From: Henriciella sp.
Lineage (GTDB): Bacteria > Pseudomonadota > Alphaproteobacteria > Caulobacterales > Hyphomonadaceae
Direction of reading: 5' to 3'
DNA: 64,000 nt
NCBI GenBank assembly: GCA_021776655.1
Contig: JAJFFK010000037.1
Span: 1-64,000, forward strand
Notes under the pieces: model-generated
Database searches by the model: none
What the model was told of the DNA's origin: nothing
The model's input: the letters and a program-made list of their open reading frames with translations, nothing else
Translations under genes and position numbers: made by a program
Shown: positions 1 to 64,000 of the stretch, piece after piece
Layout: every line of letters starts with the position of its first letter
Position numbering within the stretch: the first letter of the stretch is position 1

Positions 1-78
1 GTGGACAAGTTTTATTTTGAGCACGCCCCAATGCCCCGAAAACGCCCGTGGCGACGGGGATTTATGGAGGAACGCGCC

Positions 79-234
79 GCCACGAATTGGGGGATAGAGC
101 GGTCCTTGGAGACCCACCTGCGTGGCTATCGGCGGAAAAAAGTCCGGGTGATGGGGTCGCACGAATGCCCCCGATCGGAGCGGGCGTAACGCGACAGTTT
201 CCGCCTCCCCTGCGCAGGCAGGGGCCTATGGCGG
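79..234 (+). ncRNA. Possible structured RNA, 6S-like (tentative)
   Basis: No convincing protein is encoded here, yet the stretch is rich in stems. A short hairpin lies in the GTCCTTGGAGAC segment, and CCCCTGCGCAGGCAGGGG near 210-227 is a near-perfect hairpin. GCCGCCA near 79-85 can pair with TGGCGGT near 228-234, which would close a molecule of about 156 nt. The segments CACGAATG and CGGAGCGGGC recall the central region of 6S RNA, which binds RNA polymerase holoenzyme. That resemblance is from memory, not alignment. No clear promoter or T-run terminator marks the ends, so the boundaries and strand are guesses. Confidence 0.3.
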
Positions 235-245
235 TTGAGCTTGAG

Positions 246-312
246 CCTGATGACCTGTTTAACGTGATTATGATTATGACGAAGGACCAATCCGGGAGAA
301 CAGGTCATCAGG
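246..312. repeat. 14-bp perfect inverted repeat across a gene end
   Basis: CCTGATGACCTGTT at 246-259 is the exact reverse complement of AACAGGTCATCAGG at 299-312, with a 39-nt spacer. The right arm lies inside the last codons of the ParB-like gene and the left arm beyond its stop, so its transcript would carry a long stem-loop at its 3' end. No T-run follows the stem. It may be a processing or termination structure. Confidence 0.6.
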
Positions 313-666
313 TTTCACGTCCATGAAATCGGCTTCGGGCGTTTCCTTGAAGCGCACACACAAGATCTCAGTTTGCCTGAGCGCGAGCGCCTTCGTAACT
401 CTATGCATGCCATCCATGACTTTCCCGTCTGCACACAAGATGATTGGATACCGAAGATCAGCATCCATCATCAGCTTAAAATGCTGGGCAATATTTCGAC
501 ACGTCGGCTTGTCGCCGGTGTAGAACCAATAGTCTTCGTCCAACTCGGCAATCTGCTCCAGACCAATCGTTTCCGTTGGAAGCGACGATGATAGTTGAAC
601 CAAGCGATCAACATCCCAAGCGAAGAAGCCATTGGGGCTTGGCCGGAAGTGATACTGCTTTCGCAT
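274..666 (-). CDS. Small ParB/sulfiredoxin-fold protein
   Basis: A 130-residue protein with a DGMHR motif at residues 85-89, preceded by the hydrophobic strand YPIILC at 73-78. This is the layout of the ParB/Srx nuclease-like fold, where a G-x-DGxHR element binds nucleotide. There is no helix-turn-helix or dimerisation domain, so it is not a chromosome-partitioning ParB. Stand-alone versions of this size occur in proteobacteria as uncharacterised proteins. It sits alone, convergent to nothing, with a 14-bp inverted repeat at its 3' end. The fold assignment rests on the single motif; the substrate is unknown. Confidence 0.65.
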   Translation of the reverse strand: MRKQYHFRPSPNGFFAWDVDRLVQLSSSLPTETIGLEQIAELDEDYWFYTGDKPTCRNIAQHFKLMMDADLRYPIILCADGKVMDGMHRVTKALALRQTEILCVRFKETPEADFMDVKPDDLFSRIGPSS

Positions 667-778
667 GATGATTCTATAGACGCCTTGGATTTCGAATTCA
701 AAGCTTCGTAATGAACCACGTTTAAGTCAATGCTAATCTCCCCTCTTGACCAAAGGCAGGCCTTCCCATGGGCGGAGC

Positions 779-2998
779 CTACTCCCTGCCGTCTGCTTTC
801 CCAACCACTTGCAACGCAAACGCGTATTCCAACGCTGTTTCCTTCAGGCCTTCGAAGCGGCCGGAGGCGCCGCCGTGGCCGGCGTCCATGTTGATGCGCA
901 GGTAGTACGGGCCGCCATTTGGGGCTTCATGGCGTAGTTTTGCGGCCCATTTGGCGGGTTCCCAATAGGTCACGCGCGGATCGGACAGGCCGCCAGTGAT
1001 CAGCATGGCGGGGTAGGGCTTGTCGCCGACCTGATCGTACGGGCTGTAGGCGATCATCGTGTCATAGTCCTCGGCGCTGGTGATCGGGTTGCCCCATTCC
1101 GGCCATTCTGGCGGGGTTAGCGGCAGGCTCTCGTCTGACATTGTGTTGATGACATCGACGAAGGGGACAGCGGCGATAATGCCTGCGAACATGGTCGGGT
1201 CCTGATTGGCGACCGCGCCCATGAGCAGGCCACCCGCAGAGCCGCCCATGCCAACGACTTTGCCTTCGGACGAATAGCCCTCGGAGATCAGATAGCGGCC
1301 GGCGTCCACATAGTCGTTGAACGTGTTGACCTTCTTTTTCAGCTTGCCGTCGAGATACCATTGATAGCCCTTGGCCATCGAGCCGCGCGGGTGGACGGTA
1401 GCATAGACCATGCCGCGATCGGCCAGCGCCAGCGGCGTGGTGCGGAAACGGGCTGAAATCGTGATACCGTAAGAGCCATAGCCATAGAGCAGCATCGGGG
1501 CACTGCCATCTATGGCTGTATCCTTGTGGCGTAGAAGAGTGATCGGAACGGTCACGCCGTCACGGGCCGGGGCCATGATCCGTTCAACCACATAATCGTC
1601 TGGATTGTGACCAGACGGGACTTGCTTGGTCTTGCGCAAGGTGCGTTCGCGCGTCGCCAAATCATAGTCATATTCCTGATCCGGCGTGGCCGGCGAGGCG
1701 TACTCGAAGCGGATTTGCGTGGTATCGTAATCGTAGCCGGTTGAGACGTCGAGATCGTAAGCGGCTTCATCGAACGTGATGCTATGCTCCTCGCCGTTGG
1801 TGCGGTCCCGCACGACGATGCGGGGCAAGCCGTCCTTGCGCTCAAGCCGGATGAGATAGTCCTTGAGCACGTCCAGGCCGAGGATCAGGGTGCCCGCTTC
1901 ATGCGCGACAAGTTCGGTCCAGTTGTCTTTGCCGGGGGTATCAATCGGGGCGGTGACGATCTTGAAATCAACCGCGCCGCCTTGATTGGTGGTAATGACG
2001 AAACGGTCGTCCCAATGTTCGACACGGTATTCCACGCCGGGCTCACGCGGGGCGATGAGCTTGACTTCAGGGGTTTCGGCGTCAGCTTCGAAATAGTGCG
2101 TTTCGGATGTGACCTGGTCGCCGACACTGATGAAGATGTACTTGCCCGATTGCGATTTGGCGATGCCGGTAAAGAAGCCAGGGTCGGATTCGCGGTAAAT
2201 CTCGGTCGACCGTTCGCCGCCGAGCTTGTAATGGTGCACGGCAACCGGGCGGCCATTACCGTCGCGCTCAACCCAGTAGATCGCGTCGCTATTTTCCGAC
2301 CAGGTGAAGTCGCCTGCTGTGCCCTCGACGCTGTAAGGCAGGTCCGCGCCTGTGGCGAGGTCGCGGAATTTGACCGTGTAGATTTCCGAACCTTGATCAT
2401 CAACCGCGTAAGCGATCAGCTTGTGGTCGGGGGAATGGCCGAGTGCGCCAAAGCTGAAATAGGCTTTGCCAGCGCCAAGCACATCGCCGTCGAGCAGGAT
2501 CTCGTCCACGGCGTCATCATTATAGATGTCGGTGGCGGGCCGGCGGGCGAAGATCGGATACTCGCCGCCTTCGCGGAATTTGGACAAGTAGGCGTAAGCA
2601 CCGTCAATATCTGGCAGGGAGCTGTCATCTTCCTTGATCCGCCCGCGCATTTCTTCGAACAATTCTGTTTTCAGCGCTTCAAGCGGGTCTTCCAATGTGG
2701 CTTTGGTGAAGGCGTTCTCGGCGACCAGATACTCGCGGATATCTTCGCGCAGGACGCTCGGGTCAGTCATCACGGTCTGCCAATTATCGTCTTTCATCCA
2801 ATGATAGGGATCGACACGTGTGCGCCCGACCTGAGTGATGGTTTCCAGCTCGCGCTTGGCGACAGGTGGGGTGAGTTTTTCAGTCACGGTGACGACGGTA
2901 TCCGTCGGCGATTGGCTCGCAGTGTCATAGATTGGCATAGTACATCCGGTCAGGAGGGCGGCGCTGGCAGCGCTCGCGATGAGGAAGGAATGACGCAT
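779..2998 (-). CDS. Oligopeptidase B-like S9 peptidase, lipoprotein
   Basis: A 739-residue serine peptidase of the prolyl oligopeptidase family, closest in layout to oligopeptidase B, which cleaves short peptides after basic residues. It has an N-terminal beta-propeller and a C-terminal alpha/beta-hydrolase domain. The triad is visible as Ser587 in GGSAGG, Asp673 in GGLSDPR and His708 in DAGHGG. A signal peptide ends in the lipobox LTGC, with Cys19 as the predicted lipidation site. This predicts a periplasmic or outer-membrane lipoprotein, whereas classical PtrB is cytosolic. The gene is monocistronic, 76 bp from the downstream end of msrB. Confidence 0.92.
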   Translation of the reverse strand: MRHSFLIASAASAALLTGCTMPIYDTASQSPTDTVVTVTEKLTPPVAKRELETITQVGRTRVDPYHWMKDDNWQTVMTDPSVLREDIREYLVAENAFTKATLEDPLEALKTELFEEMRGRIKEDDSSLPDIDGAYAYLSKFREGGEYPIFARRPATDIYNDDAVDEILLDGDVLGAGKAYFSFGALGHSPDHKLIAYAVDDQGSEIYTVKFRDLATGADLPYSVEGTAGDFTWSENSDAIYWVERDGNGRPVAVHHYKLGGERSTEIYRESDPGFFTGIAKSQSGKYIFISVGDQVTSETHYFEADAETPEVKLIAPREPGVEYRVEHWDDRFVITTNQGGAVDFKIVTAPIDTPGKDNWTELVAHEAGTLILGLDVLKDYLIRLERKDGLPRIVVRDRTNGEEHSITFDEAAYDLDVSTGYDYDTTQIRFEYASPATPDQEYDYDLATRERTLRKTKQVPSGHNPDDYVVERIMAPARDGVTVPITLLRHKDTAIDGSAPMLLYGYGSYGITISARFRTTPLALADRGMVYATVHPRGSMAKGYQWYLDGKLKKKVNTFNDYVDAGRYLISEGYSSEGKVVGMGGSAGGLLMGAVANQDPTMFAGIIAAVPFVDVINTMSDESLPLTPPEWPEWGNPITSAEDYDTMIAYSPYDQVGDKPYPAMLITGGLSDPRVTYWEPAKWAAKLRHEAPNGGPYYLRINMDAGHGGASGRFEGLKETALEYAFALQVVGKADGRE

Positions 2999-3074
2999 GG
3001 GAAAGTCTCCGCTAGGCTTTGATTGCGCGAAACTTAGCGTCGTTCTACGGCGAGTCTAGGCCGGAGATTACGTA

Positions 3075-3476
3075 TTAAGCCGGGCGAAACTCGAGGACGA
3101 CGCCATTGATGCACCAGCGCTCACCTGTGGGGGGCGGGCCGTCCTTGAAGACGTGGCCCATATGCAGGCCGCATGTGGCGCAGTGGCATTCCTTGCGCGG
3201 GTAGATCAGTTTGAAATCGGTCTTTGTGGCGACGACATCATCGCTGGCGGGTTGGTAGAAACTCGGCCATCCGGTGCCGCTATCGAACTTGTGCGCAGTT
3301 GACCACAGCGCCGTGCCGCAGCCGACGCAGTGGAACAGGCCCTCGCGTTTCTCGTCATCATGGCTGCCAGGGGTAAAGGCGCGTTCTGTGCCGTCCTTGA
3401 CGCCGACCCGAAATTGCTCCGGGGTCAGCAAGGCGCGCCATTCATCATCGCTGCGGTTGATCTTGGTTACGGTCAT
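3075..3476 (-). CDS. msrB: Peptide-methionine (R)-S-oxide reductase
   Basis: A 133-residue MsrB, which reduces R-methionine sulfoxide in proteins using thioredoxin. Two CxxC pairs, Cys50/Cys53 and Cys99/Cys102, form the structural zinc site. GWPSF at 69-73 is a family signature. The catalytic cysteine is Cys122 in RWCINGV, where the family usually reads RYCINS. The length is typical for single-domain MsrB and there is no signal peptide, so it should be cytosolic. The gene stands between the S9 peptidase and the MaoC gene, all on the same strand but with separate gaps. Identification is secure. Confidence 0.96.
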   Translation of the reverse strand: MTVTKINRSDDEWRALLTPEQFRVGVKDGTERAFTPGSHDDEKREGLFHCVGCGTALWSTAHKFDSGTGWPSFYQPASDDVVATKTDFKLIYPRKECHCATCGLHMGHVFKDGPPPTGERWCINGVVLEFRPA

Positions 3477-3544
3477 GGACAGGCTCCGTCAGTCTGAGAC
3501 TTGCCGATTATACGCGGTTTTGGGGCGAGACCCAAACCGCTGCT

Positions 3545-4000
3545 CTAGCCATACAGGATTGAGATCGTCTCAGCGACGCAGGCGGGACGTTCCTGGCCCT
3601 CGATCTCAACCGTGCAGGTGGAGATGAGCTGTTTTCCGCCAGCTTTCTCGTTCACTTCTTTCAGCACTTGCCGCATGCGGAGTTTCGAGTTGACCGGCAC
3701 CATATTGGTGAAGCGCACCGAATTGGCGCCATAATTAATGCCGCGGGTAACCCCCGTCACTTGCATGATTTCGGGGCCAAGCATTGGTAGCAAGGATAGG
3801 GTCAGATAGCCGTGGACAATCGGACTGCCGAGTGCCGCCGTGGCGCGCTCGACGTCGACATGAATCCACTGATGATCGCCCGTCGCATCGGCGAACATGT
3901 TGACGCGGTCCTGATCGATCAGGTGCCAGTCGGACACGCCGATCTCTTTGCCGACATGGGATTCGATATCTTCAAATGCGATCTTGGTTGGAGTGGCCAT
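3545..4000 (-). CDS. MaoC-like (R)-enoyl-CoA hydratase
   Basis: A 151-residue single hot-dog domain protein. The hydratase-2 motif runs from FADATGD to HVD, with Asp42 and His47 as the expected catalytic pair that adds water to trans-2-enoyl-CoA to give (R)-3-hydroxyacyl-CoA. Similar stand-alone MaoC proteins also act on dehydration steps in side-chain catabolism, so the direction in vivo is open. The gene follows the acyl-CoA ligase at 4058-5605 with a 57-bp gap on the same strand. This suggests a two-gene unit in which an acid is activated to its CoA ester and then hydrated. Confidence 0.88.
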   Translation of the reverse strand: MATPTKIAFEDIESHVGKEIGVSDWHLIDQDRVNMFADATGDHQWIHVDVERATAALGSPIVHGYLTLSLLPMLGPEIMQVTGVTRGINYGANSVRFTNMVPVNSKLRMRQVLKEVNEKAGGKQLISTCTVEIEGQERPACVAETISILYG

Positions 4001-4057
4001 GGGTCTTGTCCTTTTGAGGTTTGTCTTTGAACGGGTTTGCCTGGCTGCAAGGCAGTG

Positions 4058-5605
4058 TCAAACGATCCGGCTTTCTGTGTTGCCCCAATAGCGGTCGCGC
4101 ACAAGTCGTTTGTAGAGTTTTCCGGTTGGGTGGCGCGGTAGTTCGGGGTCGAAATCGACACTGCGTGGGCATTTGATTCTGGCCAGATGGCTGCGGCAGA
4201 ATTCGAGTAATTCCTCGACCAATTCTTGATTGCCATCAACGCCCGGCATTAGTTGAACAACGGCCTTGACTGCCTCACCAAAGTCTTCGTCCGGCACACC
4301 GATCACCGCGACATCGGCGACAGCAGGATGGGTGATCAGGATGTTCTCAGCTTCTTGAGGATAGATGTTCACGCCGCCGGATATGATCATGAAGGCCTTG
4401 CGGTCTGTCAGATAGAGGAAGCCGTCGGCGTCGAGCTTGCCAATATCGCCGAGCGAAGACCAGTCATTATGCTTTGGGTTGAGGGCGTCTTTGGTTTTCG
4501 CTTCGTCATTGTGGTAGGTCGGAGTTGGTGTGCCGCCGAAATAGACTTGGCCTTCTTCACCGATCGGCACTTCGTCACCGTTCTCGTCGCAGATGTGTAA
4601 CTCACCCCAGATCGCATGACCGACAGTGCCCTTATGGGCGAGCCATTGTTCTGACGTGACCCACGTCATACCATTCCCTTCTGACCCGGCATAATATTCC
4701 TCAATCACCGGCCCCCACCAATCGATCATCTGTTGCTTGATTGGGATCGGGCAAGGCGCAGCAGCGTGAACGGCGATCTTCAGGCTCGACACGTCATATC
4801 TGTTGCGTACCTCTTCCGGCAGTTTCAGCATTTTGACGAACATGGTCGGCACCAGTTGCGTATGGGTGGCTTTGTACTGTTCGACATATTTGAGGTAGGT
4901 TTCAGCGTCGAATTTTTCCATGATGATGAGGGTCGCCCCGAATTTGGTCATCGCCATCGACCAGCCCAAAGGTGCGGCATGATAAAGTGGCGCCGGCGAC
5001 AGGTAGACCGCATCCTCAGAGGCTTTGAACAGCACGCCGGCTATTTGGGTCAGGGGGGCTGGATCATCATACGGCACATTTGGAATATAGGCGGCGCGAA
5101 TACCCTTTGGGCGGCCGGTTGTACCCGAAGAGTAAAGCATGATCCGGCCCAGCATTTCGTCCGCTATAGGTGTATCCGGCATTGCGTTGGCGATGGTCTC
5201 AAGCGGCTCGTAGCCGTCAATCTCACCGTCAATCGACCAATACGCCTCCAGATTCACAGTGGCATTAATCTCTTCAGCAACTGCCCTTAGTTCAACTGAC
5301 GTAATGAGTATGCGCGCGCCTGAATCTTCCAGAATGTAGGCAACCTCCGGTGCGGTCAGACGCGAAGAAATAGCGACAAGATACACACCAGAGCGCTGCG
5401 CGGCCCAGCATATTTCAAAAAACCGAGGGGAGTTTTCGGCAAACATGGCCAGCGTGTCACCGGGATTGATCCCTGCTGCGCGTATCGCATGATTGATTTG
5501 ATTGGCACGGGTTTCCAATTGCCCAAACGTCACGATTTCGCCGCTACCGGCCATGATATAGGCAGCTTTATCGGGATGCGTTTTGGCGTGGTGGCGTGGG
5601 TGCAT
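4058..5605 (-). CDS. Acyl-CoA synthetase (AMP-binding)
   Basis: An adenylate-forming ligase of 515 residues that activates a carboxylic acid with ATP and CoA. The phosphate-binding loop SSGTTGRPKG lies at residues 159-168 and the hinge and A8 region reads TDRKAFMIISGG. The C-terminal catalytic lysine region PTGKLYKR is present. I chose the ATG at 5605 because GGAG lies 9 bases upstream. An in-frame GTG at 5653 would add 16 residues but lacks a comparable site. The partner MaoC hydratase lies directly downstream. Substrate class cannot be read from sequence; short or branched acids are plausible. Confidence 0.9.
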   Translation of the reverse strand: MHPRHHAKTHPDKAAYIMAGSGEIVTFGQLETRANQINHAIRAAGINPGDTLAMFAENSPRFFEICWAAQRSGVYLVAISSRLTAPEVAYILEDSGARILITSVELRAVAEEINATVNLEAYWSIDGEIDGYEPLETIANAMPDTPIADEMLGRIMLYSSGTTGRPKGIRAAYIPNVPYDDPAPLTQIAGVLFKASEDAVYLSPAPLYHAAPLGWSMAMTKFGATLIIMEKFDAETYLKYVEQYKATHTQLVPTMFVKMLKLPEEVRNRYDVSSLKIAVHAAAPCPIPIKQQMIDWWGPVIEEYYAGSEGNGMTWVTSEQWLAHKGTVGHAIWGELHICDENGDEVPIGEEGQVYFGGTPTPTYHNDEAKTKDALNPKHNDWSSLGDIGKLDADGFLYLTDRKAFMIISGGVNIYPQEAENILITHPAVADVAVIGVPDEDFGEAVKAVVQLMPGVDGNQELVEELLEFCRSHLARIKCPRSVDFDPELPRHPTGKLYKRLVRDRYWGNTESRIV

Positions 5606-5685
5606 GTTGATTGTCTCCGATTGCACAAATTGTGCGCCGTCTTTGCTGATCACAAGATTAGCCGAGCTTTACCGGAAGTCTACGC

Positions 5686-6471
5686 TCACTTAGCGGTAGG
5701 TTGGGGACTGGCCGGGACCAATTCCCGGTAGGCATGCCAGCTGGCAAGCCCAATCACTGGAAAAATAACAATCAGGCCGATGAAGGCTGTGGCGATGCCC
5801 AATCCGATAAGGCAAACAATCAGCATGGCCCAGACCAGCATTGCCGCCTTGTTGCTGAGGACCGCCCGCACACTGGTTACGGTGGCGATAAAGACATCGG
5901 TTTTTCGGTCCAGCAGCATCGGCGCGGAAACGACGACAAGAGTGAAGGCGAGAAAAGCGATTGCGCCACCAATCAGTGTGCCGATACCTGCCATCATCTG
6001 TCCGCTTGGATCGGTAAACATGAAGGTCAGGAATTCTTGCGGGGTTTTATACAGACGCGATGTCGACAGGCCATAGACGATATGAGCGATCCCGACCCAA
6101 AATTCGTAAATCAAAAAAAGCGCAAGGCCGAGATAAGCGAGGTCGGGCCGCAAGGCGCTTTTGACCAGAACCATGGATCGGACGCTAGGTGTCTGACCAA
6201 GCTCTAGCTGACGTCCGGCTTCGTACAGGCCCATGCCAATGACCGGGCCGAGTAAAAGAAAACCACCGAGCAGGATCAGGATCGAATTCAAAGCGCCGCC
6301 GAGATAGAGCAGCGTTGCGATCGCTGCGCTGGCTCCGGTCAAGAGTATACCATAGATCAAACACTGGATCGGAGCGGACAGAAAATCTCGCCATCCTTTT
6401 GCAAGCCAACCCAGAGAGGCGCCAAGGCTGACAGTTGCAATGTCAGGTAGCTTAATCGGTGCGTCACTCAT
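5686..6471 (-). CDS. DUF2189 family inner-membrane protein
   Basis: A 261-residue polytopic membrane protein with about six hydrophobic segments. The end of the last segment reads FPVIGLASWHAYRELV, a hallmark of DUF2189, a family found mainly in alphaproteobacteria, some members of which sit near cytochrome oxidase genes. Its function is unknown. The start overlaps the 3' end of the upstream sterol-desaturase-type gene by 8 bp, so the two are probably translationally coupled. Confidence 0.85.
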   Translation of the reverse strand: MSDAPIKLPDIATVSLGASLGWLAKGWRDFLSAPIQCLIYGILLTGASAAIATLLYLGGALNSILILLGGFLLLGPVIGMGLYEAGRQLELGQTPSVRSMVLVKSALRPDLAYLGLALFLIYEFWVGIAHIVYGLSTSRLYKTPQEFLTFMFTDPSGQMMAGIGTLIGGAIAFLAFTLVVVSAPMLLDRKTDVFIATVTSVRAVLSNKAAMLVWAMLIVCLIGLGIATAFIGLIVIFPVIGLASWHAYRELVPASPQPTAK

Positions 6472-7414
6472 CCATTCCTCCGATCTTTAATCCAGGCTTG
6501 CCAGCCTCTTCTGGGTGCGCGGTGACATAGGCCGCCTTTAGTTCAATTGAGCGACTATGCTGGCCATCGGGGCTCCAGCCGGGCGCGTTTATCGCTCGCC
6601 TGACCCAGGTGATCGGGCGCAGGCCGTCACTGGCACAGTCGCGGATCAGGCCGAAGAGTTCGTGAAAGGCCACGACGATTGGATTGTAGCTGTCGACCGG
6701 TTTGACGATGCCGTAAATTGGTTTCTCCTCGGCCAGTTCGGGTACGAAGGAGCCGAACATCTTGTCCCAGATGATGAAGACGCCAGCATAATTGGCGTCG
6801 AGATAGCGCGGATTGGTGGCGTGGTGGACGCGGTGATGGCTGGGTGTGTTCATGACGCTCTCAAACCAGCGCGGCAGCTTGTTGATGGCTTCAGTATGGA
6901 TCCAGAATTGATAGACCAGATTGACCCCGCCCGCGAAGAAAATGAACAGCGGGTGGAAGCCAAGCACGACCATTGGTGTGCTGAGCAGGAGACCGCCCGT
7001 GAACGGGCCGAACCAGGGCTGGCGCAGGGCCGTGCTGAGATTGTAATGGGTGCTGGAATGGTGAGTGATATGCTCCATCCACATGAACCGGAAGCGATGC
7101 GCGAACCGATGTTTCCAGTAATAGGTCGCGTCGTAGAGGACGAAGACAATCGCGAAACTCCACCATGTCACGGGTATCTCGAGCAGGTGGTAGGGCCAAA
7201 GCAGAAGCAGCAACCACAGCGCGATGGAGGCGGTCAGGGCGTCGACGACAGCGCTGCCGCCGCCCATGATCAGGCTGGTGACCGCGTCGGGGGTCTCATA
7301 ATTTCCGGTGGCGCGCTTGGTTTTGACGGCCCACCATTCCCAGGCAACGCTGGTGATGAAAAGCGGGATGGCGACGATGGTCGGGGACAGAAATTCAGGC
7401 ATGGCGGCGACCAT
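6464..7414 (-). CDS. Sterol desaturase-type membrane hydroxylase
   Basis: A diiron membrane hydroxylase of about 316 residues. Histidine clusters HRFAHR, HITHH and HHRVHH, spaced as in the fatty acid hydroxylase superfamily, bind the two irons, and hydrophobic segments surround them. Members hydroxylate or desaturate sterols, carotenoids, alkylglycerols or fatty acids. The open frame extends to 7510, but ATG at 7414 or 7402 fits better because the extension has atypical, arginine-rich sequence and would run into the promoter region of the divergent crotonase. The substrate is not inferable. It is coupled to the DUF2189 gene downstream. Confidence 0.88.
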   Translation of the reverse strand: MVAAMPEFLSPTIVAIPLFITSVAWEWWAVKTKRATGNYETPDAVTSLIMGGGSAVVDALTASIALWLLLLLWPYHLLEIPVTWWSFAIVFVLYDATYYWKHRFAHRFRFMWMEHITHHSSTHYNLSTALRQPWFGPFTGGLLLSTPMVVLGFHPLFIFFAGGVNLVYQFWIHTEAINKLPRWFESVMNTPSHHRVHHATNPRYLDANYAGVFIIWDKMFGSFVPELAEEKPIYGIVKPVDSYNPIVVAFHELFGLIRDCASDGLRPITWVRRAINAPGWSPDGQHSRSIELKAAYVTAHPEEAGKPGLKIGGMDE

Positions 7415-7524
7415 GCCATAGGCGGCGCGAATTGGAAGGGTGGACGCTGCGGCAGGGCGTCCTTGTGCTTGACGTGCGCGCCCTAAGCCCGCTTTTAAGA
7501 CACAAACCAAGACAGGAGATCGCT

Positions 7525-8430
7525 ATGGCGCGGGTTGGAGATTTTGAGCAGATCACATTGGATGTCGCAGACGGGATTGCCGTTCTGACGCTGAACCGGC
7601 CGGAGAAGATGAATGCGTTCACCGGCCGGATGATGCACGAGCTGATCGTGGCGTTTGATATCACCGACGGCGACGATGATGTCCGCGCGGTGATTGTCAC
7701 CGGATCGGGCGAGCGAGCCTTCTGCGCTGGTGCGGACCTGTCCGAAGGGGCCAAGACGTTCGACTATGACAAGCGTGCAGAAGCGGGCGAGGCCGGTCGA
7801 ACCGAAAAGGTTGATATTCAGCGCGATGGCGGCGGCCGGGTTGTGCTGCGCATGTTTGATAGCCTGAAGCCGATCATTGGCGCGATCAATGGCGCGGCTG
7901 TCGGCATCGGTGTGACCATGCAGCTGCCAATGGATATTCGGATTGCCGCTGATACTGCCCGGTTCGGGTTTGTGTTCAATCGGCGCGGGATCAACCCGGA
8001 AGCGGCGTCGAGCTGGTTTCTGCCGCGTCTGGTGGGGATCTCCAAGGCGCTGGAATGGTGCTATTCGGGGCGGGTGTTTCCGGCCCAGGAAGCGCTGGAT
8101 GGCGGCCTGATCCGGTCAATCCATCCGCAAGCTGAACTGATGGCTGCAGCGCTGGAAATCGCGCGCGAAATTGCTGACAATACCGCCGCCGTCTCAACCG
8201 CGCTCACCCGGCAGATGATGTGGCGGATGCTCGGCGCGAGCCATCCGATGGACGCGCATATTGTGGATAGTGCTGCGATCTATTCACGCGGACGAACCGA
8301 GGATGCCAAAGAGGGCGTGATGAGCTTTCTCGAAAAACGCGAACCGGTTTTCCCGGTCAAGGTGTCTGACGGCATGCCGAGCTTCTTCCCGTGGTGGGAT
8401 GATCCAGAGTTCAATTGGATCGGCGACTAG
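7525..8430 (+). CDS. Enoyl-CoA hydratase/isomerase family protein
   Basis: A 301-residue crotonase. GERAFCAGAD supplies the first oxyanion-hole strand and GAINGAAVGIG the second, the standard arrangement for polarising the acyl-CoA thioester. The ATG at 7525 is preceded by AGGAG at a good distance, so the longer frame from 7432 is not the start. The crotonase fold covers many reactions: hydration, isomerisation, hydrolysis. The usual second catalytic Glu region reads INPEAAS here, a pattern seen in several crotonases of uncertain specificity. It is divergent from the membrane hydroxylase, with about 110 bp between the starts. Confidence 0.9.
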   Translation: MARVGDFEQITLDVADGIAVLTLNRPEKMNAFTGRMMHELIVAFDITDGDDDVRAVIVTGSGERAFCAGADLSEGAKTFDYDKRAEAGEAGRTEKVDIQRDGGGRVVLRMFDSLKPIIGAINGAAVGIGVTMQLPMDIRIAADTARFGFVFNRRGINPEAASSWFLPRLVGISKALEWCYSGRVFPAQEALDGGLIRSIHPQAELMAAALEIAREIADNTAAVSTALTRQMMWRMLGASHPMDAHIVDSAAIYSRGRTEDAKEGVMSFLEKREPVFPVKVSDGMPSFFPWWDDPEFNWIGD

Positions 8431-8446
8431 GGGACTGGGCGCAGCC

Positions 8447-10309
8447 CTAAGCCATTGCGGCGTCGAGCAGCAGGTAAGAGGCCAGACGCGCGCTGGCATT
8501 CTTGTTCGATCCGTGTGTGTTTTCCAAGGCGCTTAAGGCGTCAGATTCTTCCAGCGCAATAAAGTTGCGGGCGAGTGCCATCAGATCGCTATTGCCGCGC
8601 AGGCGCTGGCGCACCCGTTCGACTTGTCGGCCCGACGTCTGGCCAATCGCCGCTTTGCGTTGGCGGTCGCCTTTTCGGGCTGCCATCGCAATTTTCTTCT
8701 TGTCTTTCGGGCGGAAAATCTCGGTTAGACGAATGCCAGAATCTTCCAGCTGCTCCAACAGATTTTCAGCTGTGTCTTCGCGCGACAGCTCGGGGCGATC
8801 ATCGCGTTCCATATCTGCGATAATTGCACTGAGTGAGGTGCCACTCCCACCCTCATTGCCGTTGGAAGACGCGCTCGGTTGCTCGGCCCGATCCCCGAAG
8901 ATATCTGCCTCACCGTCCATTGTATCGCGTTGCATCACTGGTGGTTTGGGTTCGGAAAACTCGCCATCCAGAATTGCGTCAATTTGATCTGATTGCGCCG
9001 CCCCTAGCATGGCCTGACTGATCCGGTCAGCGCTGGCATCAAACAGATCTTCTTCGACAGCGCGGGATGGCGACGGCATGGGTGTTGTTGGCGGGGCGGC
9101 TGTTGGCGGGGCTCTGTCCGGTGCGGCAGCGCTCAAGGGCTCCGGCGCGGCTTGACCATTGGTGCCAGGTACAGACTGACTGGTATCAAACAGCGCATGA
9201 TTGGCTTGCGAGGCGCGTCGCTCTGCCATGTCCATCTCGGCGCGAGCGGCCATGCCAGCGGCGCGTACGGCGGCTGAGGCTTGCTGGCCTGCACCTTTCA
9301 AATCGGCCAAAGCTCTGGCAGCTGATTCAGACGTTTCCAAAGTGCGCAGCTGAATTTCAGAGCTGGCTTCGCGGGCCCCGTCGAGCGCGGTGCGTACCGC
9401 TTCCATCAATCGATCTCCGGTTGTTCCAGCCGCCGCAGCTGCAAGCTCTCCTGCGCGGGACGCTGTTTCAACCGTTTTGCGCGACTGCTCCAGCTTTTCT
9501 TCCATCCGAGCGATGGCGAAGAGTAGCGTTTCATTGCGCTGGCCGGCATCGGCGGCAAGCGTATCCAGTGAGGCAATTTTCTGGGCTAGAGACGTTCCGG
9601 TTTGTTCAAGATTGGCGAGGCGGGCCTCGAGTGCAGATTCGGCGGTGGAGACCTCTGCAGCGGCGGCTTTGGCTGAGTCTACGATCATTGCTGCCTGCTT
9701 GGGGATGGCGTCGCCAATCAAGCTGGTTTGTTCGCGCAAATCCTTGGTCAATTGCTCAAGTGCCTGTCGTTCAACGCCAAGGCGGTCGGCCAGATCGCGA
9801 GCATTATCGGCGCTGGCATAGGTGACTGATTCCAGGCGTTGGCGTTCGTCGCCAATCTCTCCGGCCATCGCGCGCATGGCAGACAGGGCATGGCCCATGG
9901 ATTTATCGACATCGGCGCTAGCTGCGCTCATCAAATGGGCAAATTGTTGCGCTTCGCCCGACATGTCTTCGGCTGGGGTCAGCAATTTGGCGGCGGCTTC
10001 CAGAACAATCGCATTGGTTGCGCTGGCTCTGATCTGTTCGCGGGCCAGAAATCCTGCCATCAGCAACATGAAACCGGGCAGCAGGATGGCCACCATGCCG
10101 GCAATGATCAGAGCAGGTTGCGCTGCCGCGATTGTCGGCCACCCGACCAGGGCAATTGTGCCTGTGATTCCGGCGGCCCACCAGCCGATTGCGAGTGAAA
10201 ATCCACCCCAGGCTAACCACCCAGATTTGCTGCGCGCTTCATTCAGCCGCTTGATTGAGTCGGAGGGTTTTGGGGCGATAATGTCTGTTTCTTCGGTCAT
10301 GGTGCTCAC
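8447..10309 (-). CDS. Membrane-anchored Ala-rich coiled-coil protein
   Basis: I do not recognise this 620-residue protein. Residues 28-90 hold two or three hydrophobic segments. Residues about 100-370 are Ala, Glu, Arg and Ser rich with heptad-like spacing, a probable long coiled coil. A Pro-rich linker follows near 390-430, then an acidic stretch. The last 100 residues are basic (KKKIAMAARKGDRQRKA) and probably globular. Short N-terminal membrane anchor plus long coiled coil recalls polarity or scaffold proteins such as Caulobacter TipN, or polar chemoreceptor-like proteins, but no homology is claimed. It is a single gene convergent with the crotonase. Confidence 0.8.
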   Translation of the reverse strand: MSTMTEETDIIAPKPSDSIKRLNEARSKSGWLAWGGFSLAIGWWAAGITGTIALVGWPTIAAAQPALIIAGMVAILLPGFMLLMAGFLAREQIRASATNAIVLEAAAKLLTPAEDMSGEAQQFAHLMSAASADVDKSMGHALSAMRAMAGEIGDERQRLESVTYASADNARDLADRLGVERQALEQLTKDLREQTSLIGDAIPKQAAMIVDSAKAAAAEVSTAESALEARLANLEQTGTSLAQKIASLDTLAADAGQRNETLLFAIARMEEKLEQSRKTVETASRAGELAAAAAGTTGDRLMEAVRTALDGAREASSEIQLRTLETSESAARALADLKGAGQQASAAVRAAGMAARAEMDMAERRASQANHALFDTSQSVPGTNGQAAPEPLSAAAPDRAPPTAAPPTTPMPSPSRAVEEDLFDASADRISQAMLGAAQSDQIDAILDGEFSEPKPPVMQRDTMDGEADIFGDRAEQPSASSNGNEGGSGTSLSAIIADMERDDRPELSREDTAENLLEQLEDSGIRLTEIFRPKDKKKIAMAARKGDRQRKAAIGQTSGRQVERVRQRLRGNSDLMALARNFIALEESDALSALENTHGSNKNASARLASYLLLDAAMA

Positions 10310-10740
10310 TATAGGCCTGACAATGGCAAAATTGCGAGGGATGCGCGCATTGAAAACATGTTAGATTCGCAATGACTGCAGGGAGGTAAACAAAATTCAT
10401 GCAATTTAGACACCAAATTTGCGGCGCGATCATGCTGATTCTCACAGCCTGAAGGCTGGCCAGATCGGTCATATACCGTCAAGCTGGACCTCGTGAAACG
10501 GACAATTGCCATCTATGCCGGAGTGTTGGCGCATTTCAATCCCAATATGTGTTTTCGGCCAGGCCCTGTGCCAACGGGGCTTGCTTTGTTTGGGTGGAAA
10601 TGGTTCCGGTGCGTTCAGCTGAAATAAGATTTCGACAAGAAAACGAAAACAAGCTGTTTCGCTTCTTTTAGAATCAAACAATGTTTTGGTCGTTTGTCCG
10701 CTAGGCGTGGCGACAAACGCGCGCGACAAAGGAAAAAGCA
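10310..10740. other. Intergenic region upstream of the MGS fusion gene
   Basis: This 430-bp gap separates two divergent genes. It holds only short antisense-type frames with no ribosome-binding site or recognisable motif. It should contain both promoters. Near its right end, CGTTTGTC at 10691-10698 and GACAAACG at 10712-10719 form an 8-bp inverted repeat, 22 bases ahead of the start codon, a possible operator or mRNA hairpin. Confidence 0.5.
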
Positions 10741-12215
10741 TGGCTGGCTCAACTTTACGACAAGACCCGTATTCGAAAATCGATCTGATCGGTTTCAACC
10801 TGAAAATGCTGGCGAAGGGGCACAAGCGGTCGCTTCTGATCAGCGCCGGGGCCTTGGCAGACAAGCAATACCTGCTTGAGGTTTGCCAGAAGATGGCGGC
10901 GATTGGGGTTGGCATATATGCGACGCCGGGTACGCACCGGTTCCTGGCTGAAAATGGGGTTGAATCCGTCGCTGCGCGTAAAATTTCCAGTGATCAGGAA
11001 CCCAACATCCGAACCTTGATCCAGAACGGCAGCGTGGATTTTGTCGTCAATATCCTGACCGGCGATACCACCTATGACGAGGCCTCCGACGCCGCCAGCA
11101 TTCGCTCACTCTCAATCCGGCACGGCATTCCGCTCTATACGGACAGGCAAGTGGCGCGTGAGACGATCGAGCTGGTGCTGAGTGATATTGAAGCAGGAAC
11201 ATTCGATTATGCCATTCGCTCTGATGACAGCCCGTGGGATTTGAAAACCCGATTTCTCGAACTGGTGCGCCAACGTGGAGGTTGGTCAAACCATCACGGC
11301 CATTTTGACAAGGCCTATCTGATCTCACCGGAAAACCTGGCGCTTGGGTTTGCGGACATGGAAAAGAAGTGGGAGCTTTATCGCCACTTGAAAGAAAACT
11401 ACACGCATGAAGACCTGGTTGAGCGAATTTCCCGGGCGCTCGATACAGTCTACCAGCAAGGCGCGCAATATTGCCGGACCATGGTTGATGCGGACAGTAT
11501 TATCGGCCTGAAAGCAATTCACGCGGCGGTTGAGGTCAAAGATCGCTTCAAGGACAAGATCAATTTCGAGATTGGCATTCAGCCGCTTGAAGGTGTGCTC
11601 GAAGAGGCGTCCCGCAGGCAATATTTCGAAGCCTGCAATCTGGCCGATTTCTGCGGCGGCTTGCCGTCACGCGACCGTCCACGTGAGGGCGAGCACCTCG
11701 ATATCGTGATGCAAACGGCGAAAGAGCTGAACAAGATGGTCGAAGTACATGTCGATCAGGAGAATAATCCCTACCAGCATGAGACCGAGCTACTCTGCCT
11801 CAAAACGATTGAGCATGGCATGCAGGGGCGGGTTTACGGCATCCACTCGATCTCTGTTTCGGCCAAGGACGAGAGTGAGCAGAACCGAATCGTTGAGCTC
11901 TGCAAACAAGCTGATATCGGGATTGTTCTCTGTCCATCAGCGGCGCTGAGTATGCGGCAATTGCCAATGCAGGGGCCTTTGCACAATTCCATAGGGCCGT
12001 TTGTGAAGATGAAAGCAGCCGGGGTTCGGACCTATCTCGGCATCGACAATATTGCTGACCTGTTCATGCCGGTCGTCGATGGTGATATGTGGACAGAGGT
12101 CCGGATGCTGATGGAAGCGTGTCGCCACTATGATCTGGAAGAGATCGCAGACTGGGCCACGATGCCGCCGGTTCATGTGGTTAACGCAGACGCCAGCAGG
12201 TTTGCAGCGGAGTAG
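10741..12215 (+). CDS. MGS-like domain fused to cytosine-deaminase-type amidohydrolase
   Basis: A 491-residue two-domain protein. Residues about 25-155 match the MGS-like fold of carbamoyl-phosphate synthase, with the ATPGTHRFL segment, a DFVVNILTGD strand and an IRHGIPLYT strand. In that enzyme the domain binds allosteric nucleotides or ornithine. Residues about 165-490 match the cytosine deaminase branch of metal-dependent amidohydrolases: HHGHFDKA carries the first metal histidines, VEVHVDQENN corresponds to the HCDE segment, and LGIDNI corresponds to the catalytic Asp of the GHDD segment. The likely role is hydrolysis of a cyclic amide or amidine under effector control. AAGGA precedes the start. 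An alpha/beta hydrolase follows 4 bp later. Confidence 0.8.
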
Positions 12216-12219
12216 CTAG

Positions 12220-13131
12220 ATGATAGACAGAACGGCTTTTGGAGCTCACTTTGACCGCATGATGGAAAAGCGTGGGGCCGAGGTTCGGTTCGAACGATTT
12301 GAGTCGGCATCGATACGACACGATGGCAACCGGCTGCAGCTGGATATTATTGAAGTGGATAAGTCCGCACCTACGGTGATATTCGTGCCGGGCACGGCCG
12401 CTTACGGATTGGTTTATGGCGACTATCTTGCCGCGTTGGCTGATCATGGCATGAATGTCGTCAGTTTTGATCCACGCGGGCATGGGCGCAGCAGTGGCCT
12501 GACCGGAAGTTACACGATTGGTGAAATCATTCGTGATGCGCGCGCTGTGACGGCCTATGCGCGGACACGATTTCAGGGTCCGGTCTTCATGTCTGGATCG
12601 AGCCAGGGCGGGATTGTCGCGTTCTATGTCGCGGCGACGGATGAGCCGCTAACCGGTGTGATTTGCCATAATGCATCTGACCTGATGGACCCAGCCAATC
12701 TCGATGTCACCGGAAACCCAAAAACGGTACGCATGATTTCAGGTCTGGTGAGAGGCCTGGCGAAATTATTTCCCAAAGCGCCGATCAAGATGTCTCGTTA
12801 TCTCAACTTGTTGAGCAAAGGCGACAGCCCAGCAAAGCGGCGAATGCTAGCTGATCCGTATATGTTGAAAGTGATCAGATTGCGGGCGCTGGCGTCGCTA
12901 TCCAATACTAGAATGGAACGACCGGTGGAAGACGTGAAAACACCGGTCATGCTTCTACACGCTGGAAATGACGAGATTTTTCCGCAACGCCTAAGCGAAG
13001 ACCTGATCGCGCGGATGAGCTGCGACAAGCATCTGGAAATCTATCCAGGGTTGGGGCATTTCCTGTTTTCAGAACACATAGATGCGGTGCTTCCAGCGAT
13101 CTCTAACTGGGTGAAGCAGAAATCGCTCTAG
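12220..13131 (+). CDS. Alpha/beta hydrolase
   Basis: A 303-residue serine hydrolase without a signal peptide. The nucleophile is Ser128 in the elbow GSSQG, the acid is probably Asp252 in HAGNDEIFP, and the base is His281 in GLGHFLF. PRGHGRSSG at 86-93 and the oxyanion-side PGTAAYG fit the lysophospholipase or monoglyceride lipase type of fold. It starts 4 bp after the MGS-amidohydrolase gene and so is co-transcribed with it; the pair may process one substrate in sequence. Its stop codon overlaps the stop of the convergent gene by 4 bp. The substrate is unknown. Confidence 0.88.
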   Translation: MIDRTAFGAHFDRMMEKRGAEVRFERFESASIRHDGNRLQLDIIEVDKSAPTVIFVPGTAAYGLVYGDYLAALADHGMNVVSFDPRGHGRSSGLTGSYTIGEIIRDARAVTAYARTRFQGPVFMSGSSQGGIVAFYVAATDEPLTGVICHNASDLMDPANLDVTGNPKTVRMISGLVRGLAKLFPKAPIKMSRYLNLLSKGDSPAKRRMLADPYMLKVIRLRALASLSNTRMERPVEDVKTPVMLLHAGNDEIFPQRLSEDLIARMSCDKHLEIYPGLGHFLFSEHIDAVLPAISNWVKQKSL

Positions 13132-13880
13132 AGGCGGCGGATACCCGATACTGGGCCATCCAACAGCAATAAATCACCCCATTTTTGCGCTGTGGCCGTG
13201 ATCTCTACCGGATCAGCAACAAAGGGTAATAGCGCCTTGGAATGCCCAAGACCGTGATCTGTCATGATCATCAGGCGCTTTTGGCTTTGGCGATCCGTGA
13301 CGTAAAAGGCTGGCGGTAAACCACTGCGAATACAAAGACTTGCACATTCCTTGTGGACTTTTCCCTCAGACGGTCGCATCGCGCCGAACCAGCATTTTGT
13401 GTCCAGTATTTCACCGCGCAATGTGACTTGCCCAAGCGGCTCAATCTCTGGAAAGGTGAGATTTGTCGACGTCGGTTCGGGGTCTTCACGGATCCAATCC
13501 ATACCATCGACAACTGCGATCATGGCATGTGTACCGCGTTGAATCAAACTACCTTTTATGATGACCGACTTACCGGATAGGGCGCCGATACGGGCGCTGA
13601 CACCGCATTTCCCGAGGCAGCTGAGAAGGGCAGTACGTGGTCTTCCATCAAGATCAGCGGTGCGGATCATGCTATAGGGTTCAGCGGTTACAGTGCCGCG
13701 CCATTCGCGCACATCCCCTTGATTCCAGGTGCCTTTTCCCGGTCGGTTCTGTCTGAAGGCCACCCCGCCCGCAAGCGCTGCAGTGGCAGTTAATAGGCCA
13801 AGGCCAGCGCCGATAAAGAAGCGTCTGTCGGCTTTCGGTGTGTCATCAGACCAGCCGATAAAGAAGTCATTTTTGCTCAT
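13128..13880 (-). CDS. Exported protein of the multi-Rieske locus, unknown family
   Basis: A 250-residue protein not assigned to a named family. The N-terminus has Arg19-Arg20 in the context DRRFFIG followed by a 20-residue hydrophobic stretch, which fits a Tat-type signal or a membrane anchor. Five cysteines, 88, 92, 163, 179 and 183, occur in LSCLGKC, DTKCWFG and KECASLC. Such spacing could bind a metal, or form disulfides outside the membrane. Two regions look like beta-barrel (OB-like) repeats. It is the last gene of a five-gene operon, 23 bp after the membrane Rieske protein, so it is probably a redox or structural partner of that complex. Confidence 0.8.
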   Translation of the reverse strand: MSKNDFFIGWSDDTPKADRRFFIGAGLGLLTATAALAGGVAFRQNRPGKGTWNQGDVREWRGTVTAEPYSMIRTADLDGRPRTALLSCLGKCGVSARIGALSGKSVIIKGSLIQRGTHAMIAVVDGMDWIREDPEPTSTNLTFPEIEPLGQVTLRGEILDTKCWFGAMRPSEGKVHKECASLCIRSGLPPAFYVTDRQSQKRLMIMTDHGLGHSKALLPFVADPVEITATAQKWGDLLLLDGPVSGIRRL

Positions 13881-13903
13881 TTTGGCTCAAATTCCTGTAC
13901 TTT

Positions 13904-14953
13904 TTACGCATTATTGTGCGTGATCACTGTGGGGTCTTGGTAGGTTCCTGGTGTGTTTGGTGCTGGGTCAACATAGACAATTCCATGCACAATGTGTGTG
14001 GCGTAGGTGGCGATCTTTTCGGTAAATGGGTCCGGCGAGCAGCCATCTTCCATGCGGTACTGAAAGCCGTGCCAGGGGCAGGTGATGCAGCCATCAACAA
14101 TCTTGCCCTCGCCAAGCGGTCCTCCTTGATGGCGGCAGACATTCGACACTGCCGAGATTTTGTCACCATCACGGAACACGGCAATCGCCTCACCCTGTTT
14201 CGGGCGGATGATCTTGGCCCGGCCATCTTGCATGTCAGAGAGGTCAGCAACTTTTAGCCAACCATTCAAGGATGCCGGATTGACCTTGTGCACGCCGCCA
14301 ATCGCGGTTGTAATATGCAGGAGACAAACCGTTCCCGCGCCCGTGCCAAGCAAGATCACGTAGAGCGGGTCTTTTTCAAACTGCAAGGCCCCAAGGGCGA
14401 CGTGTGCGACCAGCAGACCATAGGCCAGATAGACGCCCATATGCAGGGCTTTCCACAGGCCGGGGCCGAGATTGGCGTTCCAGAAATCATGACTGGTCGC
14501 GGCCATCAGGAACAGGATGATGAGGGCAACAAAGCCCAAGACCTCAAAAGGAAAGCCGTTTAGCGACGTATATTCCGGGTTGGAGACGAAGATCGACACG
14601 AGCGGGTTGAGATCGCCAAACCCATGATACCAGAGAATAACCAGACCGGCATGGATGAGCGCGACCAGGAAGGTCGCCACACCAAGGTGGCGGCGATTGT
14701 ACAGGAATGGCTTGAAGCGATCGGTCAATCGCGCCAGCGGCCCAATGCAGAGAATGAAGGTCAGCAAAAGGAAGGCGAGCGTTCCCATTGCGCGGATCAA
14801 AATCTGAATCGGGGTAAAACTCTCACCCGCCGGTTGCATCACTGCGCTGACCCCAACAAAGCTGATGAGGTAGAGCGCGATCCCAGCCAGCATCCAGCGA
14901 TCAAACTGTTTCTTGAACGGAGTCCATTGTACGGCTTTGTAATCGTGGGACAT
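13904..14953 (-). CDS. Ferric-reductase-like membrane protein with C-terminal Rieske domain
   Basis: A 349-residue fusion. Residues 20-215 contain about six membrane segments of the ferric reductase/YedZ type; His89, His101, His171 and His184 lie in membrane helices as two pairs and could ligate two b hemes. Residues about 230-335 form a Rieske domain with Cys273-x-His275 and Cys292-x2-His295, in the soluble ferredoxin style rather than the cytochrome bc1 style. The protein could move electrons between a quinone or heme pool and a soluble donor. Its ATG overlaps the stop of the preceding 92-residue gene as ATGA, so translation is coupled. Confidence 0.88.
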   Translation of the reverse strand: MSHDYKAVQWTPFKKQFDRWMLAGIALYLISFVGVSAVMQPAGESFTPIQILIRAMGTLAFLLLTFILCIGPLARLTDRFKPFLYNRRHLGVATFLVALIHAGLVILWYHGFGDLNPLVSIFVSNPEYTSLNGFPFEVLGFVALIILFLMAATSHDFWNANLGPGLWKALHMGVYLAYGLLVAHVALGALQFEKDPLYVILLGTGAGTVCLLHITTAIGGVHKVNPASLNGWLKVADLSDMQDGRAKIIRPKQGEAIAVFRDGDKISAVSNVCRHQGGPLGEGKIVDGCITCPWHGFQYRMEDGCSPDPFTEKIATYATHIVHGIVYVDPAPNTPGTYQDPTVITHNNA

Positions 14954-15231
14954 CAGGAAAATCCTCTGATTGTCATCCCGGCCAAGCGCAGCGCCGAGCC
15001 GGGACCCCGTATGGCGGTTTCGCCCCCAAGAGACTGGGTCCCGGATATTTGCTGTCGCAAATTCCAGGATGACAGGGTTTTGATGTGCGCCTCGTCAAGC
15101 AACACTTCAGGCAGTGTGTCATTGATTGGCGTATCTGGGCGGTGCTGGATCGCGAGAATCAGGACGGCGATTATCGCTGGGCCGAGGATCAGCCAGATCA
15201 GCAGGTGGGTTCTTTTTTGTGCGCGTTTCAT
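14953..15231 (-). CDS. Small membrane protein with a repeat-derived C-terminus
   Basis: A 92-residue protein. Residues 9-28 form a single membrane helix, and residues 29-51 a short polar region. From about residue 53 to the end the frame is encoded by a palindromic interspersed repeat (14972-15073) whose second copy lies between genes at 57671-57755. The native C-terminus has probably been replaced or extended by the insertion, and the frame stays open to a stop that overlaps the next start codon. Start and stop both overlap neighbouring genes by 4 bp or less, so the gene is a real part of the operon. Function unknown. Confidence 0.75.
   Translation of the reverse strand: MKRAQKRTHLLIWLILGPAIIAVLILAIQHRPDTPINDTLPEVLLDEAHIKTLSSWNLRQQISGTQSLGGETAIRGPGSALRLAGMTIRGFS
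14972..15073. repeat. Palindromic interspersed repeat, copy 1, inside a gene
   Basis: The copy begins with GTCATCCCGG and ends with CCAGGATGAC, so the termini are inverted. Inner arms CGGGACCCC and GGGTCCCGG also pair. The segment CTGGGTCCCGGATATTTGCT is identical to one in the copy at 57671-57755, while the middle differs in sequence and length (102 against 85 bp). This copy lies within the reading frame of the 92-residue membrane protein. Confidence 0.85.
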
Positions 15232-15458
15232 GACACAGGCGGTTCCTTCTGAGTGAACAGCTTAGCGACCATAACCGGCCACAATCCGATCACACCGGGC
15301 ATAATCAACAGGCGGGCGCGCAGCGGCATGCCTTTGCCTTTTGCGGCGGGGTCAATTCGCCCGGCACCCCCAAACATGTAAATGAGCGCAACCACCAGGC
15401 CGAGCGCCGCATACAGGCCTAATCCGGTTACCAAATATCCAGCCGTCTCAATACTCAT
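15228..15458 (-). CDS. Small two-helix membrane protein
   Basis: A 76-residue protein with hydrophobic segments at about 8-29 and 47-64 separated by a basic loop containing AAKGKGMPLRAR. I do not recognise the family. The start codon touches the stop of the glutamate-synthase-like gene at 15458 and its 3' end overlaps the next gene by 4 bp, so it is certainly part of the operon. Tiny membrane subunits in this position often anchor a redox enzyme or shape a quinone site, but that is inference. Confidence 0.78.
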   Translation of the reverse strand: MSIETAGYLVTGLGLYAALGLVVALIYMFGGAGRIDPAAKGKGMPLRARLLIMPGVIGLWPVMVAKLFTQKEPPVS

Positions 15459-17071
15459 CAGCTTAGCCCCGCATAGGCGACGCCGGACAAGTCAGCCATG
15501 TCGCGTTTGAATGTCGTCAGGTCATCTGAGTTGAACTCGCTAAACCTGCTGTGACCACAAGCGCGGGCCATGACTTTCATCAGGCCGGTTGAGGCGTCGA
15601 AGAAATTTTGTAGGCGCTGCGCCGATGGTTCAACCAAGAGGCGCGAGACCAGATGCGGTTTCTGGGTGGCGATGCCGACGGGGCAATTATTGGTGTGGCA
15701 GGCACGCATGGCGATACAGCCAATGGCCTGCATCGCCGAATTGGAAACCGCGATGGCATCGGCGCCAAGACACATGGCTTTGACGAAATCAGCGGGCTTG
15801 CGCAGGCCGCCGGTGATGATCAGCGAGATGTCGCCACGGCCGAGTGTATCGAGGTGCTGGCGCGCGCGGGCCAGCGCCGGGATGGTTGGCACAGAGATAT
15901 TGTCGCGGAAGATCACCGGGGCTGCGCCGGTGCCGCCGCCGCGCCCATCAAGGATAATATAATCGACGCCAACTTCGAGGGCGGCATCAATGTCTTTCTC
16001 AATATGCTGAGCGGAGAGTTTGTAACCGATGGGAATGCCGCCAGTGCGGTCACGCACCTCGTCAGCGAAATCCTTGATCTGGGAGATCTCAGTCCAGTCT
16101 GGAAAGCGCGGTGGAGAGATGGCGGATGTGCCTTCTTCGAGGCCGCGTACCAGCGCGATCTTGCCTTTGACCTTGTTGCCGGGCAGGTGGCCTCCCGTGC
16201 CGGTCTTGGCACCCTGACCGCCTTTGAAATGGAAGGCCTGAACCTTATCGACCTTGTCCCACGAAAAACCGAAACGGGCCGAGGCCAGTTCGTAGAAATA
16301 GCGTGAATTGGCGGCTTGCTCCTCGGCCAACATACCGCCTTCGCCGGAGCAGATACCGGTTCCGGCCAGTTCTGCGCCGCGCGCGAGGGCGACTTTCGCG
16401 GTTTCTGACAGCGCGCCGAAACTCATGTCAGAGACGAAAAGCGGGATGTCGAGTTCTAGCGGTTTCTGGGCGTTCGGGCCGATTACAGTTGCTGTATCGA
16501 CCGGGTCATCGTCGAGCAGAGGCAGCTTGTGCAACTGCGCCGTGATGATTTGAATATCATCCCATTTCGGTAGCTGATCGCCGGGCACGCCCATCGCATC
16601 GACCACGCCGTGATGGCCAACCTTGGACAGGCCGTCGCGGGCATATTGCTGGATCAGGGCGTTGTGCGGTTCGGGGTGCGGGGCGTGGCTGGGGTCTTGG
16701 TAGAGGCCGAGATAATCTTCGCGGCTATAAGGCTGCGGATTGGCCTTGCCCCAGGCGTTGATCTCGTCGGCATCGACCAGAACATTGCCGTCTTTGAGCC
16801 AGCTTTGGAACTTAGGCAGTTTTTCGGAATTCTCGTATGCCGACACACCGCTGTCGAGGCGGTAGTCCCAATTGTGCACGCCGCAAATCAAATTGTCGTT
16901 GCCGTCAACATGGCCATCCGCCATCAGCGCGCCGCGATGCAGACAGCGACCATAGAACACCGAAACCGCCTTATCGAAACGCACAATCACAAGGTCAACT
17001 TCACCAATGATCGCGTATTCAGGCTCGCGATCTTTCAGGTCGTCCCATTTGGCGATGGCGGTTTTTGGCAT
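15458..17071 (-). CDS. Rieske domain fused to glutamate-synthase-like FMN domain
   Basis: A 537-residue fusion and the first gene of the operon. Residues 1-105 form a Rieske domain with Cys43-x-His45 and Cys63-x2-His66. Residues about 150-530 match the FMN-binding central region of glutamate synthase (GltS), with the segment CIAMRACHTNNCP supplying the three cysteines that bind a 3Fe-4S cluster in GltS. No glutaminase domain is present. In GltS this region reduces an imino group made from 2-oxoglutarate and ammonia; here the substrate is unknown and the Rieske domain probably delivers electrons. ATG at 17071 was preferred to the frame start at 17143 because it is preceded by GGGGAT. Confidence 0.9.
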   Translation of the reverse strand: MPKTAIAKWDDLKDREPEYAIIGEVDLVIVRFDKAVSVFYGRCLHRGALMADGHVDGNDNLICGVHNWDYRLDSGVSAYENSEKLPKFQSWLKDGNVLVDADEINAWGKANPQPYSREDYLGLYQDPSHAPHPEPHNALIQQYARDGLSKVGHHGVVDAMGVPGDQLPKWDDIQIITAQLHKLPLLDDDPVDTATVIGPNAQKPLELDIPLFVSDMSFGALSETAKVALARGAELAGTGICSGEGGMLAEEQAANSRYFYELASARFGFSWDKVDKVQAFHFKGGQGAKTGTGGHLPGNKVKGKIALVRGLEEGTSAISPPRFPDWTEISQIKDFADEVRDRTGGIPIGYKLSAQHIEKDIDAALEVGVDYIILDGRGGGTGAAPVIFRDNISVPTIPALARARQHLDTLGRGDISLIITGGLRKPADFVKAMCLGADAIAVSNSAMQAIGCIAMRACHTNNCPVGIATQKPHLVSRLLVEPSAQRLQNFFDASTGLMKVMARACGHSRFSEFNSDDLTTFKRDMADLSGVAYAGLS

Positions 17072-17220
17072 GGATATCCCCGTGATCGTTGAGCTGCGCA
17101 GTAACGAGATGGTCGGCCGTACGCCAATCACGAGACATGACAAAAATATGATCGCCTTTGAAGTGCGGCTTGTCCATGCTTTGATTAGGACGCGGCAACT
17201 TGAAGCGAGGGAAATGCAAC
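17072..17220. promoter_or_regulatory. Divergent promoter region of the multi-Rieske locus
   Basis: This 149-bp gap separates the starts of two Rieske fusion genes that point away from each other. Both transcription units must start here, which ties them to a shared control region. No clear palindromic operator was found by eye. A GAGGG ribosome-binding site precedes the rightward start. Confidence 0.6.
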
Positions 17221-19200
17221 ATGACAGACATGGTTTGGCACAAGGTTGCCGGGTTGGATGAAGTCACTCAGGGCCGAGTCAAATCGGTGACGGCCGGGAC
17301 GCAATCCATCGCGCTGGTGCATTTTGATGGGCAATGGGCGGCGATGGATAATCGCTGTCCGCATCAGGGCGGGCCCTTGGGTGAAGGCTCGATTGAAAAG
17401 GGGCTGGGCGATCAGTGCTGGTTGCGCTGTCCGTGGCATGGCTGGGACTTTGATCCGCTGACCGGCAAGCCGCCGGGCGGGCATGAAGATAGCGGACAGG
17501 ACATGTTCGACGTCGAGCTTCGCGATGACGGGGTCTATGTTGCGGTGCCAGCCATTCCAGAGCGGCCACGCTCGGTCGCTGATGTGATGGCCGAAACGAT
17601 GGTCAATTGGGGCGTCACCTCGGTGTTTGGCATGGTTGGGCATTCCAATCTGGGACTGGCAGATGCGTTGCGGGTGCAGGAAGCCAAGGGTGATTTGCGC
17701 TATTACGGTATCCGGCATGAAGGTGCGGCGGCATTTGCGATCTCGGGCTATGGCAAGCTGACCGGGCATCCGGCGGCGGCGCTGGCCATCGCTGGGCCGG
17801 GGGCGACCAATCTGCTGACCGGGCTGTGGGATGCCAAGGTTGACGGCGCACCGGCGCTGGCGCTGACCGGGCAGGTGCAGGATCAAGTCATCGGCGTGCA
17901 CGCATTTCAGGACATTGATCTGGCAGCGGCGTTTCAATCGGTGACGGTGTTCTCTGAAACGGTGCACACAAATTCCGATCATGCTCTACTGATGACGCAG
18001 GCGATCAAGACGGCGATTGTCCAGCGCGGGGTCGGGCATCTGATTTTCCCGGACAATGTTCAGCCGCAACTGGCAGCTGAGGGCGTTCAAGCGCAAGGGC
18101 CTGCGGGTCGCATGGCAGACCGTGCGGTCGGGCCACCGCCGGGCGCGCTGGCTCAGGCAGCGGCGCTGCTGAAAACGGCGAAACGGCCAATGATCATCGT
18201 TGGCTATGGCGCGCTGGACGGCATGGCTGCGGTGATCGCGCTGGGCGAGCAGTTAAACGCGCCAATCGCGACGACGTTCAAGGCCAAGGGGCAGATCGCC
18301 GATGTGCATCCGCTGGCGGCTGGGGTGATGGGGCGCTCAGGCACGCCGATTGCCAGCTGGTTCATGAATGAGGCGGATTTGCTGCTGGTCTTTGGTGCGA
18401 GCTTCTCAAACCATACCGGGATTTATGATGGCACACCAACGATACAGGTGGATACTGACCCGATGCGTCTGGCCAAGCGTCATCCGGTGAGCGTGCCAGT
18501 GATGGGTGATGTTGCGGTGACAGCAGGCTTGCTCAGCGCGCAGATGAGCACTGGCCATGCGGCGCAGGATGTGCGCAGCGAGGTGGCGGAGCGCTGGCGC
18601 TTGTGGCGGGCTGAAAAGGCAACGCGGGTGCTTGAGGATAATGGCAACGGCGTGTCAGCGGCGGCGCTGTTTGAGGCGCTGTCACGCCATGCCCCGGCGG
18701 AGGCGATCATTCCGGTCGATGTCGGCAATAACACATATTCCTTCGGGCGCTATTTCGAGCCAACTGGTGAGCAACGGGTGTTGATGTCGGGCTATCTCGG
18801 CTCAATCGGGTTCTCATTCCCAGCCGCGATGGGCGCATGGGCCGCGACGCAGGAAGACGGTCCGTACAAGGGCCGTAAAGTGATCTCTGTGTCGGGTGAT
18901 GGCGGCTTTGGCCAATATGCGATGGAGTTCACCACGGCGGTAAAATATGGCATGAACATCACCCATGTGCTGATGAATAATTGCGAACTGGGCAAGATTT
19001 CCAAGGAGCAAAAAGCGGCAGAGTTCGAGGTCTGGCAGACCAGCCTGGTCAATCCGAGTTTTGCTGGCTTTGCGCGAAGTTGCGGCGGCATGGGCGAGCG
19101 GGTCAAAACACGCGAAGAGCTGGACGCGGCGCTGACCAAGGCGATCGCGCATAATGGTCCGGCCCTGATTGAAGTGATGACAGATGCGGAGTTATTGTGA
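17221..19200 (+). CDS. Rieske domain fused to thiamine-diphosphate enzyme
   Basis: A 659-residue fusion. Residues 1-108 are a Rieske domain with Cys46-x-His48 and Cys70-x2-His73. Residues about 118-655 are a complete thiamine-diphosphate enzyme of the acetolactate synthase/pyruvate oxidase group: Glu167 in RHEGAA is the conserved base that activates the cofactor, and the GDG...NN motif that binds it starts near residue 558. The fusion suggests an oxidative decarboxylase or lyase whose carbanion intermediate passes electrons to the iron-sulfur centre. ATG at 17221 follows GAGGG; a TTG at 17200 is less likely. The next gene overlaps its stop. Confidence 0.9.
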   Translation: MTDMVWHKVAGLDEVTQGRVKSVTAGTQSIALVHFDGQWAAMDNRCPHQGGPLGEGSIEKGLGDQCWLRCPWHGWDFDPLTGKPPGGHEDSGQDMFDVELRDDGVYVAVPAIPERPRSVADVMAETMVNWGVTSVFGMVGHSNLGLADALRVQEAKGDLRYYGIRHEGAAAFAISGYGKLTGHPAAALAIAGPGATNLLTGLWDAKVDGAPALALTGQVQDQVIGVHAFQDIDLAAAFQSVTVFSETVHTNSDHALLMTQAIKTAIVQRGVGHLIFPDNVQPQLAAEGVQAQGPAGRMADRAVGPPPGALAQAAALLKTAKRPMIIVGYGALDGMAAVIALGEQLNAPIATTFKAKGQIADVHPLAAGVMGRSGTPIASWFMNEADLLLVFGASFSNHTGIYDGTPTIQVDTDPMRLAKRHPVSVPVMGDVAVTAGLLSAQMSTGHAAQDVRSEVAERWRLWRAEKATRVLEDNGNGVSAAALFEALSRHAPAEAIIPVDVGNNTYSFGRYFEPTGEQRVLMSGYLGSIGFSFPAAMGAWAATQEDGPYKGRKVISVSGDGGFGQYAMEFTTAVKYGMNITHVLMNNCELGKISKEQKAAEFEVWQTSLVNPSFAGFARSCGGMGERVKTREELDAALTKAIAHNGPALIEVMTDAELL

Positions 19201-19604
19201 TGGCTGAGGGGGTGGGCGAGATGACGGGGGGCACATCGCTGGAGGTGCTGCCGTACGGGATTGGCCATCAGTTAAGCGAAGTGCTGGAAGTGATGGCGGT
19301 TGGGATTGACCTGATCGGCGTTGCGATCATTATTTTCGGGTTCAATGTTGCGCTGTTAAAGCTTGGCGCGGCGCTGTTGCATGGCGCGGGTCTGTTCAAA
19401 CGTCTCGGTAATATCGCCGATGCCCGACGCACATTGGGCGCGTATATCCTGACCGGGATCGAGTTCATGATCGCGTCCGACATTATCCACACGGTGATCA
19501 CGCGCGAACTGATGGACTTGTTGTTTGTTGGATTGCTGGTGCTGATCCGGACCGCGATTTCGTTCTTTCTGGGTAAGGAAGTCGCCGAATTGGAGGCGGA
19601 GTAG
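19200..19604 (+). CDS. DUF1622 family membrane protein
   Basis: A 134-residue protein with three hydrophobic segments at about 27-57, 82-100 and 104-122. The pattern GYIL-like AYILTGIEFMIASDIIHT followed by a second short helix is typical of DUF1622, a small inner-membrane family of unknown role. The start overlaps the stop of the Rieske-TPP gene as TGATG, so the two are coupled and it is probably the membrane partner of that enzyme. A perfect 19-bp hairpin follows 37 bp after the stop and probably ends the transcript. Confidence 0.85.
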   Translation: MAEGVGEMTGGTSLEVLPYGIGHQLSEVLEVMAVGIDLIGVAIIIFGFNVALLKLGAALLHGAGLFKRLGNIADARRTLGAYILTGIEFMIASDIIHTVITRELMDLLFVGLLVLIRTAISFFLGKEVAELEAE

Positions 19605-19641
19605 GGATGTGTTCTTGCCCATTCAAGCAGGTTGCATAGCC

Positions 19642-19684
19642 CCCCACCCCAACCCTCCCCTTTTTGGGGAGGGTTGGGGTGGGG
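19642..19684. terminator. Perfect 19-bp G/C-rich hairpin with T loop
   Basis: Arms at 19642-19660 and 19666-19684 are perfectly complementary across 19 bp with a TTTTT loop. The arms consist almost entirely of C on one side and G on the other. There is no T-run after the stem on either strand. The position after a gene pair fits a transcription end, but the sequence type also matches dispersed GGGTTGGGG-type repeats seen between genes in many proteobacteria. Confidence 0.8.
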
Positions 19685-19780
19685 CGTCGCGTCGCGTCAT
19701 TCTGGACAAGGGCGGGCTTTGCCGGGATGGTCGGATCAAACACCGCCCATGGTTAAACGAGGCGGCGCAAAGGAGCGTGT

Positions 19781-21220
19781 ATGAGTGAGGCTGTGACGCC
19801 GCCGCCAATCGGTATCGGGACCAAGATAGCCTATGGCATTGGCGCGGCGGCATATGGCGTCAAGGATGCCGGTTTTGCTTACTTCCTGCTCTTTTTCTAT
19901 ACGGTTGTTATGGGGCTAGAGCCGGGTCTGGTTGGTCTGGTTATTTTTCTGGCACTGGTTCTGGATGCGTTCAGTGATCCAATTGTCGGGTATATGTCGG
20001 ATAATTGGCGCTCAAAATGGGGCCGTCGCCACCCTTTCATGTATGCGGCAGCCGTACCCGTGGCGGTCAGCTTCTTCCTGATCTGGAACCCACCGGACTG
20101 GTCGGACGGCGCGTTGCTGGCCTACATTCTGGTGTTGGCGGTATTGATCCGAACCTTCATCACATTCTTCGAGACGCCAAGCTCGGCCCTGTTGCCGGAG
20201 CTGAGCCAGGATTATTATGAGCGCACCAGCCTGCAAGCGTATCGGCTATACTTTGGCTGGACTGGCGGCAGCCTGATGAGCATCATGATGTTTGGATTGT
20301 TGCTCAAGCCAAATGCCGAGTATTCAATTGGGATGCTGAACCGCGACGGCTACGCGCTGTATGGGATTATCTCGTCATTGCTGATTTTTGCGTCGATCAT
20401 GATTTCTGCTGTCGGAACCCATTCCCGGATTCCATATTTGCGTGAGCCACCTGCGAAGCGGAAACTGTCATTGGGTACTTTGTTTAAGGAAATTTTTGAA
20501 ACGCTGTCGGAGAAATCCTTTTTCGCGATATTCGTCGCGACCTTGTTTGGTGCCGTCGCCTCGGGCCTTTATGGCGCGCTGTCATTTCAGATGCTGCGCT
20601 ATTTCTGGGAGTTTGATGAGGGGCAGATTTTTATCTGGACCGTCACGGTCTTGCTGTCGGCGCTGGGGGCGCTGATCATTGCACCTTTGATGACGCGGTG
20701 GCTGGGCAAGAAACACGCAGTAATGGCGCTGGGGATTGTCGCCTTCAGTATTGCACCTGCGCCAGCGATCTTGCGTCTGTTCAACCTGATGCCGCTGAAC
20801 GGAGATCCGATCCTGTTCCCGCTGGTTTTGAGCATCAACACGATTGATCTTGCGATGATTATCGCGCTGCAAGCCGTGCTGTACTCGATGATTGCTGATC
20901 TGGTTGAACAGAGCGAGCTGAAGACCGGGCGGCGTTCGGAAGGGGTGTTCTATGCGGCGGTGACGTTCACGCGAAAATCGAATAATGGGTTTGGGCTTTT
21001 TGTCGCCGGGATCGTTCTAAGCATTGCGAATTTTCCGGAGAAGGCTGTTCCCGGACAAGTTCCCGAAGCGACGCTATGGACCCTGGGGGCCGGGTTTGGC
21101 TTCTTGCTGTTGCTGCTATGGGGGCTGATGATGGCGGCGATCAGTTTCTACAAGATTGACCGGGCGGGACATGAAGACAATTTGCGCAAACTGGCACAAA
21201 TACAAAGCGCACCGAATTAG
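19781..21220 (+). CDS. GPH-family MFS transporter
   Basis: A 479-residue protein with about twelve membrane helices. The loop motif DNWRSKWGRRHPFMY after helix 2 is the signature of the glycoside-pentoside-hexuronide cation symporter group (MelB-like), and the central GRRSEGVFYA loop also fits. Despite the name, many GPH members in alphaproteobacteria sit with lipid catabolism genes. Here the downstream genes are a hydrolase, a 3-hydroxyacyl-CoA dehydrogenase and acyl-CoA dehydrogenases, so a hydrophobic acid is a plausible load. AAAGGAG precedes the start. A paralogue lies at 46004-47440. Confidence 0.9.
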   Translation: MSEAVTPPPIGIGTKIAYGIGAAAYGVKDAGFAYFLLFFYTVVMGLEPGLVGLVIFLALVLDAFSDPIVGYMSDNWRSKWGRRHPFMYAAAVPVAVSFFLIWNPPDWSDGALLAYILVLAVLIRTFITFFETPSSALLPELSQDYYERTSLQAYRLYFGWTGGSLMSIMMFGLLLKPNAEYSIGMLNRDGYALYGIISSLLIFASIMISAVGTHSRIPYLREPPAKRKLSLGTLFKEIFETLSEKSFFAIFVATLFGAVASGLYGALSFQMLRYFWEFDEGQIFIWTVTVLLSALGALIIAPLMTRWLGKKHAVMALGIVAFSIAPAPAILRLFNLMPLNGDPILFPLVLSINTIDLAMIIALQAVLYSMIADLVEQSELKTGRRSEGVFYAAVTFTRKSNNGFGLFVAGIVLSIANFPEKAVPGQVPEATLWTLGAGFGFLLLLLWGLMMAAISFYKIDRAGHEDNLRKLAQIQSAPN

Positions 21221-21247
21221 AGACACTAAGATAAGAGGATAACGGAT

Positions 21248-22150
21248 ATGGCACGGATCAAAGCCAACGGGATTGAATTTGAATATGACGAGATCGGCCC
21301 CAAGCAGGGTGAGCCGCTTGTTCTGGTCATGGGGTTCGGTGCCCAAATGACCAAATGGCCGGACGCGTTTCGGCAAGGTCTGGCCGATGCAGGTTACCGT
21401 GTGATCCGGTTCGATAATCGCGATATTGGCCTGTCGCATCAGTTCGATGAGGCAGGTATGCCGGACATGCCAGCGATTATGCAGGCCACAGGTGCGGGCA
21501 AGGATGCCAGCGATATTCCGGCTTATATTCTTGATGACATGGCCGCCGATGTGGCGGCGCTGATCGAGGCTTTGGGGCTCGGCTCGGCGCATGTCATGGG
21601 CGCGTCTATGGGCGGGATGATTGTTCAGCTTCTTGCGCTCAACCATCCGGGCCGTGTGCGTAGCCTGATCCCGGTGATGACGACATCGAGTGACCCAGAC
21701 CTGCCGCAGGCAACACCGGATGCGATTGCGGCACTGATGACGCCGCCGGCCAGCATGGCCCGCGAGGACGTGATCAAACAAGGCGTGATCGCGCTGACCA
21801 CGATTGGCTCTCACGCCAGCATTATCGATAGTGAGGAGGTGCTGGCTGAAGTGGTCGGCAAGTCATTCGACCGGGCCTATCGACCGATTGGCGTGATGCG
21901 CCAATACGCGGCGATCCTGGCGCAGCCGCGCTGGCATCAGCGGTTAGGTGATGTGAAAGTGCCGACATTGGTCCTGCACGGGGCGGCGGATCCACTGATC
22001 CCGCCCGCCAATGGCCGCGACGTGGCACAGCGGATTACGGGCGCGAAACTCGTCGAGTTGGAGAATTGGGGGCATGATGTCCCGGCGGTGATTATACCGG
22101 AAATTTTGCAGGCTGTGACCGGGTTTCTGGCGCAGGTTGAGTACGCTTAG
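21248..22150 (+). CDS. Alpha/beta hydrolase, RdmC-like
   Basis: A 300-residue hydrolase. The nucleophile elbow is GASMGG with Ser120; the acid is probably Asp in HGAADPLIP and the base His in NWGHDVP near residue 277. RFDNRDIGLS near residue 54 is characteristic of the subgroup that contains the aclacinomycin methylesterase RdmC, and many uncharacterised esterases share it. AGAGGA precedes the start. It lies 27 bp after the transporter and 9 bp before the 3-hydroxyacyl-CoA dehydrogenase, so it is within an operon that may take up and process an ester or lactone. Substrate unknown. Confidence 0.9.
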   Translation: MARIKANGIEFEYDEIGPKQGEPLVLVMGFGAQMTKWPDAFRQGLADAGYRVIRFDNRDIGLSHQFDEAGMPDMPAIMQATGAGKDASDIPAYILDDMAADVAALIEALGLGSAHVMGASMGGMIVQLLALNHPGRVRSLIPVMTTSSDPDLPQATPDAIAALMTPPASMAREDVIKQGVIALTTIGSHASIIDSEEVLAEVVGKSFDRAYRPIGVMRQYAAILAQPRWHQRLGDVKVPTLVLHGAADPLIPPANGRDVAQRITGAKLVELENWGHDVPAVIIPEILQAVTGFLAQVEYA

Positions 22151-22159
22151 GAGAGCATA

Positions 22160-23452
22160 ATGACTGACCCAATCACACTCTCGCCGTCGGAAGTGTCTGA
22201 CTATATTGCCCAAGCGGGCCGCGACGCTTGGCGGGTGCCGGATGTGCCGGTTGATACGCCGCGCCGCACGATCAAGACGGTTGGCGTCATCGGCGCAGGT
22301 ACGATGGGCGGCGGCATTTCGATGAATTTCGCGACCGCCGGGATCAACGTGATCATTCTGGAAATGAAGCAAGAGGCGCTGGATCGCGGCCTTGGCGTGG
22401 TGCGCAAGAATTATCAACGCAGCGCCGACCGTGGCCGCTTCCCGCTGGAAGAAGTTGACGAGCGTATGGCACGCCTGTCGGGCACGCTGAGCATGGAAGA
22501 TTTCGCCGACTGTGATCTGGTCATCGAAGCGGTGTTTGAGGACATGGACCTGAAGAAGAAAATCTTCACCGATCTCGACCGTATCATAAAGCCGGGTGCA
22601 ATTTTGGCGACCAATACGTCAGCGCTGAACATTGATGACATCGCAGCGGTGACCAAGCGGCCTGAGGACGTGATTGGCCTGCATTTCTTCTCACCGGCCA
22701 ATGTGATGAAACTGCTGGAAATCGTACGTGCCGACAAGACGGCTGATGATGTCATCATGACCTGTATGGATCTGGCCAGAACGATCAACAAGATCGCGGC
22801 TCTGGTTGGGGTTTGCCCTGGTTTTGTTGGCAATCGCATCCTGTTTGCACGCCAGGCTCAAGCGCAGAAACTGGTCTATAAGGGCTGTATGCCTTGGGAC
22901 GTAGACGCGGCGCTGAACACGTTTGGCTTCCGCATGGGGCCGTACCAGATGTCGGATATGGCAGGGCTTGATATTGGCTGGAAAAAGGGTGCGACAACCT
23001 CCAACCCGATCCGCGACGCATTGTGCGAGCTTGATCGGCGTGGCCAGAAAACCAGCGCGGGCTATTACGACTATGACGAGAACCGCAAGCCGAGCCCGTC
23101 TGACGTGACCGAAAAGATCATCCGCGATGTGACGGGAGTTGAGCCGGGCGCTGCGCCGTCGCAGGAAGAGATCATCGATATGTGTATTCACCCGATGATC
23201 AACGAGGCGCTGAAAATCCTCGAAGAAGGCAAAGCTCAGCGCGCGTCTGACGTCGATATTGTCTGGCTTAACGGCTATGGCTGGCCTGCCGATAAGGGCG
23301 GGCCGATGCTGTACGGTGATATGGTTGGTGCAGACAAAGTGCTGGCAACGATGGAGCGGCTCGGCACGGATGATGACCGGTTCATGCCGGCTGAAACGTT
23401 GCGCAAACTGGCCAAGCATGGCGGGCGGTTTACCGACGTTCAGCCGGGCTGA
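22160..23452 (+). CDS. 3-hydroxyacyl-CoA dehydrogenase
   Basis: A 430-residue NAD-dependent dehydrogenase. VGVIGAGTMGGG at about 42-53 begins the Rossmann fold, and HFFSPANVMKLLE contains the expected catalytic His. It carries the duplicated C-terminal helical domain, as in the dehydrogenase half of FadB/FadJ, but no crotonase domain, so hydration must come from another protein. About 35 residues precede the Rossmann fold, perhaps a remnant of the FadJ linker. GGAG precedes the ATG. The stop overlaps the start of the GMC oxidoreductase as TGATG, which couples the two. Confidence 0.94.
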   Translation: MTDPITLSPSEVSDYIAQAGRDAWRVPDVPVDTPRRTIKTVGVIGAGTMGGGISMNFATAGINVIILEMKQEALDRGLGVVRKNYQRSADRGRFPLEEVDERMARLSGTLSMEDFADCDLVIEAVFEDMDLKKKIFTDLDRIIKPGAILATNTSALNIDDIAAVTKRPEDVIGLHFFSPANVMKLLEIVRADKTADDVIMTCMDLARTINKIAALVGVCPGFVGNRILFARQAQAQKLVYKGCMPWDVDAALNTFGFRMGPYQMSDMAGLDIGWKKGATTSNPIRDALCELDRRGQKTSAGYYDYDENRKPSPSDVTEKIIRDVTGVEPGAAPSQEEIIDMCIHPMINEALKILEEGKAQRASDVDIVWLNGYGWPADKGGPMLYGDMVGADKVLATMERLGTDDDRFMPAETLRKLAKHGGRFTDVQPG

Positions 23453-25083
23453 TGAGCGTGCCGTCGCCTGCACCATTTGAGGGTGAGTACGACTATATCA
23501 TTGTCGGGGCCGGGTCGGCGGGCTGCGTTGTGGCCAACCGCCTTTCGGCTGATCCCGGCACGCGTGTCCTGTTGCTGGAGGCAGGCGGGCGCGACACTTG
23601 GATCTGGTATCACATTCCGGTTGGGTATCTGTTCGCCATCGGCAATCCACGCGCCGACTGGATGTTTGAGACCGTGGCGGAAGCGGGCTTGAATGGTCGG
23701 GTGCTGGCCTATCCGCGCGGCAAGGTTGTGGGCGGATCGTCGGCGATCAACGCGATGATTTCGATGCGCGGGCAGGCGGCCGATTATGATGGTTGGCGCG
23801 GGTTAGGATTGAACGGCTGGGGCTGGGATGAAGTGCTGCCCGCATTCAAACAGATTGAGGATCACTTTCTGGGCGAAGGCGAGTTTCATGGTGCGGGCGG
23901 TGAATGGCGGGTCGAGCCGCCGCGTGTGCGCTGGCAGGTGCTGGACGCGGTGCGCGAAGCGGCGGCTGAGATTGGCGTCGCGGCGGTCGATGATTTCAAC
24001 ACGGGTGACAATTATGGCTCCGGCTATTTTCATGTGAACCAAAAGCGTGGGCGGCGCTGGTCGGCGGCACGCGGGTTTCTGAAGCCGGTCATGAAGCGTG
24101 CCAATTTGCGGGTGGAAACAGGTGTGTTGAGCGAGGCGGTGGCGTTCGAGGAGGGGCGCGCGAGCGGCGTGATCTTCCGGCGCAGTGGTCAGCGTTATCT
24201 CGCCAAGGCGCGCGGTGAGGTCATCCTGTGCGCCGGGTCGATTGGCTCTGTGCAAGTGTTGCAGCGGTCGGGCATCGGGCCAGCCAATGTGCTGCGCGAG
24301 GCCGGAATTGAGACGCGGAATAACCTGCCGGGCGTCGGGCGTAACCTGCAGGACCATTTGCAACAACGCGCTGTGTATAAAGTGTCTGGCGTGAAGACGC
24401 TCAACGAGACCTATCATTCGCTGTTCGGCAAGCTGGTGATGGGCCTTGATTACGGTCTGCGGCGGCGTGGGCCGCTGACGATGGCGCCGTCGCAGCTCGG
24501 TCTGTTCATGCGCTCTGACCCGGCGCGCGAGCGAGCCAATTTGCAGTTTCATGTGCAGCCATTGTCGCTGGATCGGTTTGGCGACCCGCTGCACAAGTTT
24601 CCGGCGATCACGGCGAGCGCTTGTAATCTGCAACCGACCTCACGTGGGGAGGTTGTGATTGCTTCGGCTGATCCGGAAGCCAAGCCGGTCATCGCGCCGA
24701 ACTATCTGGCAACAGATGAAGACAGGCTCGTCGCGGCCCAAGCGATCCGGATCACGCGTGAGATGATGCGCCAACCGGCACTGGCGAAATATGCGCCGGA
24801 AGAGCTGCTGCCGGGGCCAGAAATTGGCGATGATTCCGGCGCGCTCACCGCCGCTGCTGGCGACATTGGCACGACGATTTTCCATCCCGTCGGGACGGCG
24901 AAAATGGGGACGGCGGATGATGCCCAAGCCGTGGTCGATGAACGTCTGCGCGTGCGCGGGGTTGCGGGTTTGCGGGTGATCGATGCGTCGGTGATGCCGC
25001 TGATTACGTCCGGCAATACCAATACGCCGACGGTGATGATTGCCGCTAAGGGGGCAGGGATGGTGCTGGCTGATCGCAAATAG
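23452..25083 (+). CDS. GMC-family FAD oxidoreductase (alcohol dehydrogenase type)
   Basis: A 543-residue flavoprotein. DYIIVGAGSAGCV near residue 14 binds the ADP part of FAD, GGSSAINAMI near 90 is the first GMC signature, and FHPVGTAKMG near 480 is the C-terminal signature with the active-site His. The family oxidises alcohols such as choline, long-chain or polyethylene glycol alcohols. There is no signal peptide. Coupled to the hydroxyacyl-CoA dehydrogenase and followed by acyl-CoA dehydrogenases, it may oxidise a side-chain or terminal alcohol of the same hydrophobic substrate. The exact alcohol cannot be read from sequence. Confidence 0.92.
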   Translation: MSVPSPAPFEGEYDYIIVGAGSAGCVVANRLSADPGTRVLLLEAGGRDTWIWYHIPVGYLFAIGNPRADWMFETVAEAGLNGRVLAYPRGKVVGGSSAINAMISMRGQAADYDGWRGLGLNGWGWDEVLPAFKQIEDHFLGEGEFHGAGGEWRVEPPRVRWQVLDAVREAAAEIGVAAVDDFNTGDNYGSGYFHVNQKRGRRWSAARGFLKPVMKRANLRVETGVLSEAVAFEEGRASGVIFRRSGQRYLAKARGEVILCAGSIGSVQVLQRSGIGPANVLREAGIETRNNLPGVGRNLQDHLQQRAVYKVSGVKTLNETYHSLFGKLVMGLDYGLRRRGPLTMAPSQLGLFMRSDPARERANLQFHVQPLSLDRFGDPLHKFPAITASACNLQPTSRGEVVIASADPEAKPVIAPNYLATDEDRLVAAQAIRITREMMRQPALAKYAPEELLPGPEIGDDSGALTAAAGDIGTTIFHPVGTAKMGTADDAQAVVDERLRVRGVAGLRVIDASVMPLITSGNTNTPTVMIAAKGAGMVLADRK

Positions 25084-25156
25084 AAAATAGTCCATTTTTT
25101 GCTTTGCAATGACCGTGGGGCAGGCTGTTTTAGTGTTGCAAAACGGGGAGTTGGCC

Positions 25157-26353
25157 ATGGACTTGAAACTGAGCGCTGAATATGAGCTTTTTCGGACCGA
25201 AATCGCAGCATTTCTGGCGGAAAATGGCAATAAAGCTCCGACACAAGCGGACCAGGGGTTGAAGAACCCGAAGCGTTTGGCCTGGCAGAAACTGCTGATT
25301 GAGAACGGGTTGGCGGCGCGCACAATACCCATGAAATATGGCGGCGCAGGCCATGCGCCGGACATCTTGAAATCGCGGATTATTGCTGAGGAATTCACTC
25401 GAACTGGGGTGGCAAAAGGGATCGCCAATCAAGGGGTTTCGATGCTGGTGCCGACGCTGTTAGAGCTGGCGAGCGAAGACCAAAAAATGGCATGGATCAA
25501 GCCGACCTTGCTGGGTAAGACGGTCTGGTGTCAGGGCTATTCAGAGCCGGGCGCGGGATCGGACTTGGCCAGTCTCACCACCAAAGCGCACATCGATGGC
25601 GACGACTATATCATCAATGGTCAGAAGATCTGGACCTCTACGGCGCGCCAAGCTGACATGATTTTCTGTTTGGTGCGTACCGAACCTGACGCGAAAAAGC
25701 ATCATGGCATTTCATATCTGATCTTTTCCATGGACACGCCGGGGATCGAGGTGCGCCCGCTGGTCGATATGACCGGCGCGGCGAATTTCAATGAGGTTTT
25801 CTTCACCGATGTTCGGGTGCCGCGTAGCCAAATTATCGGCGAACCGGGCCAAGGCTGGCAGGTGGCGAATGCGACGCTGACGCATGAGCGCGGGATGCTG
25901 GGTGATCCCAACGCGGCCAAGGCGCGGCTGCTGGCGATTGCGGAACTGATGCAGTGCGAGAGCATTAATGGCCAGCGACTGATGGATAATCCGGTGTTTC
26001 GTGATCGTCTGCTTGCCTTGCAAGCACGGGTCTATGCGATGCAAGCCAACGGGCTGCGCGTGACCACGAGCCGGATCAACGAGACAAGCGCCGGGATGGC
26101 GGGCCTGATCGTGAAATTGCAGGGCTGCGAGCTTAATCACGAACTGGCGCGTTTGGCGCTGGATGCGATGGGGGAATTTGGCCTTCTATATGGGCAGAAC
26201 ACGCCGTATTTGCGGGATTTCGCGCAGTGGCAAGGGCGTTACATGTACGATCTTGGTCTGATCATTGGCGGCGGCACGGCGCAGATTCAAAAGAATATTA
26301 TTGCGGAACGCGGGCTCGGCATGCCGCGCGAACCGCGCCCGGCTGCGGCATAG
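25157..26353 (+). CDS. Acyl-CoA dehydrogenase, large-type subunit
   Basis: A 398-residue FAD enzyme that introduces the 2,3-double bond into an acyl-CoA. CQGYSEPGAGSDL at about 125-137 is the FAD- and substrate-binding signature. The C-terminal loop reads GGGTAQIQ, so the MCAD-type catalytic Glu in that loop is absent; Glu244 in THERG on helix G is the likely base, as in isovaleryl-type enzymes. ATG at 25157 follows GGGGAG. The next gene, 10 bp on, encodes a shorter relative lacking this Glu. The two probably form a heterotetramer like the FadE pairs of actinobacterial cholesterol catabolism. Confidence 0.93.
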   Translation: MDLKLSAEYELFRTEIAAFLAENGNKAPTQADQGLKNPKRLAWQKLLIENGLAARTIPMKYGGAGHAPDILKSRIIAEEFTRTGVAKGIANQGVSMLVPTLLELASEDQKMAWIKPTLLGKTVWCQGYSEPGAGSDLASLTTKAHIDGDDYIINGQKIWTSTARQADMIFCLVRTEPDAKKHHGISYLIFSMDTPGIEVRPLVDMTGAANFNEVFFTDVRVPRSQIIGEPGQGWQVANATLTHERGMLGDPNAAKARLLAIAELMQCESINGQRLMDNPVFRDRLLALQARVYAMQANGLRVTTSRINETSAGMAGLIVKLQGCELNHELARLALDAMGEFGLLYGQNTPYLRDFAQWQGRYMYDLGLIIGGGTAQIQKNIIAERGLGMPREPRPAAA

Positions 26354-26363
26354 GAAGGCGGAT

Positions 26364-27437
26364 ATGGAATTTGCATTATCAGACGATCAGAAGATGTTTC
26401 AGGCCTCGGTTAGCGGTTATTTGGAGACCGCATCGCCCTTGGATCGGGTGCGGGAGGTTGCGGATGGTGACCGGGGCGTTGCCGAGGATATTTCGTGCGG
26501 ATTGAGTGAGCTTGGCGCAGGGCAAATCCTGGTGCCGGAGGCGTATGAGGGCTTGGGGCTCGGCCTGCTCGATGCGGCTTTGGTGCAGGAGGCGCTTGGC
26601 GCGGCGGCGGCCCCGGCAACGCATCTGGCGAGCGCGATGGCGGTTATCGGGATTGAAGCGGCGGGGAGCGATGTGCATCAGGCTGAATGGCTGGCGAGGA
26701 TTGGATCAGGTGAGGCTCGTATTGGCGTGGCGATTGGTGAACATGTTGGCGCGCGTGAGGGTGCTGGCGTGACGGCAGCGGATGGCAAACTGACCGGCAA
26801 GAGCCTGTTCGCGCTGGAAACCGCCGGGGCGAGCCATGTTCTGGTCTGTGATCGCTATGGCGGCCTGCATATTGCCAGTATGGGAGACGCAGGATTGGTG
26901 CGCACTGAGCTGGAGACGATTGACCGCACGCGCGACTATGCCGAACTGGTATTTGACGGCGTTGCAGCGACGATGCTGACGGGGCAAGGCGGCGCGGACC
27001 GAATGGTTCTGGTCGGGCGGTTATTGCTGGCGGCAGATACGCTCGGCGCGGCGCAGGTGATGCTCGACAAGGCTGTGGCCTATGCGCTGGAACGCAAGCA
27101 ATTTGGCCGGGTCATTGGCAGCTTTCAGGCGGTCAAACATATGTGCGCCGAGATGGCGGCGCAGCTTGAACCGGCGCGCGCGCTGGTCTGGCACGCCGCG
27201 CATGCGTTTGACGAAGATATGGACGAGGCCGGCGTCATGATCTGTCTCGCCAAGGCGCATCTGGCTGAGGTCGGCACATTTGTGGCGCGGACATCGACCG
27301 AAGTGCATGGCGGGATGGGGTTCACTGATCTGGTGGGCTTACATTATTGGTTCAAGCGGATCGGGGCAAACCGGCAATTACTCGGCGGGCCAGAGCAAAA
27401 TCGCGAGGACGCGGCGCGACGTCAGGGCTGGGCATGA
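26364..27437 (+). CDS. Acyl-CoA dehydrogenase, small-type partner subunit
   Basis: A 357-residue acyl-CoA dehydrogenase relative, shorter than the usual 380-400. The YALERKQFGRVIGSFQAVKH segment and VHGGMGFTD are conserved, but the N-terminal half is divergent and I find no catalytic Glu on helix G or in the C-terminal loop. This is the pattern of the non-catalytic beta subunit in alpha2-beta2 FadE enzymes. ATG at 26364 follows TAGGAAGG, 10 bp after the large-subunit gene; the upstream frame to 26265 overlaps that gene and is not used. Pairing is inferred from order and residues. Confidence 0.9.
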   Translation: MEFALSDDQKMFQASVSGYLETASPLDRVREVADGDRGVAEDISCGLSELGAGQILVPEAYEGLGLGLLDAALVQEALGAAAAPATHLASAMAVIGIEAAGSDVHQAEWLARIGSGEARIGVAIGEHVGAREGAGVTAADGKLTGKSLFALETAGASHVLVCDRYGGLHIASMGDAGLVRTELETIDRTRDYAELVFDGVAATMLTGQGGADRMVLVGRLLLAADTLGAAQVMLDKAVAYALERKQFGRVIGSFQAVKHMCAEMAAQLEPARALVWHAAHAFDEDMDEAGVMICLAKAHLAEVGTFVARTSTEVHGGMGFTDLVGLHYWFKRIGANRQLLGGPEQNREDAARRQGWA

Positions 27438-27506
27438 AGACGCAAAGGCGTAAAGTGTCGTCAGAGATTAAAGATAGACCATCAAACAGAGTGAGGAATT
27501 GAGAAC

Positions 27507-28796
27507 ATGGCTGATATGAGCCCGGATAGTGAGCTGAATAATTTGAATATGTCGGAAGGTGCCCGGCCACTTTATGAGCATGTGAAGAAGTTCATTGCTG
27601 AAGTCGTGGACCCGATGTCGGAAGAGTTTGAGAAGCTCGGCGAGGGCCATGACGATATTTGGACCTATGCGCCGGGCCAGCTCGACTGTCTGCAAAAGGC
27701 CAAGGATGAGGCCAAGAAACAGGGCTTGTGGAATTTCTTCCTGCCGGATGCTGAAACTGGCGAGGGGTTGAAGAATCTCGACTATGCCTACATCGCGGTG
27801 GAGCTTGGCAAAAACCGGCTGGCATCGGAAAGCATGAACTGTTCGGCGCCGGACACGGGCAATATGGAAGTGTTGGAACGGGTCGGCACGGCGGAGCAAA
27901 AGGAGATGTGGCTGAAACCGCTTCTCGAAGGCAAGATCCGCTCAGCGTTTGCGATGACCGAGCCGGGAATTCCATCTTCGGACGCCAAGAATATCTCAAC
28001 TGAAGCGGTGCTGGAGAATGGTGAATGGGTGATCAATGGCGAGAAATTCTATATTTCCGGGGCCGGTGATCCGCGTTGCAAAATCCTGATCACAATGGTC
28101 AAGACCAGCCCAGATGCCGCGCCGCACAAACAACAATCACAAATCCTGGTGCCGGTTGACACGCCCGGCTTGAAGATTGTTGGGCCGATGCATGTGTTCG
28201 GAAATCCGGATGCGCCGCACGGCCATATGCACATCATCTTCGACAATGTACGCGTACCGGAAAGCAATATGCTACTGGGCGAAGGGCGCGGGTTTGAAAT
28301 CTCGCAATTGCGGCTTGGGCCGGGGCGTATCCACCATTGTATGCGCTCTATCGGGGCAGCAGAAAAAGCGCTCGACATGATGGTTGTGCGCGGCATGGGG
28401 CGCCAAGCCTTTGGTCGCGACCTGATCAAGCTCGGCGGTAATATCGAGAAAGTTTCACGCGCCCGGATCGAGATCGAAGCGATGCGGATGATTGTGCTAA
28501 AAGCTGCGAAAGCCATGGATGTGCTCGGCAATGCCGAGGCGCGTGTGTGGATTTCGATGGCCAAGGCAATGGTCCCGGAAAAGGTCTGTGCGATCATTGA
28601 TGATGCGATCCAGATGCATGGCGCGACCGGGGTCTCGCAATGGACACCGCTGGCCGGCATGTACACCAATCAACGTACGCTGCGTCTGGCCGATGGTCCG
28701 GATGAGGTTCATCACATGGTCGTGGGCCGCGCCGAAACTCGCAAATATACCGGCGAAGAAGAAGATCCAGCCATGGCCGCCGTCTGGCGCAAATAG
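27507..28796 (+). CDS. Acyl-CoA dehydrogenase, ACAD10/11-like
   Basis: A 429-residue acyl-CoA dehydrogenase of a type different from its neighbours. FAMTEPGIPSSDAKN near 150 replaces the usual EPGAGSD signature and the C-terminal loop is LADGPDEVH. Both are typical of the ACAD10/ACAD11 group, which in mammals handles 4-hydroxyacyl-CoAs after phosphorylation by a separate kinase domain; no such kinase is encoded here. GAGG precedes the ATG. It follows the FadE pair by 70 bp and is closed by a 10-bp GC hairpin at 28818-28849, which probably ends the operon that starts at the transporter. Confidence 0.92.
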   Translation: MADMSPDSELNNLNMSEGARPLYEHVKKFIAEVVDPMSEEFEKLGEGHDDIWTYAPGQLDCLQKAKDEAKKQGLWNFFLPDAETGEGLKNLDYAYIAVELGKNRLASESMNCSAPDTGNMEVLERVGTAEQKEMWLKPLLEGKIRSAFAMTEPGIPSSDAKNISTEAVLENGEWVINGEKFYISGAGDPRCKILITMVKTSPDAAPHKQQSQILVPVDTPGLKIVGPMHVFGNPDAPHGHMHIIFDNVRVPESNMLLGEGRGFEISQLRLGPGRIHHCMRSIGAAEKALDMMVVRGMGRQAFGRDLIKLGGNIEKVSRARIEIEAMRMIVLKAAKAMDVLGNAEARVWISMAKAMVPEKVCAIIDDAIQMHGATGVSQWTPLAGMYTNQRTLRLADGPDEVHHMVVGRAETRKYTGEEEDPAMAAVWRK

Positions 28797-28817
28797 GCCG
28801 TTTGGATATATATAAAG

Positions 28818-28849
28818 CAAGGCCGGAGCGTTCAGCGTGTCCGGCCTTG
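28818..28849 (+). terminator. Hairpin after the acyl-CoA dehydrogenase operon
   Basis: CAAGGCCGGA at 28818-28827 pairs perfectly with TCCGGCCTTG at 28840-28849, with a 12-nt loop. It lies 22 bp after the stop codon. Only a weak T-rich tail (TTGATTGAT) follows, so termination may be partial and the TIGR03084 gene 23 bp downstream could still be read through. Confidence 0.7.
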
Positions 28850-28871
28850 TTGATTGATAAGGTAGGCGAGT

Positions 28872-29669
28872 ATGCAACAGGCAGAAGATTTCCGGGCCGA
28901 GAGTGAAGCGCTGTTTGCTTTGCTTCAGAGCGCTGATATTGCGGTTTTCGATCAGCCGACGCAGTTCAAATGCTGGACTATCAATATGGTGCTTGAGCAC
29001 CTGCATTTCTGGAACATGATGGCAGGGTTCCAGCTGACTGATGAGGACAGGCTGGCCCAAACACTGCGCGAAATCGGCGAACATGATGGTGGCATGCGCG
29101 GCTATGAGGCGGATTATCTCGAGAGTTTCTCAGGCCGGGATTTGCTCGAGTCATGGCGCGCAAATTTTCACCAGACAGCGGATCTGTACGCGCAGGCCGA
29201 TCCCAAAGCGCGACTGAAATGGGCGGGGCCGGAGATGAGTGCCCGGTCCTCGATCACCGCGCGCCTGATGGAGACATGGGCGCATGGGCAGGAAGTTTAC
29301 GATCATCTTGGCGTCGTTCGCCAGAATGCTGACCGGGTTCGCAATATCGTTGTGCTCGGCGTCAACACGTTTGGCTGGACCTATAAGACGCGGCAGGAAA
29401 CACCGCCCGGCCCGATGCCGCATTTGGTGTTGACCGCGCCATCGGGTGAGGTTTGGACCTATGGTGAGGCGAGCGAGGGCGAGCGGATCACCGGCGCGGC
29501 TGACGAGTTCTGCCAGGTCGTGACGCAAGTCCGCAATATCGCCGACACGTCGTTAAGCGTGACCGGTGCAGTCGCCACTGACTGGATGAGTAAAGCGCAA
29601 TGTTTTGCTGGCGCGCCGGAAACACCGCCTGCGCCGGGGCTGCGTTGCACCCGGCAAATGCCGATCTGA
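28872..29669 (+). CDS. TIGR03084 family metal-binding protein
   Basis: A 265-residue protein of the DinB/mycothiol-dependent maleylpyruvate isomerase superfamily. The N-terminal four-helix bundle shows His in LEHLHFW near residue 46 and His in WAHGQEVYDHLG near 139-145, which provide the usual three-histidine metal site. The C-terminal sequence fits TIGR03084. Alphaproteobacteria do not make mycothiol, so a thiol cofactor role is doubtful and the reaction is unknown. TIGR03084 genes are often found with acyl-CoA metabolism, as here. It is convergent with the Baeyer-Villiger monooxygenase. Confidence 0.88.
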   Translation: MQQAEDFRAESEALFALLQSADIAVFDQPTQFKCWTINMVLEHLHFWNMMAGFQLTDEDRLAQTLREIGEHDGGMRGYEADYLESFSGRDLLESWRANFHQTADLYAQADPKARLKWAGPEMSARSSITARLMETWAHGQEVYDHLGVVRQNADRVRNIVVLGVNTFGWTYKTRQETPPGPMPHLVLTAPSGEVWTYGEASEGERITGAADEFCQVVTQVRNIADTSLSVTGAVATDWMSKAQCFAGAPETPPAPGLRCTRQMPI

Positions 29670-29695
29670 AATTGCCAATAAATCGAGCTGGCCGA

Positions 29696-31507
<1,812 letters not shown>

Positions 31508-31584
31508 GATATATCCTCAAAAGATGATTGATGGTTTCGAATTTGACGCGATTGTCAGAAAAGGAAATAGGTGCCGCCACGTCA

Positions 31585-33237
31585 TTACTCAGGGCGCGTT
31601 CCCCTAGTGCTCTCGGCCATCTGTTTGGCCCAGCGATAATCGGGCTTGCCATTATCGCCGCGTTTGACGCGATCAACCATCAAGATGGCTTTGGGAAGCT
31701 TGTAACGGGCTATGGTCTTGGCAGCCGTGGCGATCAGATCAGCCTGTGTTGCGCTGGCCCCTGGTTTCAATTGCACAATGGCCACGACTTCCTGTCCCCA
31801 GCGCTCGCTTGGTCGCCAGCTGACCAGCACATCGACAATCGCCGGATGGCGGGCGATGGCCTGTTCAACCTCTTCGGCGAAGACCTTTTCCCCGCCCGTA
31901 TTGATCGAGCTCGACTCGCGGCCATGAAACTCAATCGCGCCATTTGCCAAAAGCCGCGCCCGGTCGCCCGGCACTGCGTATCGAACGCCGTCCAGAACCG
32001 GAAAAGTTGCTTTGGTTTTGGCTTCATCCGACAGGTAGCCAAGTGGAACCGGAGCGGTTTTGGCCAACCAGCCAAGGCCCTCATGACCGGGTGGCTCAAG
32101 CGTTGAGAGATCGGCGCTGATCACCACGCTGCCGCCAACAATCTTGGGCGCGGTTTTCGTACCGTCGTCATCAATTGCAACCTGACGCGCCAGTGGTCCG
32201 GCTTCTGAAGAGCCGATCGTGTCAATGATCCTCGCGCCGGGCAGTTTGTCCAGCAAGGCGGCTTTGACCGCTGGGCTCATCGCCGCGCCGCCGTTCAGGA
32301 TATGGGTTAGGCTAGTGGGTGCGTGCCCCTGAGCCTCAATCGCCTCTATGAGTGGCCGCCCAAAAGCATCGCCGACCAGTGACAAGACGTTGACCTGTTC
32401 GCGCTCAATAATCCCGAGCAGGGCGACCGGGTCATAGCGCTCAACATCATCTTGAATCACAATCGTATGGCCATTGTGCCAGGCGCTAAGGGCAATCCAC
32501 TGCGCCGTGCCATGCATGAAAGGCGGGGTCGGCAAATAGCGTCTGGGTCTGGTCTTTACGGCGCGGTCGGCAAAGGCCTCGAGGTCGGGCAAAAGTGCGC
32601 CGCTGCGGTTGCGAGCCCCGAGCGCTGACGCCAGAATGTCCGCCTGACGCCACAGCACGCCTTTCGGCATGCCAGTCGTGCCACCTGTATATAATATGTA
32701 GAGATCATCGCCCGACCAGTCGATATCAGGGCGGTTCGTTGAGGCGGCGGCGAGGGCCGTTTCATACGCAACCGCGCCGCCAACAAGCGCGTTGTCGCTT
32801 TCATCTGCGACCTGAATCAGGAGCTTCTGCTCAGGGATATCCGCGCGAATAGCCTCAATCATCGGGGCATAACGTGCATGGTATACGATGACCCGCGTCC
32901 CGGCATTGGTCAGCAAATAGCGTAACTCGTCGGCGACATAGCGATAGTTGACATTGAACGGTGCTGCTCCGGCTTTCATCGCGCCGATCATCGCCTCAAG
33001 GTATTCATTTCCGTTGTGCAGATAAAGCGCGACCTGGTCTTGTCCCGATTGCCAGTTCTCAAGTTCATTTCGGGGCGTCGCAGGGGCAATGCCAGCATCC
33101 AGGAGAAGGTTCGCGAACTGCCGCGTACGCTGGGTGAAATCGGCAAAGGAGAACCGGCGGCCGCGAAAGATCAGCGCCGGTCGATCAGGAATAGCGGCGG
33201 CAATTGTTTCCTGTAACGCAGCGAGATTGAACGGCAT
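31585..33237 (-). CDS. Acyl-CoA synthetase, large-substrate type
   Basis: A 550-residue AMP-forming ligase. LYTGGTTGMPKGVLWRQ near residue 170 is the ATP loop in the GGTTGxPKGV form seen in several actinobacterial and alphaproteobacterial enzymes that activate steroid or terpenoid acids. The A8 hinge FHGRESSSINTGGEK and the C-terminal lysine region ARYKLPKAI are present. The frame runs to 33300, but ATG at 33237 begins the conserved FNLAALQETI and is preferred. It is upstream of and co-directional with the BVMO gene. A bulky or cyclic acid is the likely substrate, from context only. Confidence 0.9.
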   Translation of the reverse strand: MPFNLAALQETIAAAIPDRPALIFRGRRFSFADFTQRTRQFANLLLDAGIAPATPRNELENWQSGQDQVALYLHNGNEYLEAMIGAMKAGAAPFNVNYRYVADELRYLLTNAGTRVIVYHARYAPMIEAIRADIPEQKLLIQVADESDNALVGGAVAYETALAAASTNRPDIDWSGDDLYILYTGGTTGMPKGVLWRQADILASALGARNRSGALLPDLEAFADRAVKTRPRRYLPTPPFMHGTAQWIALSAWHNGHTIVIQDDVERYDPVALLGIIEREQVNVLSLVGDAFGRPLIEAIEAQGHAPTSLTHILNGGAAMSPAVKAALLDKLPGARIIDTIGSSEAGPLARQVAIDDDGTKTAPKIVGGSVVISADLSTLEPPGHEGLGWLAKTAPVPLGYLSDEAKTKATFPVLDGVRYAVPGDRARLLANGAIEFHGRESSSINTGGEKVFAEEVEQAIARHPAIVDVLVSWRPSERWGQEVVAIVQLKPGASATQADLIATAAKTIARYKLPKAILMVDRVKRGDNGKPDYRWAKQMAESTRGTRPE

Positions 33238-33527
33238 ATATCGGTATCCGGTGAATGGGGCTGGGTGTGATTCCGAACCACGCTTTGGCAACAGTGTCAA
33301 AATACATCCGGTGCGGCATCAGTGGCTGTGTTGCCTGCAGTAGCAGTTCGGGTGTTTTGGCCCAAGCGCATGGGTTTTACCGATTCAGACTTGAGAATCA
33401 GTGCTCTTAATACTGGATCTCGCGCTGTTCACCTAGTGCGGTATTGGCTGACGGCTTGTGCTGACACGCCGCCATCACCTATGTAGGCGCACGCGTCCTG
33501 TTTGGCGTTTTCAAGGCTCATTGAATT
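33238..33527. other. Intergenic region between divergent ligase and dusA
   Basis: I see no gene, tRNA or clear repeat in these 290 bp. The region separates divergent genes and so should hold the promoters of the acyl-CoA ligase/BVMO unit and of dusA. Short frames reaching into it have no ribosome-binding site and no recognisable family. Confidence 0.5.
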
Positions 33528-34520
33528 ATGGCGACACATATCGATTGCAAGTTTTCCGTCGCCCCTATGATGGACTGGACGGATCGTCATTGCCGGGCGT
33601 TTCATCGCGGCTTGTCGCGCCGGGCGCTGTTGTGGACCGAGATGGTGACGGCGGATGCTGTGATCCATGGCGACAGAGACCGGCTGATTGGATTTTCACC
33701 AACTGAGCACCCATTGGTCTTGCAGCTTGGCGGAAATGAACCTGACAAAATGGCGGAGGCGGCGCGGATTGCAGCGGATTTTGGCTATGATGAGGTGAAT
33801 ATCAATTGCGGCTGCCCGTCCGACCGCGTGCAATCAGGAGCGTTTGGTGCTTGCCTGATGCGGTCTCCGGGCACTGTGGCGGCCTGCGTCCATGCGATGC
33901 GCGCGGCAGTGGATATTCCGGTCAGTGTGAAATGCCGGATCGCGATTGATGAGGATCCACCACGCGAGACGCTGTTTGGGTTTATCGACCAGGTCGCCGA
34001 TGCCGGGTGCGAGGTGTTCACCGTGCATGCCCGTAAGGCCTGGCTCAAAGGACTGTCTCCGAAACAGAACCGCGATGTCCCACCGCTTGACTATACGCTG
34101 GTTGCGCACTTGAAGGCCGAGCGCCCGGATTTGAAAGTTATCCTCAATGGAGGAATCTTGGACCTGGCCGCTTGCAAAGCGCATTTGCAGATTTTTGACG
34201 GCGTGATGTTGGGCCGCGCGGCGTATCAACAACCCGCCTTGCTGGGGCAGGTTGATCATACGCTGTTCGATGCCGACGCAAGCACGGTTTCACCATTTGA
34301 GGCGGTTGAGCGGTTTCGGCCTTATATCGCTGAACAGCTCGCGGCTGGTCAGCGCCTGACCTCGATGACGCGGCATATGTTGGGTATCTTCAATGGCCGG
34401 CCCGGCGCGCGTAACTGGCGGCGCGTGCTGAGTGAGAAGGGGCCGCGTCCAGGCGCTGGTTTGGCGGTCGTGGACGAGGCCGTCTCAATGGTCACGACTG
34501 GGCCTGAGCTTAAGCCTTGA
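33528..34520 (+). CDS. dusA: tRNA-dihydrouridine synthase A
   Basis: A 330-residue FMN enzyme that reduces uridines in the D-loop of tRNA (U20/U20a in E. coli). The start FSVAPMMDWTDRHCR is typical of DusA rather than DusB or DusC, and NINCGCPSDRVQSGAFGACLM contains the catalytic Cys109. HARKAWLKGLSPKQNR in the middle is another DusA signature. Length matches the family. It is a single gene, 64 bp before the M1 peptidase on the same strand, with no obvious functional link to it. Identification is secure. Confidence 0.97.
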   Translation: MATHIDCKFSVAPMMDWTDRHCRAFHRGLSRRALLWTEMVTADAVIHGDRDRLIGFSPTEHPLVLQLGGNEPDKMAEAARIAADFGYDEVNINCGCPSDRVQSGAFGACLMRSPGTVAACVHAMRAAVDIPVSVKCRIAIDEDPPRETLFGFIDQVADAGCEVFTVHARKAWLKGLSPKQNRDVPPLDYTLVAHLKAERPDLKVILNGGILDLAACKAHLQIFDGVMLGRAAYQQPALLGQVDHTLFDADASTVSPFEAVERFRPYIAEQLAAGQRLTSMTRHMLGIFNGRPGARNWRRVLSEKGPRPGAGLAVVDEAVSMVTTGPELKP

Positions 34521-34584
34521 ACGGCGCTCACAAATATAGTTGTTACAGCAACAAATTGCGTCCTGCTACGACATTGGAGATCAC

Positions 34585-36501
34585 ATGCTCAATCTGAAAC
34601 CGGGCCACATGGCCGCTTTGCCGTTCGTTCTCTTGTTTGGAGCTTGTACCGGCCCGGCGGGAAGTGGCGATACAGAAGCGGTTGATCCGCCAGCGCAGAT
34701 TGAGCCAGCGCGTCCAACACGCGGCGACAAGTTCACCTACGCCAATTATGATCAGGTCCGCATAAGCCATATCGATCTGAACCTGGATGTGAATTTTGAT
34801 GAGAAGGTTCTCGACGGGATTGCGACGATTGATTTCACGCGCATCGATCCACAGGCGAGCGAGCTTGTGTTGGATACAAAAGATCTGACGATCCGGTCGG
34901 TTATGGCGGTGGACGGTGATCTGGCTGGTACCGGGATTGATTTCAGTTTGGCGGCGGCGGATGAGATGCTTGGCGCGAAGCTGACAATCCCGCTTGGCGA
35001 AAACCTGACCAGGATTGCAATCGATTACCGCACCAGCCCGCAGGCAGAGGGCCTGCAGTGGCTGTCGCCGGAACAAACCGCAGGCAAGCTGTATCCGTAT
35101 CTGTTTTCGCAGGCCCAGGCGATCAATGCCCGAACGATTGCGCCGCTGCAGGATACGCCCGCTGTGCGGATGCCATATTCTGCAACCTTGCGGGTTCCTG
35201 ACGGATTGCTACCGCTGATGAGTGCTTCACAGGGCGAGATTGATGCGAACGGTGAATACCGGTTCGAGATGCCGCAAGCCATCCCGTCTTACCTGATCGC
35301 CATCGCGGTTGGCGACATCAAATTCAAGGCGATCAATGATCATATCGGGGTCTATGCGGAGGATTATATTCTCGACGCGTCTGCTGAAGAGTTTTCCGAA
35401 ACGCCGCTAATGGAAGAAGCCAATGCGGCGCTGTACGGGCCGTACCGCTGGGGCCGTTACGACCTGATCGTTTTGCCGCCGAGCTTCCCGTTCGGAGGCA
35501 TGGAAAATCCGCGCCTGTCTTTCATGACCCCAACCTTGATTGCTGGTGACAAGAGCCTGACCAATGTTGTCGCGCATGAGCTGGCCCATTCCTGGTCTGG
35601 AAATCTGGTGACCAATGCGACATGGCGCGATGCTTGGCTGAATGAGGGGTTCACGTCCTATGTCGAGAACCGAGTGATGGAAGACCTGTATGGCCGTGAC
35701 CGCGCGGTGATGAAGCAAGCGCTGTCACTGGAGGATTTGTGGCGGTCGATTGAGGGTGCCGCGCGGCCTGAACTGACGCAGCTCAAATTGCCCGCTGACC
35801 TCGCTCACCCGGATGAGGCGTTCAGCAATGTCGCCTATGTCAAAGGCCAGTTCTTTCTGATGTTCCTTGAGGACCGATTTGGTCGCGAAGTATTTGATCC
35901 GTTCCTGAAATCCTATTTCGATCATTTCGCATTTCAAAGCATTACGACCGAAGACTTTCTGGATTATTTGAACACTGAACTTCGGGCCGAAAACCCGGAT
36001 CTTGTGAGCGATGACGAACTACACGCTTGGGTCTATGAACCAGGCTTGCCGGATACAGCAGCGGCACCGCAATCGGACGCGTTTGACAAGGTTGCAGTTC
36101 AGCAGGCGCGCTGGGTCGCCGGTGAGATCACCGCCAGTGAGGTTCAAACAGCTGACTGGTCGACGCATGAATGGCTGCATTTCCTCAACTCACTTCCAGA
36201 CGATTTGAGTGGTGCGCAATTTGCCGATTTGGATGATGCATTTTCGCTGACTGGAACGCAGAATGCCGAGACAGCTTTTGCCTGGTATATGCAGACAATT
36301 GCGGGCGGGTATGAGCCGTCCTTTGCGGCCTTGGATGGTTTTCTGATGAGGGTTGGGCGCGGCAAGTTTATCTATCGATTGTATCAAGCCTTGGAAGATA
36401 ATGGTCGCGGCGATTGGGCGCGAGAGGTCTATGCACGGGCGCGGCCGGGTTATCACCCGATTGCGCAACGCCGGATCGATGCTATTTTAATTGAGGACTA
36501 G
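34585..36501 (+). CDS. M1 metallopeptidase, LTA4 hydrolase-like, lipoprotein
   Basis: A 638-residue zinc aminopeptidase. GGMEN near residue 304 recognises the free N-terminus, and HELAHSW at 331-337 with Glu354 in LNEGF forms the HExxH-x18-E zinc site. The remainder fits the leukotriene A4 hydrolase/aminopeptidase B branch with its C-terminal helical domain. A signal peptide ends in a lipobox, LFGAC, so it is a predicted periplasmic lipoprotein. ATG at 34585 follows GGAG and begins the signal peptide properly; the frame start at 34540 does not. A strong hairpin terminator at 36547-36584 closes the gene. Confidence 0.93.
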   Translation: MLNLKPGHMAALPFVLLFGACTGPAGSGDTEAVDPPAQIEPARPTRGDKFTYANYDQVRISHIDLNLDVNFDEKVLDGIATIDFTRIDPQASELVLDTKDLTIRSVMAVDGDLAGTGIDFSLAAADEMLGAKLTIPLGENLTRIAIDYRTSPQAEGLQWLSPEQTAGKLYPYLFSQAQAINARTIAPLQDTPAVRMPYSATLRVPDGLLPLMSASQGEIDANGEYRFEMPQAIPSYLIAIAVGDIKFKAINDHIGVYAEDYILDASAEEFSETPLMEEANAALYGPYRWGRYDLIVLPPSFPFGGMENPRLSFMTPTLIAGDKSLTNVVAHELAHSWSGNLVTNATWRDAWLNEGFTSYVENRVMEDLYGRDRAVMKQALSLEDLWRSIEGAARPELTQLKLPADLAHPDEAFSNVAYVKGQFFLMFLEDRFGREVFDPFLKSYFDHFAFQSITTEDFLDYLNTELRAENPDLVSDDELHAWVYEPGLPDTAAAPQSDAFDKVAVQQARWVAGEITASEVQTADWSTHEWLHFLNSLPDDLSGAQFADLDDAFSLTGTQNAETAFAWYMQTIAGGYEPSFAALDGFLMRVGRGKFIYRLYQALEDNGRGDWAREVYARARPGYHPIAQRRIDAILIED

Positions 36502-36546
36502 GCGAGATTCACCGGGCTTCGTGCCTAACGCTTCGTCTTTGCCATG

Positions 36547-36584
36547 CGCAACACGCATAGACCCTATGCGTGTTGCGGCCTTTT
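36547..36584 (+). terminator. Rho-independent-type terminator after the M1 peptidase
   Basis: CGCAACACGCATAG at 36547-36560 pairs perfectly with CTATGCGTGTTGCG at 36564-36577, a 14-bp stem with a 3-nt loop. GCC and then TTTT follow. The stem is unusually long and perfect; the T-run is short. Confidence 0.85.
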
Positions 36585-36659
36585 CAATTCGGTCCAGTCA
36601 CCACATCTTCCTGTTTGTATTCGGGCCTTGGCTCAGATCATGCATGGAAAGATGTTATC

Positions 36660-37205
36660 ATGAAGACTGTACTGACCCTTTTTGCGATCCTGTCTTTGAC
36701 GCCGGTTGTTTCTGCCGGGGTTGACCGGGCAAATACCGCTGAATCACTGGTGAGTGCGGCGGCAATCGACATCGCCGAGAGTGAGGGCGATCAACTTGCT
36801 GATGTGATCTTGAGCAATATCGATGTCGCGGCAATTGCGCGGTTCACCTTGGGGCGTCACGGCCGTTCACTGAATGAGGCGGACCATGCCCGCTTCAAAC
36901 AAGCTTTCGAAGCTTATTTGCGTCGTCAAATCATCGCCAATGCTGATCAGTTTACGGGGGTTGAGATGACCGTGACCAAGACGACCAAACGCAATGCGCA
37001 TGACGCCGTTGTCACAACCCAGTTGGACCGGGCTGGCGATCAGGTTATCTTGCGCTGGCGTGTGCTGGAACGGGGTGGGCACTGGTCGATTGTCGATCTT
37101 GAATTTGCTGGCATCTGGCTTGCGATCGAACAACGGGCGCAGGTCAATGCATTGCTCGGTCGGCCCGGTGCGACGCTTGATAGCGTCATCGTCAAGTTCC
37201 AATAG
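36660..37205 (+). CDS. MlaC/Ttg2D-type periplasmic protein
   Basis: A 181-residue exported protein with a signal peptide ending near VVSAG. The conserved FTLGRHGRSLNEADHARFKQAF segment, followed by beta strands ending in WSIVDLEF, matches the MlaC/toluene tolerance Ttg2 family. MlaC ferries phospholipids between the outer-membrane Mla complex and the inner-membrane MlaFEDB transporter. No mlaFED genes are in the window, so it is an isolated homologue and its partners must lie elsewhere. ATG at 36660 is the start that gives a signal peptide; it follows GGAAAG. Confidence 0.85.
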   Translation: MKTVLTLFAILSLTPVVSAGVDRANTAESLVSAAAIDIAESEGDQLADVILSNIDVAAIARFTLGRHGRSLNEADHARFKQAFEAYLRRQIIANADQFTGVEMTVTKTTKRNAHDAVVTTQLDRAGDQVILRWRVLERGGHWSIVDLEFAGIWLAIEQRAQVNALLGRPGATLDSVIVKFQ

Positions 37206-37247
37206 GACTGGCTTGGCTTCTCGGCGTGAACGCCTTACGGGCGGGGT

Positions 37248-38072
37248 ATGAGCGAATTTTTCTCTGATTACGGTATGCTGATGCTGGCGCTCGTCGCTTG
37301 CGGATTGTTCAGCGGATTGGTGGCTGGCCTGTTCGGTATCGGCGGCGGCGCGGTGATTGTCCCGGTCCTGTTCTTTCTGTTCAGCGCTCTTGGGTTCGAT
37401 GAAACGGCGCAGCACGTTGCGGTTGCCACTTCGCTTGCCACGATCGTTCTAACCTCGGCGCGATCGGTCATGGCGCATCACAAGCGCGGCGCAGTTGATT
37501 GGGCGATCATTCGCACATGGGCTCCTTGGATCATGCTGGGGGCAGCCATCGGAATGCTGGCTGCAAGCCGCATATCGGGAACGTCGTTGACCTTGCTATT
37601 TGGCGTCGTCGCTTTCGTTTTGGCAGCTCAGCTATATTTCGGACGCCCGGAATGGCGCTTGGCAGATGAGATGCCTGATGGCGGCCTGCGCGCTGCACTC
37701 GGCGGCGGCATTGGCACGCTGTCCGCGCTGATGGGCATTGGCGGCGGTACGTTCGGGGTTAGTCTGATGACGATATGTGGGCGCTCGATCCATACGGCTG
37801 TCGCCACTGGTGCTGGCTTTGGGATTGCGATTGGCTTACCTGCTGCACTCGCCGCGATACCAGCAGGATGGGCCGTGGACGCGCGACCACCATTTTCAAT
37901 CGGGTATGTGAACCTCCCGGCTTTCGTATTGATCTCGGCGTGCACTGTGTTGATGGCACCGCTCGGCGCACGCTTGGCGCATTCTCTGGACGGGGTATTG
38001 CTGAAGAAAATGTTTGCGGTCTTGCTGATCATCGTCGCGGTACGGATGATCTGGAGCGCTATTGGCGAATGA
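37248..38072 (+). CDS. TauE/SafE-family membrane transporter
   Basis: A 274-residue protein with about eight membrane helices in two homologous halves. The glycine-rich motifs GLFGIGGGAVIVPVL near residue 27 and MGIGGGTFGV near 165 are the paired TauE/SafE signatures. Members export sulfite, sulfoacetate or other organosulfur anions; the load is not evident here because no sulfur genes are near. The gene follows the MlaC-like gene by 42 bp. Its end overlaps the convergent retropepsin-like gene by 14 bp. Confidence 0.92.
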   Translation: MSEFFSDYGMLMLALVACGLFSGLVAGLFGIGGGAVIVPVLFFLFSALGFDETAQHVAVATSLATIVLTSARSVMAHHKRGAVDWAIIRTWAPWIMLGAAIGMLAASRISGTSLTLLFGVVAFVLAAQLYFGRPEWRLADEMPDGGLRAALGGGIGTLSALMGIGGGTFGVSLMTICGRSIHTAVATGAGFGIAIGLPAALAAIPAGWAVDARPPFSIGYVNLPAFVLISACTVLMAPLGARLAHSLDGVLLKKMFAVLLIIVAVRMIWSAIGE

Positions 38073-38604
38073 TCAGTCGCTCGCCGCGAAACTCGTAGGA
38101 ATAAAGCTGGTTGAGATAGCTCATACCAAGCAGGGATTGTTCGAGATCTTCACGCAGAACCATCGCACGGACATTGCGAATGTGGACCTGATTGATCTTG
38201 ATCGAGTCGATGACCACGCTTGCGCCTAGCGTCTGCCCGCCAGCAGTGTTGACCTTCCAGCGATAGTCCAGCGTATCGGGTTTGAGCCCGATCTTTTGGG
38301 CATCACGATAGGTCAGCGCAACCACACTGGCCCCGGTGTCGACCATGAACTCGACACTGGCTTTGTTATTGACCAGCGTGCGGGCCCAATAATGTCCGTC
38401 AGGACGGATGCTGAGGCGGGCGGAACGGCGTATTTCACCTTCCACAGGGGGCTGGTCGAAATTACCGGCGCGCTCACCGGGGATAATGTCCAAAGTGGTC
38501 GGGCTAGCTGCTCGCGCATCTATTCGCGGCATCAGGATGAAGGCAATAATCGCCGCAACACAGGAGGAAATAAACAGAACGGCGATGAATTGCCCGGTCT
38601 TCAT
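38059..38604 (-). CDS. Retropepsin-like aspartic protease (TIGR02281, clan AA)
   Basis: A 181-residue protein with an N-terminal membrane helix at about 6-26 and a single retropepsin-like domain. The catalytic motif DTGAS is at 89-93, preceded by VEFMV and followed by ALTYRDAQKIGL. Such proteins act as dimers, since each chain gives one Asp. TIGR02281 proteins are common in alphaproteobacteria and face the periplasm; the substrate is unknown. ATG at 38604 overlaps the stop of the DUF1289 gene, so the longer frame to 38781 is not used. Translational coupling links the two. Confidence 0.9.
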   Translation of the reverse strand: MKTGQFIAVLFISSCVAAIIAFILMPRIDARAASPTTLDIIPGERAGNFDQPPVEGEIRRSARLSIRPDGHYWARTLVNNKASVEFMVDTGASVVALTYRDAQKIGLKPDTLDYRWKVNTAGGQTLGASVVIDSIKINQVHIRNVRAMVLREDLEQSLLGMSYLNQLYSYEFRGERLIIRQ

Positions 38605-38825
38605 GAGCTTGATCCCAATTTTCCCAATGCCTGCAATACCGTCAATCGGCCAGGCAGGCTGGCGGCCACCTCGCGCCTGCCTGCGTCGCCGAGCTGCATC
38701 CAACCCCCGATCTCTTTCAGGGTTCGTCCGCAGCCCAGGCATTGTCCGGTCTGGCCATCGACAGCACAGACTTTGATGCACGGGCTTTCAATAATCGGGC
38801 GGGCCATAACGGGCTGGGTCATCAT
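38601..38825 (-). CDS. DUF1289 family protein
   Basis: A 74-residue soluble protein. SPCIKVC, then TGQCLGCGRTLKEIGGW, is the DUF1289 pattern, with four cysteines suited to binding a zinc or an iron-sulfur centre. The family is widespread in proteobacteria and uncharacterised. A later ATG at 38807 would remove six residues and is possible, since the upstream GAGAA is a weak ribosome-binding site. Its stop overlaps the start of the retropepsin-like gene by 4 bp. It is divergent from the CobT-like gene, with 62 bp between. Confidence 0.9.
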   Translation of the reverse strand: MMTQPVMARPIIESPCIKVCAVDGQTGQCLGCGRTLKEIGGWMQLGDAGRREVAASLPGRLTVLQALGKLGSSS

Positions 38826-38887
38826 TTCTCGCAGGAGTTTTGGCTATTGGTCATAGTATGAGTGCAACCATTTGATAAAAACACCAA

Positions 38888-39955
38888 ATGATGATTGACT
38901 CAATTGAACAAATAATGGCGGTTTCAGCCTCTACCAAAAGTGAGGTAAAAGTCGTGAGCGACGCTGACAGCGCCGAAAACCCGTTCGATGATGTGCGTGA
39001 ATTGATTTCGCGCCCTGCCGCTTTTGATGCTGATTGTGCGGGGCAGGTTGATTCTGCTTTGCTTGGAATGGGCAGAGAAGGCGATTTCGGCAAGCTTGGA
39101 GATGCAGCAGCTTGGTTGTCCGGTTGGCAAAAACGATATCCGCCACGGGTTGAGGTACCGACGCTCGCAATATTTGCAGGTTCACACGGCATCTCTGAAG
39201 CTGGGGTCACGCTCTCGTCGAATGCGAGTACGCGCGAGAAAGTTGATGCTTTACGCGAAGGGCGCGCGCCTTTGTCTGCGATTGCCGCGCAGGTCGGAGC
39301 AAATATTCGCGTGTTTGAATTGGCGATCAACACGCCGACCCCGCACATTGCGCAATCAGCAGCGATGAGTGAACGCGAATGTGCTGCGACAATTGCTTAT
39401 GGGTTTGAAGCGCTCGAAGGACAGCCTGACCTTGTCGCTCTTGGCGTGATCGGTGCCGGTATCGGGACGGCAGCGGCGGCGGTGGCCTGCGCTCTGTATG
39501 GAGGTTCGCCGGAATACTGGGTGCGTCCAGGGCCACAAGTGCCGCAAGCGATGAATGACCAAAGGGTCAAAATGGTCAGCGATGCGCTCAAGACCCATCG
39601 GGGCCACCTGACCGATCCGCTGGAGGCGCTACGCTGTCTTGGCGGACGTGAACTCGCCGCATGTGTCGGTGCGATTGTGGCAGCTCGCCATCAGGGGGTT
39701 CCAGTTCTGATTGACGGCTTTGCGACGACGATTGCAGCCGGCATTGTTCATGCGCTCAATCCACAGGCGCTTGATCATGTGAAGGCCGCGCACGTGACCC
39801 GGCGCCCGGCGCATGTTGCAGCACTTGAACGCCTGGGCATGTCACCGCTGGCTGAACTGGAGTTCAATACAGGCGGAGGTATGGGGTCGGCGGCGGTGAT
39901 CGGGATGCTCAAAACCGCCTGCGCGCCATTTTTAGGAAAGCCTGAACCGGCATGA
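38888..39955 (+). CDS. Divergent CobT-like phosphoribosyltransferase homologue
   Basis: A 355-residue homologue of nicotinate-nucleotide:dimethylbenzimidazole phosphoribosyltransferase, which makes alpha-ribazole phosphate for cobalamin. LTDPLEALRCLGGRELAACVGAIVAAR and LIDGFATTIAAGIVHALNP-type segments are clearly CobT. Yet three key motifs are altered: GDHGV or GNHGV reads GSHGI, the GDMGIGNTT segment reads GVIGAGIGT, and the C-terminal RLGEGTGA, which holds the catalytic Glu, reads NTGGGMGS with Gly in its place. It may be inactive, or use another base or mechanism. The start may also be the ATG at 38918. No other cobalamin gene or riboswitch is visible. Confidence 0.8.
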   Translation: MMIDSIEQIMAVSASTKSEVKVVSDADSAENPFDDVRELISRPAAFDADCAGQVDSALLGMGREGDFGKLGDAAAWLSGWQKRYPPRVEVPTLAIFAGSHGISEAGVTLSSNASTREKVDALREGRAPLSAIAAQVGANIRVFELAINTPTPHIAQSAAMSERECAATIAYGFEALEGQPDLVALGVIGAGIGTAAAAVACALYGGSPEYWVRPGPQVPQAMNDQRVKMVSDALKTHRGHLTDPLEALRCLGGRELAACVGAIVAARHQGVPVLIDGFATTIAAGIVHALNPQALDHVKAAHVTRRPAHVAALERLGMSPLAELEFNTGGGMGSAAVIGMLKTACAPFLGKPEPA

Positions 39956-40079
39956 CGTCGGGTTAGAAACCGATGTTTTGAGTAGATTCGCACGTGTTTG
40001 ACGTTTACGTTCGCGTCAGCTTGCATTTTTCGGTCTGTCGCGCGACAAGGCCACGACCTCCAGCCTTGGGACGACTGCT

Positions 40080-41276
40080 ATGAACCTCGACTTCTCACCC
40101 GAAGAAATTGCCTTTCGCGACGAAGTGCGCACCTTCATTGATAAAAGCTATCCCAAGGAATTGTTTGGATTTGGCGGCCGCGAAGACCTTAGCCGCGAGC
40201 AATATCTGGCTTGGCACAAAGTGCTCGCGAAGAAAGGTTGGTCAACGCCGTCCTGGCCGACAGAGCATGGTGGCACGGGCTGGACCTCCACTCAGCGCTA
40301 TATCTGGTCAGAAGAAAACGCGCGGGTCGATGCGATCATGCCATTGCCGTTCGGCGTCGCGATGGTCGCGCCGGTGATCTACACGTTCGGGTCAGACGAG
40401 CAAAAAGCACGCTTCCTTCCGAAAATTCAATCGGGTGAAGAATGGTGGTGCCAGGGCTATTCTGAGCCAGGTGCGGGCTCTGATCTCGCCGCCGTAAAAA
40501 CAACCGCTGTTCGCGATGGTGACGATTATATCATCAATGGCCAGAAGACCTGGACAACACTGGCGCAGCACGCAGATTGGGGCTTTTTCCTGTGCCGCAC
40601 AGATCCAAAAGCCGAAAAACGCCAGCAAGGGATCAGCTTCATTCTGATCGATATGAAAACGCCTGGCATTGAAGTGCGCCCAATCATCACGATTGATGGT
40701 AGCCACGAGGTCAACGAGACCTGGCTGACCGATGTGCGCGTTCCGGTCGAGAACCGGGTTGGCGAAGAGAATATGGGCTGGACCTATGCCAAATTCCTGC
40801 TGGCGCATGAGCGTTCAGGGATTGCTGGTGTGGCCCGATCCAAGCGCGGGATTGAAAAACTACGTGCCATCGCTGCGAATGAGGTGATTGACGGCAAGCC
40901 GCTGTCAGAAGATGCGAGCTTCGCGAGCAAAGTCAGCCAATTGGAAATTGATCTGACGGCGCTGGAATTTACTGAATTGCGGACGCTTGCAGGCGAAGCG
41001 CAAGGCAAGGGGCCGGGGCCGGAAAGTTCCATCCTGAAGGTCAAAGGCACTGAAATTCAACAACGCCTGACTGAGCTAACACTCGAAGCTGTTGGCCATT
41101 ATGGCGCGCCATATTTGCGTGGCCGACCGGCAGATGGTTCGAATACTTATGACGTTGGGCCAGACTATGCACCGCACGCTGCGCCGATGTATCTGAATAT
41201 GCGCAAAACCTCGATCTATGGCGGATCGAACGAGATTCAGCGCAACATCATCACGAAAATGATCCTCGGCCTTTAG
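40080..41276 (+). CDS. Acyl-CoA dehydrogenase, large-type subunit (PimC-like)
   Basis: A 398-residue acyl-CoA dehydrogenase. CQGYSEPGAGSDL at about 124-136 is the FAD/substrate signature; the C-terminal loop IYGGSNEIQRN lacks the MCAD-type Glu, and Glu244 in AHERSG on helix G is the likely base. Tryptophan-rich WPTEHGGTGW near 59-68 is typical of large subunits such as PimC of pimeloyl-CoA dehydrogenase and steroid FadE proteins. The small-type partner follows 25 bp later. A close paralogue is at 44744-45967. The start codon was taken as ATG at 40080; no strong ribosome-binding site is obvious. Confidence 0.93.
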   Translation: MNLDFSPEEIAFRDEVRTFIDKSYPKELFGFGGREDLSREQYLAWHKVLAKKGWSTPSWPTEHGGTGWTSTQRYIWSEENARVDAIMPLPFGVAMVAPVIYTFGSDEQKARFLPKIQSGEEWWCQGYSEPGAGSDLAAVKTTAVRDGDDYIINGQKTWTTLAQHADWGFFLCRTDPKAEKRQQGISFILIDMKTPGIEVRPIITIDGSHEVNETWLTDVRVPVENRVGEENMGWTYAKFLLAHERSGIAGVARSKRGIEKLRAIAANEVIDGKPLSEDASFASKVSQLEIDLTALEFTELRTLAGEAQGKGPGPESSILKVKGTEIQQRLTELTLEAVGHYGAPYLRGRPADGSNTYDVGPDYAPHAAPMYLNMRKTSIYGGSNEIQRNIITKMILGL

Positions 41277-41301
41277 GCTGTAGAGGGCACGGGAGACAAG
41301 A

Positions 41302-42459
41302 ATGGATTTCAATTTCACCGAAGAGCAAGGCATGATCCGCGATAGCCTGTCACGGCTTATCCGCGAGAAGTACGATTTTGAAACACGTGTTGGCGTGGTT
41401 AAAAGCGATAGCGGTTGGCGCCCGGAAATGTGGGCGCAACTGGCTGAACTTGGTCTGCTTATGGCTCCGTTTTCAGAAGAAGATGGCGGGCTTGGCGGCG
41501 GCCCGGTTGATGTGATGATCGTGATGCAAGAGTTTGGCAAAGGCCTGGTGCTTGAACCGTTCGTACCGAGCGTCGTTTGCGGCGGCGGCTTTCTCAAACA
41601 TGGCGGCACTGCAGCGCAAAAGGAAGAACACCTGACCGCGATCATGAGCGCTGACAGCACATTTGCTTTTGCTTACGCAGAACCGCGCGGGCGCTACAAT
41701 CTTGCCGACCTGGAAACGACGGCCAAGAAGGATGGATCAGGCTATGTCCTGAATGGGCATAAGGCTGTCGTGATCGCTGCACCATGGGCTAACAAGCTGA
41801 TTGTAACCGCCCGAACCGGGGGTGGACGCCGTGACGCCGACGGCATTTCCGTGTTTATCGTCGACAAGGCTGCCAAGGGTGTTTCGACCCGCGATTATCC
41901 AACCGTTGATGGCCGACGCGCAGCAGAAGTGTATTTTGACAATGTTTCGGTCGGTGCAGACGCCCTGATTGGCGAGGCCGATAATGGTCTTGGACTAATT
42001 GAGCGTGTCGTCGATGAAGCCACAGCCGCGGTCTGTGCAGAGGCGGCTGGCGTCATGGGTGTCGCACATGCAATGACGGTTGAGTATTCACGCCAGCGCA
42101 AACAGTTTGGCACCCCGATTGGCAAATTCCAGGTCCTGCAACACCGGATGGTGGATATGTTCATGGAGCATGAACAATCCATATCGATGACCTATATGGC
42201 GACCCTGAAACTGGGCGAAGATGAGGTGACCCGCAAGAAAGCGGCATCCGCTGCAAAGGTTCGGATTGGCCAGGCTGGCCGGTTCGTCGGGCAGCAAGCG
42301 ATTCAAATCCATGGTGGCATGGGTATGACCGAAGAGCTTGCTGTTGGTCACTATTTCAAACGCCTGACCATGATTGACAGCGAGTTTGGCAATGTTGATC
42401 ACCATTTGCGGCGCTATACGACGCTAAGCGCTGGCGAAGCAAAACTCGCCGCAGAATAG
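41302..42459 (+). CDS. Acyl-CoA dehydrogenase, small-type partner (PimD-like)
   Basis: A 385-residue acyl-CoA dehydrogenase relative whose start MDFNFTEEQGMIRDSLSRL is characteristic of PimD-type small subunits. The EPGAGSD signature is degraded to EPRGRYNLAD, helix G reads DEATAAVCAEAAG, and the C-terminal loop is FGNVDHHLRR, so no standard catalytic Glu is present. QFGTPIGKFQVLQHR and IHGGMGMTEE are conserved. It pairs with the large-type gene just upstream and probably forms a heterotetramer with it. A strong terminator lies 25 bp after the stop, ending the two-gene unit. Confidence 0.92.
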   Translation: MDFNFTEEQGMIRDSLSRLIREKYDFETRVGVVKSDSGWRPEMWAQLAELGLLMAPFSEEDGGLGGGPVDVMIVMQEFGKGLVLEPFVPSVVCGGGFLKHGGTAAQKEEHLTAIMSADSTFAFAYAEPRGRYNLADLETTAKKDGSGYVLNGHKAVVIAAPWANKLIVTARTGGGRRDADGISVFIVDKAAKGVSTRDYPTVDGRRAAEVYFDNVSVGADALIGEADNGLGLIERVVDEATAAVCAEAAGVMGVAHAMTVEYSRQRKQFGTPIGKFQVLQHRMVDMFMEHEQSISMTYMATLKLGEDEVTRKKAASAAKVRIGQAGRFVGQQAIQIHGGMGMTEELAVGHYFKRLTMIDSEFGNVDHHLRRYTTLSAGEAKLAAE

Positions 42460-42483
42460 TTTCTTTATCATCTCTTGATTGAC

Positions 42484-42524
42484 AAAAAACCTGCCTCGCC
42501 ATCGTATGGGGCAGGTTTTTTTTT
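42484..42524 (+). terminator. Rho-independent terminator
   Basis: AAAAACCTGCC at 42485-42495 pairs with GGCAGGTTTTT at 42510-42520 around a 14-nt loop, and the pairing runs on into a nine-base T-run ending at 42524. It lies between the acyl-CoA dehydrogenase pair and the next gene, whose ATG is only 14 bp further. The A-run on the left side makes it potentially bidirectional. Confidence 0.92.
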
Positions 42525-42537
42525 ACGAGGTGAAGTG

Positions 42538-43113
42538 ATGACACGATTTGCAGTGATATCGGGGTTGGGCTTGGCGGTAGTGACGTCTGGCTGCGCGCTA
42601 GCAGCAGAGGACACGCCAGTGCAAACACCTGTGGAATCGGCAGAAACGACTGCCGCACCGGCTGCCCCTGCGGGACCGTGCGACGGGGTAGATTATCATG
42701 CGTTCGATTTCTGGGTTGGCGACTGGGACGTTACCGATGTCAACGGGACGCCACAAGGTACCAATTCGATTACACGCGAGGAAGGGGGGTGCCTGTTGGT
42801 TGAGCGCTGGGTGTCCGCCGCTGGCAATACCGGGCAAAGCTATAATTACTATGACCCCGGCATGGATGTCTGGCGTCAGGTCTGGGTGAGTGGCGGCGCA
42901 ATTATCGACTATACTGGCGGATTGACCGAGACCGGATCGATGCGGCTGGAAGGGGTGATTTCCAACCGCGCGGGGACGCCGGCTTTGCCGTTTACTGGCG
43001 AGTGGACCTTGAACGAGGATGGCACGGTCACCCAGCATTTCGAGCAGTATAATCGCGAGGATGATACATGGGCGGTGTGGTTCACGGGCATATATCACAA
43101 GAAAGAGGGCTGA
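42538..43113 (+). CDS. Exported DUF1579-like protein, probable lipoprotein
   Basis: A 191-residue exported protein. A hydrophobic signal ends at VTSGC, a lipobox-like site with Cys19. A linker rich in Thr, Ala and Pro covers about 25-55. The mature domain begins HAFDFWVGDWDVTD, and the pattern of Trp-rich beta strands (GGCLLVERW, YYDPGMDVWRQVW, FTGEWTLNEDGTVTQ) resembles DUF1579-type lipocalin-like barrels. Function unknown; lipocalin-like folds often bind hydrophobic ligands. GAGGTGA precedes the ATG at 42538. It is expressed from a promoter after the terminator, or by read-through. Confidence 0.82.
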   Translation: MTRFAVISGLGLAVVTSGCALAAEDTPVQTPVESAETTAAPAAPAGPCDGVDYHAFDFWVGDWDVTDVNGTPQGTNSITREEGGCLLVERWVSAAGNTGQSYNYYDPGMDVWRQVWVSGGAIIDYTGGLTETGSMRLEGVISNRAGTPALPFTGEWTLNEDGTVTQHFEQYNREDDTWAVWFTGIYHKKEG

Positions 43114-43173
43114 CAGCGCGCGCCGGGTCTGCCATTCGGGCGGGGTAACTCGTTTTTCCGCAGGAGCATTCCC

Positions 43174-43971
43174 ATGTCTGTTATCAAGCTTGAAAAGCTA
43201 GGCCCAATTGCCATCCTGACCTTGACCCGGCCAGAGATGATGAATGCGCTTGGCCAAGAGGGGGACGGTGTTGCCGTCGCTGAGGCCTGCGCAGAGATCG
43301 AAGCAGATCCGGCTATCCGCTGCGCTATCCTGACCGGCGAGGGCCGCGCGTTCTCGGCTGGCGGTGACATCAAAGCGATGAAGGCCCGCACCGGATCGTT
43401 TGGCGGTTCACCTAATAATATTCGCGAGGGTTATCGCCGCAATATCCATAAATTGGTGAAATCGCTGTACAATCTGGAAGTGCCTCTGATCGCTGCTGTA
43501 AACGGTGCTGCGATTGGGCTTGGCTGTGATGTTGCCTGTATGGCGGATGTTCGGATCGCCTCAGACACGGCGAAGTTTGGTGTAACCTTCCTGAAACTCG
43601 GTCTTATTCCCGGTGATGGCGGCGCCTGGTTATTGCCGCGTATCATTGGTGCCAGCCGAGCGGCGGAATTGCTGTTTACAGGCGATGTGATTGATGCAGC
43701 GACGGCGGCAGAATGGGGCCTGATCTCGAAAGCTGTTCCCGGCGACACACTGATGGATGAGGCCATGGCGCTGGCGACGCGGATGGCACAGCAACCGCCG
43801 CAATCGCTGCGCCTGGCCAAGACGCTACTGCGCCATGGCACCACGGCGAGCTATGATACGATCATGGAAATGTCTGCGGCAGCCCAGTCTATGATGCACC
43901 ATACCGACGACCATATCGAAGGCGTCAATGCGATCTTGGAAAAGCGCAAGCCAACTTTTGAAGGGCGATAG
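43174..43971 (+). CDS. Enoyl-CoA hydratase/isomerase
   Basis: A 265-residue crotonase. GRAFSAGGDIKAM near 57-69 and NGAAIGLGCDVACMADV near 110 make the oxyanion hole. In hydratases the second catalytic Glu lies where this protein reads GDGGAWLLPR, an Asp-Gly variant found in isomerases and atypical hydratases. The C-terminal trimerisation helices are present. AGGAG precedes the ATG by about 8 bases. It starts a co-directional run with RidA, an ABM protein and an acyl-CoA dehydrogenase, and the RidA gene begins 3 bp after its stop. Confidence 0.93.
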   Translation: MSVIKLEKLGPIAILTLTRPEMMNALGQEGDGVAVAEACAEIEADPAIRCAILTGEGRAFSAGGDIKAMKARTGSFGGSPNNIREGYRRNIHKLVKSLYNLEVPLIAAVNGAAIGLGCDVACMADVRIASDTAKFGVTFLKLGLIPGDGGAWLLPRIIGASRAAELLFTGDVIDAATAAEWGLISKAVPGDTLMDEAMALATRMAQQPPQSLRLAKTLLRHGTTASYDTIMEMSAAAQSMMHHTDDHIEGVNAILEKRKPTFEGR

Positions 43972-43974
43972 ACA

Positions 43975-44361
43975 ATGCCATCACCCCGCCGCCTGATTTC
44001 GACCGGATCGCCTTTCGAAAAGACGATGGGATATTCTCGCGCAGTGGTGCAGGGCGACTGGTGCTTCGTTTCAGGCGTCACCGGCTACGATTATATAACC
44101 ATGAGCTTGCCGGAAGATGTTGCCGAGCAGGCGCGCAATTGCTTCACGACGATGACCAGCGTTCTCGCCAATGCTGGGTTTGCAATGGATGATATCGCCC
44201 GGGTTCAGTACACGATCACAGATCGCGGGTTTGTCAGCGCACTTGAGCCGGTTTTGGAACAGACCCTGGGTGACATTCGCCCCGCTGCAACGATGATTAT
44301 TGCTGGATTAATCGAACCGGCCATGAAGATCGAAATCGAAGTCACAGCGTTCAAAGGTTGA
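43975..44361 (+). CDS. RidA-family protein
   Basis: A 128-residue YjgF/YER057c/UK114-fold protein. TMGYSRAVVQGDWCFVSGVTGYD starts the conserved sheet and the C-terminal strand KIEIEVTAF closes it. RidA proper deaminates reactive enamine intermediates and needs an Arg in the IKIEVVA-type C-terminal motif region; here the segment MIIAGLIEPAMKIEIE lacks that Arg, with Leu and Ile in the RLPxPxxRVE area. It therefore belongs to the Rid4-7 type subgroups, whose partners often act in catabolic pathways. It is 3 bp downstream of the crotonase gene. Confidence 0.88.
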   Translation: MPSPRRLISTGSPFEKTMGYSRAVVQGDWCFVSGVTGYDYITMSLPEDVAEQARNCFTTMTSVLANAGFAMDDIARVQYTITDRGFVSALEPVLEQTLGDIRPAATMIIAGLIEPAMKIEIEVTAFKG

Positions 44362-44442
44362 ACCTCTTCGCGCCGCGTCATGGCTTGCCGTTTGCGTAAA
44401 CGTCCATACTGTCAGGTCTGCAAAACAATTGGAGGACTTGCC

Positions 44443-44733
44443 ATGATCGGCGTAACCGCAACCTTAGAAATTCAAGACGGAAAACAGGCTGAGTTCGAAG
44501 CCGTGGCAAAGGATTTGATGGCGAAAGTCAAAGCCAATGAGCCCGGCTGCCTGACCTATCAATTGTACAAGACAAAAGGCTCTGACACGACTTATGTATT
44601 CCTGGAGCAATACGCGAGTGCCGAAGCCCTGGCGGCGCACGGACAGACCGACTATTTCAAAGCTGCCGGTCCAAAACTTGGGCCATGCCTGGCAGGTGCC
44701 CCGGACATTCAGTATCTTGATATTGTAGAATAG
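44443..44733 (+). CDS. Antibiotic biosynthesis monooxygenase (ABM) domain protein
   Basis: A 96-residue ferredoxin-like ABM domain. TLEIQDGKQAEFEAVAKDLMAKVKANEPGCLTYQLYK and VFLEQYASAEALAAH are typical. Members include cofactor-free monooxygenases, heme-degrading IsdG relatives and the quinol monooxygenase YgiN; active-site residues are too variable to decide between them. ATG at 44443 follows TTGGAGG, the best ribosome-binding site in this block, so the frame start at 44380 is not used. It is 10 bp ahead of the acyl-CoA dehydrogenase gene. Confidence 0.88.
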   Translation: MIGVTATLEIQDGKQAEFEAVAKDLMAKVKANEPGCLTYQLYKTKGSDTTYVFLEQYASAEALAAHGQTDYFKAAGPKLGPCLAGAPDIQYLDIVE

Positions 44734-44743
44734 GGGCCACGCC

Positions 44744-45967
44744 ATGGACCTGTCTTTTACGGCTGAAGATCTGAGCTTTCAAAAAGAGGTCCGTGCCTGG
44801 ATCGCCGAAAACTACACAACCGAGCTGCGGGCCAGAAATGCCATGTCAAAGAATGGCTATATCGACAAGAATGGCATGATTGAGTGGCAGAAACGCCTGC
44901 ATGCCAAAGGCTGGATCGCGCCAAATTGGCCGACTGAATTTGGCGGTGGTGGCTTCTCTGCGGGGCAGAAGTATATTTTCAACATGGAAATGGCGGCCGC
45001 TGGCACGCCAACGACCAGCCCAATGGGACTGGCAATGTGTGCGCCGGTATTGATGGCCTTTGGCTCAGATGAGCAGAAAGCCAAACACTTGCCGCCGATC
45101 TTGTCGTCGGACGTGTGGTGGTGCCAGGGCTATTCAGAGCCAGGATCAGGGTCTGATCTGGCCAGTTTGCAGATGAGCGCTGTGCGCGATGGCGACGACT
45201 ATATCCTCAATGGCTCGAAAATCTGGACCACGCATGCACAATGGGCGGACTGGATGTTCTGTCTGGTTCGCACCTCGAAAGAAGGTAAGCGCCAGGAAGG
45301 GATCAGTTTCATCATCTTCCCAATGGATCTTCCAGGTATCTCGGTGACGTCTCTGCCGACCCTGGATGGGCCGACTGATAATCAGCAAGAAATCAACCAA
45401 GTCTTCTTTGAAGATGTTCGCGTGCCCATCGAGGGGTCGCTCGTCGGTGAAGAGAATATGGGCTGGACCTACGCCAAATATTTGCTGCAATTCGAGCGCG
45501 GCAACGCCTATGCGCCGCGACTCAAGAACGCGCTAGCCAAGACCAAAAAAATCGCGGCGATTGAAATGTCGGGCGGTGAACCGTTGATCGATGATCCGGA
45601 TTTTGCCGCCAAGATTACCGCTATGGAAATGAAGATCGAAAGCCTTGATGCGGTTGAACTTCGTATTTTTTCCGCGCTTTCGGCAGGCCAGGCTGTCGGG
45701 CCTGAAAGCTCAATGCTGAAATGTGCCGGGTCCGAGTTGCAGCAGGATATTTCCGAGCTGACGCTGGAAGCGGTCGGTGGTTACGCTGCGCCGTTCGTTC
45801 AGGATACATTTGCGATTGCACGTGAGGGTACCAATGCACAAATGGCCACACCAGATTATGCTGCACCTGCCGCACCAAGTTATTTCAACTATCGCAAAAC
45901 CTCGATCTATGCCGGATCAAATGAGATACAGCGAAATATCATGGCAAAAATGGTGCTCGGTCTTTAG
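44744..45967 (+). CDS. Acyl-CoA dehydrogenase, large-type
   Basis: A 407-residue acyl-CoA dehydrogenase. CQGYSEPGSGSDL at about 127-139 is the FAD signature, WPTEFGGGGF near 62 matches the large-subunit pattern, and the C-terminal loop reads IYAGSNEIQRN with no Glu, leaving Glu251 in FERG as the likely helix-G base. It is a clear paralogue of the protein at 40080-41276. Unlike that one, no small partner follows; a GPH transporter gene is next. It may act as a homotetramer or borrow the small subunit encoded at 41302-42459. Confidence 0.93.
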   Translation: MDLSFTAEDLSFQKEVRAWIAENYTTELRARNAMSKNGYIDKNGMIEWQKRLHAKGWIAPNWPTEFGGGGFSAGQKYIFNMEMAAAGTPTTSPMGLAMCAPVLMAFGSDEQKAKHLPPILSSDVWWCQGYSEPGSGSDLASLQMSAVRDGDDYILNGSKIWTTHAQWADWMFCLVRTSKEGKRQEGISFIIFPMDLPGISVTSLPTLDGPTDNQQEINQVFFEDVRVPIEGSLVGEENMGWTYAKYLLQFERGNAYAPRLKNALAKTKKIAAIEMSGGEPLIDDPDFAAKITAMEMKIESLDAVELRIFSALSAGQAVGPESSMLKCAGSELQQDISELTLEAVGGYAAPFVQDTFAIAREGTNAQMATPDYAAPAAPSYFNYRKTSIYAGSNEIQRNIMAKMVLGL

Positions 45968-46003
45968 GCTTGTGCCAAGGCAGGTAACTAGCGGGCGACA
46001 CGC

Positions 46004-47440
46004 ATGACATCAACCGAAGCGGCGAAACCGAGCCTGTTGACGCGCCTCGCGTTTGGCGTTGGCGGCGTAGCCGAAGGCGTCAAGAATAACGGCTTCGAAT
46101 ACTTCCTGCTGCTTTATTATAGTCAGGTGCTCGGCGTTTCGGCTGGGCTTGTCGCCGCGGCTCTGATGATTGCGCTTTTTGTCGATGCGGTGTCCGATCC
46201 CTTGGTCGGTTATTGGTCCGATAATGTACGCACCCGCTTGGGCCGACGCCATCCGTTCATGTACGCGGCCATCATCCCGGTGACGATTGGCTATTATTTC
46301 GCCTGGAACCCGCCTGCTGGCCTGACGGGTGATCAGCTGTTTCCATGGTTGGTCGTCATGACCATTTTTGTGCGTTTGTCTTTCACCATGTTTGAAGTTC
46401 CCAGCAATGCGTTGGCCGCGGAATTGACTGATGATTATGATGTCCGAACATCACTGATGTCGTTCCGCTATTTCTTTGCTTGGATGGGCGGCTTGTCGAT
46501 TCAGATTGCACTTTTGTCGGTCTTGCTCGTGATTACACCCGATATTAGCCACGGGTTTTTCAATATTGACGGCTGGCACACCTATGGTCTCTGGGCGGCA
46601 GGCACGATCATGGTTGCCGCGCTGCTATCGACTGCTGGAACGCATAGTCATATTCCGCACTTGAAAGCAGCCCCTGAGAAGCGATCGCTGAGTATCGGGA
46701 AAATCTTCTCTGAAATCTTTCAGACGATATCCAATCCTTCCTTTCGCGCGCTGTTTCTTGCGACTTTGTTCGGACTACTCGCTTCGGGAATCTCAGCGAC
46801 CTTGAACCAGTACATGAACGGGTTCTTTTGGGGCTTTACGACCGGGCAGATCGCCGGACTAACCATCGGCGTGTATGTATCCGCTGTCATCGCCCTCATC
46901 GTTGCGCCTATCATCGGACGTACCATTGGCAAGAAACGTGGCGCAATCATTGTTGGGTTCATTGCTTTCACGGTTGCTCCGGCGCTTGTTTTTGCCCGTT
47001 TGCTCGGACTGATGCCACCGAATGGAAGCGACCTACTTTACCAGATTGTCCTATCGGTAACGATTGTTGATTTAGCGCTGATCATCGTGACGCAGATGCT
47101 GATGGGGTCAATGGTCGCTGACATTGTTGAGGATAGCGAGGTCCAGACAGGTCGCCGATCTGAAGGTATTTTCTTTGCCGGGATCAGCTTCATTCGCAAG
47201 CTCAGCCAAGCGGTCGGTGTTCTGACGGCCACTGCGATCCTGTCAGTCGCCTCTATTCAAAAGGGCACGCCGCCATCGGAAGTTTCTGAGGCGTCTCTTC
47301 GCCCGCTTGGGTGGGGCTATGCAGTGGCGCTGCTAACCGTTTGGATGCTGATGATCCTGTGTGTTTGTTTCTACAAGATCAGCCGCGCCAGCCACGAAAG
47401 CAACCTGGAAAAGCTGAAGGCCAGACGCGTTGCTGACTGA
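46004..47440 (+). CDS. GPH-family MFS transporter, second copy
   Basis: A 478-residue protein with about twelve membrane helices, paralogous to the one at 19781-21220. The loop DNVRTRLGRRHPFMYAA and the central GRRSEGIFFAG segment are shared by both, and both end with KISRASHE or KIDRAGHE tails. It follows an acyl-CoA dehydrogenase gene by 36 bp, just as the other heads an acyl-CoA operon. Both are therefore likely to import hydrophobic acids rather than sugars, though the family name implies sugar-cation symport. The downstream protease starts 54 bp later. Confidence 0.9.
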   Translation: MTSTEAAKPSLLTRLAFGVGGVAEGVKNNGFEYFLLLYYSQVLGVSAGLVAAALMIALFVDAVSDPLVGYWSDNVRTRLGRRHPFMYAAIIPVTIGYYFAWNPPAGLTGDQLFPWLVVMTIFVRLSFTMFEVPSNALAAELTDDYDVRTSLMSFRYFFAWMGGLSIQIALLSVLLVITPDISHGFFNIDGWHTYGLWAAGTIMVAALLSTAGTHSHIPHLKAAPEKRSLSIGKIFSEIFQTISNPSFRALFLATLFGLLASGISATLNQYMNGFFWGFTTGQIAGLTIGVYVSAVIALIVAPIIGRTIGKKRGAIIVGFIAFTVAPALVFARLLGLMPPNGSDLLYQIVLSVTIVDLALIIVTQMLMGSMVADIVEDSEVQTGRRSEGIFFAGISFIRKLSQAVGVLTATAILSVASIQKGTPPSEVSEASLRPLGWGYAVALLTVWMLMILCVCFYKISRASHESNLEKLKARRVAD

Positions 47441-47494
47441 ATTGTCATGTTCGCCCAATTGCCATCGCGCGTTCGCCGGAATAGAGCCACAATC

Positions 47495-48943
47495 ATGACC
47501 TACGTTCTAAGAATGACGAAACACGTATCGAAATTCCTCGCGCTTATCGTGGTTTTGCTCTTGGTTTTGCTGATTGTGCTGCTTAGTCCGTGGTTTGTCG
47601 GGAATGCCAGCGCGCAATCATTCTGGACCAAGAAAGTTCCTGAAACGCAGGCCGAAGTCGAGTTGAGCTACGCGCCTTTGGTCAGGCAAGCCTCGCCGGC
47701 CGTGGTCAATGTCTACACCAAGAAAACTGTGACAACGCGCAACACCATGCGCGATCTGTTTGGGCGACGTTTTACAACTGGGCCTGGGGCCGAACAGCGC
47801 GTGCAGAACTCCCTTGGTTCCGGTGTCATTGTCGCCAGCGACGGTGTGATCGTCACCAATAATCATGTGATTGAAGGAGCAGATGAGTTTCTTGTCGTGC
47901 TCTCGGATCGGCGTGAATATCCGGCTGAACTGATCCTGGCGGATGAACGCACCGACCTCGCCGTTTTACGGATCGACACCGGCGGTGACTCTTTGCCTGC
48001 GCTTGAGTATGCTGACACGCGTACGGTTGAGGTTGGCGATCTTGTTCTCGCCATTGGTAACCCATTTGGGGTTGGCCAGACGGTCACTAGCGGGATCATT
48101 TCTGCGACCGCCCGAACCGATGTCGGGATTTCTGATTTCGCATTTTTTCTTCAAACGGATGCAGCGGTGAACCCAGGTAATTCTGGCGGCGCTTTGGTCA
48201 ATGCGCGGGGCCAGTTGGTCGGGATCAACACGGCCATATTCTCACGCTCTGGTGGCTCGAACGGGATTGGTTTTGCGATCCCTGCAGAAATGGTGCGGCG
48301 GGTCGTTGATGCGGCGGTCAATGAAGGCATGATTGTACGGCCCTGGCTTGGGCTCAAAGGTCAGTCTGTGACTTTTGATATCGCCAGAGCACAAGGCCTT
48401 ACCCGTCCTGTCGGGGTGATTGTCAGCGAAGTTTATGACGATGGTCCGGCCGACAGAGCTGGCCTGCGTCGCGGTGATCTGGTGCTTAGCATTGATGACC
48501 GCGAAGTATTTGATCAAAGCGGCTTGAAATTCCTCGCCGCGACGCAATCGCCGGGCGAGCAGGTTAACCTGAACATCTTGCGCGGCGGGCGCGAACGGGC
48601 TGTCACGATCCAGTTGGCGGTGCCGCCAGGTGCGACAGAAGCGGATCTTGTTCTACTCGAAGGTCGCCACCCCTTTACCGGGGCCGAAGTTGCTGAACTG
48701 TCGCCGCGTCTGGCCGAAGAACTTGGCCGTGATCCGTTCGAAACAGGTATTCTGGTCACTCGCATTCAGCGCCGAGCCTATGCCTGGCGGGTCGTGCGGC
48801 CAGGTGATCTGATCCTGTCAGTCGATGGAGAAACGATCAGCACTCTGGACGACTTGGAGCGTGTGCTGAATCGCAAACCTGGCCGCTGGCAGATCGAGAT
48901 TGATCGCAATGGCCGCCGGATCAGCGGCACGGTGACACTTTAG
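47495..48943 (+). CDS. DegP/HtrA-type serine protease with two PDZ domains
   Basis: A periplasmic-facing protease of about 482 residues. A hydrophobic anchor or signal lies at about 13-36. The trypsin-like triad is His124 in NNHVIEG, Asp154 in TDLAVLR and Ser230 in NPGNSGGA. PDZ1 includes GPADRAGLRRGDLVLSI and PDZ2 covers VVRPGDLILSVDGE. The family degrades or refolds damaged envelope proteins. The frame is open from 47447, and ATG at 47495 or 47513 is preferred, since both give a proper anchor; no strong ribosome-binding site decides. It is convergent with the GST gene, 3 bp apart. Confidence 0.92.
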   Translation: MTYVLRMTKHVSKFLALIVVLLLVLLIVLLSPWFVGNASAQSFWTKKVPETQAEVELSYAPLVRQASPAVVNVYTKKTVTTRNTMRDLFGRRFTTGPGAEQRVQNSLGSGVIVASDGVIVTNNHVIEGADEFLVVLSDRREYPAELILADERTDLAVLRIDTGGDSLPALEYADTRTVEVGDLVLAIGNPFGVGQTVTSGIISATARTDVGISDFAFFLQTDAAVNPGNSGGALVNARGQLVGINTAIFSRSGGSNGIGFAIPAEMVRRVVDAAVNEGMIVRPWLGLKGQSVTFDIARAQGLTRPVGVIVSEVYDDGPADRAGLRRGDLVLSIDDREVFDQSGLKFLAATQSPGEQVNLNILRGGRERAVTIQLAVPPGATEADLVLLEGRHPFTGAEVAELSPRLAEELGRDPFETGILVTRIQRRAYAWRVVRPGDLILSVDGETISTLDDLERVLNRKPGRWQIEIDRNGRRISGTVTL

Positions 48944-48946
48944 GCG

Positions 48947-49564
48947 CTACGCCTCTGGCATCAAAGCATTGTCGAGATCACTGGCGCGGCTGTAAGCCTC
49001 GCGGGCATGCAGGCGATCTCTATAAGCTTCCAGTTCCGGGCTGGCTGGGATGGTGCCAAATTGCAACCCCCAACCGACTTGCGAGCCGACATAGACATCT
49101 GCTGCAGTGCAGGTATCGCCGGTAATATAAGGCGTGTCAGATATTGCCTTGATCAGTGTGTTTCTGGCTAGCTCGAAAGTGCCATAGCCAGCCATCATCT
49201 GTTTATCCTCAGGCGTTTCAAAGCCTAGCGAACGGTTGGTCACAGCGCTTTCCAACGGCCCGGCGGCGAAGAAGAGCCAACGATAATAGGCGGCGCGATC
49301 GTCCAGAGCTGGGGCCAGTCCTGCGTCCGGGAAGGCATCGGCGAGATAGGCGCAGATCGCAGCGCACTCAGTGATAATCGCAGCGCCGTGCTGGATCGCT
49401 GGAACCTTGCCCATTGGATTGATTGCGAGATAGTCAGCGGACTTCATCTCAGGCCCATAATTGACCACTTTAGTCTCATACTGCGCGCCAACCTCTTCCA
49501 GCATCCAGCGGATAATCCGCCCGCGCGATTGAGGGTTGGTGTAAAAGGTCAGGGCTTTAGTCAT
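48947..49564 (-). CDS. Glutathione S-transferase family protein
   Basis: A 205-residue protein with the thioredoxin-like N-terminal domain (YTNPQSRGRIIRWMLEE) and the all-helical C-terminal domain of GSTs. Ser in PQSRGR is in the position of the usual catalytic Ser or Cys, and the cis-Pro segment GKVPAIQHG is present, followed by ITECAAICAYLAD. The substrate is unknown. ATG at 49564 follows AAGGA; an upstream TTG at 49570 is unlikely. The gene stands alone and is divergent from rarA. Confidence 0.93.
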   Translation of the reverse strand: MTKALTFYTNPQSRGRIIRWMLEEVGAQYETKVVNYGPEMKSADYLAINPMGKVPAIQHGAAIITECAAICAYLADAFPDAGLAPALDDRAAYYRWLFFAAGPLESAVTNRSLGFETPEDKQMMAGYGTFELARNTLIKAISDTPYITGDTCTAADVYVGSQVGWGLQFGTIPASPELEAYRDRLHAREAYSRASDLDNALMPEA

Positions 49565-49664
49565 GATCAATCCTTCGTGTTCCTGTTTTGATCTATTCTT
49601 CTTTTGCGTTTCGTGTCAACGATAAAACCTTACTATCAGCGGATGACATGGTTATGGGTTTTAG

Positions 49665-50972
49665 ATGAGTGATTTGTTTGCTGTCTCTGATCTGTCGCGC
49701 GATGCGCCACGCCCGCTCGCCGACCGGATGCGGCCACAATCCTTGGCTGAGATTGTCGGGCAGGACCATTTGTTGGGCGCTGACGGGGCGATTGGGCGGA
49801 TGCTCAGCACCGGGCGATTGTCCTCGATCATCCTGTGGGGACCGCCCGGGGTTGGCAAGACGACGATAGCGCGCTTGCTGGCTGACGAGACCGACCTGCA
49901 TTTCGAAGCGATCTCGGCGGTGTTCTCCGGTGTAAAGGATCTACGTGCGGTGTTTGAGGCGGCGGAAACGCGGCGCAGTATCGGGCAGGGGACACTGCTT
50001 TTCGTCGATGAGATTCACCGCTTCAACAAGGCGCAGCAGGATGGTTTCTTGCCCTATGTTGAGCGCGGTGTGGTGACGCTGGTCGGTGCCACGACCGAGA
50101 ATCCGAGCTTTGAGCTCAACGGCGCTTTGCTATCGCGATGTTCTGTTCTGGTGCTTGAGCGGATTGGCGGCGATGCGGCACTGGAATTGCTCTCTCGGGC
50201 CGAGGCGCTAGAGGGACGGGCATTGCCGTTGGAGACCCGTGCCCGCGATGCGTTGGTCGATATGGCTGACGGTGATGGGCGTTATTTGCTCAATCTGGCT
50301 GAGCAGGCCTTTATGCTGGCCGATAAGGGCACGCAGCTTTCGATTGAACAACTCACCACCGCCCTGCAAAAACGTGCGCCCGCCTATGACAAGAACCGCG
50401 AGGAGCATTATAACCTCATCTCGGCGCTGCATAAATCCATTCGCGGCTCGGACCCGGACGCCGCGCTGTACTGGTTCGCGCGGATGCTCGAGGGCGGCGA
50501 AGACCCGCTCTTTCTGGCCCGTCGATTGGTGGTCATGGCGAGTGAAGATATTAGCCTCGCCGACCCAACCGCGATGATGGTCGCCGGTGAAGCGGCGCGC
50601 GCGTTTGAGCGATTGGGAGAGCCAGAAGGCCTGATCCCACTGGCGCACGCCGTGGTGCATCTGGCCACAGCGCCAAAATCCAACGCGTCCTATGTCGGCT
50701 TGAAACGGGCCCGCGCCGCCGCGCGCGAAACCGGATCATTGATGCCGCCCAAACACATCCTCAACGCGCCGACGGGGATGATGAAAGATCAGGGCTATGG
50801 TAAAGGCTATGAGTATGACCACGACGCCGAGGAGGGCTTTTCTGGCCAGAACTATTTCCCAGACGGCATGGAGCGCGGTGAATTCTACACCCCAAAAGGC
50901 GAAGGCCGCGAAGCCCCAATCGCGAAACGGTTGGAGCAGTGGAAAGCGTGGCGGAAACAGCGCGGGGAGTAG
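49665..50972 (+). CDS. rarA: Replication-associated recombination protein A
   Basis: A 435-residue AAA+ ATPase (RarA/MgsA), which acts at stalled replication forks. Walker A GPPGVGKT is at 59-66, Walker B LFVDEIHRFNKAQQD near 107-121, and sensor 1 VGATTENPSFE follows. The C-terminal tetramerisation region (NPTGMMKDQGYGKGYEYDHDAEE-like) is complete. The N-terminus RPLADRMRPQSLAEIVGQDHL is a RarA signature. It stands alone; the 300 bp downstream hold repeats. Identification is secure. Confidence 0.97.
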   Translation: MSDLFAVSDLSRDAPRPLADRMRPQSLAEIVGQDHLLGADGAIGRMLSTGRLSSIILWGPPGVGKTTIARLLADETDLHFEAISAVFSGVKDLRAVFEAAETRRSIGQGTLLFVDEIHRFNKAQQDGFLPYVERGVVTLVGATTENPSFELNGALLSRCSVLVLERIGGDAALELLSRAEALEGRALPLETRARDALVDMADGDGRYLLNLAEQAFMLADKGTQLSIEQLTTALQKRAPAYDKNREEHYNLISALHKSIRGSDPDAALYWFARMLEGGEDPLFLARRLVVMASEDISLADPTAMMVAGEAARAFERLGEPEGLIPLAHAVVHLATAPKSNASYVGLKRARAAARETGSLMPPKHILNAPTGMMKDQGYGKGYEYDHDAEEGFSGQNYFPDGMERGEFYTPKGEGREAPIAKRLEQWKAWRKQRGE

Positions 50973-51001
50973 TGACGAGATTTTTGTTGCTTCAAGCTAT
51001 A

Positions 51002-51219
51002 CCGCCCTGCTAATCCCGGCGGGCCAAGGCCCGCCCTACGGGGCGCAAAGCAATCTCGTAGGGCGGGGTTGACCCCGCCGGAACCAAGACCCGCACATCA
51101 ACTCGGCGGGGCCGCACCACAGGACACGAGAGATTTGCCATATTAGCAGGGCGGCGGAACATCCCGCCTTGCAATTTGACCTTCACCATGGCGGGCCCCC
51201 ACGGGTGTTAAGGCCCGCC
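51002..51219. repeat. Composite GC-rich repeat with 13-bp terminal inverted repeats
   Basis: CCGCCCTGCTAAT at 51002-51014 is the exact inverse of ATTAGCAGGGCGG at 51142-51154, bounding a 153-bp unit. Inside, GGCGGGCC/GGCCCGCC forms a hairpin at 51018-51035, GGCGGGG/CCCCGCC another at 51062-51079, and CCCTACG at 51034-51040 pairs with CGTAGGG at 51057-51063. A further hairpin, GGCGGGCC at 51190-51197 with GGCCCGCC at 51212-51219, lies just outside and is followed by a T-rich tract. It resembles a small non-autonomous mobile element or a stack of extragenic palindromes. It fills the 303-bp gap after rarA and may end its transcript. Confidence 0.75.
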
Positions 51220-51276
51220 CTACTTCTTTTTGCCTCGCTCAATCCCCCCCTCTGAGTTTCGGGTTATACTGGTGTC

Positions 51277-51915
51277 ATGAATTTGGATGCGGGATTTCTG
51301 GAGATGGTGCGGCGCCAAGGGGCACTGTTGCTGGCGCGGGTTTGGACGCGCGATGATTTGCACCTTGGTCCGGCGCTGATCTCGCAGGCTGCCGCGCGCC
51401 GCCTGAAGGCCGGATTACGAGCATTGGAAGCCTATCTGCGCCGGGTGCTCTTCCTACTCGCGCTCAGTTTTGAGGCGGGCCTGAGCGCCGCCAATCACCC
51501 TCGCATCATCTACGCCCGTGCGCCGCGAAAGGCCTCACTTGTGAGCCGGTTTCGTCTGTTTGTCGGTGAGCAAGCCTTGCCTGATTCCTGGTCTGATTCA
51601 TGGCGCGGCGCGAGCTCAATCCCCCAAAAACCGCTTGTTTTTACCGCGCCCTATCTCGCCAGATTGCGCGATTTGCGAGGCCTGTTAAAGGCCCCCGAAG
51701 CGCGCGCCCGGCGGTTGGCCTGGTCGCTGGCGCGGCGTCGCCCCGGCCTGTTGCTGGCCCCGGATGCCGGCGATGTGCTTGTGCCGCGCCGTTATGGCAC
51801 GGAAGTTTCAGCCCATTATGCCAGTCTGGGCCCGGCGATCATCGAGGCTAGTCGAGCCCGCCCGCCGCCGCTCGGCGCTGTGCCACTTGCTGGCCCGCGT
51901 ATCAGACGACTTTGA
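51277..51915 (+). CDS. Hypothetical Arg/Ala/Leu-rich protein
   Basis: I do not recognise this 212-residue protein. It is about 15 percent Arg, strongly basic and rich in Leu and Ala, with one short hydrophobic stretch near residues 60-72 (VLFLLALSFEAGLSAA) and a C-terminal half of amphipathic, Pro-rich sequence. The composition is unlike that of neighbouring proteins. ATG at 51277 follows no strong ribosome-binding site. Long frames with Arg-rich composition can arise by chance in GC-rich DNA, but this one fills an otherwise empty gap and ends near the next gene. Treat as probable, not certain. Confidence 0.55.
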   Translation: MNLDAGFLEMVRRQGALLLARVWTRDDLHLGPALISQAAARRLKAGLRALEAYLRRVLFLLALSFEAGLSAANHPRIIYARAPRKASLVSRFRLFVGEQALPDSWSDSWRGASSIPQKPLVFTAPYLARLRDLRGLLKAPEARARRLAWSLARRRPGLLLAPDAGDVLVPRRYGTEVSAHYASLGPAIIEASRARPPPLGAVPLAGPRIRRL

Positions 51916-52003
51916 CATGCTGCCCAACCGCTCCGGTGGAACACGGGCGGCTGGGCGGTTTCAGGGTGGCGTATTGCATGGGCGCTGATTAGAGTCGGCG
52001 TCT

Positions 52004-53182
52004 ATGGAAACCGGGCTGAAAATATCCAACCGTGATGCGCGGCGGCTTTGGCTCTGCGCGCAGGGGTTGGCGGGTGCGCCGACGGGCAAGCTTGATCTTG
52101 GCGCGATGATCCATCGGCTTGGCTTTGTGCAGCTCGATACGATCCGTGTGGTGGCGCGCGCGCACCATCATATCTTGTGGAGCCGCAACCAGAATTATCG
52201 CGAGCCGATGCTCAACCGTCATATGGCCGATCATCGCCAGGTGTTTGAGCATTTCACGCATGACGCGTCGGTCATCCCGATGCAATTCTATCCGATGTGG
52301 CAGCGACGGTTTGTGCGGTTGGAGGAGAAAGTGCGCGGCTGGGAATGGCATCGCGGCATGGTCAACGAGGCTGGGCGCAACGAGATCAAAGCCCGTATCC
52401 GGGACGAGGGGCCGCTCTGCACCAAGGCGTTCGACACCAAGGTCAAAAAGAAGGCGATGTGGCAGCGCCCACCACACAAATTGGCGCTCGATTATATGTG
52501 GTATGCGGGCGAGCTCTCGACCTCGCATCGCGAAAATTTCACCAAATTCTACGACCTGACGGAGCGCGTGATCCCGGCTGAATATTTGAACAATGTGCCG
52601 AGCGAAGAGACGCAAATTGACTGGCTCTGCGGCGCGGCGCTCGACCGGATGGCCTTCGGGGCGGAGGGCGACATTCAACGCTTCTGGGAGGCGACGAGCC
52701 GGGCTGAAGTCAAAGACTGGGTGGCGGCGCAGCGCGGCCTTGTTGCGGTCGAGATCGAATGCGCTGACGCAAGCTGGGTGAGTGTGCTGGCGCCCGGCGA
52801 TATTGAGGCGCGCCTTGCCGATGCACCTGCGGCGACGTCGCGTCTGCGCATTCTCAACCCGTTCGACCCGGTGATCCGCGACCGCAAACGCTTGGCACGC
52901 CTGTTCGGGTTTGAGTACACGGTTGAGATGTTTGTGCCCGCTGCCAAACGGCGCTGGGGTTATTATGTCTATCCGCTGCTCGAGGGCGACCGCTTCGTTG
53001 GACGCATCGAGGTCAAGGCGGATCGCAAGGCTGGGCGGCTGAATGTGCTAAACCTCTGGCACGAACCGGGGGTGAAGTGGAGCGGTGTGCGGGCGTCGAA
53101 GCTGGACGCGGAGCTAGACCGAATGGCGCGATTTATCGGCGCGGATGAGGTGGTTTGGCAGGCAGCTGCGAAGGCTACGTAA
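52004..53182 (+). CDS. YcaQ-type DNA glycosylase (AlkX/AlkZ family)
   Basis: A 392-residue winged-helix protein of the YcaQ family. These enzymes excise alkylated bases and unhook interstrand crosslinks. The catalytic motif Q-hydrophobic-D is visible as Gln43-Leu44-Asp45 in FVQLDTIRVVARAHHHILWSR, and the DNA-binding repeats WxRxF-type and LNPFDPVIRDRKRL later in the chain are typical. Length matches E. coli YcaQ. It is cytosolic. It stands as a single gene, followed 60 bp later by a small membrane protein. Identification to family is firm; lesion specificity is not. Confidence 0.92.
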   Translation: METGLKISNRDARRLWLCAQGLAGAPTGKLDLGAMIHRLGFVQLDTIRVVARAHHHILWSRNQNYREPMLNRHMADHRQVFEHFTHDASVIPMQFYPMWQRRFVRLEEKVRGWEWHRGMVNEAGRNEIKARIRDEGPLCTKAFDTKVKKKAMWQRPPHKLALDYMWYAGELSTSHRENFTKFYDLTERVIPAEYLNNVPSEETQIDWLCGAALDRMAFGAEGDIQRFWEATSRAEVKDWVAAQRGLVAVEIECADASWVSVLAPGDIEARLADAPAATSRLRILNPFDPVIRDRKRLARLFGFEYTVEMFVPAAKRRWGYYVYPLLEGDRFVGRIEVKADRKAGRLNVLNLWHEPGVKWSGVRASKLDAELDRMARFIGADEVVWQAAAKAT

Positions 53183-53242
53183 TTGACCCTGTACTGCAAA
53201 TGGGGAAACTAACGCGTCACGATACGGGTGGGGAGGAAATCC

Positions 53243-53566
53243 ATGTGGATGTTATTCTTATTGTTGGGCGCACTAACGCTCGGCAATGCGTATTGGTACT
53301 TTATGCGTGGGCAACGTCGAGGCGTTTCACTGCCGTGGAAGATCGGCCTTGGTGTGCTTGGCGGCGGTCTGAACGTGATCCTCTTCCTCCGCTTGAACAG
53401 ATTTGTTGATGGCCATATGCCGAATTGGTTTTACCGGCTGGTGATCAAGAACGAGCTGTTGGCAATTAGCCTGGTTATGCTCGCCGCAGCCGTGATTGTA
53501 TTCTTGATTGGCTGGCTGTGTATTTGGCGCCGCGCCGCTGATCGCCCCAACCCGTTTGCAAAGTGA
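53243..53566 (+). CDS. Small three-helix membrane protein
   Basis: A 107-residue protein with hydrophobic segments at about 2-16, 33-49 and 70-92 separated by short charged loops. I do not recognise the family. ATG at 53243 follows GGGGAGGAAA, an excellent ribosome-binding site, so the gene is real and well translated; the frame start at 53228 overlaps that site. It lies between the DNA glycosylase and the dipeptidase with gaps of 60 and 81 bp. No functional link to either is evident. Confidence 0.75.
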   Translation: MWMLFLLLGALTLGNAYWYFMRGQRRGVSLPWKIGLGVLGGGLNVILFLRLNRFVDGHMPNWFYRLVIKNELLAISLVMLAAAVIVFLIGWLCIWRRAADRPNPFAK

Positions 53567-53647
53567 CCGATTAAATTCGAGCACCTATCTTGCGCTTGCC
53601 TTGTTCAGCGGCTTCTGTTGGTGTGCGCGGAATAGATGGAGATGGGC

Positions 53648-54928
53648 ATGATGAGATTAGGAACAGGGCTGGTTCTGGCAGCGGCGATGGCGGCCTGCAC
53701 CCCAGCGGGGCCGGGTGTCGGCAGCAAGATTGAGGCGCAAGCCCCGGTCGCCGCAGCAACCCAAGCGGCAGTCATGCATGAAGGGTTTATGATCCTCGAC
53801 AGTCATCTCGATACGCCAGAACACTTTCATCATCCTGAGTTTGCTTTTTCCAATCGTGGCTCGTTTGAGGCTGACGGCACGCAGGTGGATATTCCCCGCA
53901 TGAAAGAGGGCGGCTTGGATGGCGGTTTCTTCGTCATCTACACCGATCAAGGGGAGTTGACGGCCGAGGGCTACGCTGCCGCGCGCAACTCTGCGGTACT
54001 GCGCCAGATGGCAATCCGGGAAGTTGCCGCGAAAAATAGTGATGAAGTTGAGCTGGCGTTCAGCGCAGGCGATGCCGAGCGAATTACTGCGACTGGAAAG
54101 CGGGTGATGTTTCAGAGTATCGAAAACTCTTATCCGCTTGGTCTGGATGTTTCGCTGCTGGAAACATTCTATATTGGCGGCGTGCGCATGGTTGGCCCAG
54201 TGCATTTCAGAAATAATCAATTCGCCGATAGCTCAACCGACGAAGAGGTCGTGTTTGATGGCCTTAGTCCTTTGGGCGAAGATCTGGTTCGCGAGGCCAA
54301 TCGGTTAGGCATGATTCTGGATGGCTCGCATGCGTCTGATAGCACGGTGTGGGACATGTTGGCGCTTTCAACCACGCCGCTAATCCTGTCGCATTCCGGA
54401 CCGCGCGCGATCTATGATCATCCGCGCAATCTGCCGGATGATTTGCTGTTGGCCGTGGCTGAGGCAGGTGGTGTGATCCAAATCAATGCCTATAGCGGTT
54501 ATCTGGAATTGCTCGAGCCTTCCGAAGAGCGCGTCGGCGGTATCGCAGAAATTGAAGCTGAATTTGGCGATGATTTTGAGGCGATGGATGCTGAAACACA
54601 GGTGAAGGTGCGGGCTGCATATGCAGAGCTGGCCGAGCATCATCCGGCACCGCGATCGAGCTTTGCGACCTTCCTGGACCATTTGCTCTACGCGCTCGAT
54701 CTGGTCGGCCCTGAACATGTCGGCATGGGGGCCGACTGGGATGGCGGCGGAGGTGTGATCGGCATGGAAGATGTGAGTTACTTGCCGCGCGTGACCGAGG
54801 CCTTGCTTACTGCGGGGTATAGCGAGGATGACCTCGCCAATATCTGGAGTGGCAACATGATGCGGCTGATGCGGGCGGCCGAAGCGGCGCGAACCTCTGA
54901 TGCAAGCTCTCCGGCCAGCGTTAACTAG
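53648..54928 (+). CDS. Membrane dipeptidase (M19, renal dipeptidase type), lipoprotein
   Basis: A 426-residue zinc dipeptidase. LDSHLDTPEHF supplies the His-x-Asp zinc ligands, and the SIENSYPLG, DGSHASD, ILSHSGPRAIYDHPRNL and HVGMGADWDG segments supply the remaining binuclear site. The family splits dipeptides, including those with a D-amino acid or dehydro residue. The signal peptide ends at a lipobox AMAAC, so it is a predicted periplasmic lipoprotein. ATG at 53648 follows GGAG with proper spacing; ATGs at 53636 and 53642 would overlap that site. The NhaC-type transporter starts directly after its stop. Confidence 0.92.
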   Translation: MMRLGTGLVLAAAMAACTPAGPGVGSKIEAQAPVAAATQAAVMHEGFMILDSHLDTPEHFHHPEFAFSNRGSFEADGTQVDIPRMKEGGLDGGFFVIYTDQGELTAEGYAAARNSAVLRQMAIREVAAKNSDEVELAFSAGDAERITATGKRVMFQSIENSYPLGLDVSLLETFYIGGVRMVGPVHFRNNQFADSSTDEEVVFDGLSPLGEDLVREANRLGMILDGSHASDSTVWDMLALSTTPLILSHSGPRAIYDHPRNLPDDLLLAVAEAGGVIQINAYSGYLELLEPSEERVGGIAEIEAEFGDDFEAMDAETQVKVRAAYAELAEHHPAPRSSFATFLDHLLYALDLVGPEHVGMGADWDGGGGVIGMEDVSYLPRVTEALLTAGYSEDDLANIWSGNMMRLMRAAEAARTSDASSPASVN

Positions 54929-56302
54929 ATGGCGTGGCTGACCGTCTTGCCGCCGATTGCTGCGTTGGTCGCGGCGATGTGGACACGCAACGTCTATTGG
55001 GCGCTGGGATTGGCGATCTGGCTCTCGGAAACCCTCATCGCCAGCGGCAATCCGGCGCTCGGCGCACTTGGCAGCATTGACCGCGCCGTCAGCGTCTTTG
55101 GCAGCACAGACAATACGCGCATCCTACTGTTCTGCGTCATCATTGGTGCTCTAATCGCCTCTATGCAGCGTTCTGGCGGTATCGCGGCGATGGTCGAAAA
55201 ACTGCACAGCACGGGCCTCGCCTCGACCCCACGTCGGGCCGGATTTGTCACCGCCATTAGCGGCGTCCTGATCTTTATTGAAACCAATGTCAGCCTGCTG
55301 GCGAGCGGTGTTCTCGGACGGCCACTTTTTGATCGTCTTAAAGTTAGCCGGGCGCGGCTGGCCTACATTATTGACTCGACGTGTTCGCCGATCAGCGTGT
55401 TGATTCTGTTCAATGCCTGGGGTGCGTATATTCTAACCATGCTGATCGCTGGCGGCGTCGAGAACCCGGTGGCGGTGTTATTCCAGACCATACCGATGAA
55501 TTTCTACGCCCTGCTGACCGTCGCGGGCGTATTTCTCACAGTCGCGCTCGACCGCACATTTGGCGCGCTGGCGGTGGCCGATGCCAATTGGTCAGAACCG
55601 ATAGGGCAGGCCGAGGGCGTGGTCGATGATGACCTGAACCAAACACCCAGCCGCGCGATCTATATGGGGCTGCCAATGGCGATTCTAATCGGCGGCGCGC
55701 TGGCTTTCATGTGGTGGACCGGTGATGGCGATCTGACCAAGGGCGCAGGCGCGCAGTCAATCCTCTGGGCGGTGGTTCTGGCGACCGCCTGCGCGTTCAT
55801 TTTCCTCGCGATGACAAAGCGCGCGCCCGGCAAACTGATCGATATTGGTTTTGAAGGCATGGGCGATCTGTTTCCTGCTGTGACCGTGATCTTTCTAGCG
55901 CTCGCCTTGGGCAGCAGCTTGAGCGCGCTGGGAACGGGTGCGTTTATCACCAGTGTCGCGGCAAGTATCACCGTGCCATGGGCTATCCCCGCCATCCTGT
56001 TCGTGATCGCGGGTGTGACCAGCTTCACCACGGGCACGAGCTGGGGCACCTATGGCATTCTTGTCCCGATTGCCGTGCCGCTAGCGGTTGGTGCGGGCCT
56101 GCCGATGCCACTGGTCGTTGCGGCGGTCATCGGCGGCGGCGTCTTTGGCGACCATTGCTCGCCGATCTCCGACACAACAATCATCGCGTCCCTCGCCTCG
56201 GGGTGCGATCATATCGAGCATGTGAAGACACAGATGCCGTATGCTTTGCTGGCGGGTGCGGGTGCAACGCTGCTCTACCTTGCGGCGGGGTTGATGGGGT
56301 AG
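54929..56302 (+). CDS. NhaC-family Na+/H+ antiporter-like transporter
   Basis: A 457-residue membrane protein with about twelve helices. FTTGTSWGTYGILVPIAVPLA and GDHCSPISDTTIIAS are the family signatures, with the latter a probable ion-binding segment. NhaC-type proteins exchange sodium for protons, or use sodium to move organic acids (as in MleN, malate-lactate). The ATG follows the dipeptidase stop with no gap, so the two are coupled. This suggests the carrier moves the amino acids, or sets the sodium gradient needed for their uptake. No soluble regulatory domain is attached. Confidence 0.9.
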   Translation: MAWLTVLPPIAALVAAMWTRNVYWALGLAIWLSETLIASGNPALGALGSIDRAVSVFGSTDNTRILLFCVIIGALIASMQRSGGIAAMVEKLHSTGLASTPRRAGFVTAISGVLIFIETNVSLLASGVLGRPLFDRLKVSRARLAYIIDSTCSPISVLILFNAWGAYILTMLIAGGVENPVAVLFQTIPMNFYALLTVAGVFLTVALDRTFGALAVADANWSEPIGQAEGVVDDDLNQTPSRAIYMGLPMAILIGGALAFMWWTGDGDLTKGAGAQSILWAVVLATACAFIFLAMTKRAPGKLIDIGFEGMGDLFPAVTVIFLALALGSSLSALGTGAFITSVAASITVPWAIPAILFVIAGVTSFTTGTSWGTYGILVPIAVPLAVGAGLPMPLVVAAVIGGGVFGDHCSPISDTTIIASLASGCDHIEHVKTQMPYALLAGAGATLLYLAAGLMG

Positions 56303-56356
56303 GTGGGATTTTGTCCTACATTGTGTGCCCCGTGAAGTAGAGAAGTGGACTCAAAA

Positions 56357-57559
56357 ATGACAGATGAAATTGCCAACCATCTCAGCCATCTTGAATGTGG
56401 GCTAACCGCAGATCGGTATGAAGCTGGTATTGTCCACGGCCTGTCGCGTGCCGGGAAACCGCTGCTTGCCCGCTATGATCTCAGCGCTGTGAGATCCTCG
56501 GCCGACCGGGATGCGATCTGGGCGCGCGATACAGGCTTCTGGAAATGGCGCGAGCTTTTGCCCGTTCGGGAAGCTGAAAACATCTGCGCGCTCGGCGAGG
56601 TGGATACGCCCCTGATTGGCCTCGACCGGCTGCATGATAAGGGCATTGTCACCGTCAAGGATGAGGGGCGTCTGCCAACCGGGTCTTTCAAGGCGCGCGG
56701 ATTGGCGGTTGCTGTTGCGATGGCAAAAGAGCTTGGGCTGACGCATCTGGCCATGCCGACCAATGGCAATGCAGGTTCGGCGCTTGCCGCCTATGCCAGC
56801 CGAGTTGGCATCCAGACGACAATCGTTTGCCCGGACGATACGCCCGCGATTAATATCGAGGAAACGGCTTTACAGGGCGCCCTGGTCTACAAGGCCAATG
56901 GCCTGATCAATGCCTGCGGCGCATGGGTCAAAGCGGGTGCCGACAAGGGGCTGTGGTTTGATCTCTCTACGCTCAAGGAGCCTTACCGGATCGAAGGCAA
57001 GAAGACGATGGGGCTGGAGCTGGCGGCGCAGTTAGGTTGGCAGTTACCCGATGTTATTTTTTACCCGACGGGCGGCGGCACGGGCCTGATTGGCATGTGG
57101 AAAGCCTTTGCTGAATTGATTGAACTTGGCTGGCTGGAGAAGACTGACTTGCCGCGCATGGTCGCGGTTCAGGCCAGTGGCTGCGCGCCGATTGTCCGCG
57201 CCTATGATGCCGGGGAACGGTTTGCGACCCTGTGGCAGGATGCACATACATTTGCCGCTGGCATACGTGTCCCCGCGGCTGTGGGTGATTTCCTGATCCT
57301 CGATGCTGTACGCGACTCAAACGGGTTTGCCATCGCGGTTGATGATGCGGCCATAGAAGATGCTCGCCAGACGGTGGCGCGCGAGGAGGGGCTGCTGCTT
57401 TGCCCGGAAGGTGCAGCGACCTATGCGGCGTATTTGTCGGCGCTGGCGACGGGCCAGGTCGCTAAGGATGAGCGGGCCATATTGTTCAATTGCGCGACGG
57501 GTTTGAAATACCCAATGCCGGATGCAGGCAAGGTGCTGGATCTGGCAAATCCGGCTTGA
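56357..57559 (+). CDS. Threonine synthase-like PLP enzyme
   Basis: A 400-residue fold-type II PLP enzyme. The N-terminal domain reads CGLTADRYEAGIVHGLSR-like and the PLP lysine lies in LPTGSFKARGLA near residue 117, followed by PTNGNAGSALAAYASR and the phosphate-binding TGGGTGLIG. This matches threonine synthase, which converts O-phosphohomoserine to threonine, but the same group includes diaminopropionate and threonine dehydratase-like enzymes. The CGLTADR start fits the ThrC N-terminus. ATG at 56357 is used; a GTG at 56345 is possible. It follows the NhaC gene by 54 bp. A hairpin at 57565-57597 follows the stop. Confidence 0.88.
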   Translation: MTDEIANHLSHLECGLTADRYEAGIVHGLSRAGKPLLARYDLSAVRSSADRDAIWARDTGFWKWRELLPVREAENICALGEVDTPLIGLDRLHDKGIVTVKDEGRLPTGSFKARGLAVAVAMAKELGLTHLAMPTNGNAGSALAAYASRVGIQTTIVCPDDTPAINIEETALQGALVYKANGLINACGAWVKAGADKGLWFDLSTLKEPYRIEGKKTMGLELAAQLGWQLPDVIFYPTGGGTGLIGMWKAFAELIELGWLEKTDLPRMVAVQASGCAPIVRAYDAGERFATLWQDAHTFAAGIRVPAAVGDFLILDAVRDSNGFAIAVDDAAIEDARQTVAREEGLLLCPEGAATYAAYLSALATGQVAKDERAILFNCATGLKYPMPDAGKVLDLANPA

Positions 57560-57564
57560 GTTTT

Positions 57565-57597
57565 GCCTCGCGCTAAGCGCCTTCGGCGCAGCGAGGC
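57565..57597 (+). terminator. Hairpin after the threonine synthase-like gene
   Basis: GCCTCGC at 57565-57571 pairs with GCGAGGC at 57591-57597, with an inner GCGCC/GGCGC stem around a TTC loop. It lies 5 bp after the stop codon. There is no T-run after it, so it may be a terminator or the edge of the large palindrome that follows. Confidence 0.6.
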
Positions 57598-57600
57598 GAA

Positions 57601-57852
57601 GCGGGTTCCGCGACAGCGCTTTGCGCTGCCACATGAACCGGGCTCAGGGCTGTGCACCTCTCTCTCCATTGTCATCCCGGACGCGTAGCGATCCGGGACC
57701 CAGGGAAGCCAAGCACTGGGTCCCGGATATTTGCTGACGCAAATTTCGGGATGACAAGGCAGAGACCAACTCTCGAACTGGATATGCCGAATAAGAGTAC
57801 AGCCCTGAGCCTGGTTCATGTGAGCGGCAACGCCGCGATACGGAACCTGCTA
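57601..57852. repeat. Large imperfect palindrome (about 53-bp arms)
   Basis: The left arm (57601-57653) and the right arm (57799-57852) are inverted copies of each other. The inner 23 bases, CACATGAACC to CAGGGCTGT, match at all but one position, and the outer GGTTCCG is also matched. The arms flank a spacer of about 145 bp that contains the independent 85-bp palindromic repeat at 57671-57755. The arrangement looks like one element inserted into the loop of another. No protein is encoded; it occupies most of the 437-bp gap before the M3 peptidase gene. Confidence 0.8.
57671..57755. repeat. Palindromic interspersed repeat, copy 2
   Basis: It begins GTCATCCCGG and ends CGGGATGAC, with inner arms GATCCGGGACCCAG and CTGGGTCCCGGAT. 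The sequence GGGTCCCGGATATTTGCTG is shared with copy 1 at 14972-15073. Here the repeat is intergenic and sits in the loop of the larger palindrome. In both copies, a frame reading NLRQQISGTQ is found on the minus strand, but only copy 1 lies in a gene. Confidence 0.85.
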
Positions 57853-57996
57853 TCCCGCGTGACGCGAAGCGTCTTGGCGCGGAAAAACCAGATCTGTGGA
57901 TAGCACATGACGAGATCGACAGCATGACACTTCGTCTGATATATTCCAGCGCATCGCCGACGTGTCGGCCCATCTATTTCAGACAGGACATGATCC

Positions 57997-60171
57997 ATGC
58001 AAACTCGAGCCCTTATCACTGCACTTTTAGCCTCTACGGCCCTGATTTCAGCATGCACCTTTGTGACGCCTGAAGAAGACGTAATCGTACAAACTGAAAT
58101 CGTTCAAAATGGAGATGAAATATTGAATCTTGGAGCCGTTTGGACTGGAGCTTATAGTGGTTTGCCAGCCTTTGATCGGATGGATATGGCGGGCCTGGAA
58201 GAGGCTTTCGAGAATGCCCGGGCGGCTAACCTCGCCGAAATTGATCTGATCACGGCCAATGCCGCGCCGGCTGATTTTGACAATACGATTCTGGCGCTTG
58301 AGGACACGGGCCGTGAATTGAGCCGGGTGCAGACCTATTACGGTGTCTGGAGTTCCAATCTCTCATCGCCAGAGTTTCGTGAGATAGAGGCGCGAGTTGA
58401 ACCAGAAATGTCGGCGTTCTATTCGCAGATTTCCCAGAACCAAGCTCTGTTCGACCGCGTGTCTGCGGTCCGAAATGGTCCGGAATATGCCGAGTTGACG
58501 AGCGTACAGCAGCGCCTCACCGAGCAAGTGTTCAAAAGCTTCACGCGCAATGGGGCGACGCTTCAAGGTGATGCCAAAACGCGTTATGCCGCGATCAATC
58601 AGGAGCTTTCGACGCTGTATACTGACTTCTCCAACAATGTTCTGTCGGACGAAGAATCATACGTTTTGTACCTGACCGAGGACCAGACGGGTGGACTGCC
58701 TGCCTCTTTCCTCGGGGCGGCGGCGGCGGCCGAAACACGTGAACATCCGGGTGAGTATGCGGTGGTCAATACGCGCTCTTCGATGGAGCCGTTCCTGACC
58801 TATTCAACTGAGCGGGCGCTGCGCGAGCAAGTCTGGACGACTTATTATAGTCGCGGCGACAATGGCGACGAGCATGACAATAATGCGATCATTGCAGACA
58901 TTTTGAAATTGCGCCACGAGCGGGTTGGCTTGCTCGGCTACGCCAATTACGCCTCCTGGCGGCTGGAAAACCGCATGGCTCAGTCGCCTGATCGTGCCAA
59001 CGCCCTGATGGAACAGGTCTGGCAGGCGTCTATCGCGCGGGTCGGTGAAGAGGTTGCCGACATGCAGGCAATCGCTGATCTGAACGGTGATGCAATCACC
59101 ATCGCGCCGTGGGATTATCGCTTCTACGCTGAGAAAGTGCGACGTGACCGCTACGATCTCGATTCTGAAGAGGTCGCGCAATATCTGCAATTGGATAATT
59201 TGCGTGAGGCGATGTTTGATGTTGCCGGGGAGCTGTTCCGGTTCAACTTCCAGCCCGTACCAGAGGGGTCAGTTCCGGTGTTTCATCCTGACGTCAAAGT
59301 CTGGGAAGTTACCGATGCCGACACCGGCGCGCATATTGGGCTGTGGTATCTCGATCCGTTTGCGCGGGCGGGTAAACGCTCCGGGGCTTGGGCGACGACC
59401 TATCGTTCACACGAAGCGTTCAAGGGTGAGCCCACGACAGTGCTGGCCTCGAACAATTCAAATTTCAGCAAGCCAGCGCCGGGCGAACCTGTGCTGATCT
59501 CGTGGACCGATGCCAACACGTTCTTCCATGAGTTTGGCCACGCGCTGCATTACCTTTCATCTGAGGTTGACTATCCAACCCATAATTCGGGCTTGCGCGA
59601 TTATACCGAGTTCCAGTCGCAGCTTTTGGAGCGTTGGTTGCTGACCGACCGGGTGATCAAAAACTACCTCGTCCATGCCGAGACGGGCGCGCCTATGCCC
59701 GACGAATTGGTGGCGAAGATCCGCACCGCGTCGACCTTCAATCAGGGCTTTGCCACAACCGAGTATCTCGCCTCTGCTCTGATCGACATGAAGCTGCACA
59801 CGATGAATCCGGACGGCATTGATCCGGACGCGTTCGAGCGCGAAACGCTTGCGGCGCTCGGCCTGCCGGCTGAGATCGTGATGCGCCATCGCACCCCGCA
59901 ATTTGGTCATGTATTCTCTGGCGAAGGCTATGCTGCAGGCTATTACGGTTACATGTGGGCGGATGTTTTGACGGCAGATGCGGCTGAGGCGTTTGCTGAA
60001 GCGCCGGGTGGTTTCTATGACCGGGATGTCGCTGACCGGGCGGTGAAATACCTGTTCACGGTCGGCAACACGATTGATCCAGCCGAGGCTTACCGGATGT
60101 TTCGTGGCCGCGATGCCAGCATCGATGCCCTGATGCGAGATCGTGGGTTCATGGCGGACGAGGAAGAGTAG
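57997..60171 (+). CDS. Peptidyl-dipeptidase Dcp-like M3 peptidase, lipoprotein
   Basis: A 724-residue zinc oligopeptidase of family M3, resembling Dcp, which removes C-terminal dipeptides from short peptides. The HEFGH motif is at 511-515 (His511, Glu512, His515), with the third ligand Glu about 25 residues on in RDYTEFQSQ. The signal peptide ends at ISAC, with Cys20 as the lipid site, so it is a predicted periplasmic lipoprotein. The length is that expected of Dcp. The upstream 437 bp hold repeats and its promoter. It is convergent with the BKACE gene. Confidence 0.93.
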   Translation: MQTRALITALLASTALISACTFVTPEEDVIVQTEIVQNGDEILNLGAVWTGAYSGLPAFDRMDMAGLEEAFENARAANLAEIDLITANAAPADFDNTILALEDTGRELSRVQTYYGVWSSNLSSPEFREIEARVEPEMSAFYSQISQNQALFDRVSAVRNGPEYAELTSVQQRLTEQVFKSFTRNGATLQGDAKTRYAAINQELSTLYTDFSNNVLSDEESYVLYLTEDQTGGLPASFLGAAAAAETREHPGEYAVVNTRSSMEPFLTYSTERALREQVWTTYYSRGDNGDEHDNNAIIADILKLRHERVGLLGYANYASWRLENRMAQSPDRANALMEQVWQASIARVGEEVADMQAIADLNGDAITIAPWDYRFYAEKVRRDRYDLDSEEVAQYLQLDNLREAMFDVAGELFRFNFQPVPEGSVPVFHPDVKVWEVTDADTGAHIGLWYLDPFARAGKRSGAWATTYRSHEAFKGEPTTVLASNNSNFSKPAPGEPVLISWTDANTFFHEFGHALHYLSSEVDYPTHNSGLRDYTEFQSQLLERWLLTDRVIKNYLVHAETGAPMPDELVAKIRTASTFNQGFATTEYLASALIDMKLHTMNPDGIDPDAFERETLAALGLPAEIVMRHRTPQFGHVFSGEGYAAGYYGYMWADVLTADAAEAFAEAPGGFYDRDVADRAVKYLFTVGNTIDPAEAYRMFRGRDASIDALMRDRGFMADEEE

Positions 60172-60227
60172 AGTTCTTTAAGTCTCCAGAGCCGGGCGGG
60201 TTTCCGCTGATACGGTTAGACCCAAGC

Positions 60228-61058
60228 TCAATCGCGGAGTCCAAGAACGCGCCGTGTATCGTCAATCGTCGCCAAGGGCCGACCTTGGGCAGTGGCGAAT
60301 GCGGCGATCTCTTCAATGCGCTCGGCATTGGTTTGAGCGACTGACCCATCGCGATTGTAAAGATTATTTTCAAACCCAATCCGGCAATGCGCGCCAGATG
60401 CTATCGCCCGTTCGGCAACACTGTTTTCTGCTGGTCCGAAGCCACAATACATAGACCTGAACTCATACGCTTCAGCGGCAAATTTTTCGTATGCGCCGAT
60501 ACTGTCAATCTGGTCGACATGCCGCCCGCAAACCAGCAGGGGCAGCAGATGATGGTCACAGATTACGCCGAGGTGCAGCAAGTCCTGAAACCGCGCCACG
60601 TCCTCAACAGAATAGAGAATGTGTTGGGCGTGAATGCCTTCATCGCGAACCCAGCTTAGAAAAGACCGCGCCGCTGGTTGGTGTGAAGGGTCTGGGATGA
60701 GTTCGCGAAGGGCGATCGAAAAGGATTTGGGTTTGAGGTCTCTAATCAGGTTGATCTGTTGATCAGGGCGGTACAGTCCAACCGCTTCGGTGGTCACCTG
60801 TATGACCAGGTCCAGGCAGGCGCTTTCGATGGCCTCTATAGCATCACGATAGCGACCGGCGTCGAGACTATGGGTGCCGTCGCTGCCTCGAACGTGCAAG
60901 TGGAACAAGGTTGCGCCGACTTCAGCGCAGGCTTTTGCTTCACTGGCCAGTTCTTCGGCTCCGATCGGCACAGTTGCATGCGCCGCTTTCTGGAGACGCG
61001 CGCCATTTGGAGCGACGGCCAGGATGAGCGGTTCGGCACTGATTTGATTAGGAGACAT
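60228..61058 (-). CDS. BKACE family (DUF849) beta-keto acid cleavage enzyme
   Basis: A 276-residue TIM-barrel enzyme. FHLHVRG near 55 has the metal-binding His pair, then SLDAGRYRDAIEAI follows, and CRIGFENNLYNRDG near 228 is the C-terminal signature. The family condenses a beta-keto acid with acetyl-CoA and splits the product to acetoacetate and a new acyl-CoA. Kce, the lysine-fermentation enzyme acting on 3-keto-5-aminohexanoate, is the archetype. ATG at 61058 overlaps the end of the aminotransferase gene by 11 bp, so the two are coupled; an in-frame start at 61091 is possible. The natural substrate is unknown. Confidence 0.9.
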   Translation of the reverse strand: MSPNQISAEPLILAVAPNGARLQKAAHATVPIGAEELASEAKACAEVGATLFHLHVRGSDGTHSLDAGRYRDAIEAIESACLDLVIQVTTEAVGLYRPDQQINLIRDLKPKSFSIALRELIPDPSHQPAARSFLSWVRDEGIHAQHILYSVEDVARFQDLLHLGVICDHHLLPLLVCGRHVDQIDSIGAYEKFAAEAYEFRSMYCGFGPAENSVAERAIASGAHCRIGFENNLYNRDGSVAQTNAERIEEIAAFATAQGRPLATIDDTRRVLGLRD

Positions 61059-62406
61059 TCGCGAATTGGTGCCTGGTTTGGGTTTGGTCAAAAACCAGAG
61101 CCGCCGCCTCTGCGACTTTATCCGCGATTAACTCAATCTGCTCGGCGGTAATGATATAGGGCGGGGCAACCAGAACATGATCTCCGACGGTGCCGTCGGC
61201 TGTGCCGCTCCCCGGGTAGCACAAGAGTCCCAACTCCATCGCTGCAGACTTGAATTGTGCCGATTTGCGTAAGTGGGCATCGAATGGTTGTTTGGTCAGT
61301 CGGTCTTCGACAAACTCGATGCCGACAAAAAGCCCGCGTCCACGGATATCGCCAATATGAGGATGGCTATCGAGGCGTTGATGAAGCGCCGCTTTAAGTT
61401 GTGTCCCGCGCGCGGTGACATTTTGCATCAGGTTTTCGGCCTCAAACGCGTCCAATACTGCAAGCGCGGCGCGGCACGCGACGGGGTGACCCATGAAGGA
61501 ATGGCCGTGAATGAACGCGCCCGATGTCTCCAGAATAGGGGCCATCACATGATCGCGCGCCAGTATCGCACCAATGGGCTGGTAGCCAGCTGCCAACCCT
61601 TTGGCCATGACAAGAATATCCGGGACGACAGTCTCTTGCGCACACGCGAACAGGGTTCCTGTGCGCCCCGTCCCGCACATAACTTCGTCAAAGACAAGCA
61701 GCACGCCATACTGATCACAAATTTCACGTATGCGCTTCAGATAGCCAGGCTCTGAGGCAACGGCGCCAAGCGTCGCACCGACGACCGGTTCCATCACGAA
61801 CGCGGCAACCGTATCAGCGCCCATTCGTTCAATCACAGTTGCAAGTTCATTGGCGGCGCGTTGGCCATAGTCGAACGAGGATTCATGCGGCTGTTGATGC
61901 CGATAAGAATAGCATGGCGCGATCTGTTCTGCATTGATCAGCAACGGTAGAAAGGGCGCTTTTCGCCCAATATTTTCGCCGATAGCAAGCGTCGCCATGG
62001 TCGCGCCATGATAGCTTCGGCGACGAGAGATGATATTGACGCGGCCTGGTTCCCCGCGATCCACGACATGCTGGCGTGCGAGTTTTACAGCTGCTTCGAC
62101 AGCCTCAGATCCGCCGCATAGGATCTGCACATTGTTCAAATCTCCGGGCGCGAGATCGGCTAATCGATCTCCAAGCTGTTCCAGCGGTTCGTTTGTGAAA
62201 AATCCGGTATGCGCAAATGGTAATTCATCAGCCTGCGATTTGATCGCTTCAATCACGGCTTTATGGCTATGCCCCAAGCAGGAGATGGCGGCCCCGCCGC
62301 ATGCGTCGATATATTGCTTCCCGCTCGCATCAAAAAGATGAATGCCATCGCCTCTGACCGCACTGGGCAAATCAGTTTTAGGGTAGCGGTGAATAATATG
62401 CGTCAT
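61048..62406 (-). CDS. Class III (omega) aminotransferase
   Basis: A 452-residue PLP enzyme. The catalytic Lys269 is in VMAKGLAAGYQPIGA, and the acid FDEVMCGTGRTG holds the Asp that binds the pyridine nitrogen. GGSEAVEAAVKLARQ contacts the phosphate. Members transaminate beta-alanine, gamma-aminobutyrate, taurine, ornithine and other omega-amino acids. Coupled to a BKACE gene, it could convert a beta-amino acid to the beta-keto acid that BKACE then cleaves. ATG at 62406 begins the conserved MTHIIHRYPK; upstream codons to 62472 are not conserved in style. An RpiR regulator gene lies just upstream. Confidence 0.92.
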   Translation of the reverse strand: MTHIIHRYPKTDLPSAVRGDGIHLFDASGKQYIDACGGAAISCLGHSHKAVIEAIKSQADELPFAHTGFFTNEPLEQLGDRLADLAPGDLNNVQILCGGSEAVEAAVKLARQHVVDRGEPGRVNIISRRRSYHGATMATLAIGENIGRKAPFLPLLINAEQIAPCYSYRHQQPHESSFDYGQRAANELATVIERMGADTVAAFVMEPVVGATLGAVASEPGYLKRIREICDQYGVLLVFDEVMCGTGRTGTLFACAQETVVPDILVMAKGLAAGYQPIGAILARDHVMAPILETSGAFIHGHSFMGHPVACRAALAVLDAFEAENLMQNVTARGTQLKAALHQRLDSHPHIGDIRGRGLFVGIEFVEDRLTKQPFDAHLRKSAQFKSAAMELGLLCYPGSGTADGTVGDHVLVAPPYIITAEQIELIADKVAEAAALVFDQTQTRHQFANVS

Positions 62407-62443
62407 TGAAGATCTCAGATATGTGTTGCGGGCGTGAGTTGTT

Positions 62444-63331
62444 TCACGTTTGGTTATTAGAATATGCAGCAAACTCTGTGAGCTGATTGATGCTGTCTTG
62501 CAGGTTTTGGAGGCTGGCCTCTCCGCCTTTTAAAATCATGACGGCACACAAGGCTTCCACCAGAGCGACAATCGGTACGATGCTGTCCAACACGGGTGGG
62601 CCATGGGGGCGAAAGTTCAAAATCAGATTTGCATCTCCGGCTATCGGAGATTGCGGTCCGTCGGTCAGCGCGAGGACTGCCGCGCCGCGTTTCCTGGCAT
62701 AACGAACGGCTGACACCGTGGTTTGGGTGTAGGGTTCCGTGCTGATGGCAACAAGAACGTCGCCCTTTTTTATGTTGCGTACGCCGTCGGCAATTGTACC
62801 GCCCAATCCGTGGCTCAACTCAACATTGTCAACGAACATCCGCGTCAGGTAATGGAGTGCAAATGCGGCCGAGAAACAGATTCTAAATCCACAAATATAG
62901 GCTTTGTTCGCGCCCAGAATAAGCTCGGCAGCTTGCTCAATTTTTGCTGGATGATTCAGATCAATGCCTTCATTCAAGTTGCGTAAATTGGCGCGGTGCA
63001 GATCGTTCAGAATTTTTGGAACATCGCCGCCTTTGCCAAGGTTCTGAAGGCTCTGGGCGCGCTCAAGATAGCCATGGCGCGCCTGCCTGAGGCGAGACTG
63101 AAACAGGCTTTTGAGTTCACTAAACCCCGACAAGTCGAAGCGTTTGGAGAAGCGAACAATTGTCGAGGGGTTCATTGATAAAGCGGTTGCAATTTCCCGT
63201 ATAGTCAGCATTGCAATGTTATCTGGATACGCCAAAATATAGTCTGCAATCTTCCGGAAATTCGGACTCATTGCCGATTTCTCAGAAGCGATATCGCCAA
63301 TCAGATCCTCCGCCGACACATAATTCGACAT
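62444..63331 (-). CDS. MurR/RpiR-family transcriptional regulator
   Basis: A regulator of about 295 residues. The N-terminal helix-turn-helix (ATALSMNPSTIVRFSKRFDLSGFSELK) binds DNA, and the C-terminal SIS domain (AYICGFRICFSAAFALHYLTR, then GDVLVAISTEPYTQTT) senses a phosphorylated sugar or, in some members, an amino-acid-like effector. ATG at 63331 was chosen; a frame start at 63394 would add 21 poorly conserved residues. The gene is divergent from the TonB receptor and lies upstream of the aminotransferase and BKACE genes, so it probably controls both sides. A candidate site is at 63438-63453. Confidence 0.9.
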   Translation of the reverse strand: MSNYVSAEDLIGDIASEKSAMSPNFRKIADYILAYPDNIAMLTIREIATALSMNPSTIVRFSKRFDLSGFSELKSLFQSRLRQARHGYLERAQSLQNLGKGGDVPKILNDLHRANLRNLNEGIDLNHPAKIEQAAELILGANKAYICGFRICFSAAFALHYLTRMFVDNVELSHGLGGTIADGVRNIKKGDVLVAISTEPYTQTTVSAVRYARKRGAAVLALTDGPQSPIAGDANLILNFRPHGPPVLDSIVPIVALVEALCAVMILKGGEASLQNLQDSINQLTEFAAYSNNQT

Positions 63332-63437
63332 TTCAATACCGGATCCTTTCTTGGCTCCACGTGTCGAATTGATCGCGACATCGACGCAATTCATTCAGAT
63401 CGCGTTTTGTATAAGAGTATGGCCGGGCGTGCAAATA

Positions 63438-63453
63438 TGCAACATTTTTTGCA
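63438..63453. promoter_or_regulatory. Candidate RpiR-type operator
   Basis: TGCAA at 63438-63442 and TTGCA at 63449-63453 form a palindrome with a 6-nt spacer (CATTTT) in the divergent region between the regulator and the TonB receptor gene. Position and symmetry fit a dimer-binding site for the neighbouring regulator. There is only one copy and no comparison set, so this is a guess. Confidence 0.35.
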
Positions 63454-63544
63454 ATTCATCTAACAAAAAGCATCATTTGTTGCGAGCACGCTGGCGTCAT
63501 GCTAGCGCCTAATGCAGATTTAGAGTCATTTTGGAGGAAAACAG

Positions 63545-64000
63545 GTGACAGAACAAAAGAACACAAACCATCAGATGATGGGTATCGCCACAAGAAAACA
63601 GGCACTGAAACTGTCTTGTGCTGCGTCAGCATTGGCGCTTGGCCTGGTATCCGCCAGTCCTGCAATGGCTCAAGACGATGACGGTGACACGGTTGACCGG
63701 AGACTTACAACGGTCAGTGTCATCGGCTCACGCAGCAACAAAGAGCGTTCAGCTGCCGATTCGCCAGTTCCAATTGATATAATCTCGGCAGAAGATTTGT
63801 CCCGGCTTGGCAATACCGTAGACCTTACAGATAATCTGAAGGCATTGGTGCCGTCCTACACTGCGACGCCTGCGACAGGTGACGGCAGTGCATTTATTCG
63901 CCCGACATCACTTCGCGGCACATCGCCGGACCAGACTTTGGTTCTTATCAACGGCAAACGCCGACACCGCTCTGCACTGGTTCAGTTCTTTGCACCAGCT
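63545..64000 (+). CDS. TonB-dependent receptor, truncated at the window end
   Basis: Only the first 152 residues are visible. The GTG start at 63545 follows GGAGG with 7 bases spacing, the best ribosome-binding site in the region; in-frame ATGs at 63575 and 63578 are less well placed. A signal peptide ends near PAMAQ. The plug domain begins with SPVPIDIISAEDL and continues to LRGTSPDQTLVLINGKRRHRSAL, diagnostic of the receptor plug. The TonB box probably lies in TVSVIGS. The full protein would import a siderophore, peptide, vitamin or other large nutrient. Its neighbours suggest an amino acid or peptide substrate. Confidence 0.9.
   Translation, partial: MTEQKNTNHQMMGIATRKQALKLSCAASALALGLVSASPAMAQDDDGDTVDRRLTTVSVIGSRSNKERSAADSPVPIDIISAEDLSRLGNTVDLTDNLKALVPSYTATPATGDGSAFIRPTSLRGTSPDQTLVLINGKRRHRSALVQFFAPA

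Follow-up and report, generated by a model that had tools for sequence, protein, structure and literature searches.

A divergent Henriciella locus encoding three Rieske-domain fusion proteins, a probable electron-transfer system

In a divergent locus of Henriciella sp. (Alphaproteobacteria; contig JAJFFK010000037.1 of assembly GCA_021776655.1), Rieske domains are fused to three different partners, namely a thiamine-diphosphate (ThDP) enzyme, a flavoenzyme domain of the glutamate synthase (GltS) type and a ferric-reductase-like membrane domain. Judging from sequence, these fusions very probably form an electron-transfer system, because related proteins frequently occur side by side, in many bacteria as well as in some halophilic archaea. 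The domain composition, ligand conservation, linkage and co-occurrence are observed directly, as is a promoter motif shared in other lineages. The first-pass annotation knew of no described system with this composition, and searches of an open-access library, judged by titles and abstract openings, gave no paper on the set. Likewise, we know of no described pathway in which a decarboxylating dehydrogenase of the ThDP class and a flavoenzyme of the GltS type are wired to the membrane via Rieske domains.

The locus and its domain architectures

The window, i.e., the whole stretch of 64,000 nucleotides that was analyzed, contains at 13128–19604 seven genes arranged as C-D-E-F-G, a 149-bp gap, and H-I, with open reading frames that match the following coordinates:

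13128–13880, minus strand: C, a 250-aa membrane-anchored protein with two OB-like beta-barrel domains after a single N-terminal TM helix
13904–14953, minus strand: D, a six-TM ferric-reductase-like (MsrQ-like) domain with a C-terminal Rieske domain (PF01794 and PF00355)
14953–15231, minus strand: E, 92 aa with one TM segment, conserved mostly in its first half
15228–15458, minus strand: F, 76 aa with two TM segments; the gene adjoins D and C
15458–17071, minus strand: G, a Rieske domain and a GltS-type FMN domain with a three-Cys [3Fe-4S] motif (PF00355 and PF01645)
17072–17220, no strand: divergent intergenic region of 149 bases
17124–17165, plus strand: conserved footprint CCAATCAC ... TGANCG ... 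in an alignment of 8 sequences, between the divergent starts
17221–19200, plus strand: H, a Rieske domain and a full-length ThDP enzyme of the pyruvate-oxidase/acetolactate-synthase type
19197–19604, plus strand: I, a DUF1622 membrane protein (PF07784) coupled to H and missing in some relatives

The genes overlap by 1 base (D/E), 4 bases (E/F), 1 base (F/G) and 4 bases (H/I), C and D are separated by 23 bases, and the 149 bases lie between the starts of G (17071) and H (17221). The coordinates and overlaps thus agree with the earlier description of five genes running leftward and two coupled genes running rightward from this gap. The intergenic footprint is common to close relatives and is a possible operator. 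No Rfam match for a structured RNA was recovered at gathering score in 12000–20500.

The three Rieske fusions proposed from the first reading are real, the Pfam domains being above cut-off in every case: Rieske and Ferric_reduct in D (60.1 and 53.9 bits), Rieske and Glu_synthase in G (45.3 and 299.2 bits), and Rieske (62.3 bits) with three TPP_enzyme domains (117.5, 108 and 100.2 bits) in H. The C-x-H/C-x2-H ligands are invariant in the alignments of H (24/24), G (22/22) and D (19/19), and the extra Cys of the bc1 type is absent from all three motifs. As Rieske domains without this residue are expected to have a low potential, the same is expected of those in D, G and H. None of the three has a C-terminal mononuclear-iron catalytic domain detectable with Pfam, which rejects their identification as Rieske non-heme iron oxygenases.

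The ThDP residues of H are invariant (24/24), and structure comparison places its fold closest to the pyruvate:quinone oxidoreductase PQO (9ev6) and PoxB (3eya). Its best NCBIfam match is the pyruvate oxidase model PRK08611, and H falls under the cut-offs of all NCBIfam models among the matches listed (25 of 58 matched); against five pyruvate oxidase/dehydrogenase models it scores 383, 288.6, 279.5, 271.5 and 270.6 bits, the cut-offs being 742, 788, 792, 893 and 637.85. The nearness of the fold to pyruvate:quinone oxidoreductases fits the earlier suggestion that the ThDP enzyme may oxidize a 2-oxo acid, and fits an oxidase wired by Rieske centers. In the H tree, one aberrant branch (L069, 6.07) is to be disregarded, the weaker of two H frames at that locus (563 and 1172 bits) having been taken. 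A sequence titled Thermoleophilia (L049) clusters there with Woeseia-type sequences, a placement which suggests that it may have been mislabeled through a binning error.

In G, the residues C452, C458 and C463 of the [3Fe-4S] motif are invariant (22/22), and alignment to GltS shows that the motifs SGEGG, RFG, QGAK and R are retained along with the three Cys. Its 537 residues give no Pfam match to the N-terminal glutaminase domain or the C-terminal GXGXG domain. The earlier proposal of an amination by G is accordingly left without support, the glutaminase half of GltS being missing by Pfam. G was also rejected as the glutamate synthase of the cell, since a full GltB frame (1563 aa) is present on another contig and the genome has a third paralog as well.

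The membrane protein D has 6 hydrophobic segments and six His outside the Rieske motif that are invariant (19/19). For C, the window copy has no Pfam or NCBIfam match above cut-off, and among 27 family members Pfam matches do not rise above chance level (best E 0.026, in a single member); all 27 conserve Cys163, His176, Cys179 and Cys183. The AlphaFold2 model of C has a pLDDT of 87, and an assignment of its fold was rejected, the matches being only weak and of the OB type (best E 3.3e-4, TM-score about 0.2). Homologs of E occupy the same position in relatives.

Linkage and genome-wide co-occurrence

Across 14 relative regions compared around the cluster, C-D-E-F-G is divergent from H in ten, eight of which are close relatives (L013–L020) that retain I in seven cases; two regions have H without other cluster genes on the stretch (L021, L024), and the last two (L025, L026) are broken copies or lie at contig ends. 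Conservation with the cluster does not extend to the flanking genes A, B, J, K and L in these regions. Among 80 named loci with H (61–85% identity to the window's H over the best segment), 46 have G at a distance of at most 8 kb, 33 have D together with C and 32 have F; D never occurs without C (33/33). When only the 45 H loci with full flanks are considered, 20 combine H with G, D and C, in more than one gene order, and five are without any partner, the first copy being used for orientation counts where a locus has several. Many G/H loci are without D/C: G-H pairs with neither within 8 kb occur in Gammaproteobacteria, Nitrospirales and haloarchaea, and G and H are found on three haloarchaeal plasmids. 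The distances of G and H correlate (r = 0.74, 44 loci, 0/2000 permutations, with species relatedness not removed). Thus, of the expectation that the fusions would co-occur in a conserved order, the co-occurrence stands across many genera and several phyla, while the order varies.

A sample of 241 genomes from the class, among them that of the window, points the same way. H is found in 14 of them, and the Rieske part of G is visible in seven, all of which have H (chance 4e-10) and a strong C match (chance 2e-10); strong C and H share seven genomes (6e-7), relatedness being uncorrected in all three values. A further genome (G098) was left out of the Rieske-type G count, as its G match starts at residue 92 at a contig end with the Rieske part unseen; it too has H. 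In two genomes (G164 and G249) H, G and C are all present on three separate contigs. Strong C occurs in 13 genomes; in six of these, H and G are both missing at the thresholds applied, and F-D-C is present together in every case (L124–L129). Conversely, six of the 14 H-bearing genomes lack both G and C. These two groups count against a single obligatory three-fusion system, and the idea of one fixed set is the weaker for them. Because F-D-C is found without G/H and many G/H loci lack D/C, D cannot be the sole acceptor.

A proposed redox module and its rivals

In some other lineages, genes for ECF sigma factors and zf-HC2-type anti-sigma factors adjoin G/H, and the motif GTAACC-N15-NCRTC stands upstream of both G and H in two loci (L045 and L047). 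The window itself has no such motif, and the whole genome gives 9 matches as against 12 for a reversed-pattern control, so that ECF control gains no support in this organism. A CPA-type cation/proton antiporter is a frequent neighbor. A potassium-transport partner was set aside as a hint only, a TrkC-like family being present in just 4 of 80 loci and the TrkH match (18.5 bits) lying below cut-off; an ion channel gene is seen beside H in Halorarius. Of four haloarchaeal plasmid regions around H, two have an annotated merA and the other two a gene with a dihydrolipoyl dehydrogenase-related name. Mercury or heavy-metal resistance is at most a possible function, with no such family among the 60 largest families listed.

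We posit, with about even confidence, a conserved and horizontally spread redox module in which the cytosolic dehydrogenases H and G pass electrons through Rieske centers, in many Alphaproteobacteria to D and thence to quinone or C; what we infer here are its cofactors, heme, substrates and topology, the contacts within it, the direction in which electrons flow and any role in stress in this organism. H would be a ThDP, and probably FAD, dehydrogenase of the pyruvate:quinone-oxidoreductase type acting on a 2-oxo acid, with its N-terminal low-potential Rieske domain serving as the electron outlet where a counterpart of the PoxB tail is absent. G would be a GltS-type FMN/[3Fe-4S] flavoprotein that keeps a domain of the 2-oxo/imino/amino-acid type and has a Rieske outlet like that of H. 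Both might, in many Alphaproteobacteria, hand electrons to D by Rieske-to-Rieske contact, and heme(s) in the six-TM domain of D could carry them into the quinone pool or through the membrane to C as a periplasmic Cys/His protein, with E and F potentially anchoring or assembling D. The antiporter neighbor and the adjacent ECF sigma factor that may govern G and H in some lineages suggest that the module is used under stress.

An alternative flow, which we regard as rather unlikely, has H oxidizing a 2-oxo acid and its electrons driving a reductive step in G, such as the reduction of an imine or another reduction, in line with the amination proposed in the first reading, with D and C as a side branch. 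No pair is indeed shared more widely than G-H, including where D/C is unseen, as on the haloarchaeal plasmids; Rieske-type G goes with H among the genomes sampled from the class, and G keeps its GltS motifs and three Cys. However, the glutaminase domain is absent, a full GltB is encoded elsewhere in the cell, and a low-potential Rieske center is a poor reductant for a GltS-type FMN, given their potentials. Similarly doubtful is the reading of F-E-D-C as an independent MsrQ-like unit for transmembrane electron export, merely often beside G-H in a stress/redox island: the sampled strong-C genomes with F-D-C alone, and the G-H pairs without D/C in three lineages, speak for it, whereas the 20 full-flank loci that combine all four genes in several orders, and the strong C in every genome with visible Rieske-type G, even where the genes lie on three contigs, speak against it.

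That the Rieske domains are redox sensors which control whether H, G and D are active, and not electron conduits, appears improbable. The ECF sigma/anti-sigma neighbors do indicate stress control in some lineages, but all ligands are invariant and the modules sit at the enzyme termini; a CDGSH [2Fe-2S] domain at the same end in relatives of G fits a conduit, though it is still compatible with a sensor. A chance neighborhood of the three fusions can hardly be credited: no evidence in its support was found, and it is rejected by linkage that persists through changing gene order together with the genome-wide co-occurrence.

Beyond the proposed module, we tentatively entertain, at less than even confidence, a Rieske "bus" in which two mutually unrelated cytosolic dehydrogenases (a ThDP enzyme and a GltS-type flavoenzyme) and a heme membrane protein, each with its Rieske domain, make up one dedicated chain outside NAD(H) and soluble ferredoxin, with the G-H core having been exchanged among bacteria and haloarchaea. 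The boldest version would have an amino acid processed by G and the corresponding 2-oxo acid by H in sequence, as from glutamate via 2-oxoglutarate to succinate and CO2, while products of the antiporter and channel genes move counter-ions and the whole serves as an outlet under stress. If true, cells would wire both a decarboxylating ThDP dehydrogenase and a flavoenzyme of the GltS type straight into the membrane via Rieske domains. The H and G families are widespread and well conserved with only general names in plasmid records: H matches are "thiamine pyrophosphate-binding protein" (5/5) and G matches "glutamate synthase-related protein" (5/7, the other two being without annotation there). 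The substrate, wiring and trigger are open to direct test through the invariant active-site Lys (K592) of H, protein C with its Cys3-His set, the exchange of Rieske for CDGSH in G and the promoter motif of the ECF type.

Comparison with known systems

D shares the six-TM Ferric_reduct domain with MsrQ of the MsrPQ system (E 2.3e-13 to the MsrQ model), but differs by its extra Rieske domain, reaches 50.1 bits against an equivalog cut-off of 130 bits, and has C as its neighbor; no MsrP-type molybdoenzyme partner was found by Pfam among the ten window proteins scanned. With PoxB and other pyruvate:quinone oxidoreductases and with pyruvate oxidase, which give its top fold and profile matches, H shares the three-domain ThDP fold, the catalytic Glu region, the FQ(E/D) region and the GDG...NN motif, whereas the N-terminal Rieske domain sets it apart. 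H is also without a counterpart of the last 44 residues of PoxB: the profile match, which runs to the end of H, covers PoxB only up to residue 528 of 572. This C-terminal tail is the membrane-binding element of PoxB. Where pyruvate oxidase has Phe479 (register taken from the F479W variant), H has the invariant Lys K592 (24/24).

G has the FMN domain motifs and the three-Cys [3Fe-4S] motif in common with the glutamate synthase large subunit, but has a Rieske domain in place of the glutaminase domain and scores 135 bits against an NCBIfam cut-off of 1047 bits. A closer likeness is to GltS-related proteins of the CDGSH type, found on a Vibrio fortis plasmid (L144) and in three further genomes of the 241 with a strong G match (L154–L156), whose Glu_synthase domain is close to that of G (67.7% identity for the Vibrio protein over residues 134–537). 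In contrast to G, these have N-terminal CDGSH [2Fe-2S] domains, two matches replacing the Rieske domain in the three sampled genomes, in all of which H is absent. Finally, the promoter motif of the other G/H lineages has the same −35 element, GTAACC, and the same spacing to the −10 element as the Caulobacter sigma-F regulon (PMC3511200). The −10 element and target genes differ (GTAACC-N16-CGAA there and GTAACC-N16-CRTC here), and the anti-sigma factor there is the membrane protein NrsF, as opposed to the zf-HC2 type.

Architecture of the divergent locus and its Rieske proteins

The reading frames of the window confirm the gene positions given in the first-pass annotation, the two arms diverging from a gap of 149 bases between the starts of G (17071) and H (17221):

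13128-13880, leftward: reading frame C, a membrane-anchored Cys3-His protein
13904-14953, leftward: reading frame D, a ferric-reductase-like six-TM protein with a Rieske domain
14953-15231, leftward: reading frame E, a small TM protein
15228-15458, leftward: reading frame F, a small TM protein
15458-17071, leftward: reading frame G, a Rieske domain with a GltS-type FMN/[3Fe-4S] domain
17221-19200, rightward: reading frame H, a Rieske domain with a pyruvate-oxidase-type ThDP enzyme
19197-19604, rightward: reading frame I, a DUF1622 membrane protein

The three Rieske fusions proposed there likewise stand: the domain scores above the Pfam cut-off in D, G and H of the window, and its four ligands are invariant throughout the aligned proteins (19 D, 22 G, 24 H). 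The window's C, E and F matched no family in Pfam and NCBIfam searches at an E-value of 0.001. D displays six hydrophobic segments and six invariant histidines outside the motif of its C-terminal Rieske domain. Structure prediction (pLDDT 87) gives C a single TM helix plus a pair of OB-like barrels, and the distribution of charges flanking the helix suggests a periplasmic location for the barrels; its Cys163, His176, Cys179 and Cys183 are invariant (27/27) and may bind a metal.

The top profile and fold matches of H are PoxB, pyruvate:quinone oxidoreductase and pyruvate oxidase (model pLDDT 85), with the ThDP motifs invariant in 24/24 proteins, and it scores under the cut-offs of all 25 NCBIfam models listed of the 58 matched. 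G retains the GltS FMN-domain motifs and the three [3Fe-4S] cysteines, and the window's genome encodes a full GltB elsewhere. Relatives of G with two CDGSH [2Fe-2S] matches replacing the Rieske domain are found on a Vibrio fortis plasmid (L144:6680-8230) and, within the class, in three genomes without H (L154-L156).

Conservation and linkage of the gene set

The host genome comprises 2.97 Mb in 47 contigs, and contigs bearing the titles Henriciella and Hyphomonadaceae are among its relatives. By manual count from the search table, 15 of 61 genomes (the window's own counted) match H at E below 1e-150, the best E in the remaining 46 being 1.1e-56 (~30% identity where listed). Gene order was compared across 14 regions retrieved around such matches. 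The window's order, C-D-E-F-G divergent from H, recurs in eight (L013-L020), seven with I; two more from the same order of bacteria (L022, L023; H identity ~64%) show this arrangement without I. L021 and L024 have H, with the other cluster genes not seen in those regions, and the last two (L025, L026) represent contig ends or broken copies. H is broken or split in L024, L025 and L026 (two relatives), as is G in L025, at contig ends or frame breaks reflecting either decay or assembly error. The window neighbors A, B, J, K and L are not kept alongside the cluster in the 14 regions. Also near it, and not conserved with it, is a fusion of an MGS-like domain to a PRK06886-type amidohydrolase (10686-12215). 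Further along (22000-33300), an island for the breakdown of lipids or steroids is suggested by reading frames that, on visual inspection of the ORF list, look like acyl-CoA dehydrogenases, a hydroxyacyl-CoA dehydrogenase-like protein and a Baeyer-Villiger-like monooxygenase.

We also sampled the class evenly, taking 241 genomes with a requested completeness of >=90, the window's own included. At E below 1e-150, H is found in 14 and G in 11 of these. The G match spans the Rieske part in 7/11, all seven with H; in G098, which also has H, it begins at residue 92 at a contig end, leaving the Rieske part outside view. In the other three (G078, G228, G237) it begins near residue 126, Pfam identifying two N-terminal CDGSH [2Fe-2S] stretches, and H was not found at E below 1e-150 in any of them. 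On our reading, these proteins and the Vibrio relative show a single flavoenzyme that can carry either of two types of [2Fe-2S] plug, the Rieske type being the one that accompanies H. C is present in 16/241 genomes at E below 1e-10 and in 13 below 1e-50; seven of these 13 have H and are the same seven with Rieske-type G. The hypergeometric chances, uncorrected for kinship, are 4e-10 for the seven G within H, 2e-10 for the seven G within C and 6e-7 for C with H. In G164 and G249, H, G and C each lie on a separate contig. The six genomes with strong C and without H (L124-L129) all keep D and F beside C, with no G at the threshold used; hence, F-D-C also exists as an independent membrane unit. 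Another six of the 241 have H and lack G as well as C.

Scanning genome contigs with the H alignment matched at least 587 stretches, at least 550 of them encoding a relative at E 1e-3, a threshold at which other Rieske proteins can be included. The titles of the listed matches, many of them metagenome bins, include Alpha- and Gammaproteobacteria, Acidobacteriota, Gemmatimonadota, Nitrospirales, Myxococcota/Polyangia and a Leptolyngbyaceae cyanobacterium. Family profiles were applied to the best 80 of these relatives (61-85% identity to H), which include close kin, such that the figures count loci and not independent events. H was recovered in 80/80, and within 8 kb of it lie G (46/80), D and C (33/80, always both), F (32/80), E (21/80), an Na+/H+ exchanger (22/80), DUF5996 (18/80), a DUF1622-like protein (9/80) and an ECF sigma factor (9/80). 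Pfam confirmed Na_H_Exchanger, DUF5996, sigma-70 regions 2 and 4 and zf-HC2 in one representative each. In the 45 loci whose flanks extend 8 kb or more each way, G accompanies H in 30 cases, D and C do so in 24, and all three in 20; five (L031, L040, L056, L086, L096) have no partner at all. Thus, of the co-occurrence with conserved order that the first-pass annotation put forward for checking, the linkage is borne out (20/45), while the placement of G varies, being upstream or downstream of H on either strand.

Plasmid copies and upstream sequences

A tblastn search of plasmids at E 1e-120 recovered H on four haloarchaeal plasmids (59.9-61.1% identity) and one from Mycobacteroides abscessus (53.0%). 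G is also present on three of these haloarchaeal plasmids, its match starting at residue 3 or 6 and so taking in the Rieske part (by Pfam for one); between H and G of Halorarius lie a CPA1 antiporter and an ion channel. In an unrooted tree of H, the haloarchaeal sequences are nested in bacteria next to two Gemmatimonadota (support 0.994), and this position suggests that H moved between the domains. The haloarchaeal regions with H (L119-L123, L145) have genes for a mercuric-reductase-like protein or dihydrolipoyl dehydrogenase, an M20 hydrolase, TauE and dihydrofolate reductase nearby, the set differing from plasmid to plasmid.

Gene-family clustering placed both ECF sigma and zf-HC2 genes in nine loci, and a recurrent gapped word was found upstream of the ECF genes. 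Of the 15 sites that match this motif, GTAACC-N15-NCRTC, in 4.19 Mb of strands, nine fall between -120 and 400 bases upstream of an H, G or antiporter frame (before both G and H in L045 and L047, and in L050, L053, L101, L103 and L140). Six of the nine are in stretches used to find the motif, the independent three preceding H in L045, L047 and L140. When the spacing was changed to four other values, the matches numbered 5, 3, 3 and 3, of which 1, 0, 0 and 0 lay upstream. PMC3511200 gives the Caulobacter sigma-F motif as GTAACC-N16-CGAA, which has the -35 element and spacing in common with the motif found here. The window lacks GTAACC-N15-NCRTC and its genome shows no excess of it. In its place, a footprint, CCAATCAC...TGANCG, lies in the 149-base region between the divergent G and H (17124-17165) and is common to the window and seven relatives.

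Proposed electron flow and relation to known enzymes

Ferredoxin-type Rieske centers have a potential of about -0.15 V. As read from the alignments, the bc1-type extra cysteines are absent from the Rieske motifs of D, G and H, and hence low potentials are expected for these centers. Such a center would be better suited as an acceptor from a ThDP/FAD or FMN center and as a donor to heme or quinone than as a reductant of a GltS-type FMN. On this ground, we favor H and G as two dehydrogenases, each of which would feed electrons to D, over the amination by G that had been proposed from the sequence. C or a quinone would be the acceptor after D; in loci without D and C some other acceptor would have to serve.

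Literature searches for the H-G-D system or its parts, judged by the titles and abstract openings of open-licence papers, listed no paper on it and no account of these enzymes in combination; the first-pass annotation likewise knew of no such system. The constituent enzymes depart from their characterized kin in several ways. The C-terminal tail of PoxB is its membrane-binding part; H has no counterpart of it, as the PoxB alignment stops at residue 528 of 572. In the H family, an invariant lysine (Lys592) takes the place of Phe479 of Lactobacillus pyruvate oxidase, a register set by the aligned F479W variant. This lysine may indicate that H acts on something different from pyruvate, perhaps a dicarboxylic 2-oxo acid. 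While sharing the FMN-domain motifs and [3Fe-4S] cysteines with GltS, G has neither its glutaminase nor its C-terminal domains in Pfam searches. D, G and H each fall within a known superfamily yet lack defining features of its named families.
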